Assembly: GCA_027483405.1 (NCBI GenBank)
Contig: JAIXUU010000026.1
Location: 1 to 42,319 of the forward strand
Reading direction: 5' to 3'
Source: Planctomyces sp.
Lineage (GTDB): Bacteria; Planctomycetota; Planctomycetia; Planctomycetales; Planctomycetaceae
Length of the DNA: 42,319 nucleotides
Of this stretch, positions 1-42,319 are shown in pieces. The notes beneath the pieces were generated by a model. The model made no database searches. It was not told the origin of the DNA and saw nothing but the letters and a program-made list of their open reading frames with translations. Within the stretch, counting starts at the first letter, position 1, and each line of letters starts with the position of its first letter. The translations under genes and the position numbers were made by a program.

Positions 1-1203
1 CGCAGTGCGTTTGCTCCCATTTCGACCAAACTGCCAGGCGTCAAATTCACCGAGATTCTGCCCAAACTGGCCCAGGTGAATGACAAATTCACATTGATCC
101 GGTCGATGAGGTATACGCCCAATGGATTGTTTAACCACACAGCCGCCATCTATCAGATGATGACTGGCTACACGACAGATAAAGTCAGTCCTTCAGGCCA
201 GTTGGAACCTCCTTCACCCAAGGATTTTCCTAACTTTGGTTCGAACATCATCCGCTTGAAGCCACCCAAGGAGCAGATGCTTCCCTTCGTCATGCTCCCG
301 AGGCCACTTCAGGAAAGTAACGTTGTCGGCAAAGGAGGAACGGCTGGCTTCTTAGGCAAAGCCTACGATCCTTACACGCTCTATCCCGATGGCGACGATA
401 TGGACATGGCCAAGATGGAACGCATTCGTATTGACGACCTCCAATTGCGGCCCGAAGTTTATGCGACGCGTCTCGAACGGCGGGCACGCCTCCGTGAACA
501 GATCAATTCACTGATGCCCCGCATGGATGAAGCCGTTGCCGACTACAAGCTGGGTGAATACTACGATCAAGCTCTCGGTCTGATTATTTCCGGCCGCGCC
601 CGGGAAGCATTCGCCATTTCCACCGAAGACGATGCCACCCGCGATCTCTATGGCCGCAACACCTTCGGCCAAAGCCTGCTATTGGCTCGCCGACTGGTTG
701 AAGCTGGGACCCGTGTGGTTGAAGTGGTCTGGCCGAAAGTGGCGAACAGCGATAATCACTCGTGGGATCATCACGTGGGTTTGACAGATCGCATGAAGAA
801 ACAGTCCGGCCCCATGTTCGATGCCGGTCTGTCAGGTCTCATTACCGATCTCGATCAGCGGGGACTGCTCAACGAAACTCTCGTGGTCGCTGTCGGTGAG
901 TTCGGACGCAGCCCGCAAAAGGGCGTCAGCACGTCCGGTAACGGTAACAGTGCTGATGGTCGCGATCACTGGCCTTATTGCTACACCGCCATGGTGGCTG
1001 GTGCCGGCATTACGCCAGGAGCCGTTTATGGCGAAAGTGACAAAACGGCATCAGCCCCCAGCAAGTCGCCCGTTCATCCGGCAGAACTTCTGGCCACGAT
1101 CTACCACTCATTCGGCATACATCCCGAAACGATCGTCTACAATCACTTGAACCAGCCACGCGAGTTGGTCAAGGCCCAGGCCATTACCTCACTCTTCGTG
1201 TAA
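1..1203 (+). CDS. DUF1501 family protein, 5' end outside the window
   Basis: The frame is open from the first base, so the N-terminus (normally a Tat signal) lies to the left. An internal GTG at 76 is not the true start, because the residues before it continue the family pattern. DUF1501 proteins are exported, distantly sulfatase/alkaline-phosphatase-like proteins, very abundant in Planctomycetes and of unproven activity. Visible here are the central block around DNHSWDHH, the [13 protein letters not shown] stretch, the EFGRSP motif and the [17 protein letters not shown] motif, all typical of the family. The C-terminus ends in a segment about [15 protein letters not shown], where the family usually names the next homologue of its 'Lilliputian' ending. 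A partner DUF1549/DUF1553 gene would be expected upstream. A terminator-like hairpin follows at 1277-1313. Confidence 0.93.
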
Positions 1204-1276
1204 AACCTGACTAATGTAACGACAAGCGAAAACCATCACGCGAATGTTTCCACATTTGCGCGAAGGTTCGGATTCA

Positions 1277-1313
1277 GGGCGACTCACTCCATCGAGAATG
1301 AGCCGCCTTTTTT
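1277..1313 (+). terminator. Probable rho-independent terminator after the DUF1501 gene
   Basis: GGCGACTCACTC and GAATGAGCCGCC form a 12-bp stem with two mismatches, followed by a run of six T. It lies 75 bases after the stop codon of the DUF1501 gene. The imperfect stem lowers confidence. Confidence 0.5.
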
Positions 1314-1367
1314 CATCTTTGCATGTTGTTGTCTTCTCGAAGGATAACTCGCTTTCGATGAAGTAAT

Positions 1368-1410
1368 CGCACTCTGTGTGCCATGCTTGCAGCTCTGGAC
1401 AAGCATGTTT
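1368..1410 (+). repeat. Palindromic repeat family B, copy 1
   Basis: CATGCTTG (1382-1389) and CAAGCATG (1400-1407) form a perfect 8-bp stem with a 10-base loop. It is preceded by CTCTGTGTGC. The same flank plus hairpin recurs at about 28834-28858 (+) and 36675-36720 (-), so this looks like a dispersed REP-like element rather than a local terminator. Confidence 0.6.
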
Positions 1411-1670
1411 TCACATCCAAGAACGCGCTGTTATCTTCTGGGAAACGTCTGAGATTCGGCAGCCAACATTCCAATCACGAATTCCGCGGAAGAAGTTCAT
1501 CAACGCACAATGGTTACAGTTTACGCCGCAGGCTCAGGTCGGCACGCTATGACCATTTCTCACGTTCCCGCACGATCCATTCGGCCGGACACTTTGCCGG
1601 GGTTCCCTTTGAGCATAGACTGTAATGACTCATTGAAAGCCTGCACTCAGGGAACAGGGATTGTGCTGCC

Positions 1671-2468
1671 ATGCCCTATTTTGAAACAACTGCCGGTCGA
1701 GTCTTTGCTGTCGTTCAAGGTGAAGGGCCGCCCGTTGTTCTGCTGCACGGCTTCCCGTTGACTCATCGCATGTGGCGCGAGCAGATGGCGCCGCTTTCGG
1801 CGAATCATCAGTTGATCGTCCCCGATTTTCCCGGCTTCGGGCAGACACCCCTGGTGAAAGACAGCCTGTCGATCGACGACTATGCGATCGTCACCTTTGC
1901 CCTTCTGGATGTCATTGCCCCGCAGCAACCTGTTCATGTGGCGGGTCTCTCCATGGGAGGGTACATCGCCATGGGGATGTTGCGACAGGGGGCTGATCGA
2001 ATCCGTTCGCTGGCACTGCTCAATACCAAACGGGAAGCCGACACCGCCGAAGCTGCCCATAAGCGGCTGGCCATGGTTGATAAACTGCTCGTCGAAGGCA
2101 GCCGGGTGGCTGCCGAAGCCATGATGCCCATGGTGATGGCACCAGATGTCAACGAAGACCGGCCCGCCCTTTTCGACTTTGTGCGTGATCTGATGATCTC
2201 ACAGGCAGCCCGTGGCCTGGCAGTCGCCCAGCGGGCCATGGCCAGCCGACCAGACTCAACGGAACTTTTGGCCAAATGCACCGTTCCTGTCCTCATCGTG
2301 GCTGGTTCTGAGGACAAGATCACACCACCACAAGGGATGGCCGACATGGCTCGCGATATTCCCGACTCACAGTTCGTCACAATTGCCCATGCCGGGCATC
2401 TCTCTCCACTGGAAAAACCAGTGGCAGTGAACGAAGCGCTGCTCAGCCACTTTCAGAGATATCCGTAA
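1671..2468 (+). CDS. Alpha/beta-fold hydrolase
   Basis: The 265-residue protein has the complete alpha/beta hydrolase layout. The oxyanion region is VVLLHGFPLTHRMW (about residues 22-35), the nucleophile elbow GLSMGG is near residue 94, the acid lies in VAGSEDK near residue 216, and the catalytic histidine in AGHLSPLEKP near residue 243. It has no signal peptide, so it is probably cytosolic. Length and motifs fit the small esterase/3-oxoadipate-enol-lactonase-like group, but the substrate cannot be read from sequence. The ATG at 1671 is preceded by a purine-rich AGGGA about 12 bases upstream. It lies 65 bases before an EboF-like phosphodiesterase and is followed by a methyltransferase, all on the same strand, which suggests a shared small-molecule pathway. 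Confidence 0.92.
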   Translation: MPYFETTAGRVFAVVQGEGPPVVLLHGFPLTHRMWREQMAPLSANHQLIVPDFPGFGQTPLVKDSLSIDDYAIVTFALLDVIAPQQPVHVAGLSMGGYIAMGMLRQGADRIRSLALLNTKREADTAEAAHKRLAMVDKLLVEGSRVAAEAMMPMVMAPDVNEDRPALFDFVRDLMISQAARGLAVAQRAMASRPDSTELLAKCTVPVLIVAGSEDKITPPQGMADMARDIPDSQFVTIAHAGHLSPLEKPVAVNEALLSHFQRYP

Positions 2469-2533
2469 ACAGTCTCGAAAGCCGTCTGTTGTCCGAATCC
2501 GCCAGTATTTCCGCCAGGACAAAGTCATCTCCT

Positions 2534-3919
2534 ATGCCTCAGCCGCTGGTGATCATCAATGTGGTGGGTCTGACATACGAACATCTGGGCCAGCACACGC
2601 CACACCTTACGGCACTTGCCAAAGCCGGTACAGCGGCACCCGCCAGCGGAGTCTTTCCGGCAGTCACCTGTACGGCACAGGCCTCGATGCTCACAGGTAC
2701 AACTGCGACGCAGCATGGGATTGTGGGCAATGGCTGGTATTTTCGCGACACCAGTGAAGTACGCCTCTGGCTGCAATCGAATCGATTGGTACAAGGGACA
2801 AAACTTTACGAGCAGTTGGCGTCGATTGATCCGGGCCTGACCACCGCCAAAATGTTCTGGTGGTACAACATGTATGCGCCCGTCGCCTTCTCGATGACTC
2901 CCCGGCCCAGTTACCCGGCCGATGGTCGCAAAATCTTCGATTCCTATTCGCATCCCACGGAACTGCGTGATGTTCTCCAGAGCAAACTGGGGGTCTTCCC
3001 TTTGCAGTCGTTCTGGGGGCCAATGGCAGGTATCGAAAGTTCCCGCTGGATTGCCACAGCCTCCATCGAAGTGATGAAGAGTTATCGACCGTCACTGACA
3101 CTGGTCTATCTGCCCCATCTGGATTACGACCTGCAGCGATATGGCCCGCACGATCCTCGCATTCCAACGGCTTTACGAGAAGTCGATATTGAAGCCGGAC
3201 GTGTCATCGAAGCTGCCAGAGAATCTGGTGCCGAAATTCTGGTTGTCTCGGAATACGGCATTACGGAAGTCTCGAAACCTGTGCACATCAATCGTGTGCT
3301 CCGAGAGGCTGGCTGGCTGGTCGATCGCCGCGAGCCCTTGGGTTACGAAACACTCGACTGTGGCGCTTCCCAGGCATTTGCTGTCAGTGATCATCAGGTG
3401 GCCCACGTTTACGTTCGAGACGCGTCGGACATCCCGAGAGTTAAAAAACTCCTGGAGCAGACCGAAGGCATTGACCGCGTGTTAGACGAAGCGGGCAAAG
3501 TCGAGTTGGGAATCGCTCACGAACGAGCCGGCGAACTGGTGGCGATTGCCGCACCGCAGGCGTGGTTCACGTACTATTTCTGGCTCGATGATCATCTGGC
3601 ACCGGACTACGCCCGCACGATCGACATCCATCGAAAACCTGGCTACGACCCCACCGAACTGCTGCTCGATCCGCAACTAAAGTTCCCGAAGTTGCGCATC
3701 ATCCGGCGTCTACTCCAGAAAAAACTGGGCTTTCGTTACTACATGGACGTGATCGGACTGGATGCCTCCATCGTAAAGGGTTCGCATGGAAGGCTCGCGA
3801 CGAAAGGCCGCGAACCTGCGGAAGGGCCGGTCATGATCGCTTCTCGACCAGACATTCGCTCTGAGAACTGGAGTCTGCTCGATGTCCCTCAAATTGCCAG
3901 AGCCTTGATGGGCTTGTAG
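2534..3919 (+). CDS. Alkaline phosphatase superfamily phosphodiesterase, EboF-like
   Basis: This is a type I phosphodiesterase/nucleotide pyrophosphatase family protein of about 461 residues. The N-terminus opens with INVVGLT instead of the usual metal-binding aspartate motif. The likely nucleophile threonine sits in PAVTCTAQAS, followed by HGIVGNGWYFRD. Metal-ligand motifs follow as YLPHLDYDLQRYGP, SEYGI and KGSHGR. From memory of the family, the INVVGLT, GNGWYFRD and MFWWYNMY blocks match the AP-family enzyme of the ebo cluster (EboF), whose products help export or position small molecules in cyanobacteria and pseudomonads. No other ebo gene is visible nearby. A TTG at 2489 would extend the frame by 15 residues, but the ATG at 2534 starts exactly at the conserved first strand. 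Confidence 0.87.
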   Translation: MPQPLVIINVVGLTYEHLGQHTPHLTALAKAGTAAPASGVFPAVTCTAQASMLTGTTATQHGIVGNGWYFRDTSEVRLWLQSNRLVQGTKLYEQLASIDPGLTTAKMFWWYNMYAPVAFSMTPRPSYPADGRKIFDSYSHPTELRDVLQSKLGVFPLQSFWGPMAGIESSRWIATASIEVMKSYRPSLTLVYLPHLDYDLQRYGPHDPRIPTALREVDIEAGRVIEAARESGAEILVVSEYGITEVSKPVHINRVLREAGWLVDRREPLGYETLDCGASQAFAVSDHQVAHVYVRDASDIPRVKKLLEQTEGIDRVLDEAGKVELGIAHERAGELVAIAAPQAWFTYYFWLDDHLAPDYARTIDIHRKPGYDPTELLLDPQLKFPKLRIIRRLLQKKLGFRYYMDVIGLDASIVKGSHGRLATKGREPAEGPVMIASRPDIRSENWSLLDVPQIARALMGL

Positions 3920-3987
3920 TGCGCAGACCTGCTTTTGCAGTCGCCATAATCACCACCTGAGTTGATCACGGAATACTGGAGTTCGGC

Positions 3988-5073
3988 ATGGCAATGAAAG
4001 ATGCACTACGGTTTCCACCGACAGATGTCACGCCGATCTTTGATCTCTTTCGAGGCAACTTCGCGACAGAACTTCTGGCTGCTTCCGTCGCTCACTTGCA
4101 TGTGTTTGAAATTTTGAACGAGCGTCCTCTGTCGTTTAGTGAATTGCAGAGTCGTCTGGCTTTGTCCGAGCGAGCGACACAGGTGCTTGTCACTGGCCTT
4201 TGTGCCATGCAACTACTCACCAGACGCCTCAATGGCGAGATCGACTTGACACCACTGGCAAGAAATCATCTGGTCTCCACCAGCCAATTCAGCGTAGGTG
4301 GCTACATTTCGCTGGCCGCACAATCGGCTGGCACAATGGCGTTGGTGGAAAGATTGAAGTCCGACCGGCCTGAAGGAGCGGAGAGCGCGCAGGGGGCCGC
4401 TTTTATTTTTCGTGAGGGTTCCGAATCGGCCATGGATCGTGAAGACTCCGCCCGGTTTTTGACGTTGTCTCTGGCTGGCCGGGCGTGGAACGTAGCTCCC
4501 CGGTTTGCCGATGTTCTTCCCGCAGGCCAACCTGGAAAAGTTCTCAAAGACAATTCTGGCAGTTCTGGTCGAGTTCTGCTGGATGTCGCTGGCGGCAGTG
4601 GGATTTACACTATGGCAGTCCTGCAGAAGCACCCCACCTGGAGAGGCATCATTTTTGATCGCCCCGAAGTGCTGAAAACAGCCGCTGAGTTGGCGGAACA
4701 AACGGGGGTTCGCGATCGATTGGAATTGTATGCCGGGGATATGTGGGTCGATCCCTTCCCACCGGCTGACGACATTTTGCTCTCCAATGTGCTGCACGAT
4801 TGGGATCGCCCCCAGTGTGCTCGCCTGGTGGCGAAGGCCACTTCCGGATTGCCGGAAGGTGGCCGCCTGCTGATTCATGATGTGCTGTTAAACAGCGATT
4901 TGACGGGCCCGCTGGAAATTGCCCTCTATTCGCTGGCTCTTTTTTCACTGACTGAAGGCCGGGCCTACAGTCTGGAAGAGTATCGCGGCTGGATCGCAGG
5001 GGCCGATTTAAGATACGTGGATTGCATTCCGACAGCAGCACATGGCCACTTGATTCTGTCAGAGAAGGTTTGA
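3988..5073 (+). CDS. SAM-dependent O-methyltransferase, family 2
   Basis: The 361-residue protein begins with a winged-helix dimerisation domain (residues about 10-100, with the FSELQSRLALSERATQVL helix-turn-helix stretch) and then a Rossmann SAM-binding domain. Motif I is LLDVAGGSGIYTMAVL, motif II the acidic FDRPEV, followed by LYAGDMW and LSNVLHDWDRPQCARL, where a histidine in this position is the usual catalytic base of plant-type and bacterial O-methyltransferases. It most probably methylates a hydroxyl on a small, perhaps aromatic, molecule. The GGAG seven bases before ATG 3988 supports the start. It lies 68 bases after the EboF-like gene and probably shares its transcript. The substrate is unknown. 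Confidence 0.9.
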   Translation: MAMKDALRFPPTDVTPIFDLFRGNFATELLAASVAHLHVFEILNERPLSFSELQSRLALSERATQVLVTGLCAMQLLTRRLNGEIDLTPLARNHLVSTSQFSVGGYISLAAQSAGTMALVERLKSDRPEGAESAQGAAFIFREGSESAMDREDSARFLTLSLAGRAWNVAPRFADVLPAGQPGKVLKDNSGSSGRVLLDVAGGSGIYTMAVLQKHPTWRGIIFDRPEVLKTAAELAEQTGVRDRLELYAGDMWVDPFPPADDILLSNVLHDWDRPQCARLVAKATSGLPEGGRLLIHDVLLNSDLTGPLEIALYSLALFSLTEGRAYSLEEYRGWIAGADLRYVDCIPTAAHGHLILSEKV

Positions 5074-5284
5074 TCTGCAAAAAAGATGAGCATTGATCAT
5101 CAATTTGACGAACAATCGACGTATCTTCAGGGTAAGAGGCTAAGGATGGGTGCTTGACCCCTCACCCGAAGGTTCGTAGCATCAATAACATCAGTATTCT
5201 TTGATTGATTTCATATCTGTCGGCGATTCGCCATCTTGTGGAACCCCTCATCACTGGGTTTTCCACCAGAACAGGAAATTTTGC

Positions 5285-6784
5285 ATGGCCACAACGATCC
5301 AGAATTCTGGTGCAGTACGGACGCCGGAACGTCCCTCCGTGACGGCTCGCCTCGATGGTTCGCAAGTCAGAGGTGCGAAGTGGTCAGAAATCGCCGTGAC
5401 AGTCGGTGTGAGTACCTTTTTGCATGCCATCGTTCTGTTTTTGTGTGCAATGATTGTCTTTGACAATCGTCAACTGGAAGAAATCTTCACCACGATTGCC
5501 TCGATCAACGAAGTCGAACAAGAGCCGATTACCGAATCATCGTTGATTCAGCCCGAGGAAATCATTCAGACCAACGTTGACCCAAATCAGGGCGAGTCCA
5601 ACGCCCTCGATGTGGCGGATGTCCCAGTCGATATGCCGAACATCAACGATCTGGATCCCTCGATGGTACTCGACTCAGTCGAGGCCGACAGTGGCTTGAG
5701 TGTAAAAATTGGCGATGCGATGGCCGGACGATCATCCGCTGTCAAATCTCAGTTGCTGAAGGAGCAGGGTGGTAATGATGCCAGCGAGGCCTCCGTTCTG
5801 ACAGGGCTGAAATGGCTGGCCAACCATCAGGCCGACGACGGGAGCTGGAATTTCAATCATGTCGGCACGAAGGGTTGCGATTGCAGTCAGCCAGGAACCT
5901 TGAAAGCCTGTAAAACCGGTGCGACAGCTATGGCCATGCTCGCCTACATGGGTGGTGGACATACCCACAAAAAAGGCGATTACCAGAAAGAGATGAAGCA
6001 AGCCGTCGACTTCATGATCAAGAGTCAGAAGGTGACTCCCGAAGGCGGCGATTTCCGAGGGATTGTCTCCAGTAACGAAGGCTTTTACACCCAGGGGCTG
6101 GTCACTATCGCCCTTTGCGAAGCTCTGGCTCTCACCAAAGATGAGCGTTTACGCACACCCGCCTTCAATGCGGTCAAATTTATTGTCAACGCTCAGAATC
6201 CCAAAGATGGCGGCTGGCGATATCAGCCGCGCCAGGCCGGTGATACATCAGTCGTGGGTTGGCAGGTGATGGCACTCAAAAGTGCCCAGATGAGCAAGAT
6301 CAAGGTCCCTCCGCAAACCTTCCGTGGTGCCGAGAAATTCCTCGATGCCTGTGCGAAGAATGGTGGCTCTCAGTACACTTATGTTCCCGGAACTGGTGAT
6401 GCCAAAAACTCGATGACTGCCGCCGGATTGCTCTGCCGTATCTACATGGGGTGGGAACCCAACAAGCCAGCACTCAAGGAAGGCGTGGCTCATCTGGACA
6501 AAGCCAAACCGGCCAAAGGAGACATGTACTACAACTATTACGCCACACAGGTCATGCACCACTGGGGTGGGCCTGAATGGCAGCGATGGAATGCAGTCAT
6601 GCGTGACCAACTGATCAAAACTCAATTGAAGCAGGGGCATGCCACCGGAAGCTGGAACGTAGCCGATCCTCACGGCGGCTCGGGTGGTCGGCTCTACATG
6701 ACTTGCCTCGCCGTCATGACTCTCGAAGTCTATTACCGCCATTTGCCCATCTATCAGCGGGAAAATGTGAAGGTTGACTTCTGA
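5285..6784 (+). CDS. Membrane-anchored prenyltransferase/squalene-cyclase repeat protein
   Basis: The protein has about 499 residues. A short cytosolic N-terminus precedes one membrane segment (about residues 38-60, VGVSTFLHAIVLFLCAMIVF), an acidic linker (about 65-150), and then an alpha/alpha toroid of squalene-cyclase-type repeats. Repeat signatures include QADDGSWNFN, NPKDGGWRYQP and ATGSWNVADPHGG. The catalytic DxDD acid motif of true squalene-hopene cyclases is not seen, so cyclase activity is unlikely. A cysteine cluster (GCDC, ACK) sits in the first repeat. This architecture is common and functionally uncharacterised in Planctomycetes, and the toroid probably lies in the periplasm. 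ATG 5285 has AGGAAA just upstream. A TTG at 5201 would add 28 residues without a binding site. It has its own gap of 211 bases upstream, so it is probably transcribed alone. Confidence 0.88.
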   Translation: MATTIQNSGAVRTPERPSVTARLDGSQVRGAKWSEIAVTVGVSTFLHAIVLFLCAMIVFDNRQLEEIFTTIASINEVEQEPITESSLIQPEEIIQTNVDPNQGESNALDVADVPVDMPNINDLDPSMVLDSVEADSGLSVKIGDAMAGRSSAVKSQLLKEQGGNDASEASVLTGLKWLANHQADDGSWNFNHVGTKGCDCSQPGTLKACKTGATAMAMLAYMGGGHTHKKGDYQKEMKQAVDFMIKSQKVTPEGGDFRGIVSSNEGFYTQGLVTIALCEALALTKDERLRTPAFNAVKFIVNAQNPKDGGWRYQPRQAGDTSVVGWQVMALKSAQMSKIKVPPQTFRGAEKFLDACAKNGGSQYTYVPGTGDAKNSMTAAGLLCRIYMGWEPNKPALKEGVAHLDKAKPAKGDMYYNYYATQVMHHWGGPEWQRWNAVMRDQLIKTQLKQGHATGSWNVADPHGGSGGRLYMTCLAVMTLEVYYRHLPIYQRENVKVDF

Positions 6785-6968
6785 TTCCTTCAACCTGAAA
6801 TTGAGTATTCGAGTTCGCGTATTCGAAGCGTTTCGATTTCGCCCGGAAAATCAGGTTGGTACTGGCCTTTAAACTTCCGTTCACGCAGAGTGCGGCGATC
6901 AGTGGAGCAAAGACGACTGGTGCCTTATACTACTCCCCAGAGATACCGGGACGTAAAGAGGCCGAAAG

Positions 6969-7292
6969 ATGCCACTGTTTGAAATTGAGACGTCGGCACA
7001 CATCATGGTCGCCTGGACAGAATCCCGCGAGGATGCCGAGGCCTTGACGCAAGAGACATTTCCCGACGAGGAAATTCTCCGTATCGGTCGGCGTCCACGC
7101 GATGCGTGGGTGATTTCCAAAAGACTGCTGGGATTAACAGGCCCTGCCTCACCCAGTGAAATGGCTCGCGATTGCCTCGCCAAATCTCATGGCAACAAAA
7201 TCGAAGCCATCCATTTGTATATGGTCGGCATGGGAGTTTCAGAGGATGAAGCTCAACGAGCCATTGAAACCAATATGTCACTGGGCTGGTGA
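6969..7292 (+). CDS. Small conserved-looking protein with UBA-like C-terminus
   Basis: This is a 107-residue protein I do not recognise. The N-terminal half (IETSAHIMVAWTESREDAEAL) resembles a small alpha/beta ferredoxin-like fold. The last 45 residues form three helices ending in HLYMVGMGVSEDEAQRAIET, which resembles a UBA/TS-N three-helix bundle in spacing and hydrophobic pattern. There is no signal peptide or membrane segment. The start is supported by AGAGG about 8 bases before the ATG. It sits alone between the squalene-repeat gene and the SDR gene on the same strand. The function is unknown, and the UBA-like reading is an inference from pattern only. Confidence 0.75.
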   Translation: MPLFEIETSAHIMVAWTESREDAEALTQETFPDEEILRIGRRPRDAWVISKRLLGLTGPASPSEMARDCLAKSHGNKIEAIHLYMVGMGVSEDEAQRAIETNMSLGW

Positions 7293-7367
7293 GGCTCCTT
7301 CAGGAGTTTCTTGTTGAATCCGTTTCCCCGGATTTCATGATCTGCATCAGGGTGGAGTAGTTCGTCC

Positions 7368-8177
7368 ATGAGTCGGTTGCTTGAAGGCAAAGTCGCGCTG
7401 GTCACGGGTGCAGGGCGAGGGTTGGGCCGCGCGTTTGCCGAGCATCTGGCTAAACTTGGTTGCCATGTCGGAATCCATGGCCTGCGGGAGAATGGCCCCT
7501 CCGAATACGGTGAAGGGACAACTCTGACACATACGGCCACAGAGATTGCAACGGCATACAGTACAAAAACTTATCGTGTTCTGGGTGACCTCACCGTCGA
7601 GGCCGATGCCACTCGCGTCGTTCAGGAAGTGACTTCTGAATTGGGGCCGATTGATATTCTGGTGCACTCGGCTGGTGGAGATATCGCCGCCGCCGGTGGA
7701 AAGCCCAATCCCAACGATGCTGTTATGATCAAAGCGATTGATGTTCGTTCGGTACTTGATCGCAATCTGATGAGCACCATCCATATCTGCCAGCAGGTGG
7801 CCCGCGGGATGATGGAGCGACGCCAGGGCCGCATCATTACCATCAGCTCGATCGCTGCATTCCGGGGAAATGCCAACAGTGCCATTTATTCCACTGCCAA
7901 AGCGGCTGTGGTCGAGTACACACGTTGCCTTGCCGAACAGCTCAGGCCGTACGAAGTGACCTGCAATTCTCTGGCGCCCGGCGATACGCGAACAGGTCGA
8001 TACCTGGGAACACGAACGGTCGATCAGAGTCGTCTGGTCGAAGCGGGTACGCTCGATCGAATTGGCCTGGTTGAGGAAGTGGCTCAGGTGGTGGAGTTCT
8101 TTGCCGGCCCACTAGGGCAATTTGTGACGGGGCAGGCTTTGCGTGTTGATGGCGGCAGCCAGATCTGGCCCGCCTGA
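7368..8177 (+). CDS. SDR family NAD(P)-dependent oxidoreductase
   Basis: The 269-residue protein has the classical short-chain dehydrogenase features. The cofactor-binding TGAGRGLG is at about residues 14-21, SAGG replaces the usual NNAG at about 103-106, the catalytic serine lies in TISSIAAF, and the catalytic YSTAK (Tyr/Lys) follows. The C-terminal GQALRVDGGSQ block resembles FabG-type ketoreductases. A small insertion (about residues 107-125, KPNPNDAVMIKAID) lengthens the loop after strand 4. It could act on 3-oxoacyl or sugar-type substrates, and the neighbours do not decide this. GGAG lies 10 bases before the ATG. Confidence 0.93.
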   Translation: MSRLLEGKVALVTGAGRGLGRAFAEHLAKLGCHVGIHGLRENGPSEYGEGTTLTHTATEIATAYSTKTYRVLGDLTVEADATRVVQEVTSELGPIDILVHSAGGDIAAAGGKPNPNDAVMIKAIDVRSVLDRNLMSTIHICQQVARGMMERRQGRIITISSIAAFRGNANSAIYSTAKAAVVEYTRCLAEQLRPYEVTCNSLAPGDTRTGRYLGTRTVDQSRLVEAGTLDRIGLVEEVAQVVEFFAGPLGQFVTGQALRVDGGSQIWPA

Positions 8178-8568
8178 TTCCTTCTGGTTGGGCATCAGAT
8201 GAGCTGACGAATCGGTCACTGGGTGATCCGCGATCCCGTCGGAAAGCTTCCTCTCTGAATGCGAATTTCAGCAGCCTGCCAGCCCTGCTCTATGATTTTC
8301 ATTGAATCGTTTTGAGAAACGTTTCTAATGACAGGTCAATTTCCCAGGCAAAATCGGTTCAAAATGGTCTTATGGTGCGATGATCCGCACATTTTTTATG
8401 ATTTGTGGCTGGTTGGTTTTACTCTGTGAGATCAGCGGCTACACTCCTAACCTTGGCCACTAATGGCCATGCCGTGGTTTCATCGCCAGCACGTTGGAAT
8501 TTATCAGAAGTGATGAATTCGCCCTGATTTGTCGAATTGTCATTTGCGGCCTAACATTCAGCAGATAT
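8178..8568. other. Intergenic region, 391 bp, before tRNA-Lys
   Basis: There is no gene-like reading frame here. It contains a perfect 12-bp palindrome AGAAACGTTTCT at 8315-8326, which could be an operator or chance, and a promoter-like pair just before the tRNA at 8529-8557. Confidence 0.6.
8529..8557 (+). promoter_or_regulatory. Candidate promoter of tRNA-Lys
   Basis: TTGTCG (8529-8534), a 17-base spacer, and TAACAT (8552-8557) resemble a sigma-70 promoter. Transcription would begin about 5 bases before the mature tRNA. No second candidate of similar quality lies in the 100 bases upstream. Confidence 0.4.
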
Positions 8569-8638
<70 letters not shown>

Positions 8639-8641
<3 letters not shown>

Positions 8642-10072
8642 CTCCATATTTTTGACTGAATGTTCGGAGGATTGAGTTCTTCCCATGCTCTTGAGTAGCT
8701 GAAGTCTGGATGTGACTTCTGCAAGACTCTCCTCAAGACCGTTGAGTAGCTCTTCAACCAGATTGACTGGCATCGCGGGTGCCGGGTAGAGGATGACAGA
8801 GTCTCCAATATTTCTCTGGATGATCCCTCGCTTCCGACAGGCCAAAGTGACCTGGTGACCAGCGCGTGCTGCGGCAGGATAAGGCGTCATGGGCTCACGA
8901 TGGTGCACCAGATCGATAGCCATCATCGTCCCCAGATGTCGAATCTGATCGACGTGCTGTAACCACGCCGGTTCCGATGATTGCCACTGTCGAATTCGCT
9001 GACTCAGGCAGCTTTCAATTTCACAGGCGTTTGCAAGCACATTTTTCGTTCGCATACGCCGGATCGATGCCAGGGCCACAGCACATGCCAGCGGATTCCC
9101 GGTGTAAGTATGGCCGTGGTAGAACGTGCGCCCCTGCCACGGTTCGCCAGCAAAACATTGGAAGATTTCCTCGGTCGCTAATGTCGCTGCCAGCGGCAGG
9201 TAACCTCCGGTCAGCCCTTTCGACAAGACCAGCAGATCTGGTGCAACCGCCTCGTGCTCACAGGCCAGCATCTTGCCGGTACGACCAAATCCGACAGCAA
9301 TTTCGTCGGCAATCAACAGAATGCCACGTTCCGCCGTCATCTTGCGAAGTGCCAGCAGATAGCCGGGAGGATGAACCAGAATTCCGGCTGCGGCCTGGAC
9401 GAGTGGTTCGACAATCACTGCGGCCAGTTGATCACGTTGCTGATCCAGCAATTGTTCGGTTTTTGCCAGTATGGTTTCGAGGGGCAGAAATTCAGGGCCC
9501 TTGGTCAATGCCCGTGCTGGTGTGGGAAGTTTCAGGGCTGGAAATGTCATGCCGCCAAACAGGCTGTGAAAGACATCAATTCCGCCCACGCTCACGGCCC
9601 CCACCGTGTCTCCGTGATAGCTTTGTTCCAGACAGGCGAACAACCGGCGTTCTTCCGAGTGAGCTTTCTGGCGATGGTATTGCCAGGCAATCTTCAGAGC
9701 GGCTTCCACGCCAGCTGCACCGCAATCTGTGTAGAAAACCCTGGTGAGACCCGGCGGAGCCAACGCCACAAGTTCTTCAGCAAGTTCTATGGAACTGGAG
9801 TTAGCAATCCCCAGCAAAGTGGAGTGGGCCACACGCTCGATCTGGCTGGTTAAGGCGGCATCCAACTCAGGGACGCGATGCCCGTGAATATTGCACCAGA
9901 GCGAAGAATGCCCATCGAGATATCTGTTTCCCTGACTGTCAAACAGAGAAAAGCCCTCCGCGTGGGTGATGATGGGGGCTTCTTCAGCAATGTAGGCAGA
10001 CATGGCTGTAAACGGATGCCACACATGAGCATTGTCCGCAGCTCGAAGCAGTAAGTGGTGATCAGAATCCAT
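8639..10072 (-). CDS. bioA: Adenosylmethionine--8-amino-7-oxononanoate aminotransferase
   Basis: This is a class III PLP aminotransferase of about 477 residues that makes 7,8-diaminopelargonate from KAPA in biotin synthesis, using SAM as amino donor. BioA features seen are VWHPFT near the N-terminus, SSLWCNIHGHR, the PLP-phosphate region DCGAAGVEAALKIA, the aspartate motif IADEIAVGFGRTG, the PLP lysine in LSKGLTGGYLP (about residue 284), and FYHGHTYTGNPLA. The frame extends upstream to 10270, but the family match begins at the ATG at 10072. The stop codon lies inside the 3' end of the convergent tRNA-Lys gene. A flagellar sigma-factor gene precedes it on the same strand, separated by a 14-bp hairpin, so bioA is probably not driven by the flagellar operon. 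Confidence 0.92.
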
Positions 10073-10224
10073 CAGACCATTCGATGTTTGTGGTGCAGAC
10101 CCAGAGCTTTCAGCGCCTGTTTTCAGAATCACTGAAAGATCTGGCGTGTGAAAATTTGTGACACCATTTAGATTATCGCAACAGCTTCGTGACAGATACC
10201 AACCGCTGTATTTTGAAGCCCGTA

Positions 10225-10281
10225 AAACGATCAGGTGCAGTGAGCGGTTCCTTGTTCGAGAACCACACACTGCACCTGATC
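10225..10281 (-). terminator. Long hairpin closing the flagellar operon
   Basis: GATCAGGTGCAGTG (10229-10242) and CACTGCACCTGATC (10268-10281) are perfect 14-bp inverted arms. An inner GGTTC/GAACC pair lies in the loop. Read on the minus strand, the stem is followed by GTTTT. Its place, 27 bases after the sigma-factor stop and before bioA, fits a terminator. The T-run is short, so it may act only partly. Confidence 0.65.
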
Positions 10282-10307
10282 AAAGCCATTGAATCGCTGG
10301 CGAAATC

Positions 10308-11087
10308 TTACTGAGCAAATTCCGGTCTGCGGCGTCCAAGCTGTTCTTTGAGTCGGTTGACGATACTCGAATGCATCTGGCTCACGCGGGATTCTGACAG
10401 CCCTAAAGTGCTGCCAATTTCCTTCATCGTCAACTCTTCGTAGTAGTAGAGAATGATGATCAGGCGTTCGTTGCGGTTGAGACCTTTGGTGACCAATTTC
10501 ATCAGGTCACGCTTCTGGATGCTCAGAGTCGGGTCTTCGCCCTTGGTGTCTTCAATGATGTCGATTTCACGAACATCTTTATAACTATCGGTCTCGTACC
10601 ACTTCTTGTTCAGGCTGACGAGATTAACAGCACTGGCTTCGCTCTTGAGCTTTTCGTACTCATCCAGAGGGACGCCCATCTTGGCGGCAACTTCATTATC
10701 AGCAGGAGGTCTGCCGAGTTCGGCTTCAGCCTGCTTGCGGGCCGATTCCAGCTTGCTGGCTTTGCTGCGCACAAGTCGAGGAACCCAGTCCATGGTACGG
10801 AGTTCGTCGAGCATGGCTCCACGAATTCGCGGGACACAGTAGGTTTCAAACTTAACTCCGCGCTCCATATCGAATGCTTCAATAGCATCCATGAGTCCGA
10901 AGACTCCAGCGGAAATCAGGTCGTTGATATCCACGCCATCCGGAAGCTTGGACCACACTCGCTCTGCGTTATATCGCACCAGTGGGAGATAATTCTCCAT
11001 GAGGCGATTACGCAGTGCTTTGCTCGACTGGTCCTGCTTATAGGCATTCCAGACGGCCTGAATGTCTTCGATAACCCTGGTCACCAT
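10308..11087 (-). CDS. fliA: FliA/WhiG-type flagellar sigma factor
   Basis: The 259-residue protein has sigma-70 regions 2, 3 and 4. Region 2 runs through LPLVRYNAERVWSKLP, GVDINDLISAGVFGLMDAIEAF and FETYCVPRIRGAMLDELR. Region 3 contains AEAELGRPPADNEVAAKMG, and region 4 contains LTMKEIGSTLGLSESRVSQ. This is the FliA/WhiG signature, directing RNA polymerase to late flagellar genes. Position after flhA-flhF-flhG matches the usual order. The frame begins at 11105, but GGAGG five bases before the ATG at 11087 fixes that start. A 9-bp hairpin sits just upstream in the leader (11110-11133). No anti-sigma gene (flgM) is visible in the window. Confidence 0.95.
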   Translation of the reverse strand: MVTRVIEDIQAVWNAYKQDQSSKALRNRLMENYLPLVRYNAERVWSKLPDGVDINDLISAGVFGLMDAIEAFDMERGVKFETYCVPRIRGAMLDELRTMDWVPRLVRSKASKLESARKQAEAELGRPPADNEVAAKMGVPLDEYEKLKSEASAVNLVSLNKKWYETDSYKDVREIDIIEDTKGEDPTLSIQKRDLMKLVTKGLNRNERLIIILYYYEELTMKEIGSTLGLSESRVSQMHSSIVNRLKEQLGRRRPEFAQ

Positions 11088-11109
11088 CCAACCCTCCGTG
11101 AACATCCGT

Positions 11110-11133
11110 GATAGCTAATGAGGGTTAGCTATC
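11110..11133 (-). promoter_or_regulatory. Hairpin in the leader of the flagellar sigma gene
   Basis: GATAGCTAA (11110-11118) and TTAGCTATC (11125-11133) are perfect 9-bp arms with a 6-base loop. The hairpin ends about 14 bases before the ribosome binding site of the sigma gene. It could be an RNA stability or translation element, an operator, or the terminator of the preceding small gene. It has no T-run. Confidence 0.45.
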
Positions 11134-11196
11134 GTGCTTGCATCGTGGCGAATGCGGTTCTGAACAATATGAATAGATCCGCAGATAAATCATTAA

Positions 11197-11454
11197 CTAG
11201 CTGGCAGTGACACTGTCAGTCGGCAGTCCAGGCGATGAATCAGCCAGATCTTTTCTTGTCAGATCTTTTCTGGCCATATCTTCCGCTGTCTGGCGACCAA
11301 GTTCTCCCAGGAACCAGCCCAGCGGAAAGAAGATCATCATCGCTATCAGACCTTTTCTGACAGTCTCTATAAATCCACTTCCTTCGATAGCTCCTGCAGC
11401 ACAGGCAGCCATTAAAGAAAGCAGGCTTAAATACGCTGCATACTGCCTTACCAT
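11197..11454 (-). CDS. Small two-helix membrane protein in the flagellar operon
   Basis: This 85-residue protein lies between flhG and the sigma gene on the same strand. It has two predicted membrane segments (about residues 7-25 and 35-52, the second IAMMIFFPLGWFLGEL) and a charged cytosolic tail with a repeated RKDL, encoded by a short tandem DNA duplication. I do not recognise a family. AGGG lies about 6 bases before the ATG. Its place suggests a role linked to flagella, but the 430-base gap upstream means it may have its own promoter. Confidence 0.7.
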   Translation of the reverse strand: MVRQYAAYLSLLSLMAACAAGAIEGSGFIETVRKGLIAMMIFFPLGWFLGELGRQTAEDMARKDLTRKDLADSSPGLPTDSVTAS

Positions 11455-11884
11455 GACGGCCCTGTTGTGGTTCAGGGTGGCGAACTGATGAAGAGGCTAC
11501 ATAGCTTCATTCTTCAGTATCGACATACTTCAGCATGCAAATTCAGTGAATCTGTTGAAATCAACGCAGAGTCCGCAGACGGAATTTCTCCGACTGCATT
11601 CTCAAAAAGTGATACGCAGGTAGGAAATAAGCTCAAGAAAACGATAGGTAACGAACAGGTTTCGTTAATTAGGAAGGGAGTCAAAAGTCGAGGTGGGAAA
11701 CGAATGGAATGTGGGCAGGCTTTGGCAGCGCGAGGCACAAACAGAGTGGGCTATGTTGTGAAGGGAACATGAGGCGAGGCAGGTATTCGAAGTGAGGCAG
11801 CAATAAGAAGCAATGCGGAGAGGATCACAGGCGGGAAAGGCGTTCAGGCAAGATTCAAGATCAAAACTCGTCGGCGAAGAGCAA
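11455..11884. other. Intergenic region, 430 bp, inside the flagellar cluster
   Basis: No convincing gene is present. Short frames on both strands lack family features. A small hairpin TAACGAA/TTCGTTA lies at 11649-11667. This is the largest gap in the cluster and the natural place for a separate promoter for the small membrane gene and sigma factor. I could not find a clean sigma-28 (TAAA/GCCGATAA) or sigma-54 site in it. Confidence 0.5.
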
Positions 11885-12844
11885 TCAGGTGATTGCCGTC
11901 GCGTGGATGCAATTCATCGCTTTTTCTTCCGTTTCCGACAAGACCAACCTGAAGAAAGATTTTCGAGGTGCGAAAGATCTGGTCGTCCATTTCCCTGCAA
12001 ATCGGCGAATTTGTGCACTCACTGGGCAACTCGTCTTCAGGACAAACGGAGTTCTTGAGCCAATCGACGCCATCACGTCTTCGTGGTATCCCAGTTTTCC
12101 CAATTTCTCGATGCCGTATTGCAGAAATGTTCGACTCGTGCGGGCTAAACGCTCAAAGATGGCCTCCGCGTGCTGATCCTCATGGCAACTGGTAATCAGG
12201 ATACCGGCAGAATTCTGGCAGCGTACTGATAGATGCTTGAGGACTGCATAGGTATTCGCGATGGATGTCGGTTCGGGAGTCGTGATCAGATCGATGCGAT
12301 CTGCTGCTCTCAAAAAGGGATAAACCAGAGGAAAACTGGCGGTTCCTGCATCGACAATCAAGGTGTCGCAGCTTTTTTCGAGCTGAACCAGTTGTTCGAT
12401 GAAGAATGTCCTGAGCGGGACTGGGATCAGTTCCGGCTGCAGTAACAAGCGGCAGCCGGTGAGCAATTTGACGTTGCCCGGACAGTTAAGAATCACTTCC
12501 GATAGCTGTCTGGCACCAGTTCCAACATGCTCCAGATTCCAGTAACTGTGTAATCCGCACATCAGATCGAGATGAGAAACACCTTCGGCAGCATCCAGCA
12601 GGAGGACACGTTGACCCATCTCTCCCAGTGCCACAGCCAGGTTCAGTGCATAAGTCGATTTGCCGACGCCCCCTTTTCCAGATGTCACCACGATCACCCG
12701 GCATCGAGACTCGCTCATGGCGACATCTTGCTGACCCTTGAACCACGCGATTCCGGATTGAGCTTTGAGCGAACGCAGACCTGTGGCTTGATCGCAGGGG
12801 ATCGCCAAGGTTTCTGACTCAGTCATGGTCAATGGTAAGGTCAT
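11885..12844 (-). CDS. flhG: FlhG (FleN/YlxH) MinD-like ATPase
   Basis: The protein has about 319 residues. It contains the N-terminal DQATGLR motif (about residues 18-24), which in FlhG proteins stimulates the FlhF GTPase, and a deviant Walker A, SGKGGVGKST (about 55-64). These identify FlhG, which limits flagellar number. The segment after VLLLDA reads AEGVSHLD, where the usual form is DLGLANLD, so the second aspartate of the DxD switch I pair is alanine (about residue 86). The second aspartate motif is DTLIVDAGTAS. The C-terminal amphipathic membrane-targeting helix is not obvious. The upstream ATG is kept because a start at the internal ATG at 12718 would lose DQATGLR. It follows flhF by 76 bases. 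Confidence 0.88.
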   Translation of the reverse strand: MTLPLTMTESETLAIPCDQATGLRSLKAQSGIAWFKGQQDVAMSESRCRVIVVTSGKGGVGKSTYALNLAVALGEMGQRVLLLDAAEGVSHLDLMCGLHSYWNLEHVGTGARQLSEVILNCPGNVKLLTGCRLLLQPELIPVPLRTFFIEQLVQLEKSCDTLIVDAGTASFPLVYPFLRAADRIDLITTPEPTSIANTYAVLKHLSVRCQNSAGILITSCHEDQHAEAIFERLARTSRTFLQYGIEKLGKLGYHEDVMASIGSRTPFVLKTSCPVSAQIRRFAGKWTTRSFAPRKSFFRLVLSETEEKAMNCIHATAIT

Positions 12845-12920
12845 GGGCTATCGAATGATGAGGAAGCGGGGCGGGATGGTGCTCACTGAAAACTAATGAT
12901 TCGCTGGTGGCAGATCTTGT

Positions 12921-14804
12921 TCAGACGGGAGAGGCATAGGCATTGGTTGTCGTAATCGAACTTGTTGCGAGAATCGATGGGCGCAGTGGTTCCGCAGAGA
13001 GAATCAGTCGGGCAATCCGCGAAGCGGCCGCACGCTCCAAGTGATCGGGAACTTCCTGGCCGGTTGTCAGGTAAGAAAGTGGCAAAGTGGAATTCAGATT
13101 GGTGGCCAGGACGGCACCATAATCCTGAATCTCATCGAGTTTTGTCAGGATGAGCTGATTGGCACCGATCGTGATGAACTTCGAAGCAATCATCGTGGTT
13201 GAACGCGGATCGCTTGCCATACTGATGCACAAGTGAATTTCGTGAGCGTGGGCTTCTGCCAGAATCGCCTTGAGTTCCTGATTCTTCAGTTCATCGTAAG
13301 GACTTCGGCCAGACGTATCGATGAGGACCAGATCCATCGTCGCGTAATCATCCATCGCACTTCGCATTTCTGCAGGCGATGAAACCACACGCATCGGGAG
13401 TTCCATAATCTCCGCATATGTCTTGAGTTGTTCAACGGCGGCAATTCGAAAGGTATCCACGGTAATGAGGCCGACTTTTCGATGCTCACGCAGCCGCGCC
13501 TGGGCTGCCAGCTTCGCCAGCGTGGTTGTTTTCCCAACTCCCGTCGGGCCCACCAATGCGACAATTTGAGGGGTACCCGGTGCGATTTGCACCGGTCTGG
13601 AAAGATTCAATTCCTGCTCAATCAGGCTCAACAATAACAACCGGGAGGCCTGTGGATCGGTCAATTCTTTGGGAGTGGCGAGGCAAGCGAGCTTTTTTAA
13701 CAGCTTCCGGGCGATGTTTTCTGGCAGGCCTGTCTGATTCACCAAGTCATGCCAACTGGTTGATTCGACTTCCCTCGCTTCATGCAGGCGATTCATCGAA
13801 CTTGTCTTGAATTGTTCCAAACTCTTTTGAGTTTCATGGAGCCGCTGATCGATCTGCCACCATTGGGAGTCATTGACAGCATCTGCCGTGGTCAACACCG
13901 CTGGTTTTTCAATGCGTGCACCTGGCAGAGTTAGTCCCGAAGGTTCGTAAGCTGGCAAGAGCGAGACTGGCTTCGCCGGTGCCTCCACACCTGACGACAG
14001 AGAGGAATGGGTTGTCGAAACGGTCGGTTCTGGTGCTGATTGCCTGAATTCATTCGCTGGAGACGACTGGTCCTGCTGCTGATCGCGAGCGGCTCGACTC
14101 GTTTCACCGGGATTGGGATCAACTGGCGATTGTTCAGAATTCTGGCGTGGCTGCCAGCGACCCAGCCCTTTGGGTGCAGGTGTAAGAGCGGGCGAATTCG
14201 AAGGGGGCGTCACGCGTGTTGGCAGAGGCGTCCGACGTGGCGACATCGTCATAGAATCCAGATGAGAAGGTGGATTCTGAACCGAGCCTGTCGTCGCAGA
14301 CGGCTGTGAATTCCCCTGAATCGGTGGTGTGAACTTGGTGTTTGGCTTTTCTGGTCGATTGACAATTCCCTGGCTACTTCCAGTTGGACGGACATCATGA
14401 GTCGATGTGCCAGCCCGAGGACTACCAACCGGCGGTGAAGAAGTATGGCTCTGTGGGCCGCTGGTACGCTTCTTGAGTTCAGCTTCTAAGGATCGAGCCG
14501 CTGACGGCCCGACACCCAGAAGTGGCGGTGGGCTGGCTAATGTTTCATCCACCGGTCGCGGAGTGGGCCGAGTGGCTGTCGATCGAGGTTTAGGAGGAGT
14601 ATTGCCTGGTTTTGTCACAACCGGCTGAGGTTGGTGGGTGGCGGTGATTTCCACTTCGCTGTTAGTACGTCCAAAGGGAAGCCACGAGCGATGTTCGATC
14701 TGCCGCGTATGCAGAATCGTCGCCTCAGTCCCCAATTCCCGATAGGCCTGCTCGAGAGCATCGTCGAGCGTCGCGGCACGATAGACGCGAATGTCCCGAT
14801 TCAT
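12921..14804 (-). CDS. flhF: Flagellar biosynthesis GTPase FlhF
   Basis: FlhF is an SRP-type GTPase that places the flagellum, usually at a pole. The 627-residue protein opens with the family start RVYRAATLDDALEQAYRELG, then a very long proline/serine/threonine-rich linker (about residues 60-320), a helical N domain, and the GTPase (about residue 410 onward). Motifs are P-loop VGPTGVGKTT (G1), VDTFRIAAVEQL, DTSGRSPYDE (G3) and TKLDE (G4). It is longer than the usual 400-450 residues because of the linker. AGGGGG six bases before the ATG at 14804 fixes the start. It lies 94 bases after flhA and before flhG. Confidence 0.95.
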   Translation of the reverse strand: MNRDIRVYRAATLDDALEQAYRELGTEATILHTRQIEHRSWLPFGRTNSEVEITATHQPQPVVTKPGNTPPKPRSTATRPTPRPVDETLASPPPLLGVGPSAARSLEAELKKRTSGPQSHTSSPPVGSPRAGTSTHDVRPTGSSQGIVNRPEKPNTKFTPPIQGNSQPSATTGSVQNPPSHLDSMTMSPRRTPLPTRVTPPSNSPALTPAPKGLGRWQPRQNSEQSPVDPNPGETSRAARDQQQDQSSPANEFRQSAPEPTVSTTHSSLSSGVEAPAKPVSLLPAYEPSGLTLPGARIEKPAVLTTADAVNDSQWWQIDQRLHETQKSLEQFKTSSMNRLHEAREVESTSWHDLVNQTGLPENIARKLLKKLACLATPKELTDPQASRLLLLSLIEQELNLSRPVQIAPGTPQIVALVGPTGVGKTTTLAKLAAQARLREHRKVGLITVDTFRIAAVEQLKTYAEIMELPMRVVSSPAEMRSAMDDYATMDLVLIDTSGRSPYDELKNQELKAILAEAHAHEIHLCISMASDPRSTTMIASKFITIGANQLILTKLDEIQDYGAVLATNLNSTLPLSYLTTGQEVPDHLERAAASRIARLILSAEPLRPSILATSSITTTNAYASPV

Positions 14805-14898
14805 ACAAGCCCCCTGACAACACCACAACGGGTTAAAGAAGTTTGCACTCTCAAATTCATTTGATCAGTCATGACGGCTGATAAACCGGGGGTCGTTC

Positions 14899-17052
14899 TC
14901 ATCGCCTGGCTCCTGTCAAATCGGCCTGTGGAGCAGGCATCATGGTGGGTCTGGCTGGTCTGATGGCAGCGATACCAATCACACCGTGAGGTTCGACAGC
15001 CGTATCCCGTGTGATTTCGTTCAGGCTGATCACAGCCAGTCGTGGTAAGGTGCTGGATGTCATCTGTCGCACACCGGCACGCAGTTGCGGGCCGCACAAC
15101 AGCACGGGTGGCCGGCCAAATTGCACCAGTTTTTCCAGTTGCTTCGCCAGTTCCTGAGTAAACGACTCCACGATCTGTGGCGAGAGCTTGACGAGCATGC
15201 CGCGTTCGGTGAATTCAATCCCGGCCGACAACGTGTCTTCGACGGCAGGTTCCAAAGTGACGACATGCAGCGTGCGCTGTGAATCGCGATACTGCTGACA
15301 GATGGTGCGGCTCAAAGAATGCCGCACGTATTCCGTCAAAATGGCAATATCCTTCGTGCGATCAATGTAATCCCCTAACGTTTCCAGAATGGTTTCAAGA
15401 TCCTTGATCGGGATTCTTTCGCGGAGCAGATTTGCCAGAACCTGATGAATCACTCCGATCTTGAGGACATCAGGCACGAGGTCTTCAAGCAGTTTGGGGG
15501 CTTTGCCTTTGAGTGTGTCGATCAGTTGATGAACCTGCTGGCGGGAAAGTAACTCGTCCGCATATGAGCGAACGATCTCAGTCAGATGTGTGACAATGAC
15601 AGCGGCCGGTTCCACGACGCTGTAACCGAGCAGTTGGGCGCGTTCATTCTGTGAAGGTTCAATCCAGACGGCAGGTCGGTCAAAAGCCGGGTCGCGGGCA
15701 TCCATACCCGGAATGCGGCCTGTCGTTAAGCCGGTATCGATGGCCATTAACCCGGTGGGATAGACGGCTCCCCAGGCAATGGGCGTATCTTTCAGTTTGA
15801 TCTGATATTCGTTCTGCTCCAGACGAACATTATCGCGAATACGAATTTTGGGAAGAACAAGCCCCAGTTCCTGAGCGATCTTATTGCGGACTCGCGTGAC
15901 TCGATCCAGAAGATCTCCATTGGAAGCCGGGTCGGCAAGGCGGATCAGGCCAAAGCCCAGTTCGACTTCCAGTGGTTCAACACCCAGATGATCTTCCGGA
16001 CGAGGCTGCGGTTTCGCTGCGGCTGCTTCCTGTGTTTCTGCCTGGGCTTTTTGCAGCTTCCCTTTCTCCTGGGAGGCACGCAGAAAGTAGCCCGCGACGG
16101 CCAGTGCCATGCTTAATGAAAGCAGAGGCATCATCGGCAGGCCTGTAAACGCCATGGCTCCGACAAAGGCACTCGACACAAAGAGTGTCTCGCTGTGCCG
16201 AAAAAGCTGGCTGAGTGTTTCTTTTGAGAGATTCGATTCGCTGCTCGAGCGAGTCACCAGCAGGCCAGAAGCCAGCGAGATGAGAAAGGCCGGTACCTGA
16301 GAGACCAGTCCATCACCAATAGTTAACGTCGTATAGACCTTGATGGCTTCTTCAAAGGGCATGCTGTGCATGAACATGCCAATGATGATCCCACCCAGAA
16401 TATTAATCAGCGTAATGATAATGCCCGCAATGGCATCGCCACGGACAAACTTGCCCGCACCGTCCATAGCGCCATAAAAGTCGGCTTGCTGTGTAATTTC
16501 CAGACGCCGCGCTTTGGCCACTTCTTGTGTGATGGCACCGGCATTGAGATCAGCATCGATCGCCATCTGTTTGCCGGGCATTCCATCCAGAGCAAAGCGA
16601 GCCGCCACTTCGCTGATGCGGCTGGAGCCCTTGGTGATGACGACAAACTGAATCACGACGAGAATCACGAAGAGAATGATGCCTACGACTAGTTGTCCGC
16701 CGGCAACAAACTCGCCAAAGGCTTCAATCACCTCGCCTGCCGCACTGGTTCCATCGATGTTGGCCCGAGTCAGAATCAAACGTGTCGAGGCCACGTTCAG
16801 CACCAGCCGCGCCAGGGTTGTTCCCAGTAACAGCGATGGGAAAACACTGAAATCGAGCGGCTTCGAGACGTAGATCGTCGTCAGCAGAATCACCACCGCC
16901 AGCGTAATGTTCCCCGCTAGCAGGACGTCGAGCACCACGGGTGGTAAGGGTGCAATGATCACCAGAATCGACATGACGAACAGGCCTGGCATGAGCAGGC
17001 TCTGCGCGAAATTCCCGGCGTCGCGCAGATTCTGAGCGCGAGGAGCGGGCAT
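14899..17052 (-). CDS. flhA: Flagellar type III export gate protein FlhA
   Basis: FlhA forms the nonameric inner-membrane export gate of the flagellar secretion apparatus. At 717 residues it is close to the family length of about 690-710. The N-terminal half has about eight membrane segments (the first, LFVMSILVIIAPLPPVVLDV, at about 25-45). The FHIPEP signature lies near residues 145-170 (ARFALDGMPGKQMAIDADL), and the cytosolic substrate-docking domain fills the C-terminal half, with LGYSVVEPAAVIVTHLTE conserved. GGAG seven bases before the ATG supports the start. It is the first gene of the flagellar operon in view, with flhF, flhG and the sigma factor downstream. Confidence 0.97.
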   Translation of the reverse strand: MPAPRAQNLRDAGNFAQSLLMPGLFVMSILVIIAPLPPVVLDVLLAGNITLAVVILLTTIYVSKPLDFSVFPSLLLGTTLARLVLNVASTRLILTRANIDGTSAAGEVIEAFGEFVAGGQLVVGIILFVILVVIQFVVITKGSSRISEVAARFALDGMPGKQMAIDADLNAGAITQEVAKARRLEITQQADFYGAMDGAGKFVRGDAIAGIIITLINILGGIIIGMFMHSMPFEEAIKVYTTLTIGDGLVSQVPAFLISLASGLLVTRSSSESNLSKETLSQLFRHSETLFVSSAFVGAMAFTGLPMMPLLSLSMALAVAGYFLRASQEKGKLQKAQAETQEAAAAKPQPRPEDHLGVEPLEVELGFGLIRLADPASNGDLLDRVTRVRNKIAQELGLVLPKIRIRDNVRLEQNEYQIKLKDTPIAWGAVYPTGLMAIDTGLTTGRIPGMDARDPAFDRPAVWIEPSQNERAQLLGYSVVEPAAVIVTHLTEIVRSYADELLSRQQVHQLIDTLKGKAPKLLEDLVPDVLKIGVIHQVLANLLRERIPIKDLETILETLGDYIDRTKDIAILTEYVRHSLSRTICQQYRDSQRTLHVVTLEPAVEDTLSAGIEFTERGMLVKLSPQIVESFTQELAKQLEKLVQFGRPPVLLCGPQLRAGVRQMTSSTLPRLAVISLNEITRDTAVEPHGVIGIAAIRPARPTMMPAPQADLTGARR

Positions 17053-17431
17053 GTGATTCTCCAGGAGTGAATAGGGGCCGACAAGAACGGAAAACGAAGG
17101 GAGTCCGGCAAGCCGGGATCAACCAGGTGACGAGTTCTCTTTCGATGGATGGAAGAACTTTGGGAATTCCGTGGCGTTGTTATGAAAAAGGCTGAAGTCT
17201 GTCCAGTCGGGTTTCGCTGAGAAGCGGCTCCCAAGAGCGAGTTTTCGCTGCTTTGAATTGACGCAACGTCTTGAACCAAAACAGAAAATGGCGCAATCCC
17301 GAGGTGTTTTGCCATGCTCAGACAAGCTATAACTGTCAGTGCTGAAGACCGATGATGCCGGGAGATGCAGAATCCGCCGATAAACCACGCCTTGCAGCAG
17401 TTGTCATAAGTAACTACATAGCCTCTCAAAC
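17053..17431. other. Divergent intergenic region between flhA and DUF2752
   Basis: These 379 bp hold no gene and must contain the promoter of the flagellar operon (minus) and of the DUF2752 gene (plus). GCCGATAA at 17376-17383 matches a sigma-28 -10 element on the plus strand but has no TAAA at the proper distance, so I do not call it a promoter. Confidence 0.5.
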
Positions 17432-17896
17432 GTGTACAGATTCATTTCCCGTCTTTCTCCGCCTCACCGCCTGTCGATCACTCATCGAGCGCTGCTGCTG
17501 TTGGCTGCAGTTCTGCTGATCAGTGGTTTTATACTTGCCGCCTTTTTGAAGCCTCACCCTTCCGGTGTGGGAACTCATCAACAACTTGGTTTCCCCCCCT
17601 GTTACTTTCTCGCCTTGTCTGGTCTCCCTTGTCCTGCCTGTGGCATGACGACCTGTTTTTCCCATTTTGTCAGATTGGAATGGATTGATGCCGCCCGATG
17701 TCATCCGGGAGGTCTCTGTCTCGCATTCTTCGCCTTGATAACAACGGTCTGGATTCTGGTCAGTGTGATTCGAGGAGTTTCATGCTTGACCAGTGATTAC
17801 CTCGAAGTGTTTGCTGTGATTTCGTTTGTGGTACTGGGAATCATTCTCTTGAACTGGGTAGGACGACTTGCCTGGATCTACTGGAGTGGTTTCTGA
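17432..17896 (+). CDS. DUF2752 family membrane protein
   Basis: The 154-residue protein carries the DUF2752 hallmark CPACGMTT (about residues 66-73), followed by a helix pair. Three membrane segments are visible, at about 19-41, 90-112 and 126-150. The function of the family is unknown; the paired cysteines may bind metal or form a disulfide. The start is a GTG without a clear ribosome binding site, so the N-terminus is uncertain. It is read away from flhA and toward two lipoprotein genes. Confidence 0.85.
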   Translation: MYRFISRLSPPHRLSITHRALLLLAAVLLISGFILAAFLKPHPSGVGTHQQLGFPPCYFLALSGLPCPACGMTTCFSHFVRLEWIDAARCHPGGLCLAFFALITTVWILVSVIRGVSCLTSDYLEVFAVISFVVLGIILLNWVGRLAWIYWSGF

Positions 17897-18062
17897 GTCC
17901 AATAGTTGGTTTCCTGCCTTTTGCCCTTCCGCCTTTCCTCGCTGAATTCACCTCGCCTTTCTTTTCTGAATCAAAAATCCCGAATTCTTGATGACGTCTT
18001 GCGGTCAGTCATGGCCATCGGATCGTTATCTCATGGAATTCCATAATGTGGAGGTCCCCTTG

Positions 18063-18764
18063 ATGGACAACACAGCACGAACATGTGCGGCTGGTTCTTC
18101 GCGTCGCGAATGGATGCGAACTGCACTGGGATTCAGCGTTCTGGCCGCGATTGGTTCAGCTCCGGGTTGTTCACTCTTCGTGATGGCCGGAAAAATGGTG
18201 CAAGGAGACCCCAAGCATACCTGCCGCTTCAAGGCCATGACGGGGATCGATCTCACCAAAGGGAAACACAAAATCATGGTGGTCTGCTCGACACCGGCAG
18301 ATCTCAAACAGGAAAATTCGTCCCTCGAATATGACCTGATTGACGGAATTACCCGCCGCATGAAGCGTCGCAAGGTCGATGCCGTCGATCCGAAAAAGAT
18401 CACGAAATGGCTGGATGACCATGGCGGCATCGATGGTGATCTGACAGACATCAGTCAGGATATCGAAACCAATTATATTGCCTGGGTCAACGTCCATCGA
18501 TTCCAGACGACAGAAGATAATGCCCCGCGTTTGCATCGGGGAAGAATGTTGGCCGAGGTCAGTGCTTTCGAAGTGCAGGATCTGGGGGGGAGAAAGTTTC
18601 CCAGTCAGATTTTCACGACTGAGTTCAACTCGACCTATCCTGAGCATCAGCCCATTTCTGAAAACGGGCGATCTGCGCTGGTCTTTCAGAAAGAGTACCT
18701 GGATCGCGTCAGCGAGATGCTGGGCGAAATTTTCTTTGATAAGTCTTTGAACGACACACTTTGA
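18063..18764 (+). CDS. Putative lipoprotein, first of a tandem paralogous pair
   Basis: The protein has about 233 residues. The N-terminus has an arginine pair (SSRREWMRTALGF), a hydrophobic stretch and an APGC box, so it is probably exported, possibly by Tat, and lipidated at the cysteine, though the box is non-canonical. The mature domain starts about KAMTGIDLTKGKHKIMVVC and runs through a KITKWLDDH block to the C-terminal LVFQKEYLDRVSEML. The next gene encodes the same domain. GGAGG eight bases before the ATG at 18063 supports this start over 17988. I do not recognise the family. The domain has the look of a small alpha/beta fold related to envelope-stress or OM-assembly lipoproteins. Confidence 0.83.
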   Translation: MDNTARTCAAGSSRREWMRTALGFSVLAAIGSAPGCSLFVMAGKMVQGDPKHTCRFKAMTGIDLTKGKHKIMVVCSTPADLKQENSSLEYDLIDGITRRMKRRKVDAVDPKKITKWLDDHGGIDGDLTDISQDIETNYIAWVNVHRFQTTEDNAPRLHRGRMLAEVSAFEVQDLGGRKFPSQIFTTEFNSTYPEHQPISENGRSALVFQKEYLDRVSEMLGEIFFDKSLNDTL

Positions 18765-18830
18765 TCGATGTGTGATGGTGCAGAATTTTTCTGTCGTCTT
18801 GCTCTCGATTCCATATTGCCGGGGTCTGCC

Positions 18831-19547
18831 ATGAAAACCTGGATGAAAAATCAGTCCGATGCCCATACCACGATTGCCAGGCGTTCCTCAAGAATGCGGC
18901 TGACAGCCATGGTCTGCGCTCTCACAGCATGTCTGCTGTTTCATGGGTGCAATTACGTGGTCATGATCGGCTATCTGATTGGTGGGCCACCCTCCATCGA
19001 ACCTGAGTTCGATGCCATGACCAAAGAGTCGATGACTGATAAAGACGTGAAGGTTGCCGTCGTTTGTTATGCACCCAAGGAAGTACGCTTCAGTTTTGAA
19101 GACATTCATTTTGAAGTCAGCAAGTTTGTGACCTTCCGGCTCGACTCCCACAAGATCAAGACTGTGCCTCCGGATTACGTCAAAGCGTGGCTCGATCAGA
19201 ATCCCGATTGGGATCGTGCGGAAGAAATCGGTGCGGCTTTCAAGGCCAGGTACGTCGTCTACATCGATCTCAAAGCCTTCTCGCTGTATGAAGAAGGAAG
19301 TGCCTCGCTTTACCGCGGACGATCCGAAGCGATTGTCAGTGTCTGGAAGATGGATGACTCGTTTGAAGCGGGTGAAAAGATCTTCAGCAAAGAGATCATC
19401 TCCAAGTACCCGCTCTATCAGCCCAAAAGCGCTGCCGACGAAACACTTTCCAACTTCAAAGCACTGTATATGACCCGTCTGAGTGAAGAGATCGGCCGAC
19501 TCTTCTACGAGCATTACACGGGCGATGATATGGGTGATGCGACTTAG
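18831..19547 (+). CDS. Putative lipoprotein, second of a tandem paralogous pair
   Basis: The protein has about 238 residues. It has a basic N-terminus, a hydrophobic segment (LTAMVCALTACLLFHGC) and a usable lipobox, LFHGC. The mature part aligns along its whole length with the preceding protein: DAMTKESMTDKDVKVAVVC, PPDYVKAWLDQNPDWD, ARYVVYIDLKAFSLYEEG, SLYRGRSEAIVSVWKMDD, and FKALYMTRLSEEIGRLFYEHY match its counterparts in order. The pair comes from an old duplication, as identity is low. It lies 66 bases after its paralogue, probably on one transcript. ATG 18831 is preferred because it gives a normal signal peptide. Function unknown. Confidence 0.84.
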   Translation: MKTWMKNQSDAHTTIARRSSRMRLTAMVCALTACLLFHGCNYVVMIGYLIGGPPSIEPEFDAMTKESMTDKDVKVAVVCYAPKEVRFSFEDIHFEVSKFVTFRLDSHKIKTVPPDYVKAWLDQNPDWDRAEEIGAAFKARYVVYIDLKAFSLYEEGSASLYRGRSEAIVSVWKMDDSFEAGEKIFSKEIISKYPLYQPKSAADETLSNFKALYMTRLSEEIGRLFYEHYTGDDMGDAT

Positions 19548-19777
19548 GTCAATCTTCCGGGATAGGCTGGAGTCGACCACAGCCTGAGGTTGTCAATCTG
19601 GTATAAGACGAAAAGATGTCTGTTGAATACTGGGCTGATTGAGCAGGATCGGGTTGCAGTTGCTCGAACCTCGACGTACTGTTTCGATGATTTCCTGTAT
19701 GAACTGGCCCAATTGCCGCGATTTCACATGCAGGCGGGCCAGACAACTTCAGATGCGTCACCGACGGATGTTTTCTC

Positions 19778-21262
19778 ATGCGGATTGTTTTGACCAGTTC
19801 TGAAGCTGTCCCTTTCTCGAAAACCGGGGGGTTGGCTGATGTTTCATCGGCTTTACCCAAGGCTTTGGCTGCTCTCGGGCACGAACTCTGGCTCATTACT
19901 CCTTATTATCCGCAGCAGGCTGAACTGAACGGCTTGGCCAAGCAGATTCAATCCACAGAGCAGTCGATCACCATTACCATCGGTCATAACGATGTGACTG
20001 CTCGAATCCTCGAATCCCGCATTCCCGGAACATCCGTTCGAGTTTTTCTTGTCGATCAACCGGATTATTTTGATCGCCCCGGCCTTTATGGAGATGCCCA
20101 GGGCGATTATCGGGACAGTTGCGAACGATTTGTGTTTCTCAGTCGCGCCGTTCTCGAAATCTGCCGCAAGTTTGACATTCGTCCGGATGTGATCCATGCC
20201 AACGACTGGCAGACGGGGCTGGTTCCTGCCTTATTGAAAATTGAAGGGCATCGCTACGGCCTCGAGCGCACAGCCAGCATTTACACCATCCATAATATGG
20301 CTTTTCAAGGCCAGTTCTGGCACTGGGATATGGTGCTCACAGGTCTCGACTGGAAGTACTTCAACTGGCGACAGATGGAGTTCCACGGACAGCTCAACCT
20401 GCTGAAAACCGGGATCACTTTTGCCGACATGCTGACGACTGTCAGCCCGACTTACGCCCGGGAAATTCAGACGGCTGAATTCGGCAATGGTCTCAACGGG
20501 GTGCTGACATCTCGCCGGGAAGACCTGGTGGGCATTCTCAATGGCATTGATGAAGAAGTCTGGAACCCAGCCACCGATCCTTACAATGCAGAGAACTACG
20601 ACCACACGACAGTGTCCATCGGTAAGCCCGTCTGTAAAGTGGCCTTGCAAAAGGCGATGGGGCTCCCTGTCCACATGAATGTTCCGCTCTTCGGAATGAT
20701 CAGCCGGATTACTTCGCAAAAGGGCCTCGACCTGATTCTGGGATGTTCCCGCGATCTGGCCGATTTGAATGTGCAATGTGTCTTTCTGGGAACGGGTGAT
20801 CCTGTCCTCGAAAAAGGGTTGATGGCACTCGCGAAAGAGCATCCCGAAAAATTCGCCGTCAAAATTGGCTATGACGAAGCGCTCTCGCACCAGATTGAAG
20901 CCGGCAGTGACATTTTTCTGATGCCCAGTCAGTTCGAGCCTTGCGGCCTCAATCAGATGTACAGCCTCGCTTATGGCACTGTTCCTATCGTCCGGGCTGT
21001 GGGTGGACTGGCCGATTCGGTCATCGATGTCACCGAAGCAAATCTCGGCAAAGGGACAGCCAATGGCTTCAGCTTCTACGAATACAAAAGCGAAGTTCTC
21101 TTCCGGCAGATCTGCCGAACCCTTGGTTACTTTCTCGACAAAACCACCTGGCTCAAACTGCAGAAGACCGGCATGACACGCGACTGGTCATGGAATCGAA
21201 GTGCTCAGGAGTATCTCAACGCCTACCAGCAGGCTTGTCTCAAGCGATCTCATGGTCATTGA
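19778..21262 (+). CDS. glgA: Glycogen (starch) synthase, ADP-glucose type
   Basis: GlgA extends alpha-1,4-glucan chains from ADP-glucose. The 494-residue protein is of normal length for GT5. The nucleotide-binding KTGGLADV motif is at residues 15-22, followed by YYPQQAEL and HANDWQTGLVPALL. In the C-terminal Rossmann domain are SRITSQKGLDLIL and the acid/nucleotide region PSQFEPCGLNQMYSLAYGT. It is cytosolic. It stands alone, 230 bases after the lipoproteins, and ends in a strong hairpin at 21291-21333. No other glycogen gene is in view. Confidence 0.97.
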   Translation: MRIVLTSSEAVPFSKTGGLADVSSALPKALAALGHELWLITPYYPQQAELNGLAKQIQSTEQSITITIGHNDVTARILESRIPGTSVRVFLVDQPDYFDRPGLYGDAQGDYRDSCERFVFLSRAVLEICRKFDIRPDVIHANDWQTGLVPALLKIEGHRYGLERTASIYTIHNMAFQGQFWHWDMVLTGLDWKYFNWRQMEFHGQLNLLKTGITFADMLTTVSPTYAREIQTAEFGNGLNGVLTSRREDLVGILNGIDEEVWNPATDPYNAENYDHTTVSIGKPVCKVALQKAMGLPVHMNVPLFGMISRITSQKGLDLILGCSRDLADLNVQCVFLGTGDPVLEKGLMALAKEHPEKFAVKIGYDEALSHQIEAGSDIFLMPSQFEPCGLNQMYSLAYGTVPIVRAVGGLADSVIDVTEANLGKGTANGFSFYEYKSEVLFRQICRTLGYFLDKTTWLKLQKTGMTRDWSWNRSAQEYLNAYQQACLKRSHGH

Positions 21263-21290
21263 TTCGACCAGTTGATATGGTCGATTCATC

Positions 21291-21333
21291 AAAAAAACCG
21301 GTCGATTGCATCCTGGCAATCGACCGGTTTTTT
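21291..21333. terminator. Bidirectional rho-independent terminator between glgA and mdh
   Basis: AAAAAACCGGTCGATTGC and its exact complement GCAATCGACCGGTTTTTT form an 18-bp perfect stem around a 6-base loop (21310-21315). A-run and T-run flank it, so it can terminate the convergent glgA and mdh transcripts. Confidence 0.95.
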
Positions 21334-21373
21334 ACGTTGAAGACTTCTGTTTATCGAAAGAGCACAGAGTCGG

Positions 21374-22363
21374 TTAAGGGAGCAGATCTTTCACAGTGTC
21401 CCGCTCGGTCTTCAGTTCGTTGATGGTCGCATCGATTTTCGAGCGGCTGAATTCATCCACCTGGAAGCCCTGAATGATCTTCCAGTTTTTGCCGTCGCTG
21501 GAGAGTGGGAAGCCGCTGATGATCCCTTCTTCGACACCGTAGCTGCCATCGCTCAGGACGGCGGCTGAAATACAGGTTCCAGCCGGTGTGGGATTCACCA
21601 GACTCTTGACGGTATCAAGAGCTGCATTCGCTGCCGAGGCTGCGCTGGAAGCGCCACGGGCAGCAATCACAGCAGCACCGCGTTGCTGGACAGTCGAGAT
21701 AAAGGTCGATTTCAGCCATTCATGATCAGTAATGACCTGAGAAGCTGGCTGCCCATCAATCTTGGCGTTCATGAAATCCGGGTACTGAGTGGCAGAGTGA
21801 TTGCCCCAGATGGCCACGTTTTGAACGGCTGCCACAGGACGCTGGGCTTTAATGGCCAGCTGTGAGGCTGCACGATTCTGATCCAGACGGGTCATCGCGA
21901 ACCAATTCGCACGGGGAATGTCTGGAGCATGGGACATGGCAATGAGGCAGTTGGTATTGCAGGGGTTCCCCACAACCAGCACCTTCACATCGCGCGAGGC
22001 TGCTGCATTAATGGCCTTGCCGGTATTGGTGAAGATCGGGCCGTTAATGCGAATCAGATCGCTGCGTTCCATCCCCTTTCCACGAGGAATTGAACCAATG
22101 CACAGCACCCAATCGACATCTTTGAAAGCCAGTTCGAGATTGTCACTCGAAAACTTTTCGACGCCCGCCAGAGTCGCGAAGGCACAGTCATCCAGTTCCA
22201 TGTGAATGCCATCCAAAGCGCCCTGGGCCTGTGGCAACTCAATGAGGTGCAGAATGACCGGTTGCTGGGCACCGAAAATCTCGCCCGATGCCAGGCGGAA
22301 AAGTGTGGCGTATCCAATCTGACCAGCGGCACCAGTCACTGCCACGCGGAGAGGCTTCGTCAT
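21374..22363 (-). CDS. mdh: Malate dehydrogenase
   Basis: This is an NAD(P)-dependent malate dehydrogenase of the cytosolic/bacterial type, interconverting malate and oxaloacetate in the TCA cycle. At 329 residues it matches the family length. The cofactor motif is [19 protein letters not shown], the dinucleotide-binding acidic end lies in [14 protein letters not shown], and substrate arginines are in [11 protein letters not shown] and MTRLDQNRA. The catalytic histidine is in [17 protein letters not shown] nine bases before the ATG at 22363 fixes the start and rejects the frame extension to 22390. It is convergent with glgA and divergent from metG. Confidence 0.97.
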
Positions 22364-22761
22364 GTTCGTTAACTCCTTTGTGCAGGCCATGTTCGGCTGC
22401 GAAATATCTCAAGGGTGGGAAAATCAAAGTCCCGGTACCAAGACCACTGTTCGGCGAGTATCAAACCTCAATGCAGGTTAGCCTGACCACTCGTGAACAG
22501 CAATTGAGCAATTGGTCCGCGTCCTCAGAGAATTTTTGAGACCAGCGGAAAAACCTGACCGTTACCGTCAAAACCTGATGGCCAGACCGTTCGCTGGATC
22601 GGCTCTGGTATCCTCAACGTAGACACCATGGCAGACAGGTTCTACGCTATCGTGCTCCAGGAGCGTTAATCCCAATTGATCGACGGCCACTGTTGATCGA
22701 ACCGGGCAAAACGCCAGAGAGTTTGAACTCGAAGTATTGAATCGCTGAGAAATCGAGATCC
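22364..22761. other. Divergent intergenic region between mdh and metG
   Basis: These 398 bp hold no convincing gene. They must carry promoters for both neighbours. A direct repeat AAAACCTGA occurs at 22550-22558 and 22570-22578, one 20-base period apart, and could be a regulator site on one face of the helix. No T-box or known riboswitch is recognisable. Confidence 0.45.
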
Positions 22762-24852
22762 ATGACACGCCAGATTCTTGTGACTTCTGCTCTCCCCTAT
22801 GCGAATGGCCACATTCATATTGGCCATCTGGTGGAGTATCTCCAGACTGATATCTGGGTTCGCTTCCAGAAACTGGTGGGGAACCGCTGCGTTTACGTCT
22901 GTGCTGACGACACACACGGCACGGCGATTATGATCCGCGCCCGCCAGGAAGGCCGATCAGAACTCGAAGTCATTGCCGAAATGCGCGAGTCGCATCTCAA
23001 GGACTTCACTGGCTTCGGGATTGAGTTCGACAACTACGGCAGCACCCACTCCGATGAAAACCGGGCCCTGTGCGCAGAGATCTGGCAATCGCTCCGTAAG
23101 GCCGATCTGATCGTCGAGCGGACTGTCGAACGCTTCTACGACCCGGTCGAAGAAACATTTCTTGCTGACCGATTCGTGAAGGGGACATGCCCGGTTTGCG
23201 AATCTCCCGATCAGTATGGCGACAACTGCGAAAAATGCGGTGCCACCTACGATGCCACTGAGGTCATCGACCCGATCAGTATCTTTTCAGGTGCCACGCC
23301 CATCCGGCGTGAGTCGCTGCAGCTTTTTGTCGAGTTGGAAAAGTTGCACGGTTGGCTTAACGAGTGGACGCAAACGGGGGAGCATCTCCAGGAGGAGATT
23401 GCCAACTATCTGCAAGGTCACTTCCTAAGTAAGCCTCTGCGTGATTGGGATGTCTCCCGACCTGCGCGTTACTTCGGCTTCGAGATTCCCGATTCGCCCG
23501 GCAAATACTGGTTTGTCTGGTTCGATGCGCCGATTGGTTACATCGCCTCCACTCATCAGTGGTGCAAAGCCCATGGCGAAAAACTGGAAGACTGGTGGAA
23601 GAGTGACCAGACGGAGATTCATCACTTCATCGGGAAAGATATCACCTATTTCCATACGCTTTTCTGGCCGGCCATGCTCAAAACGGCGGGGTTCAACCTG
23701 CCGAAGAAGGTCCACATTCACGGCTTCCTGCAGGTGAATGGTGAGAAGATGTCCAAGTCGAAGGGCGTCTTCGTCACGGCGTCAACCTACCTGAAGCATC
23801 TCGATCCGGCTTACCTGCGATACTACTACGCCTCGAAGCTCAGCAGCCGAACGGAAGATCTCGACCTGAACCTCGACGAGTTCGTCGCACGCATTAACTC
23901 GGATCTGGTGGGGAAGGTGGTCAACCTCGCCAGCCGGACGGCTCGTTTTGCCCAGCCAACCGGTCTTTCGGCTCAGTATCCCGACGATGGAGGCCTCTTT
24001 GCGGAAGCTGCCGCCGAGGCTGACAAAATCGCCGAACTCTATGAAACCTGTGAGTATGCGAAAGCCATGCGGGCCATTATGGTCCTCGCGGAGAAGGCCA
24101 ATAAGTACGTCGAAGACAACGCTCCCTGGACACTGAAGAAAGACCCTGCTCAGGCGGGCCAGCTTCAGGATGTCTGTACGGTGGCACTCAATCTGTTCCG
24201 TCAGTTGGCGATTTATCTGGCACCTGTGTTGCCGCAGTTGGCCGAACAGACCGGACGCCTGTTGAATGCACCGATGAAATCGTGGGATGAAGCCCAGACT
24301 CCTCTGGTCGCTTCGCCTGTTAATCCATTCGAACACCTCATGAAGCGGGTTGATCCCGCACAGGTTCAAGTGATGACCGAAGAAAGCCAATCCGCACCGG
24401 CTGCAGCCCCGGCTGCTACTCCTCAAGTCGACAGCTCCTCTGCCGCCGCGACCCCCGCACCGACAACCGCCAATGCCTTTGGCGACACGCTCGAAGCACT
24501 CACGAAAGAGCCACTTACCGAGGCTTACTGCTCGATCGATGACTTCGTGAAAGTCGACCTGCGGGTGGGACGTGTGCTGACCGCCGATTTTGTGGATGGT
24601 TCTGATAAGCTGCTGAAGCTCACACTTTCTCTCGGGGGAGATGTGACCAAAACGATTTTTGCCGGGATCCGTCAGGCCTATGAACCTGCCACTCTGGTCG
24701 GCCGAATGGTCGTCTTCTGTGCCAACCTGGCCCCTCGCAAGATGCGTTTTGGCACCAGTGAGGGGATGGTGCTGGCAGCCGGTGAAGGCGGGACTCAGGT
24801 TTTCGTCCTGAGCCCGGATAGCGGTGCCAAAGTGGGGCATCGCATTCACTAA
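22762..24852 (+). CDS. metG: Methionine--tRNA ligase
   Basis: This class I aminoacyl-tRNA synthetase of 696 residues charges tRNA-Met. It has the HIGH-type motif HIGH in GHIHIGHL (about residues 19-22), a zinc knuckle with CPVC and CEKC (about 143-159), KMSKSKG (about 329), the helical anticodon-binding domain, an alanine/proline-rich linker (about residues 540-570) and a C-terminal EMAP/Trbp111-type tRNA-binding domain beginning [10 protein letters not shown]. The latter domain marks the dimeric long form. ATG 22762 fits the conserved N-terminus [16 protein letters not shown]. It is probably transcribed alone or with mraY, 202 bases downstream. Confidence 0.97.
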
Positions 24853-25054
24853 ATTCCGATGCGTCTGAATTCCCAGTACATCGGCATGCATCGCCAGAAC
24901 TTCTTTTCTCTCGGTAGAGAGAAGAAAGCCTGCCAATCGTTTGGCGGTGATTTGAGGGCGGGATTGGGGCTGGTGTAAGTTCACCGATTTGGCCACAATC
25001 TCGCCGCTATCACTTGGGTTATGGTCTTTCCTTCTCAGAGGGATCGCAGCAAGG

Positions 25055-26158
25055 ATGCTGTTCTGGCTGTTGAACATGTACGCCGACGAGATCTCACGCT
25101 GGCAGAGCACCTCGCCGGGCGAGACTCGAGTCTATTTGACGGCTCGAACCGCTCTCGCCACGTTTTCTTCGTTCCTGGTGGCCATCTTTTACGGGCCATT
25201 TGCCATTCGCTGGCTGAAGTCGAACTTTCAAGAGCGTATCGATAGTGCCTCCGCACGATTGAACGAGTTGCATTCGTCCAAAAAGTCGACGCCGACGATG
25301 GGTGGGCTTTTTATTGTGGTAGCGATCGTCGTGGCGGCGCTTTTGTGCGGCGACCTCAGCAATCGATACCTTCAGTTGGCATTGTTAACTGTCGTACTGT
25401 TCGGTGCGATTGGGGCTATTGATGACTGGGTCAAGAACCGTACCTCGCGGCGCGGTCTGACGGCTCGTCAAAAATTTGCTGCCCAATGCATCGCCAGCAT
25501 GCTGGTGCTATTTCCACTCTACTGGAATTTACGAGCCGCACCGCAGCTTGAGGATCTGCCACTGAATCTGGGGTTGGCAACCATCAGTCTGGGCCCGGCC
25601 TTTGTGTTGTGGGGCAGCTTTGTCATGGTCGGCAGTTCCAATGGGGTCAATCTCACTGATGGACTCGATGGACTGGCGGGCGGATGCCTCCTGATCGCCG
25701 GGTCGGCCATGGCCGCTCTCTGTTACCTTTCGGGGCATAAGACGATGGCGGCCTATCTCGAAATGACCCATGTCGTCGGTGCGGGGGAGTTGTGCATTGT
25801 CTATGGAGCGATGACCGGAGCGATCCTGGGTTTTCTCTGGTTCAATTGTCATCCGGCCATGGTCTTTATGGGGGATACTGGCTCACTGCCACTGGGGGCC
25901 TTGCTGGCATTTGGAGCCCTCGTCATTCGGCAGGAACTCCTGCTGATGATGATTGGCGGGATCTTTGTTGTGGAAACGTTGAGTGTGATGGCTCAAGTTG
26001 CGTCCTTCAAATTGACGGGCAAACGCGTACTGCTCTGCTCGCCACTGCATAACCATTTCGTCTTTCGAGGTGATCCGGAAACTCGGATCGTGGTGAGATT
26101 TTGGATTGGAGCGGCTGTGTTGGCATTGTTGGCTGTGGCCAGCCTCAAGCTCCGATAA
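25055..26158 (+). CDS. mraY: Phospho-N-acetylmuramoyl-pentapeptide transferase
   Basis: MraY makes lipid I from UDP-MurNAc-pentapeptide and undecaprenyl phosphate at the inner membrane. The 367-residue protein has about ten membrane segments and the expected motifs: STPTMGGL (about residue 80), the paired DDWVK aspartates, NLTDGLDGLAGG, FMGDTGSLPLG, and the end-loop PLHNHFVFRGDPETRIVVRFW. That loop normally reads HHH; here it is HNH. A TTG at 24989 would add 22 residues, but ATG 25055 gives the typical start MLFWLLN. It is directly followed by ftsW, without the murD usually between them. Confidence 0.95.
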   Translation: MLFWLLNMYADEISRWQSTSPGETRVYLTARTALATFSSFLVAIFYGPFAIRWLKSNFQERIDSASARLNELHSSKKSTPTMGGLFIVVAIVVAALLCGDLSNRYLQLALLTVVLFGAIGAIDDWVKNRTSRRGLTARQKFAAQCIASMLVLFPLYWNLRAAPQLEDLPLNLGLATISLGPAFVLWGSFVMVGSSNGVNLTDGLDGLAGGCLLIAGSAMAALCYLSGHKTMAAYLEMTHVVGAGELCIVYGAMTGAILGFLWFNCHPAMVFMGDTGSLPLGALLAFGALVIRQELLLMMIGGIFVVETLSVMAQVASFKLTGKRVLLCSPLHNHFVFRGDPETRIVVRFWIGAAVLALLAVASLKLR

Positions 26159-26225
26159 ATACTCAGGGTGAAAAATCACCTCGGGGAATGTCGTTGTCGT
26201 GTGAAATGATGAGTCGAGGGGACAA

Positions 26226-27446
26226 ATGAGCACTGCCATTTCCCCGGAAATCCTGGAACTTCAGCCCACTGTTCCCACCAGCGACGAAAAACTGGCCTCT
26301 CAGATCGAGTTTACGAGAACTGTTTTTGTGGCTCTCGCGGGCTTGCTGTTAGGTTTCGGGCTCTTCGTGGTCCACAGTGCCAGTGTGACCAGTCGCCCCA
26401 CAGAAATTGATCAGGTTTATCTTTCCAAGCATCTGACATTCATCGCCCTGGGGCTGGTTGCGGCTGGTGTAGCCGCTGCGATCCCGGCCAAAATCTGGGT
26501 GAGAGCCGCACCCTGGCTGCTTTTGGGAGTCATGATTCTGCTGGTGTTGGTGCTGATCCCGGGAATTGGGGTTCGGGTGAAAGGAGCCCGGCGCTGGCTG
26601 CGCCTGGCGGGATTGACACTGCAACCTTCAGAACTGGCCAAGATTGCCTTGCCACTTTGGGTTGCCGTGAGGATTTCCCTGCAGAATCCGACTTTGCCTC
26701 GCTGGTCGCTGAGTGAAACATTGACTGGCTTTCGCGTCCCGCTGCTCCTTCCGCCCTTCATTGTCATGGGACTGGTGGCTCTGCAGCCCGATCTGGGGAC
26801 GACCTTGTTTCTCTTTGGCGGAGTCCTGCTCACATTGTTCACTGCCGGTTTACCGCTGCGGTATTTCGGATGGGGACTGTTGTCGTTGATTCCTGCCAGT
26901 CTGGGAGTTTTTCTGCTGAAGGACTATCAGCTTCGCAGAATTACAGGCTTTCTGGAGACATGGAGTGATTGGCGCGAGGCACCTTACCAGTTGAAACAAT
27001 CGTTGGTGACTTTAGGAAGTGGCGGCTGGACAGGCGTTGGTTTAGGGATGGGGTATCAGAAGCTCAGCTTTCTGCCGGAAGCGAATACCGATTTTGTGTT
27101 CGCTGTGATTGGTGAAGAACTGGGACTGGTGGGAACGCTTTCTCTGCTGATTTTATGGGGCAGCCTCTTCTATTTTGGACTGCAACTCATTCGCCAGGCG
27201 GGAGAGCCAGAGAGGCCAGAACTGAATGTCGGGCGATTGGCGAGTTTTGTGCTGCTCAGTCAACTGGTCGGGCAGGCTCTGTTGAATATCGCAGTGGTGA
27301 CAGCGATGGTTCCGCCTAAGGGAATTTCTCATCCACTCATCAGTGCGGGGGGGAGCAATCTCATTGTCAGTCTCGTCAGCATGGGCATGATTTTAAGCCT
27401 CACTCGACAAAGTAAATCTCCTGAAGCCCCTGTCTTACCATCTTGA
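26226..27446 (+). CDS. ftsW: SEDS glycosyltransferase FtsW
   Basis: This is a peptidoglycan polymerase of the shape, elongation, division and sporulation family, 406 residues with about ten membrane segments. Key motifs are GARRWLRLAGLTLQPSELAK, the catalytic aspartate in LQPDLGTTLF, the extracellular PEANTDFVFAVIGEELG, and the C-terminal GGSNLIVSLVSMG. It is assigned as FtsW rather than RodA because it lies next to mraY and a second SEDS gene at 30216-31415 has the RodA setting. The ribosome site GAGGGG is four bases before the ATG. It probably shares a transcript with mraY (67-base gap). Planctomycetes generally lack FtsZ, so the cellular role may not be classical division. Confidence 0.9.
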   Translation: MSTAISPEILELQPTVPTSDEKLASQIEFTRTVFVALAGLLLGFGLFVVHSASVTSRPTEIDQVYLSKHLTFIALGLVAAGVAAAIPAKIWVRAAPWLLLGVMILLVLVLIPGIGVRVKGARRWLRLAGLTLQPSELAKIALPLWVAVRISLQNPTLPRWSLSETLTGFRVPLLLPPFIVMGLVALQPDLGTTLFLFGGVLLTLFTAGLPLRYFGWGLLSLIPASLGVFLLKDYQLRRITGFLETWSDWREAPYQLKQSLVTLGSGGWTGVGLGMGYQKLSFLPEANTDFVFAVIGEELGLVGTLSLLILWGSLFYFGLQLIRQAGEPERPELNVGRLASFVLLSQLVGQALLNIAVVTAMVPPKGISHPLISAGGSNLIVSLVSMGMILSLTRQSKSPEAPVLPS

Positions 27447-27465
27447 AGCCCTTGTCTGACGATCT
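27422..27465 (+). repeat. 22-bp tandem duplication across the ftsW stop codon
   Basis: TGAAGCCCCTGTCTTACCATCT (in frame with the last ftsW codons) is followed at once by a second copy with 19 of 22 bases the same. The ftsW TGA is the first three bases of copy two. The unit length is not a multiple of three, so this may have set or moved the stop codon. Confidence 0.7.
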
Positions 27466-27747
27466 TGAGGACTGAGTCGATCAATCAGTCAATTTGCGTT
27501 GAGATTATCGGCTGTAACGTTACCATCGGCTGTAAGGTGCTGATGGATAAAATCGATCAATCAGGCCGGCTCTGGCTCCACTTGTGAATCAACTGGAAGA
27601 ATCGACATCGCCGATACTTCTCGCATGGTGGATAGCCCAGCCATCTCGCACGGATGCGAGAGTCGATGAAACTGCAAGTCGCGGCAAGATGTCGCGGCTG
27701 CAGCTTTCGCCTCGGGCTCTAGTCCTCTTGTGATTTCGGGGAATGCA
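27447..27747. other. Intergenic region, 301 bp, with short repeats
   Basis: No gene is seen. It holds paired direct repeats CGATCAATCAG (27478-27488, 27554-27564) and ATCGGCTGTAA (27507-27517, 27525-27535), and a hairpin TCTCGCA/TGCGAGA at 27644-27661 in the presumed leader of the following gene. The repeats could be operator sites; this is inferred. Confidence 0.5.
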
Positions 27748-28698
27748 ATGTCTTTGCGTACTTTGGCCTGTTCTGCGGCGATTCTTCTGGGGTTGGTTCC
27801 TGCCCTGGCTGATGCACAACTCGTCCCCGGTACTGGGACACTCCTTTCCAATGCCTGTGATGACTTCGAAGACGAAAACTGGAACTTTACTTACAACTTG
27901 CCTAAGGCAAGTTCGAACATTGATAAGACCGTTCGCCATCCGGCTGGATTTTCTGCCAATTACAAATGGCACGAGAGCACCTATCGCGGCACTCCCGATT
28001 TTGTCAAACGCGTGGAAACTCCGGCTGGCGGAATCGCCGGCAGCAAAGGAGCACTCGCGATTCAGACTTTGAATTCAGGAATCCCCGGTCAGCTCTCCGG
28101 CAAGTTCCAGCAGGATGATCTGATCGCTGGTGTCGCTCAGACGATTGGTTACCTGCCAGTCAATCGATCTCCCAGCTTTGTGGTACGCGTCTATATGCCC
28201 CCTTTTGAACAGTGGGAAAAGCGCACTGGCTCGCAGTTTGGCTTCCGTACCGATTGTCAGACGACGATTAACAATCCAGCAGCCAGCAGTGGCTTTGGTC
28301 GATTGAGACGCAACTCCACCCCTGCCAAAAAACTGGAGAATTATTGGCCGGGCTTTTTCGTGCAGTACAATCGCAAAGCGGATGGTTATCAGGAAGACCA
28401 CGCGATTCTGCTACTTCGTTCGGGCTCACGCGGTGAAGATGTTCCCGGGCCGAAAATCACTCAGCCCGGCTGGTGGACGTTGGGGATGTCCTTTACTCCC
28501 GACGGACAGGTACATTACTACGCCCATCCCGGTGTTGAAGACCTCAAGGCCAGTGATCACTTGTATTCGAGCTTCCCTTACAGCTATCGCTGTGAGCAGG
28601 TGAATACATTCTTCTTCAACATCGTCAACATGGATGACGGCAAGACCTGGTCGACTCGATTTATTGTCGATGATCCCAAGATCTATTCCGTTCGCTAA
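27748..28698 (+). CDS. Secreted protein of unknown function
   Basis: The protein has 316 residues with a clean Sec signal peptide: a basic SLRT start, a hydrophobic core, and cleavage after ALADA (about residue 23). The mature part is rich in aromatic residues and beta-strand patterns (CDDFEDENWNFTYN, FFFNIVNMDDGKTW, FIVDDPKIYSV) and contains two or three cysteines that could form disulfides. This resembles a jelly-roll/concanavalin-like fold, but I do not recognise the family. GGGG seven bases before ATG 27748 supports this start. It ends in a strong terminator. Its location is periplasm or outside the cell. Confidence 0.85.
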   Translation: MSLRTLACSAAILLGLVPALADAQLVPGTGTLLSNACDDFEDENWNFTYNLPKASSNIDKTVRHPAGFSANYKWHESTYRGTPDFVKRVETPAGGIAGSKGALAIQTLNSGIPGQLSGKFQQDDLIAGVAQTIGYLPVNRSPSFVVRVYMPPFEQWEKRTGSQFGFRTDCQTTINNPAASSGFGRLRRNSTPAKKLENYWPGFFVQYNRKADGYQEDHAILLLRSGSRGEDVPGPKITQPGWWTLGMSFTPDGQVHYYAHPGVEDLKASDHLYSSFPYSYRCEQVNTFFFNIVNMDDGKTWSTRFIVDDPKIYSVR

Positions 28699-28752
28699 CA
28701 AGCACCGCCAACGAGTCTGTACAGCATCTCGCGACGGTATCGCATCTGTCAG

Positions 28753-28795
28753 GCCGATGGAACTTTCTGATTCAGTTCCATCGGCTGTTTTGTTT
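28753..28795 (+). terminator. Rho-independent terminator after the secreted protein gene
   Basis: GCCGATGGAACT (28753-28764) and AGTTCCATCGGC (28774-28785) form a perfect 12-bp stem with a 9-base loop, followed by TGTTTTGTTT. It is placed 54 bases after the stop codon. Confidence 0.9.
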
Positions 28796-28833
28796 GCCGA
28801 AGCGGTTGATAGGCTTTCCACGAAACGACATCG

Positions 28834-28858
28834 CTCTGTGTGCCATGCCTGCGGCTCT
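28834..28858 (+). repeat. Palindromic repeat family B, copy 2 (degenerate)
   Basis: The 25 bases beginning CTCTGTGTGCCATGC match those at 1372-1396 with only two differences. The 3' arm of the hairpin is disrupted in this copy. It lies between the terminator and the convergent sigma-factor gene. Confidence 0.6.
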
Positions 28859-28901
28859 TATCTCACGGCAAGCCTATAAGAATTCCGTACGCAGGAGTCA
28901 C

Positions 28902-30032
28902 TCAGGCCTGGAACAATTCCACAAGGACTGGCTTCTGCTCGGCATAAAGTTTCAGCTTATCGAGAGCTTTGAGCACGATTTGCCTGACACGCTCTTTGCT
29001 CAGACCAATTCGTCCGGAGATCTCGGAAAGTGACTGGCCACGAGGCTGGCCATCGAGACCAAACCTGGCGGCAATGACAGCTCGCTCGCGTTCCGACAAT
29101 GTTTCCAGAAGTGATGTCAGCTCGCGCTGGCAGGCCTCTTGAGATTCTCCAGGCTGGGTTTCTACCGGGCTGCGGAAATCTTCGAACTGCTCGAGGGCTT
29201 CATGAATGTAAGCCGTCGTGTGTTCGTTCCAGGTCTGCACCTTTTTGAAGTGGCGGTGCATCTGATTGCGGACGGCCCAGGTGGCGTAAGTGCTGAAGCG
29301 ATTTCCCAAACTGATATCGAACAGTTCAACCGAACGGATCAGAGGCATCACGCCTTCGGAAACAAGTTCGGCAAGCTGCTCAATGGATCCACAACATTTA
29401 CGAGCCAGGGCTACGACGAGCCGGAGGTTGGCCTGAACGATCTGATTGCGAGCGGTAATCGATTTGTTCAGCCAGAGGTTGTACTGAGCAAAGTAGGCAT
29501 CACTGGCAGGAGATTTGGCGAGCTTCTTGCGAGCGACTTCTGCCTGATACCGGCAGAAGTTCATCCATAAGAAGAGATAATTTTCTTCATCCGGAGCGAG
29601 TAGGCGAGAGCGGGCGAAGGCGGGCAACAGTGCTCCGGCCGTGGTCGCTTGAGAGACAGGTGAGGCACTCAGGGAATCAATGGTGAGTGGCTTCAACTGT
29701 TCCAGTTGAGCTTCGGCTTTTTTCCGTGCGAAGAGTGGATGATCCACATAGGCCAAAGGAGGGGGAATCAACCGCTGGGGAGCCACAGGGCGTGGAGCTC
29801 GGGCGGTTGTTTTATTCTTAACAGCCGTGGCTGCGGATGAATTCAAAGACTTGCAGATACGCTTTTCAGACACGAGGGTCGAAAGACAAAGTTCCTCTGT
29901 CAAACTTTGAGATTTACTGGAGATTCTGGCAGAAACTTTTGTCGCTGCAGTTGCCGATTTCGATCGGGCTGTCTTTGATCCCGAAGGAGACTTTTTGCTT
30001 TTGCTTCTGGATCTTTCCAAAGTTGCAATCAT
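28902..30032 (-). CDS. RpoD-like RNA polymerase sigma factor, atypical
   Basis: The 376-residue protein has a lysine/serine/alanine-rich N-terminal tail (about residues 1-90) of low complexity, a region 1.2-like helix, region 2 (ANLRLVVALARK, then SVELFDISLGNRFSTYATWAVRNQMHRHF) and a region 4 HTH (SLSEISGRIGLSKERVRQIV). Region 3, about 75 residues in housekeeping sigma factors, is replaced by a roughly 45-residue acidic linker. This fits a group-2/3 alternative factor more than the housekeeping one. Part of region 2 lacks the usual 'LIQEGNIGL' wording (here LAELVSEGVMPLIRS), which may alter core contacts. AAAGG seven bases before the ATG supports the start. Its regulon is unknown. Confidence 0.88.
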   Translation of the reverse strand: MIATLERSRSKSKKSPSGSKTARSKSATAATKVSARISSKSQSLTEELCLSTLVSEKRICKSLNSSAATAVKNKTTARAPRPVAPQRLIPPPLAYVDHPLFARKKAEAQLEQLKPLTIDSLSASPVSQATTAGALLPAFARSRLLAPDEENYLFLWMNFCRYQAEVARKKLAKSPASDAYFAQYNLWLNKSITARNQIVQANLRLVVALARKCCGSIEQLAELVSEGVMPLIRSVELFDISLGNRFSTYATWAVRNQMHRHFKKVQTWNEHTTAYIHEALEQFEDFRSPVETQPGESQEACQRELTSLLETLSERERAVIAARFGLDGQPRGQSLSEISGRIGLSKERVRQIVLKALDKLKLYAEQKPVLVELFQA

Positions 30033-30215
30033 GTCAAACCTTTAGTAGCAGCAGATTAGTTGTTTGGACAATTGATCCTGCCCAGCTAACCGCAGCGTGA
30101 CTTGAGGTTTAACGGCCGAACTTCAGCAAAATTGCTGATGAGATTTTTTGCAGAGAAAACTGATCTCTACGAATGCCGTCACACCGTCTGACAAGCACTT
30201 CGAAAAAGACGGGTA

Positions 30216-31415
30216 TCAACTGTCGGAACGGGTATTCAAATCCTTGAACATGAAAGACTCGGATTGAATTTCCGATCTTCCGTTCAGGTCGATGTTGACC
30301 AGCATGGCCAGAGCGATCGAGGTGGCGACTAAACTGGAACCACCGTAGCTCATGAGCGGTAGCGTGATCCCGGTAATGGGGAGCAATCCCACAGCCATGC
30401 CTGTGTTGATGATCATTTGCGTGATCAGAAGCACAGTAATGCCAACGGCGACGAGTCGGCCGAAAGGTTCTTTACATCGCTGCGAAATCTGCATGCCCTG
30501 CATCAGGAAGATGGCATACAGCGCAACCGTCGCCAGAGCTCCACCCAGGCCGAATCGTTCAGCGACCATACAGAACACAAAGTCAGTCTGGCCGGCGGGC
30601 AGGTGATAAGCGGCCGGTTCTTCGAGCAACTGTCCCTGGAGCTCACTTCCCCAGAAGCCGCCCAGTGCGATGACCTGCTTGGCCTGATGTTGATGATAGC
30701 CGTCACCTCGTGGGGCTGGCCCGCCATCGGTCTGATTGAAAAGTGCCGTCACCCGTGAGCGTTGCTCGGCATTCATCCCCTGCCAGAAGAAAGGCATCAG
30801 ACAGGCGGCCAGCAGCATGACCGCCAGCAGATGCCTGGCCCGGGCTCCGGCGACGAACAGCATGCTGAAAAGGACGGGGACGAAGAGCATGGCCGAGCCG
30901 AGATCGGGTTCCAGCAGGATGAGTGCGACGGGGAACAGCATCACGACGAAGGGGATCACTAAACCGCGCAGTGTGCGATGATTATCGCGGTACATCAGGT
31001 AATGTGCCAAAGCCATGATGAAGGTGAGTTTGGCCATCTCAGAAGGTTGGAAATCGAGAATTCCCAGAGGAATCCAGCTTCGCGCCCCATTGCGAGGTGG
31101 CATGGCGAGTACCAGCACCAAGAGTGGCAGAGAGGCCACAAAGAGCCAGTCACTGAATCGCTTCCAGCGGGAGTAAGGGATGGCCACGACGAGTGCAAAC
31201 GCGATCGCTGCCGGAATGAGCCAGACGACCTGCCGCTCGTACCGGGGCGTAACGGTCTGCAGTTGATCAGCCCGGGCAATGCCACAGAGACCCAAGACGA
31301 CAAGGCCCAGAGCACAGGCCAGGAGGATGAGCGACGGGTGCGAGAAAAAGCCCGTCACTGAAAACGAACTTCTGCTGGTCGGCGAAACATTAAGCCCGAT
31401 TGTGATGCCAGCCAT
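30216..31415 (-). CDS. rodA: SEDS glycosyltransferase RodA
   Basis: The 399-residue, ten-segment membrane protein polymerises peptidoglycan for cell elongation. Motifs are GARSWIPLGILDFQPSEMAK, the catalytic aspartate in LLEPDLGSAMLFVP, HLPAGQTDFVFCMVAERFG, and the C-terminal LPLMSYGGSSLVATSIALAM. The RodA assignment rests on the PSEMAKL and MSYGGSS wording and on the separate ftsW-like gene next to mraY. It is the last gene of lepB-lptB-rodA, starting only 11 bases after lptB with AAAGG six bases before the ATG, so it is clearly co-transcribed. No mreB or class B PBP is in view. Confidence 0.93.
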   Translation of the reverse strand: MAGITIGLNVSPTSRSSFSVTGFFSHPSLILLACALGLVVLGLCGIARADQLQTVTPRYERQVVWLIPAAIAFALVVAIPYSRWKRFSDWLFVASLPLLVLVLAMPPRNGARSWIPLGILDFQPSEMAKLTFIMALAHYLMYRDNHRTLRGLVIPFVVMLFPVALILLEPDLGSAMLFVPVLFSMLFVAGARARHLLAVMLLAACLMPFFWQGMNAEQRSRVTALFNQTDGGPAPRGDGYHQHQAKQVIALGGFWGSELQGQLLEEPAAYHLPAGQTDFVFCMVAERFGLGGALATVALYAIFLMQGMQISQRCKEPFGRLVAVGITVLLITQMIINTGMAVGLLPITGITLPLMSYGGSSLVATSIALAMLVNIDLNGRSEIQSESFMFKDLNTRSDS

Positions 31416-31426
31416 GACGACCTTTG

Positions 31427-32215
31427 TTACGCAGCGCGGCGTTCTTCGAATTGCCCGGCCTGAAAGATCCCTTTGCTCTCGATAATCGACTTGGCGTCAA
31501 AGCGACTACCAAAGTAATAGCGCTGGGCGTCCGGGTCATTCAGGACCTGTTCCGCATCGCCACTACAGAGAATGCGCCCGCCGAAGACGATGTAGCTGCG
31601 ATCGGTAATCGTCAACGTTTCCCGTTCGCGGTGATCTGTGAGGAGAATCGATATCCCGGAGTTCCGGAGTTCGGCAATGATATCCTGAATACTGTTGATG
31701 GTGACGGGATCGATCCCTGTGAAAGGTTCATCGAGCAGAATGAGATTGGGGCGACTGGCCAGACAGCGGGCGATTTCCAGCCGGCGGCGTTCCCCACCAG
31801 AGAGTGTGGAGGCGATCTGATGTCGCTTTTCGGCTATGCCAAACTCATTGAGGAGTTCGTCGCAACGGTAATTTCGTTCTTTGGCCGTGAGCGGCATGAA
31901 TTCGAGGACAGCAATCAAATTCTGATCGACAGTCAACTTGGTGAAGATGCTCGTGTCCTGCGGCAGATAACCCATGCCGGCCTGAGCCCGCCGATAAAGG
32001 GGCCAGTTGGTGACATCGATGCCGTTGAACATGACCTTGCCGCGAGTGGGTGTGACCAGCCCGCACGTCATGCGGAAGCTGGTCGATTTCCCGGCCCCGT
32101 TGGGCCCGAGCAGACCGACAACTTCGCCGGGGTTCACATGGAAGCTGACATCCGCTACAGCCAGCTTGCGCGGGTATTGCTTGACGAGACCTGTGCATTC
32201 CAGCAGTTTGGGCAT
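31427..32215 (-). CDS. lptB: LPS export ABC transporter ATP-binding protein LptB
   Basis: This 262-residue ABC ATPase of the Lpt system powers lipopolysaccharide transport to the outer membrane. Walker A is GLLGPNGAGKST (about residues 36-47). The Q-loop region GMGYLPQDTSIFTKLTVDQN is diagnostic of LptB, the signature is LSGGERRRLEIARCLA, Walker B is LILLDEPFTGIDP, and the switch histidine lies in LTDHRERETL. A C-terminal extension of about 20 residues (FDAKSIIESKGIF onward) is longer than in Escherichia coli. AAGGAGG six bases before the ATG is a near-perfect ribosome site. It lies between lepB and rodA. The partner permeases LptF/G are elsewhere. Confidence 0.95.
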   Translation of the reverse strand: MPKLLECTGLVKQYPRKLAVADVSFHVNPGEVVGLLGPNGAGKSTSFRMTCGLVTPTRGKVMFNGIDVTNWPLYRRAQAGMGYLPQDTSIFTKLTVDQNLIAVLEFMPLTAKERNYRCDELLNEFGIAEKRHQIASTLSGGERRRLEIARCLASRPNLILLDEPFTGIDPVTINSIQDIIAELRNSGISILLTDHRERETLTITDRSYIVFGGRILCSGDAEQVLNDPDAQRYYFGSRFDAKSIIESKGIFQAGQFEERRAA

Positions 32216-32314
32216 CTGATCCTCCTTGATCCGATGTCAGTTTAGCCTGATCGTGTCGAGCCGTACAGATGACGTTGGCAGCCCGAGATTGTGGGGAATT
32301 CTGGCAAGCGGCGC

Positions 32315-34180
32315 TTACCGAATGCGCGTCCAGCGCCACCACTGGGGATAGAAGGGAATGGAGAACCTGGGGTAGTTTTCGACATCCGGGTTCTGGGCTT
32401 TATTGACCTTATGATAGAAGAACGGCAATGGTGCATACCCTTTGCCATCATTCATGAAGGGAACGCCATGCGGCCAGAAAATACTGAAGGCCTTGCCCAC
32501 CAGGGCTGAGCCAGGGACAGCATGCCTGCGGTCGGCACCACGAGTGTTCGACCATTGTCGGGCATCCTGACTTCGCGGTGAGTTATCGCCCATCATGAAG
32601 TATTCGTCGGCTCCCAGAGCGGGGAATTCGGCGGCAAATGCATGGGCTTCGTACTCGGCTCCCCAGGCGAGCGGATCGCTCAAAAGTGCCGCCAAGCGAC
32701 CAGGGCTCGAATACTCGCTGGGTGAAACGGCAGCATCGGGAAAGGCCCGTCCGTCACTCAGATCGCGGTCGGCCCGGTAATAAATGTCGCGGAAGATGCG
32801 GAGTTCTTCGACATCGACTTCGCGGCCCTGAGCAAAAATCCCTACGGGAGAGAGGTCTCGCAATTGCGGACCATAGAGAACTGGTGGTGCATAGGTGGTT
32901 TCAGCATCAAATTCGACCAGTTGATCGTTGATCCAGACGCAGAGTCTCTGATCGAAGTTGGCAAACTCCAGATTGAACCACGAACCTGTCGCAACGACGG
33001 GACTTTTGCTGCGGGCAATCTGGCGAAAGGCCTCTTCGCCGGCCAGTTCATCCGACATCCGCAGTGTGATGAAACCATCGGTTCCAATCACACACTGGTA
33101 AACCCGCACGCCACGTGTGAGTTCGATAATCACGTTCGCATTCTCGATCCCTTCGGCGGCAGGGCCCAGCCGGAATTTTCCAGTGACGGCGATGTCGCCG
33201 ACCCAGTAGGGATCAGGTTCGCCACGCTGGCCGTTGCCCATGGGGGCGTAATGGTTGTAGGAGCAGAAGTCGGCGATCAACTGAGGTTTCGCGGGGAAAA
33301 TCATCGGCTGATTATCCAGGGCCTGATTCCAGGCTTCGGGCGTGGGAAGATAATGCCGATATCTGAGCCATTTTCCGGCTTGAGACTCGTTCCCGGTGAT
33401 CGAGAAGGATCTGGCTTTTCGATCGGCTTTCCACCCGGCAGGATCTACCTTCCAGTCGGCTGGGGAAACATCGTTGGCGGGAATTTCCACACCCTGCCAG
33501 CGTTCGGGCCAACCGGCATCGATCAGAACCCGTGGTGCTTCGGTGTCGTCGTAAACTGATTGCTGAATGACGCGCTGCTTGTTGGGGTCATCCTTGCGAG
33601 CGATTTTGTATTCGCCATCCAAGCCGGGACGCACGTAGATATCGCCGCGCCAGATGCGGAGCATTTCGCCGGGAAGGCCCACCAGACGTTTGATGTAGTT
33701 GGTCTCGGGCTCTTCGGGGAACTTGAAGACGACCACATCCCACCGGCTGGGTTTGGAGAGTTCGTAGGTCCATTTGTTGACGAGAATTCGGTCGCCACTG
33801 AAGACCGGGCGGTCTTTGATATCGTTCTCAAAGCGGCAATTGGGGCAGGTGGCCGTTTCGATCCGCATTTCGAGTGTGCCATTCGAGCGATTGAGTTCAT
33901 CGCTGGCACCGATCGCAAACTGATGTCGGCACTGGCTGCAGGTCACCTCTTTGCAGCGACCATAGAGCGTGGGAGCCATCGATCCCGTGGGGATGACAAA
34001 GGCTTCAGCAAGGAATGTGCGCAGAATGAAGGCGAGAATGAACGCAAAGGCAATCGATTCAATGACTTCCCGCGTATCATTGCCGGAGCGGACGCGCGTC
34101 TTCGCCTGGGGAGCGGCCATTGAAGCCGGCTGAACTGCGACTCCTTTACCAAACCAGGTACTCTTCGCCGTCAAGCCCAT
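32315..34180 (-). CDS. lepB: Signal peptidase I with zinc ribbon and large inserted domain
   Basis: Signal peptidase I removes Sec signal peptides at the outer face of the inner membrane. The N-terminal membrane segment is at about 41-60. The catalytic serine is S67 in PTGSMAPTL and the general-base lysine K164 in NYIKRLVGLPGE; box E, GDNSPRSQDAR, lies near residue 550. At 621 residues it is roughly twice the usual size. Two insertions explain this: a cysteine pair set CSQC (81-84) and CPNC (112-115), probably a zinc ribbon directly after the serine box, and about 270 residues (about 240-510) with a beta-sandwich pattern resembling a concanavalin/LamG fold (GKFRLGP, VIIELTRGVRVYQC, WFNLEFANFDQRLCVWINDQ). 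TGAGG lies six bases before the ATG. It is first in lepB-lptB-rodA. Confidence 0.92.
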   Translation of the reverse strand: MGLTAKSTWFGKGVAVQPASMAAPQAKTRVRSGNDTREVIESIAFAFILAFILRTFLAEAFVIPTGSMAPTLYGRCKEVTCSQCRHQFAIGASDELNRSNGTLEMRIETATCPNCRFENDIKDRPVFSGDRILVNKWTYELSKPSRWDVVVFKFPEEPETNYIKRLVGLPGEMLRIWRGDIYVRPGLDGEYKIARKDDPNKQRVIQQSVYDDTEAPRVLIDAGWPERWQGVEIPANDVSPADWKVDPAGWKADRKARSFSITGNESQAGKWLRYRHYLPTPEAWNQALDNQPMIFPAKPQLIADFCSYNHYAPMGNGQRGEPDPYWVGDIAVTGKFRLGPAAEGIENANVIIELTRGVRVYQCVIGTDGFITLRMSDELAGEEAFRQIARSKSPVVATGSWFNLEFANFDQRLCVWINDQLVEFDAETTYAPPVLYGPQLRDLSPVGIFAQGREVDVEELRIFRDIYYRADRDLSDGRAFPDAAVSPSEYSSPGRLAALLSDPLAWGAEYEAHAFAAEFPALGADEYFMMGDNSPRSQDARQWSNTRGADRRHAVPGSALVGKAFSIFWPHGVPFMNDGKGYAPLPFFYHKVNKAQNPDVENYPRFSIPFYPQWWRWTRIR

Positions 34181-34505
34181 TCAAGCCTCAAATCTGTATC
34201 GGTACGCTGCGATCGTGACGCCAGTTGTGGTGCCACGGATTACGACTGACCACCCAGTACAACACCCTGTTTACGTTTGCGAGAGACATCTCGTGAGAAT
34301 GAACCCATGAGAATGACCTCGGGGAGTTTACTCGAAAACCTGCGACGGGGAGAAGTCAGAGTTGATGCATTTGTTCAGTGGTGGTTTTGTTTGGCGAGGG
34401 ATGGATGATGGGGCTGGTGGGCATGAGCCAGAATGAGTGACTAGGATAAAGCCAATCAAGCATCAGGGAAGGTAGCGGGGTTCAAACCTCGACAGGGAGT
34501 TGCTG
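34181..34505. other. Intergenic region, 325 bp, divergent
   Basis: No gene is found. It must contain the lepB operon promoter (minus) and any promoter for the small lipoprotein gene (plus). A short direct repeat TGAGAATGA occurs twice near 34293-34315. Nothing else stands out. Confidence 0.5.
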
Positions 34506-35045
34506 ATGAGCGAATCAATTTGGGACACTTCGAGTCGCACGCCTCACTTGCGAGACTACTCGCGAACTTCCATGGGCTTTTTTTTCGATGCACTTAATGA
34601 CGCAAATGGACAAAGATTTTTGCTACGATTCATGAGATTGGCCATCTGGGCCCTCCCTTTAATGATGATTTCAGCCCCGGGTTGCAGCGACAGCCCAAAG
34701 AGATCCAACGCTGAAACGGAGAAGAAGACGACCCGCGACAGACGGCTCAATGCTGGATTCTGTGACGAGGCGATCCAAATCATCGGAGATGAGATCGTTC
34801 GAGGTACCCATCAATGCAGACCTTCGGAAGAGGTAACCCGACAGATATCACAACATCTTACGAAAGAAGTCTTGAAGGATGATCGCTTTGAGATTGATAC
34901 TCCGCTTCAAATCTCAAAGGATATATTTGTCGTTGTTTATCGGGGTTCTGGAGGCGGAGCTTTCCGTGAAGTCTGCCTCATGCTCAAGTACAATAGTGAG
35001 TCGAATTGCTCAGTTCTCAGTTCATGCATCCGTTGTATTGAATAG
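34506..35045 (+). CDS. Hypothetical small lipoprotein-like protein
   Basis: The frame from ATG 34506 gives 179 residues, with AGGGAG six bases upstream. A hydrophobic segment ends in MMISAPGCS (about residues 51-59), resembling a lipobox; a start at the internal ATG 34632 would give a textbook signal peptide, but no ribosome site precedes it. The mature part is charged and cysteine-containing (C at EAIQ, HQC and two near the end), with a GSGGGAF loop. I recognise no family. Codon use and AT content differ from the housekeeping genes around it, so it may be recently acquired. It is followed by another unknown membrane protein on the same strand. Confidence 0.65.
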   Translation: MSESIWDTSSRTPHLRDYSRTSMGFFFDALNDANGQRFLLRFMRLAIWALPLMMISAPGCSDSPKRSNAETEKKTTRDRRLNAGFCDEAIQIIGDEIVRGTHQCRPSEEVTRQISQHLTKEVLKDDRFEIDTPLQISKDIFVVVYRGSGGGAFREVCLMLKYNSESNCSVLSSCIRCIE

Positions 35046-35181
35046 CTCGTTTTCAGGAAGTTGAGATCTTCGCCAAGGTGCCATTTCTGTGCGGATACGA
35101 CAGAACCGTAATCCAGAGCTTGAGCACCAACAAAACCATGAGAAACGTGCGAAGACAACACAACTCACGGCGGCTCATTAC

Positions 35182-35928
35182 ATGTCACGTTTTCGATGGC
35201 TCATCGTTTTATCATTATCCTTTGTTCTCGTCACCATTGTCTTGGTGTATCCTCGGATTGAAAGGCTGACGTCCTACAGACGATTAATTCTGAATCCGCA
35301 TGCCACTTCACGACTGGCCATTCAACCGAATTCAATGTATCCCCAGCCCGTGCCCGACACCCAGCTGATCGATACATTCTACTCTCAATTCCAAGTACCC
35401 GCTGGTTTCTTCACAAGTCTCGATGCTCGCAAGACATGGTTAAAGCTTCAGAATGCGAATGGTGATTCCGTTTTACTTACTCAACTTCATTATGAAACTC
35501 ATTTTTCTGCCGACGGTAACTACACATTCCATCGCCAGTCGCTGAATGAGCAGGCTAGAACTTCGTGGCAAGTCCTCTTGATGCCAGAAGATGAGTATGC
35601 AGAGCACTGGGCATTAATTGCTGCAAAGATTGCCATTCCGTATGCTGATCAGGATGTTTCTACATTCCACACATCGACCACAAAGGGCATAATCCGTTTT
35701 GGGTCGACCACCACCTATCCACACGTTGTCAGTATGGTTGTCTGGGACATTTCACGTCCGATTTCCCAAGAGATCATCATCACGATCGCTGATCCTGAAC
35801 TGCGCCATTCAACAGTGGAAACCATCGCCTCCAGCTATCGATTCACAATAGATGCTATCCCGCCAGTCGATATTCAGCAGCAGTTGGCAAGCGAGGCAAG
35901 CAGGTCTTTCAGGAGGCACATCGACTGA
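35182..35928 (+). CDS. Hypothetical membrane-anchored protein
   Basis: This is a 248-residue protein with one N-terminal membrane segment (FRWLIVLSLSFVLVTIVLVY, residues about 3-23) and a soluble beta-rich domain in the periplasm. The frame also opens from a GTG at 35089, but the ATG at 35182 starts right at the signal anchor. No family is recognised. It follows the small lipoprotein gene by 136 bases and could be a partner in the same transcript. The base composition is more AT-rich than the neighbouring housekeeping genes. Confidence 0.7.
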   Translation: MSRFRWLIVLSLSFVLVTIVLVYPRIERLTSYRRLILNPHATSRLAIQPNSMYPQPVPDTQLIDTFYSQFQVPAGFFTSLDARKTWLKLQNANGDSVLLTQLHYETHFSADGNYTFHRQSLNEQARTSWQVLLMPEDEYAEHWALIAAKIAIPYADQDVSTFHTSTTKGIIRFGSTTTYPHVVSMVVWDISRPISQEIIITIADPELRHSTVETIASSYRFTIDAIPPVDIQQQLASEASRSFRRHID

Positions 35929-35974
35929 GATGGATTCAGAGTATTGATGGAGCCAAGACTCAATGCGTTTATTC

Positions 35975-36029
35975 GGTGTTTCTTGTTCCTATCGTCACCC
36001 AGACGTGCAGAGCCACGTCTGGGCCACCC
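35975..36029 (+). repeat. Palindromic repeat family A, copy 1
   Basis: CCCAGACGTG (35998-36007) and CACGTCTGGG (36014-36023) are perfect 10-bp arms around CAGAGC. The flanks GGTGTTTCTTG on the left and GGGCCACC on the right recur in two other copies, 36791-36845 (+) and 37431-37482 (-). This is a dispersed REP-like element. Confidence 0.8.
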
Positions 36030-36044
36030 GGCCACCTAACAGCG

Positions 36045-36473
36045 CTACGAAAACATTTGGGGTGAGACATTCTCAGCCTGAGAGAACAATACGTAAGATA
36101 TCGTGTGCTTAAGTATTGCTTGTATTTCCTCCGGACATACTTCAACTTTTAGAGGAGACGTGGGTATGCAGTTACGCGAATAGCCGAGATTGCGACCTTT
36201 TCCAGGTAGGTAGTCGTATGAATATAGCCCCCTGCCCGACATTGCAAGAAAGAAGTCGTTGTTACCGGCTGCGTCAGTATAAACGCTTGCACAAGACACA
36301 GGCAATTCAACAAAAAAAGAATGCAACGCCAAACGATTTTCAGAAGAATTCTTGACGGATCGAGGCAAGAATCCACGCCCTCCGGTCGCAAAGTGCCCAA
36401 TACACCCCGATTCATCAACAGCATACCAGTCTAAATCTTCACATTGTTCTTCAATATCTGATATTTCCGCCAT
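36045..36473 (-). CDS. Hypothetical small cytosolic protein, possibly immunity-like
   Basis: This is a 142-residue protein with no signal peptide. The N-terminus IEEQCEDLDWYAVDESG, then GHFATGGRGFLP, is a pattern I associate with small proteins found beside polymorphic toxins, but this is recollection, not a search result. A repeated GRG (GRGFLP, GRGLYSYDY) and a Tyr-rich centre are visible. AGGTG six bases before the ATG supports translation. It lies alone between repeat copies with no toxin gene next to it in the window. The function is unknown. Confidence 0.6.
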   Translation of the reverse strand: MAEISDIEEQCEDLDWYAVDESGCIGHFATGGRGFLPRSVKNSSENRLALHSFFVELPVSCASVYTDAAGNNDFFLAMSGRGLYSYDYLPGKGRNLGYSRNCIPTSPLKVEVCPEEIQAILKHTISYVLFSQAENVSPQMFS

Positions 36474-36674
36474 AGATGCACCTATTCTTTGTGTGCCAAC
36501 GGTATGTCAATAGTCGCTTTAAACAACGTTCTAGTGATACTTTCAGTTCTTCATTTCTCGCCGTAAAGAAATCATCGGCTGGATGGTTTGTTCAGAGAGG
36601 ATGAGCTCTGTGCGATGGTGGCGGTTTCAAGTGAGCATGCTGGAATTGTGGATGGTATTGATCTTTGAATTTGA

Positions 36675-36720
36675 AAACACATGCTTCCTCAGGGCCGGAA
36701 GCATGGCACACAATGGGGTA
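36675..36720 (-). repeat. Palindromic repeat family B, copy 3
   Basis: CATGCTTCC (36680-36688) and GGAAGCATG (36697-36705) are perfect 9-bp arms with an 8-base loop. On the minus strand it reads TTGTGTGCCATGCTTCC, then the return arm and TGTGTTTTC, paralleling the copy at 1368-1410 on both flanks. Confidence 0.65.
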
Positions 36721-36790
36721 TATTTCCATCTTGATCCATGGTCACAACCACACCCTTCGGGGGACCTCAGGGACGTGCCACCCCGTTGAT

Positions 36791-36845
36791 GGTGTTTCTT
36801 GTGACTGTTGTCACCTAGACGTGCAGAGCCACGTCTGGGCCACCC
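36791..36845 (+). repeat. Palindromic repeat family A, copy 2
   Basis: This copy has the same layout as copy 1: GGTGTTTCTTGTG, then CCTAGACGTG/CACGTCTGGG arms (one G-T pair in the RNA), then GGGCCACC. It matches copy 1 over about 50 bases with a few substitutions. Confidence 0.8.
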
Positions 36846-36897
36846 TGCGATGACAGGAAGCACAAATGCAAGCAATAACTCAAAGCATTCCATCCGC

Positions 36898-37326
36898 TTA
36901 CAATCGCCATGGCCGAGAAATCGAGGCATCACCAATTTGCACATCGCCATGATGCTCATAGAACTCACCCCCCTCAAGAAGAAATTCTAATATCGGCCTG
37001 TAGACATGTAGCAGCTCGGCATTGCGGTAGTCAGGCTGGCTAACCAGATCCACATATATCTCGAGTGCACGCTGACAAAACGGCGACCACGATCGACTTG
37101 CTGATATTTTTTGGATTGCCTCCATCGCGTCGGCAGGAATATTGCTGCAGTCCACCGTTTTGTCGAATGGCGAGAGTGGATCTATATGGTACGCTCTGCA
37201 GTAGTCACGATATCGTCGTAGAAACTCCTTGAATAGTTGCAAATACCTAAGAATCTTGCCGTGATCAAATGAAACGAACTCTTGCGACATAAACGCAACT
37301 ATATCACTTCTTTCTTCTAGAGCCAT
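36898..37326 (-). CDS. Hypothetical small helical protein
   Basis: This is a 142-residue, all-helical-looking cytosolic protein with no signal peptide or membrane segment. It is rich in aromatic/acidic patches (FDHGKILRYLQLFKEFLRRY, EFLLEGGEFYEHH). A GTG at 37341 adds five residues; neither start has a strong ribosome site. No family is recognised. It lies between repeat copies, as does the gene at 36045-36473, on the same strand. Low GC and isolation suggest recent gain. Confidence 0.6.
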   Translation of the reverse strand: MALEERSDIVAFMSQEFVSFDHGKILRYLQLFKEFLRRYRDYCRAYHIDPLSPFDKTVDCSNIPADAMEAIQKISASRSWSPFCQRALEIYVDLVSQPDYRNAELLHVYRPILEFLLEGGEFYEHHGDVQIGDASISRPWRL

Positions 37327-37430
37327 GATGCGTATTCTCACTTTGTTGGAGGTTCCAGAAAATGCTTCTATCGTGGTAGCTTATAGTCATACTTACCATT
37401 CCATGGATTTGGGCATAAGCCATGAGCGTG

Positions 37431-37482
37431 GGGTGGCCCAGACGTGGCTTTGCACGTCTGGGTGACGATAGGCACAAGAGAC
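37431..37482 (-). repeat. Palindromic repeat family A, copy 3, inverted
   Basis: On the minus strand it reads TCTCTTGTGCCTATCG, then CCCAGACGTG and CACGTCTGGG arms around CAAAGC, then GGGCCACC. It matches copy 1 closely but points the other way, which argues against tandem duplication. Confidence 0.8.
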
Positions 37483-37596
37483 TTTTGTGCATCATACGGC
37501 AATGCCTGTAGAACTCTCCGGTTGAAAGAATTGAGTTTTACCTGGGACGTAGGGTGCGTGGAGTCCTCGGACTGCACCGGTTTTACAATGGCAGTG

Positions 37597-37680
37597 CGAG
37601 TTGGTGTATTGGCATGTGCCCTGCGCATTTAAATATAGCGGAATATGGTCCGCACAGCGGACCCTACTACGGTGCTTGGG
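37597..37680 (+). repeat. Palindromic repeat family C, copy 1
   Basis: A 30-base block (37638-37667) with GGTCCGC/GCGGACC arms around ACA is identical to 42070-42099. Upstream, GTGCGAGTTGGTGTATTGGCA resembles the corresponding stretch before the second copy. It lies 18 bases past the block's end from the DUF1501 stop codon and may also act as its terminator, though no T-run follows on the minus strand. Confidence 0.75.
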
Positions 37681-37685
37681 CGGCG

Positions 37686-39143
37686 TTAGGCGAATAGCTG
37701 CGTTACGGGGAGGCCTTTGCCGTCTTCTGTGACATAGAATGGGCGGCCTTCGATGGAGTAGACCGTCCTGGGGCTGATGCCCATCGCCGTCATGATTGTG
37801 GCGTGCAAGTCCATGACGGTGACGGGATCTTTGATGGCGATCAGCGGGCGTTCATCAGCCGTCTGGCCATGGACATAGGCTTTCTTCATGCCACCGCCAA
37901 ACATCAGGACGCTGCTGCCGCCGGTGAAATGTCGATGCAGGCCGTAATGGGCCATTTCACTGATGTTGTCGCCGCGGAAGGCGGCTTGATCCCCGGCGTT
38001 TGAGCCGGGTTTTCCTTCCATTAAGGCGTCGCGACTGAACTCGCTGGCGACAATCACCAGGGTGCGATCGAGCAGCCCTCGTTCATCGAGTTCTTGAACG
38101 AGCGTGGCAATCGGGCGATCAATTTCCTGATGCATGCGGGCCACGGTTTCATGCCCATTCGCATGCGTGTCCCAGTGCAGGAACGGAACGTACTCGGTCG
38201 TGACTTCCACGAACCGTGCGCCATTCTCAATGAGTCGGCGGGCAAGGAGACAACCTCTGCCAAAGCGACCGGTATTATACTTTTCCTGAACCTCTTTCGG
38301 TTCGAGCGTGATATCAAACGCCTCCCGCTCTTTCGAACTCAGCAGACGGTAGGCGTTATCGAGGCTGCGAAGCATCGATTGCTGCTGATAATCGCTGAGT
38401 TGATCGCGATGAGGATTTTTATCGATCAACTGCCGGAAGAGCCGCTCACGATTGGCGAATCGCGTGTTGGTCATGCCCTGGGGCGGCTTGACCGATTGAG
38501 CCGCTTCTTCCGGGAACGGAAGGTTCATTGGCCCGAACTCGCTGCCAAAGAAGCCGGCTGTCGTAAACGCCTTGAGTTCTTCGCTTTCACCGACACCCTC
38601 CAGTCTCTGCCCGATATTGATGAACGCGGGCATGACCGGATTTCGCGGCCCCAGGACCTTGGCCATCCATGAACCTAAATGCGGGCAGGCGACTGTCTGG
38701 GGAGGGACATAGCCTGTGTGCCAGTGATACTGATGGCGGCTATGGAGAATGCTTCCCAGATCGGGTTGGACAGCACTGCGAATGAGTGTCCCGCGATGGA
38801 GGATCTGCGCGATGTTTTCGAGCCCTTCGCAAATCTGCACACCATCAATGGAGGTATTGATGGCAGGGAAAGTGCTGAGCATGTCTGCAACGGCCAGACC
38901 CTTTTCGAAAGGGCGGTAGCGTTTGGGGTCAAAGGTGTCGGGAGCCGCCATACCGCCGGCCATCCACAGCAGAATGCAGGCATCGGCCGTCGGTTTGGGA
39001 TGGACCAGCGGCTCTTCGGAATTGGCCCGCACGACTCGTGGTTCGCCCGTGGCCATGGCCGCCAGGCCAGCCATCGTCAAGGCTTTGACAAAATCCCGCC
39101 GGACAATGGACCGTGGCGTGGAAGGATCAATTTCAAAAGCCAT
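37686..39143 (-). CDS. DUF1501 family protein, Tat-exported
   Basis: The protein has 485 residues. A twin-arginine signal (SIVRRDFVKALTMAGLAAMA, about residues 12-31) predicts export in folded form. The body has the DUF1501 features: CILLWMAGGMAAPDTFDPK, SAVQPDLGSILHSRHQYHWHTGY, then HWDTHANGHETV, DERGLLDRTLVIVASEFSRD, FGGGMKKAYVHGQTAD and the end PVTVMDLHATIMTAMGI. It is distantly related to sulfatases/alkaline phosphatases; the activity is unknown. GAGAGA nine bases before ATG 39143 supports this start over 39221. It follows a DUF1549/DUF1553 gene by 106 bases on the same strand, the usual pairing in Planctomycetes. Confidence 0.95.
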   Translation of the reverse strand: MAFEIDPSTPRSIVRRDFVKALTMAGLAAMATGEPRVVRANSEEPLVHPKPTADACILLWMAGGMAAPDTFDPKRYRPFEKGLAVADMLSTFPAINTSIDGVQICEGLENIAQILHRGTLIRSAVQPDLGSILHSRHQYHWHTGYVPPQTVACPHLGSWMAKVLGPRNPVMPAFINIGQRLEGVGESEELKAFTTAGFFGSEFGPMNLPFPEEAAQSVKPPQGMTNTRFANRERLFRQLIDKNPHRDQLSDYQQQSMLRSLDNAYRLLSSKEREAFDITLEPKEVQEKYNTGRFGRGCLLARRLIENGARFVEVTTEYVPFLHWDTHANGHETVARMHQEIDRPIATLVQELDERGLLDRTLVIVASEFSRDALMEGKPGSNAGDQAAFRGDNISEMAHYGLHRHFTGGSSVLMFGGGMKKAYVHGQTADERPLIAIKDPVTVMDLHATIMTAMGISPRTVYSIEGRPFYVTEDGKGLPVTQLFA

Positions 39144-39249
39144 GTGATCAGTCTCTCGTATGGTGCGATCTCGAGAGGATGCTGAGGAGCTTCCCGCGAG
39201 ATGGATCTTTGGAGCATGCAAACGTGTGGGAACAGTTTAAATTATCGGA

Positions 39250-41751
39250 TCAATTGACATAGAAAAATTCAGGTTGCATCAGAATCGCCCAGAGCAGGTC
39301 GGCCACGTTTTCCCGGGTGGGTTCGTCACCCAGAGCTGCCAGAGCGGTCGCCAATTCTGTTTCTGTTGGCGGCCGGGAAAGTGAGTAGCTATAGATCCAA
39401 TTGACCAGTTCGGGAGTCGTGGCATAATCTTTTTCCAGGAGTGACCTGGCTCCCTGATCCAGAGCCGTTGACAGTGTTTCTCCGTTCGAGAGATCGATGG
39501 CCTCGAGCGTTGTAAGATCATTGGGCCTCATGGAAACAATCTGATCGCGGTTGGGGCGTCCCAGGGAACGCATCAGAAAATCACTTTTCACCAGCGAGCT
39601 GCGGACCATGTGGTCTTGATCAAAATTGAGTTCGGCAAGACGGTTGATGGCGGGCTGCAAGGTATGTTGCGTCCAGACATCGAGTGCCGGAACTTTGACG
39701 GCTGGTTTCCAGTCGGTTGGCTGCTGGGCGTATTTCCCTTTGGCGTCCGGGAGCGTGGGGCTCCATTCCCATTGGGTCGAGCTGCCAATGTGCTGCCGGC
39801 TGCCGTCTTTCTGAATGAGTTGTATTTCCACAAATAAACCGGCGGGATTGTTGCCTGCTCCCGCATTTTTGCCGACGACCAGCAGTTGATTGGGTTGATT
39901 GGCTTTGAGGGCAGAGGTCAGTGAATAGCTACCAAGAGTTTCCCAGTTTTTGCCATCGCCCAGCTTCTTGCCGTTCAGATACATCGTGTACTCGTTATCG
40001 CAGGAAATGATTGCCGCTGCTTTGTGAGGCACTTCGAGCAGGTTGATGGTGGTGCGGAAGGCGAGCGTTTCGTTGGCTGGTGGAGACTTGCCATCTCGCG
40101 CCGAGTCTCCCCAGATCCATGTGGCGGACATGGCCTGAGCTGTGGCCTCCAGCAGAGAGGGATCGAGTTTTCCTCGCACGACGTTGGCATCTGGCTTTTT
40201 GGGAGCAGTGCCGGTGAGTTGCCAGACGGCATCGACGAATTGCTCAGCAGAGAGGCGTCTGGCTCTCGGGCCACGGAAGCTCGCCTGCAGAGATTCTTCC
40301 GAAACGGATGCGGCTTTTGCCTGGTAAATTTCCGAGGTGGCAATGAACTCCAAAGTTTGCTTGAGATCGTATTGATGCTCCTGCAGATGATTGGCCAGAT
40401 AATCGAGCAGGTCGGCGTTCTCGGGCTCGCTTTGCATGGCATCGAGAGGGTGAACAATGCCGCGGCCCATCAGGCGATGCCATAAGCGATTGACGATCGT
40501 GCGTGTGAAACGCCCGTTTTCGGGATGCGTCATGAGGCTGGCCAGTTGTTTCAGCCGTTCATCGCGCGGTGCGGCAGGGTCGACTTGCCCGAGTTCCGGA
40601 AAGGGCCAGTAGGCCTTCGCCATACGGCCTGTGGGTTTGTCGCAGCGATGGATCTCCAGAGGTCTCGTCGAGTAGATGGCGGCGAGTCCATAGGCTTCAT
40701 CCAGTTTCCAGCGATCGATGAAACTGTCGTGGCAGGAAGCACATTTCAAGTTGATGCCGAGGAATGACTGGCCCACGCTTTGAGCAAATTGAATCTCGAC
40801 GGTCTGACCGGCACTGACTGTTCCGCGCCAGGTAATCCCATCGATGTAACCACGACTTTCAATAGAGGGTGGTGCGATAAGTTCGCGGGCGAATTGATCG
40901 TAAGGGAGATTATTGAGGAGTGATTCATAGAGCCAACTGCTGATCTGCCGGCGTCCCCCCGTAATAAAACCTGTGCCGCTGTAATCATTGCGTAGTAAGT
41001 CGTTCCAGAAGCTGAGCCAGTGTTCGGCGTAATCGACATCCCGATTCAATAACGACTGGATGAGCCGCGTGCGTTTGTCCGGATGATGATCAGCCATGAA
41101 CGCGGCATATTCTTCCGGTGTGGGGAGCAAGCCAATCAGATCGAGTGAGGCACGGCGAAGAAACTCACCATCGGAAATCCCGGCTGGGCGCTGGATTTGT
41201 CTGCTGGCAAATGAAGCATCGACCAGACGATCAATGGGATGAGCCCGGCCATTCACAATGGGGGGCAATTCCACTTTTCGTGGCTTTAAGGGAGGTTCAT
41301 AAGCGGGCCTGGTGAAGGCGAAGCCAGGTTCCCAGGGTGCCTTTTCCTTGATCCACTGGCGGAGCAGAGCGGCTTCAGCTTTGTTGAGCCCCGGACCTTT
41401 CGGAGGCATGCGGAAATCGGTGTCGTCTGTGGTGACCACATGGAGTAACAGACTTTTATCGGGCTGTGCGAAATCGACGATACGACCGTTTTCGCTGCCT
41501 TGAAGAAACGCGGCCTGATCATTGAGTGAGAGGCCGCCGCTGATCTTCGTTCCGGAATGACATTCCATGCAGTGTTTGCGGAGGATCGGCACGATCTGAT
41601 GGGCAAAATCAATCTGAGCAAATGCAGACGTCGATGGAGAGCAGAGCCAGACGGCGAATGCGAGGCAGACCCAACTCAACCCACGAAGCGGCGGAATGCC
41701 ATTTCGAGGCATGACGTGAGGGACAAATTTGAGGACAGGATGGTGCGACAT
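39250..41751 (-). CDS. Planctomycete cytochrome c/DUF1549/DUF1553 protein
   Basis: The protein has about 833 residues with a Sec signal (cleavage after TSAFA, about residue 45). A first heme-binding-like CMECH (61-65) belongs to the planctomycete cytochrome-c domain, then DUF1549 (about 140-340) with a second CASCH within it (LKCASCHDSFIDRWK), then DUF1553 beginning RFTRTIVNRLWHRLMGRG. DUF1553 is split by about 170 residues of beta-sandwich character (AFRTTINLL, CDNEYTMYLNGKKLGDG, NPAGLFVEIQLI) resembling a galactose-binding module. Such pairs with DUF1501 are thought to handle polysaccharides or oxidise exported substrates, but this is not proven. The frame extends to a TTG at 41790; ATG 41751 is preferred. 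Confidence 0.93.
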   Translation of the reverse strand: MSHHPVLKFVPHVMPRNGIPPLRGLSWVCLAFAVWLCSPSTSAFAQIDFAHQIVPILRKHCMECHSGTKISGGLSLNDQAAFLQGSENGRIVDFAQPDKSLLLHVVTTDDTDFRMPPKGPGLNKAEAALLRQWIKEKAPWEPGFAFTRPAYEPPLKPRKVELPPIVNGRAHPIDRLVDASFASRQIQRPAGISDGEFLRRASLDLIGLLPTPEEYAAFMADHHPDKRTRLIQSLLNRDVDYAEHWLSFWNDLLRNDYSGTGFITGGRRQISSWLYESLLNNLPYDQFARELIAPPSIESRGYIDGITWRGTVSAGQTVEIQFAQSVGQSFLGINLKCASCHDSFIDRWKLDEAYGLAAIYSTRPLEIHRCDKPTGRMAKAYWPFPELGQVDPAAPRDERLKQLASLMTHPENGRFTRTIVNRLWHRLMGRGIVHPLDAMQSEPENADLLDYLANHLQEHQYDLKQTLEFIATSEIYQAKAASVSEESLQASFRGPRARRLSAEQFVDAVWQLTGTAPKKPDANVVRGKLDPSLLEATAQAMSATWIWGDSARDGKSPPANETLAFRTTINLLEVPHKAAAIISCDNEYTMYLNGKKLGDGKNWETLGSYSLTSALKANQPNQLLVVGKNAGAGNNPAGLFVEIQLIQKDGSRQHIGSSTQWEWSPTLPDAKGKYAQQPTDWKPAVKVPALDVWTQHTLQPAINRLAELNFDQDHMVRSSLVKSDFLMRSLGRPNRDQIVSMRPNDLTTLEAIDLSNGETLSTALDQGARSLLEKDYATTPELVNWIYSYSLSRPPTETELATALAALGDEPTRENVADLLWAILMQPEFFYVN

Positions 41752-42158
41752 CGGATGGATAAACTCGGCAGGTATGTTTTGTCGCGACAATCAAGACTTT
41801 GGGCTGGCGGCACAAGGTTTGGATGTCGGGTCGACTTCAGTGTTGAGGGACAATTCACTGTAACTGTCATGACGGGGGAATCCAAGAGGTAAGCACTCAT
41901 TGATGCGTTTCGGCGGGGCGTTGACGTGGGGCAACTCGTGGAGCGAAGGGATTGAAAGCGGTTCTGTCTGCGGAACACGGGGCGCCCGCAGCCGGTTGAT
42001 CCTGTGTGATCGTGCGAATTGGTGCATTGGCAGGCACTCTGCTTTTGAAGATGTCGTGGGTGGTGGTGGGCGGAATATGGTCCGCACAGCGGACCCTACG
42101 GTGAAAAGGCTGGTGTGCCCCCTGCTGAATCATATTCGGGGCTCTTCGAATCACATTG
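41752..42158. other. Intergenic region, 407 bp, with repeat family C copy 2
   Basis: No convincing gene is seen. It holds the promoter region of the DUF1549/DUF1501 operon, which I cannot pinpoint, and the repeat at 42009-42105. The short reading frames on both strands show no family features. Confidence 0.55.
42009..42105 (+). repeat. Palindromic repeat family C, copy 2
   Basis: The block 42070-42099 is identical to 37638-37667, including the GGTCCGC/GCGGACC hairpin, and is followed by GGTG as in copy 1. The preceding GTGCGAATTGGTGCATTGGCA matches copy 1 with two differences. Both copies point the same way and bracket the DUF1501/DUF1549 pair. Confidence 0.75.
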
Positions 42159-42319
42159 TCAAGAGTCACTTCGTTGCTGATTCATTACAAACCGGAGTGT
42201 TGCGCCAAGAAGTGTCCCGGATAAACAACCCAGGGTGCTGATCACTATCGCGAATGTCAGTGGATTCGACTTGTTACCCATCTTGATATTCATGTCTGCG
42301 GCCGGGTAGAGCATCAGAA
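42159..42319 (-). CDS. Possible small membrane protein or C-terminus, cut by the right edge
   Basis: A minus-strand frame is open from the right edge to a TGA at 42159-42161, 52 residues. It contains one membrane-like helix (PLTFAIVISTLGCLSGTLLG) with small residues spaced as in packed helices, then a short charged tail QQRSDS. It could be the end of a larger gene or a small protein starting at ATG 42314, 42293 or 42281. No ribosome site is clear. It is weakly supported. Confidence 0.35.
   Translation of the reverse strand, partial: LMLYPAADMNIKMGNKSNPLTFAIVISTLGCLSGTLLGATLRFVMNQQRSDS

Follow-up and report, generated by a model that had tools for sequence, protein, structure and literature searches.

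Three copies of a hairpin repeat lie within 1.5 kb of each other in a 42,319-nt stretch of planctomycete DNA (from here on, the window), and the question raised by this locus is what kind of element these copies represent and how they reached their positions. The window is contig C289 of the host genome (G000; 5.36 Mb in 487 contigs), which belongs to the genus Planctopirus. The same genus includes G001, i.e., Planctopirus limnophila DSM 3776; of the 37,010 bases of its contig C2, the first 8,000 were compared and show full identity to plasmid NC_014149.1 of P. limnophila. REP elements are widespread, and their mode of movement is unsettled. The repeats of the window are very probably REP elements, i.e., palindromes with a GT[AG]G tag, and belong to a REP/RAYT system of Planctopirus.

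The repeats of the window and their family in the host genome

An independent repeat search recovered, as direct and inverted pairs, the three copies that had been reported from a reading of the letters of this DNA (the sequence-only reading). Together with genome searches, it places copy 1 at 35975..36032 and copy 2 at 36791..36848, both on the minus strand when read from the tag described below, and copy 3, located also by folding, at 37431..37482 on the plus strand. Copies 1 and 2 are 90% identical as a direct repeat, copy 3 is complementary to them (94% and 88%, respectively, over 52 nt), and the copies are spaced 640–816 bp start to start; no further copies were found in the rest of the 42-kb window. 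All three lie between larger ORFs, though small unverified ORFs overlap some of them (only the window copies were scored in this respect). An ORF of 142 aa (36045..36473, minus strand) is present between copies 1 and 2, and another of 147 aa (36898..37341, minus strand) between copies 2 and 3.

A search of the host genome with the repeat sequence gave 41 places at E ≤ 10, 36 of these at E < 0.01, and the covariance model R1 detected 48 copies at E ≤ 0.01, distributed over many contigs and in both orientations. Most of them are singlets, and the flanks differ among most copies; some pairs share longer left flanks. The conserved unit, as seen in 33 copies (three of the 36 were omitted, having no gap-free alignment), is of approx. 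55 nt and extends from TTTCTTGTGAC to CCACCCTGCC (query positions 5–59). These results favor the dispersed, mobile REP-like element that the sequence-only reading had proposed, given that the copies are not limited to this locus and their boundaries are sharp and conserved.

Read tag-first, that is, on the strand opposite to the one used in the earlier reading, the element consists of GGGTGG, a first hairpin (CCCAGACGTG-gctttg-CACGTCTGGG, hairpin A), a second hairpin (TGAC-GAYA-GTCAC, hairpin B) and AAGAAA, with GTGG leading, the two hairpins next and AAGA last; the hairpins share one G, which ends hairpin A and begins hairpin B. The GTGG motif, whose reverse complement CCAC is conserved at query positions 50–53 in 28–32 of the 33 copies, is located directly at the foot of hairpin A, where REPs canonically carry their GT[AG]G tag (5' side of the hairpin). 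The high number of dispersed copies in one genome is likewise characteristic of REPs. Instead of the single palindromic hairpin of 20–40 bp expected for these elements, two consecutive hairpins that span approx. 55 nt are present, and therefore the family is filed as a REP variant. The 20-base left flank that had been described as conserved corresponds to hairpin B, which reads GTGAC-TRTC-GTCAC in that orientation, plus the tail.

In copy 1, hairpin A (35998..36023, minus strand) has 10 bp, as seen from the sequence and the family consensus; the GTGG tag, CCAC on the plus strand, was placed at 36024..36027 from the sequence and the family alignment, and the hairpin B position (35985..35998), assigned from the sequence and the family structure counts, is decayed with two mismatches. 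Copy 2 carries hairpin A at 36814..36839, the GTGG tag at 36840..36843 and, as indicated by the sequence and by single-stranded DNA folding, hairpin B at 36801..36814 with an intact 5-bp stem and the loop AACA, all on the minus strand. Copy 3 shows on the plus strand the GTGG tag (37433..37436), hairpin A with the loop GCTTTG (37437..37462, sequence and folding), the hairpin B position with the loop GATA and one mismatch (37462..37475, sequence and folding), and an AAGAGA tail (37476..37481). The hairpin A loops are CAGAGC, CAGAGC and CAAAGC on the plus strand of copies 1, 2 and 3, as had been read before; the stem of 10 bp, which had been taken as perfect in all copies, is imperfect in copy 2, where it contains one T·G (CACCTAGACGTG). 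Hairpin B thus has mismatches in two window copies (1 and 3) and an AACA loop in the remaining one, and the family has better examples than these. When folded as single-stranded DNA, copy 3 was 4.05 sd under its shuffles (0 of 200 were as good) and copy 2 was 2.35 sd under (5 of 200); the minimum-energy fold predicted for copy 3 is hairpin A without hairpin B.

Other identities were considered for the host family. A REPIN as the unit is not supported: the copies are mostly singlets, and those of the window have the spacing given above. An integron attC site seems unlikely too, its typical core motifs not being visible in the repeat sequence. Besides this family, the window contains other interspersed repeats. 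The palindrome GGTCCGCACAGCGGACC is found at 37638–37667 and 42070–42099 (100% identical over 30 bp) and was matched at several places in G001–G003 among the matches listed, and a repeat around CCCTTCGGGGGACCTCAGGGACGTGC at 36747–36783, just left of copy 2, occurs in at least 14 places in G003.

A RAYT gene flanked by the repeat and its occurrence in related genomes

The host genome has five matches to Y1_Tnp, the best of which (C214:1541–1906) lies in an ORF bracketed by repeats. This RAYT gene is located at C214:1511–2020, and its 169-residue core (C214:1511–2017) scores 118.1 bits against the curated family model NF047646, 'REP-associated tyrosine transposase' (cut-off 80), and 55 bits against Y1_Tnp. 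The best solved relative of the clade profile is TnpA_REP 4er8 (E 1.3e-8; 38 bits in total, 33 in the best stretch); from the alignment to this structure, the HUH motif and the single catalytic tyrosine of TnpA_REP enzymes were recognized, and H59-V60-H61, W109 and Y130 are invariant in 15 members of the clade. The tyrosine motif is Y-[ILMR]-H-x-NP in 15 of the 15 rows. The gene is surrounded by repeats at C214:1353–1429 (minus strand), 2036–2112 (plus strand) and 2497–2573 (minus strand), and the two that adjoin it are inverted with their tags outermost. A Y1 transposase gene of the TnpA_REP type flanked by the same repeat, for which the sequence-only reading had suggested to look elsewhere in the genome, is thus present on C214, as is characteristic of REPs with a cognate RAYT gene. 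The repeats are probably moved by the RAYT.

The association was also observed outside the host. Within the flanks fetched around each gene (approx. 1.5 kb, or less near a contig end), the model R1 found matches with E ≤ 1 at 14 of the 17 RAYT loci of this clade versus 0 of 12 non-clade RAYT loci. As for the clade loci lacking such a match, a structural descriptor detected elements on both sides of the RAYT in L088, L086 has a partial element that is cut off where its stretch ends, and L080 a decayed one. Among 59 relatives, R1 matches are present in 23, and 17 have a clade RAYT, for which a score of 150 bits or more was required; R1 matches occur in 16 of these 17 genomes versus 7 of the other 42 (P 3e-8), with a single match in three of the 16 (G014, G027 and G033). 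The genomes with repeats and no clade RAYT are G003, G004, G005, G008, G011, G049 and G057, of which G004 and G008 contain clade-like RAYT fragments, and G024 has the RAYT without repeats.

From 65 elements a further model, R2, was derived, and it was run together with the clade profile on 170 genomes of the family; a clade RAYT was here defined by a best E ≤ 1e-35, a cut chosen after the list had been inspected, and the 50 clade RAYTs thus counted include some that are fragmentary or interrupted by stops. At least one R2 match was found in 47 of the 50 genomes with a clade RAYT (three had none) versus 54 of the 120 without, with a median of 20 versus 0 copies, these counts being lower bounds because at most 29 candidates were scored per genome. 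At least 10 copies were detected in 35/50 genomes with the RAYT versus 15/120 without it, and in 23/35 versus 11/98 when only the 133 genomes outside the 37 used earlier were counted (P 2e-9, kinship ignored). The 15 genomes with at least 10 matches and no clade RAYT include G003, from the same genus as the host, and several of the repeat-bearing genomes without a clade RAYT are incomplete assemblies or hold RAYT fragments. The abundance of the repeat follows the presence of this RAYT clade.

Some related arrangements were observed in these genomes. G002, which lacks the RAYT at the C214 site, holds another clade RAYT (L084, G002:C1:4338479–4338967), 56% identical and flanked by REPs with different hairpins; this suggests some turnover of RAYT lineages in the genus. 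In G030, five inverted doublets with the tags outward were seen among the matches listed (contigs C48, C79, C92, C107 and C133), four spaced at 68 bp and one at 132 bp start to start, an organization that resembles REPINs. A second REP-like type of Planctopirus, with the hairpin CCGGTTGAAATTCYGATTTCTACCGG or a close one, was observed at L072:828 and 1475, L216:1457, L203:3764 and 4301, and L036:2705; one of the L072 copies shares the GGGTGG tag, a second mini-hairpin (loop CAA) and the AAGA tail.

A segmental duplication within this intergenic region would account for the clustering of three copies in 1.5 kb and their absence from the remainder of the 42-kb window; nevertheless, this origin is practically ruled out, because the genome holds 48 dispersed copies with sharp boundaries, whose flanks differ between most of them, and a RAYT gene elsewhere is flanked by the same repeat. 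The repeats could also be the terminal repeats or MITEs of a transposon other than RAYT, given that the inverted copies at both ends of the transposase gene resemble terminal inverted repeats. This is hardly credible: the enclosed gene is a RAYT, the tag and the hairpin at its foot are as in REPs, and most host copies are singlets.

Covariation and loops of the two hairpins

The two hairpins were analyzed in an alignment (A3) of 65 elements found in the host genus and in planctomycetes related to it; these elements were collected with, and fitted to, the structure under test. In A3, 97.2% of the stem cells are paired although both stem sequences vary widely between genera; 12 of the 14 pairs have changed on both sides, with 155 double-change cells versus 36.2 in shuffles, and when the partner was slid by 1 to 3 columns at most 12 such cells were left. 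The number of pair types in A3 is not above that of the shuffles (23 versus 23.8). For the alignment of 35 host copies, 92.2% of the cells pair and double-change cells amount to 10 versus 3.6 in shuffles, with a number of pair types about equal to that of the shuffles (10 versus 9.6). RNA helices normally contain G·U pairs; the corresponding G·T is present in only 1 of 791 cells of A3, and in 9 of 488 cells of the host alignment. An alignment built on the tested structure favors that structure, but not per se the exclusion of G·T.

The loop of hairpin B is also informative. It is GNA or GNNA in 49 of the 65 elements of A3 and in 28 of the 35 host copies, and only 5 of the 17 four-base GNNA loops are GNRA. 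In A3, the AAGA tail is present in 49/65 elements, and the modelled stem is preceded by the four letters TGGC or TAGC in 60/65; when elements were picked by their AAGA tail regardless of the loop, 41 of 53 distinct elements showed a GN(N)A loop. A strict structural descriptor gave 42 matches in 157,589 bp of loci, versus a mean of 0.0 in five order-1 Markov sets and 0 in the 12 control RAYT loci. According to the available text of a study on DNA oligonucleotides, GNA and GNNA loops closed by G-C pairs produce DNA mini-hairpins with exceptional resistance to heat and nucleases (PMC4686876). The match to this rule is less full in Planctopirus, where A-T is the second pair counted from the loop. 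From the near absence of G·T across genera and the GNA/GNNA loops of hairpin B, we infer that selection acts on the repeat as single-stranded DNA rather than as RNA.

Repeat loci in other species, a possible mechanism and known systems

The C214 locus is co-linear in G001 except between the second and the third repeat: homology stops at query position 2108 and resumes at 2502, both inside repeats, and the interval contains an 89-aa ORF in G000 and an ankyrin gene in G001. G002 has at this site 98 bp versus the 1,474 bp of G000 that comprise the RAYT and all three repeats, between flanks that are 93–94% identical. No clean target duplication was found at the G002 site and its 98 bp differ, and for this reason an insertion in one lineage, or a deletion or replacement in the other, are both possible. 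In the window, G001 matches the block between copies 1 and 2 with 93% identity (35975–36847) and G002 with 94% (36033–36823); beyond this block, as far as the DUF1501 gene at 37685, only patches of homology are left, with 90 bp around copy 3 matched at 82% in G002 and approx. 90 bp near 37594–37676 matched at 71–73% in both species. A 265-bp segment (36586–36850) that includes a repeat is present in additional direct copies in G001, and in G002 copy 2 is cut within the main hairpin. The 147-aa ORF had no match in the compared stretches of G001 and G002 (plus strand), nor among the matches listed. At C396, the single repeat of G000 corresponds in G001 to a truncated repeat and a full one, equally oriented, with a 1.3-kb segment between them. 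Other repeats are inside unbroken shared blocks, e.g., both repeats of C441:1–4000 in G002.

Synteny breaks are enriched at the repeats, although this result is only suggestive. Of 44 breaks, 12 are at 30 bp or less from a repeat versus 2.5 expected from uniform placement, a value that 0 of 20,000 random sets reached; when the null was confined to noncoding positions, 6.3 were expected (P 0.02), with 9 versus 4.8 within 10 bp (P 0.05) and 13 versus 7.8 within 50 bp (P 0.04). These figures concern five loci chosen for having repeats and only G001 and G002, the breaks are not independent, and their positions were set by hand, disregarding second copies, hits to dispersed repeats and any HSP shorter than 200 bp. 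A control stretch without a repeat (window 14400–34399) shows no break in G001 and a single one in G002. Because P is just 0.02 under the noncoding null, the enrichment remains suggestive and the idea that the repeats act as seams a lead. Ten hand-picked ORFs between repeats gave Pfam matches to SUKH (four), SUFU (one) and ankyrin (one), and four gave none, in what is not an enrichment test; genes of these kinds between repeat copies (SMI1/KNR4, i.e., SUKH, SUFU and ankyrin) include L204:13292–15498, L207:2204–2611, L037:3682–4146 and L079:885–1367. Three more ORFs between repeats, the two of the window and C214:2152–2421, gave no Pfam match. The SUKH, SUFU and ankyrin families are often found in poly-immunity arrays.

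Breaks of other kinds were also noticed. One with a change of strand in G002 is located at 28810–28895 of the window, with no copy of the REP nearby. At L221:3412–3743 (C110 of G000), the DNA to the left of 3412 and that to the right of 3743 are approx. 420 kb apart in G002, and the right edge coincides with a repeat at 3668–3744.

These comparisons bear on the view that the repeats are carried passively by homologous recombination or segment exchange, the RAYT being a relic. It would fit the synteny breaks located on repeats in the window and in C214, the segment that G001 has between two repeats at C396, and the extra copies of the repeat-bearing 265-bp segment in the same species; however, it leaves the tag, the compensated hairpins, the flanking of the RAYT and the co-occurrence with it unexplained, the enrichment of breaks is weak under the noncoding null, and other repeats stay within unbroken blocks such as C441:1–4000 in G002. 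As the explanation of the family, we consider it unlikely. Even less probable is that the repeats act mainly as RNA, as terminators, mRNA stabilizers or a family of small RNAs, with an incidental link to the RAYT. REPs elsewhere are reported, in the available text, to be active in transcripts (PMC12306157), the copies of the window fold well and are placed between larger ORFs, and the host copies contain some G·T; against this, G·T is nearly missing from stems that covary across genera, the four-base GNNA loops fall outside GNRA in 12 of 17 cases, neither strand of the window copies has a T-run after hairpin A, and such a role does not explain why the repeats flank the RAYT and co-occur with it. 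Rfam gave no match on a repeat in window 35000–38200; an RNA family was rejected, as the one match obtained there, to a snoRNA, was far below the cut-off and inside a neighbouring ORF.

If the repeats are REPs of a RAYT system, the strand with GTGG would become single-stranded, for example in replication, and the HUH/Y1 enzyme would bind the GTGG tag and hairpin A, cut beside the element through a 5'-phosphotyrosine, and copy or move REPs in trans. In other REP/RAYT pairs the enzyme cuts the single-stranded REP beside the hairpin, according to the available text (PMC8266576). Hairpin B, with its GNA/GNNA loop and C-G closing pair, would most likely stiffen and protect the 3' side of the folded strand and fix the distance to the cut. 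As described in the same text, the Marinomonas enzyme whose guide was changed to GTGG still cut at CA, and at CC on a CC substrate (PMC8266576); by this guide rule, GTGG would direct a cut at CA or CC, and the conserved ACAAGA just 3' of hairpin B could supply the CA, which is the boldest part of the mechanism. Guide-based changes of the cut site failed for the E. coli and Stenotrophomonas enzymes (PMC8266576), and for this reason the prediction may not carry over. The dispersed repeats, in turn, may be seams at which segments with small genes are gained, lost or exchanged, either by homologous recombination or by the enzyme. The full proposal, in which a built-in mini-hairpin caps and protects the single-stranded DNA intermediate of transposition and sets the cut at ACAAGA, and the repeats are seams for small-gene cassettes (with immunity-type SUKH, SUFU and ankyrin genes among them) between Planctopirus species, is put forward tentatively.

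The nearly G·T-free covariation across genera and a hairpin whose loop mostly follows the rule of DNA mini-hairpins represent evolutionary evidence that folded single-stranded DNA, and not RNA, is under selection. If the repeats are indeed exchange seams, they would provide a route for the turnover of immunity-type genes. The roles of the second hairpin and of the RAYT are directly testable, because the elements occur in P. limnophila DSM 3776, a cultured and harmless strain whose RAYT gene is located at G001:C1:1132095–1132601; genetic tools have reportedly been published for the group of P. limnophila.

Within the literature text that was searched, which excluded figures, supplements and most subscription papers, neither a two-hairpin REP nor a Planctopirus REP was found. 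GTAG repeats are described in the PVC superphylum, with GTGG in most GTAG-20 elements of O. terrae (PMC3733652, 2013), and GTGG is enriched around a marginal set of subclass 2.2 genes (PMC6006769, 2018), in the available text of these reports. Like the GTAG/GTGG-tagged REPs of both studies, the family described here is a palindrome present in many copies that bears GT[AG]G at the 5' foot of a hairpin, and its copies flank a cognate RAYT gene. It differs in the separate second hairpin, with a GNA/GNNA loop, that directly follows the first one and precedes AAGA, whereas the types described there, as compared by their text descriptions, are short, bulged long or 'double foot' hairpins. The two-hairpin form with a DNA-type mini-hairpin is apparently a new variant within the RAYT-linked REPs. 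The enzyme shares with E. coli TnpA_REP (4er8) the HUH motif and the single tyrosine, as well as an IWQ motif in most rows of the clade; the cognate REP of the E. coli enzyme is in contrast a bulged hairpin with GTAG, as the available text describes it (PMC8266576). REPINs, as portrayed in the text of PMC3116915, are similar to the inverted doublets of G030 with their tags outward, and different from the host copies, which are mostly singlets. The class 3 TnpA_Y1 genes are also present in Planctomycetes and flanked by secondary structures, but, in the description available, they have a CnGA foot and a YV[VI].EQ tyrosine motif (PMC6006769); this class was ruled out for the present gene by the GTGG foot and by the Y-[ILMR]-H-x-NP motif. 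Finally, the stable DNA mini-hairpins have, like hairpin B, a GNA or GNNA loop closed by G-C pairs; according to the available text those are DNA oligonucleotides intended for aptamers (PMC4686876), whereas hairpin B is a conserved part of a genomic element.
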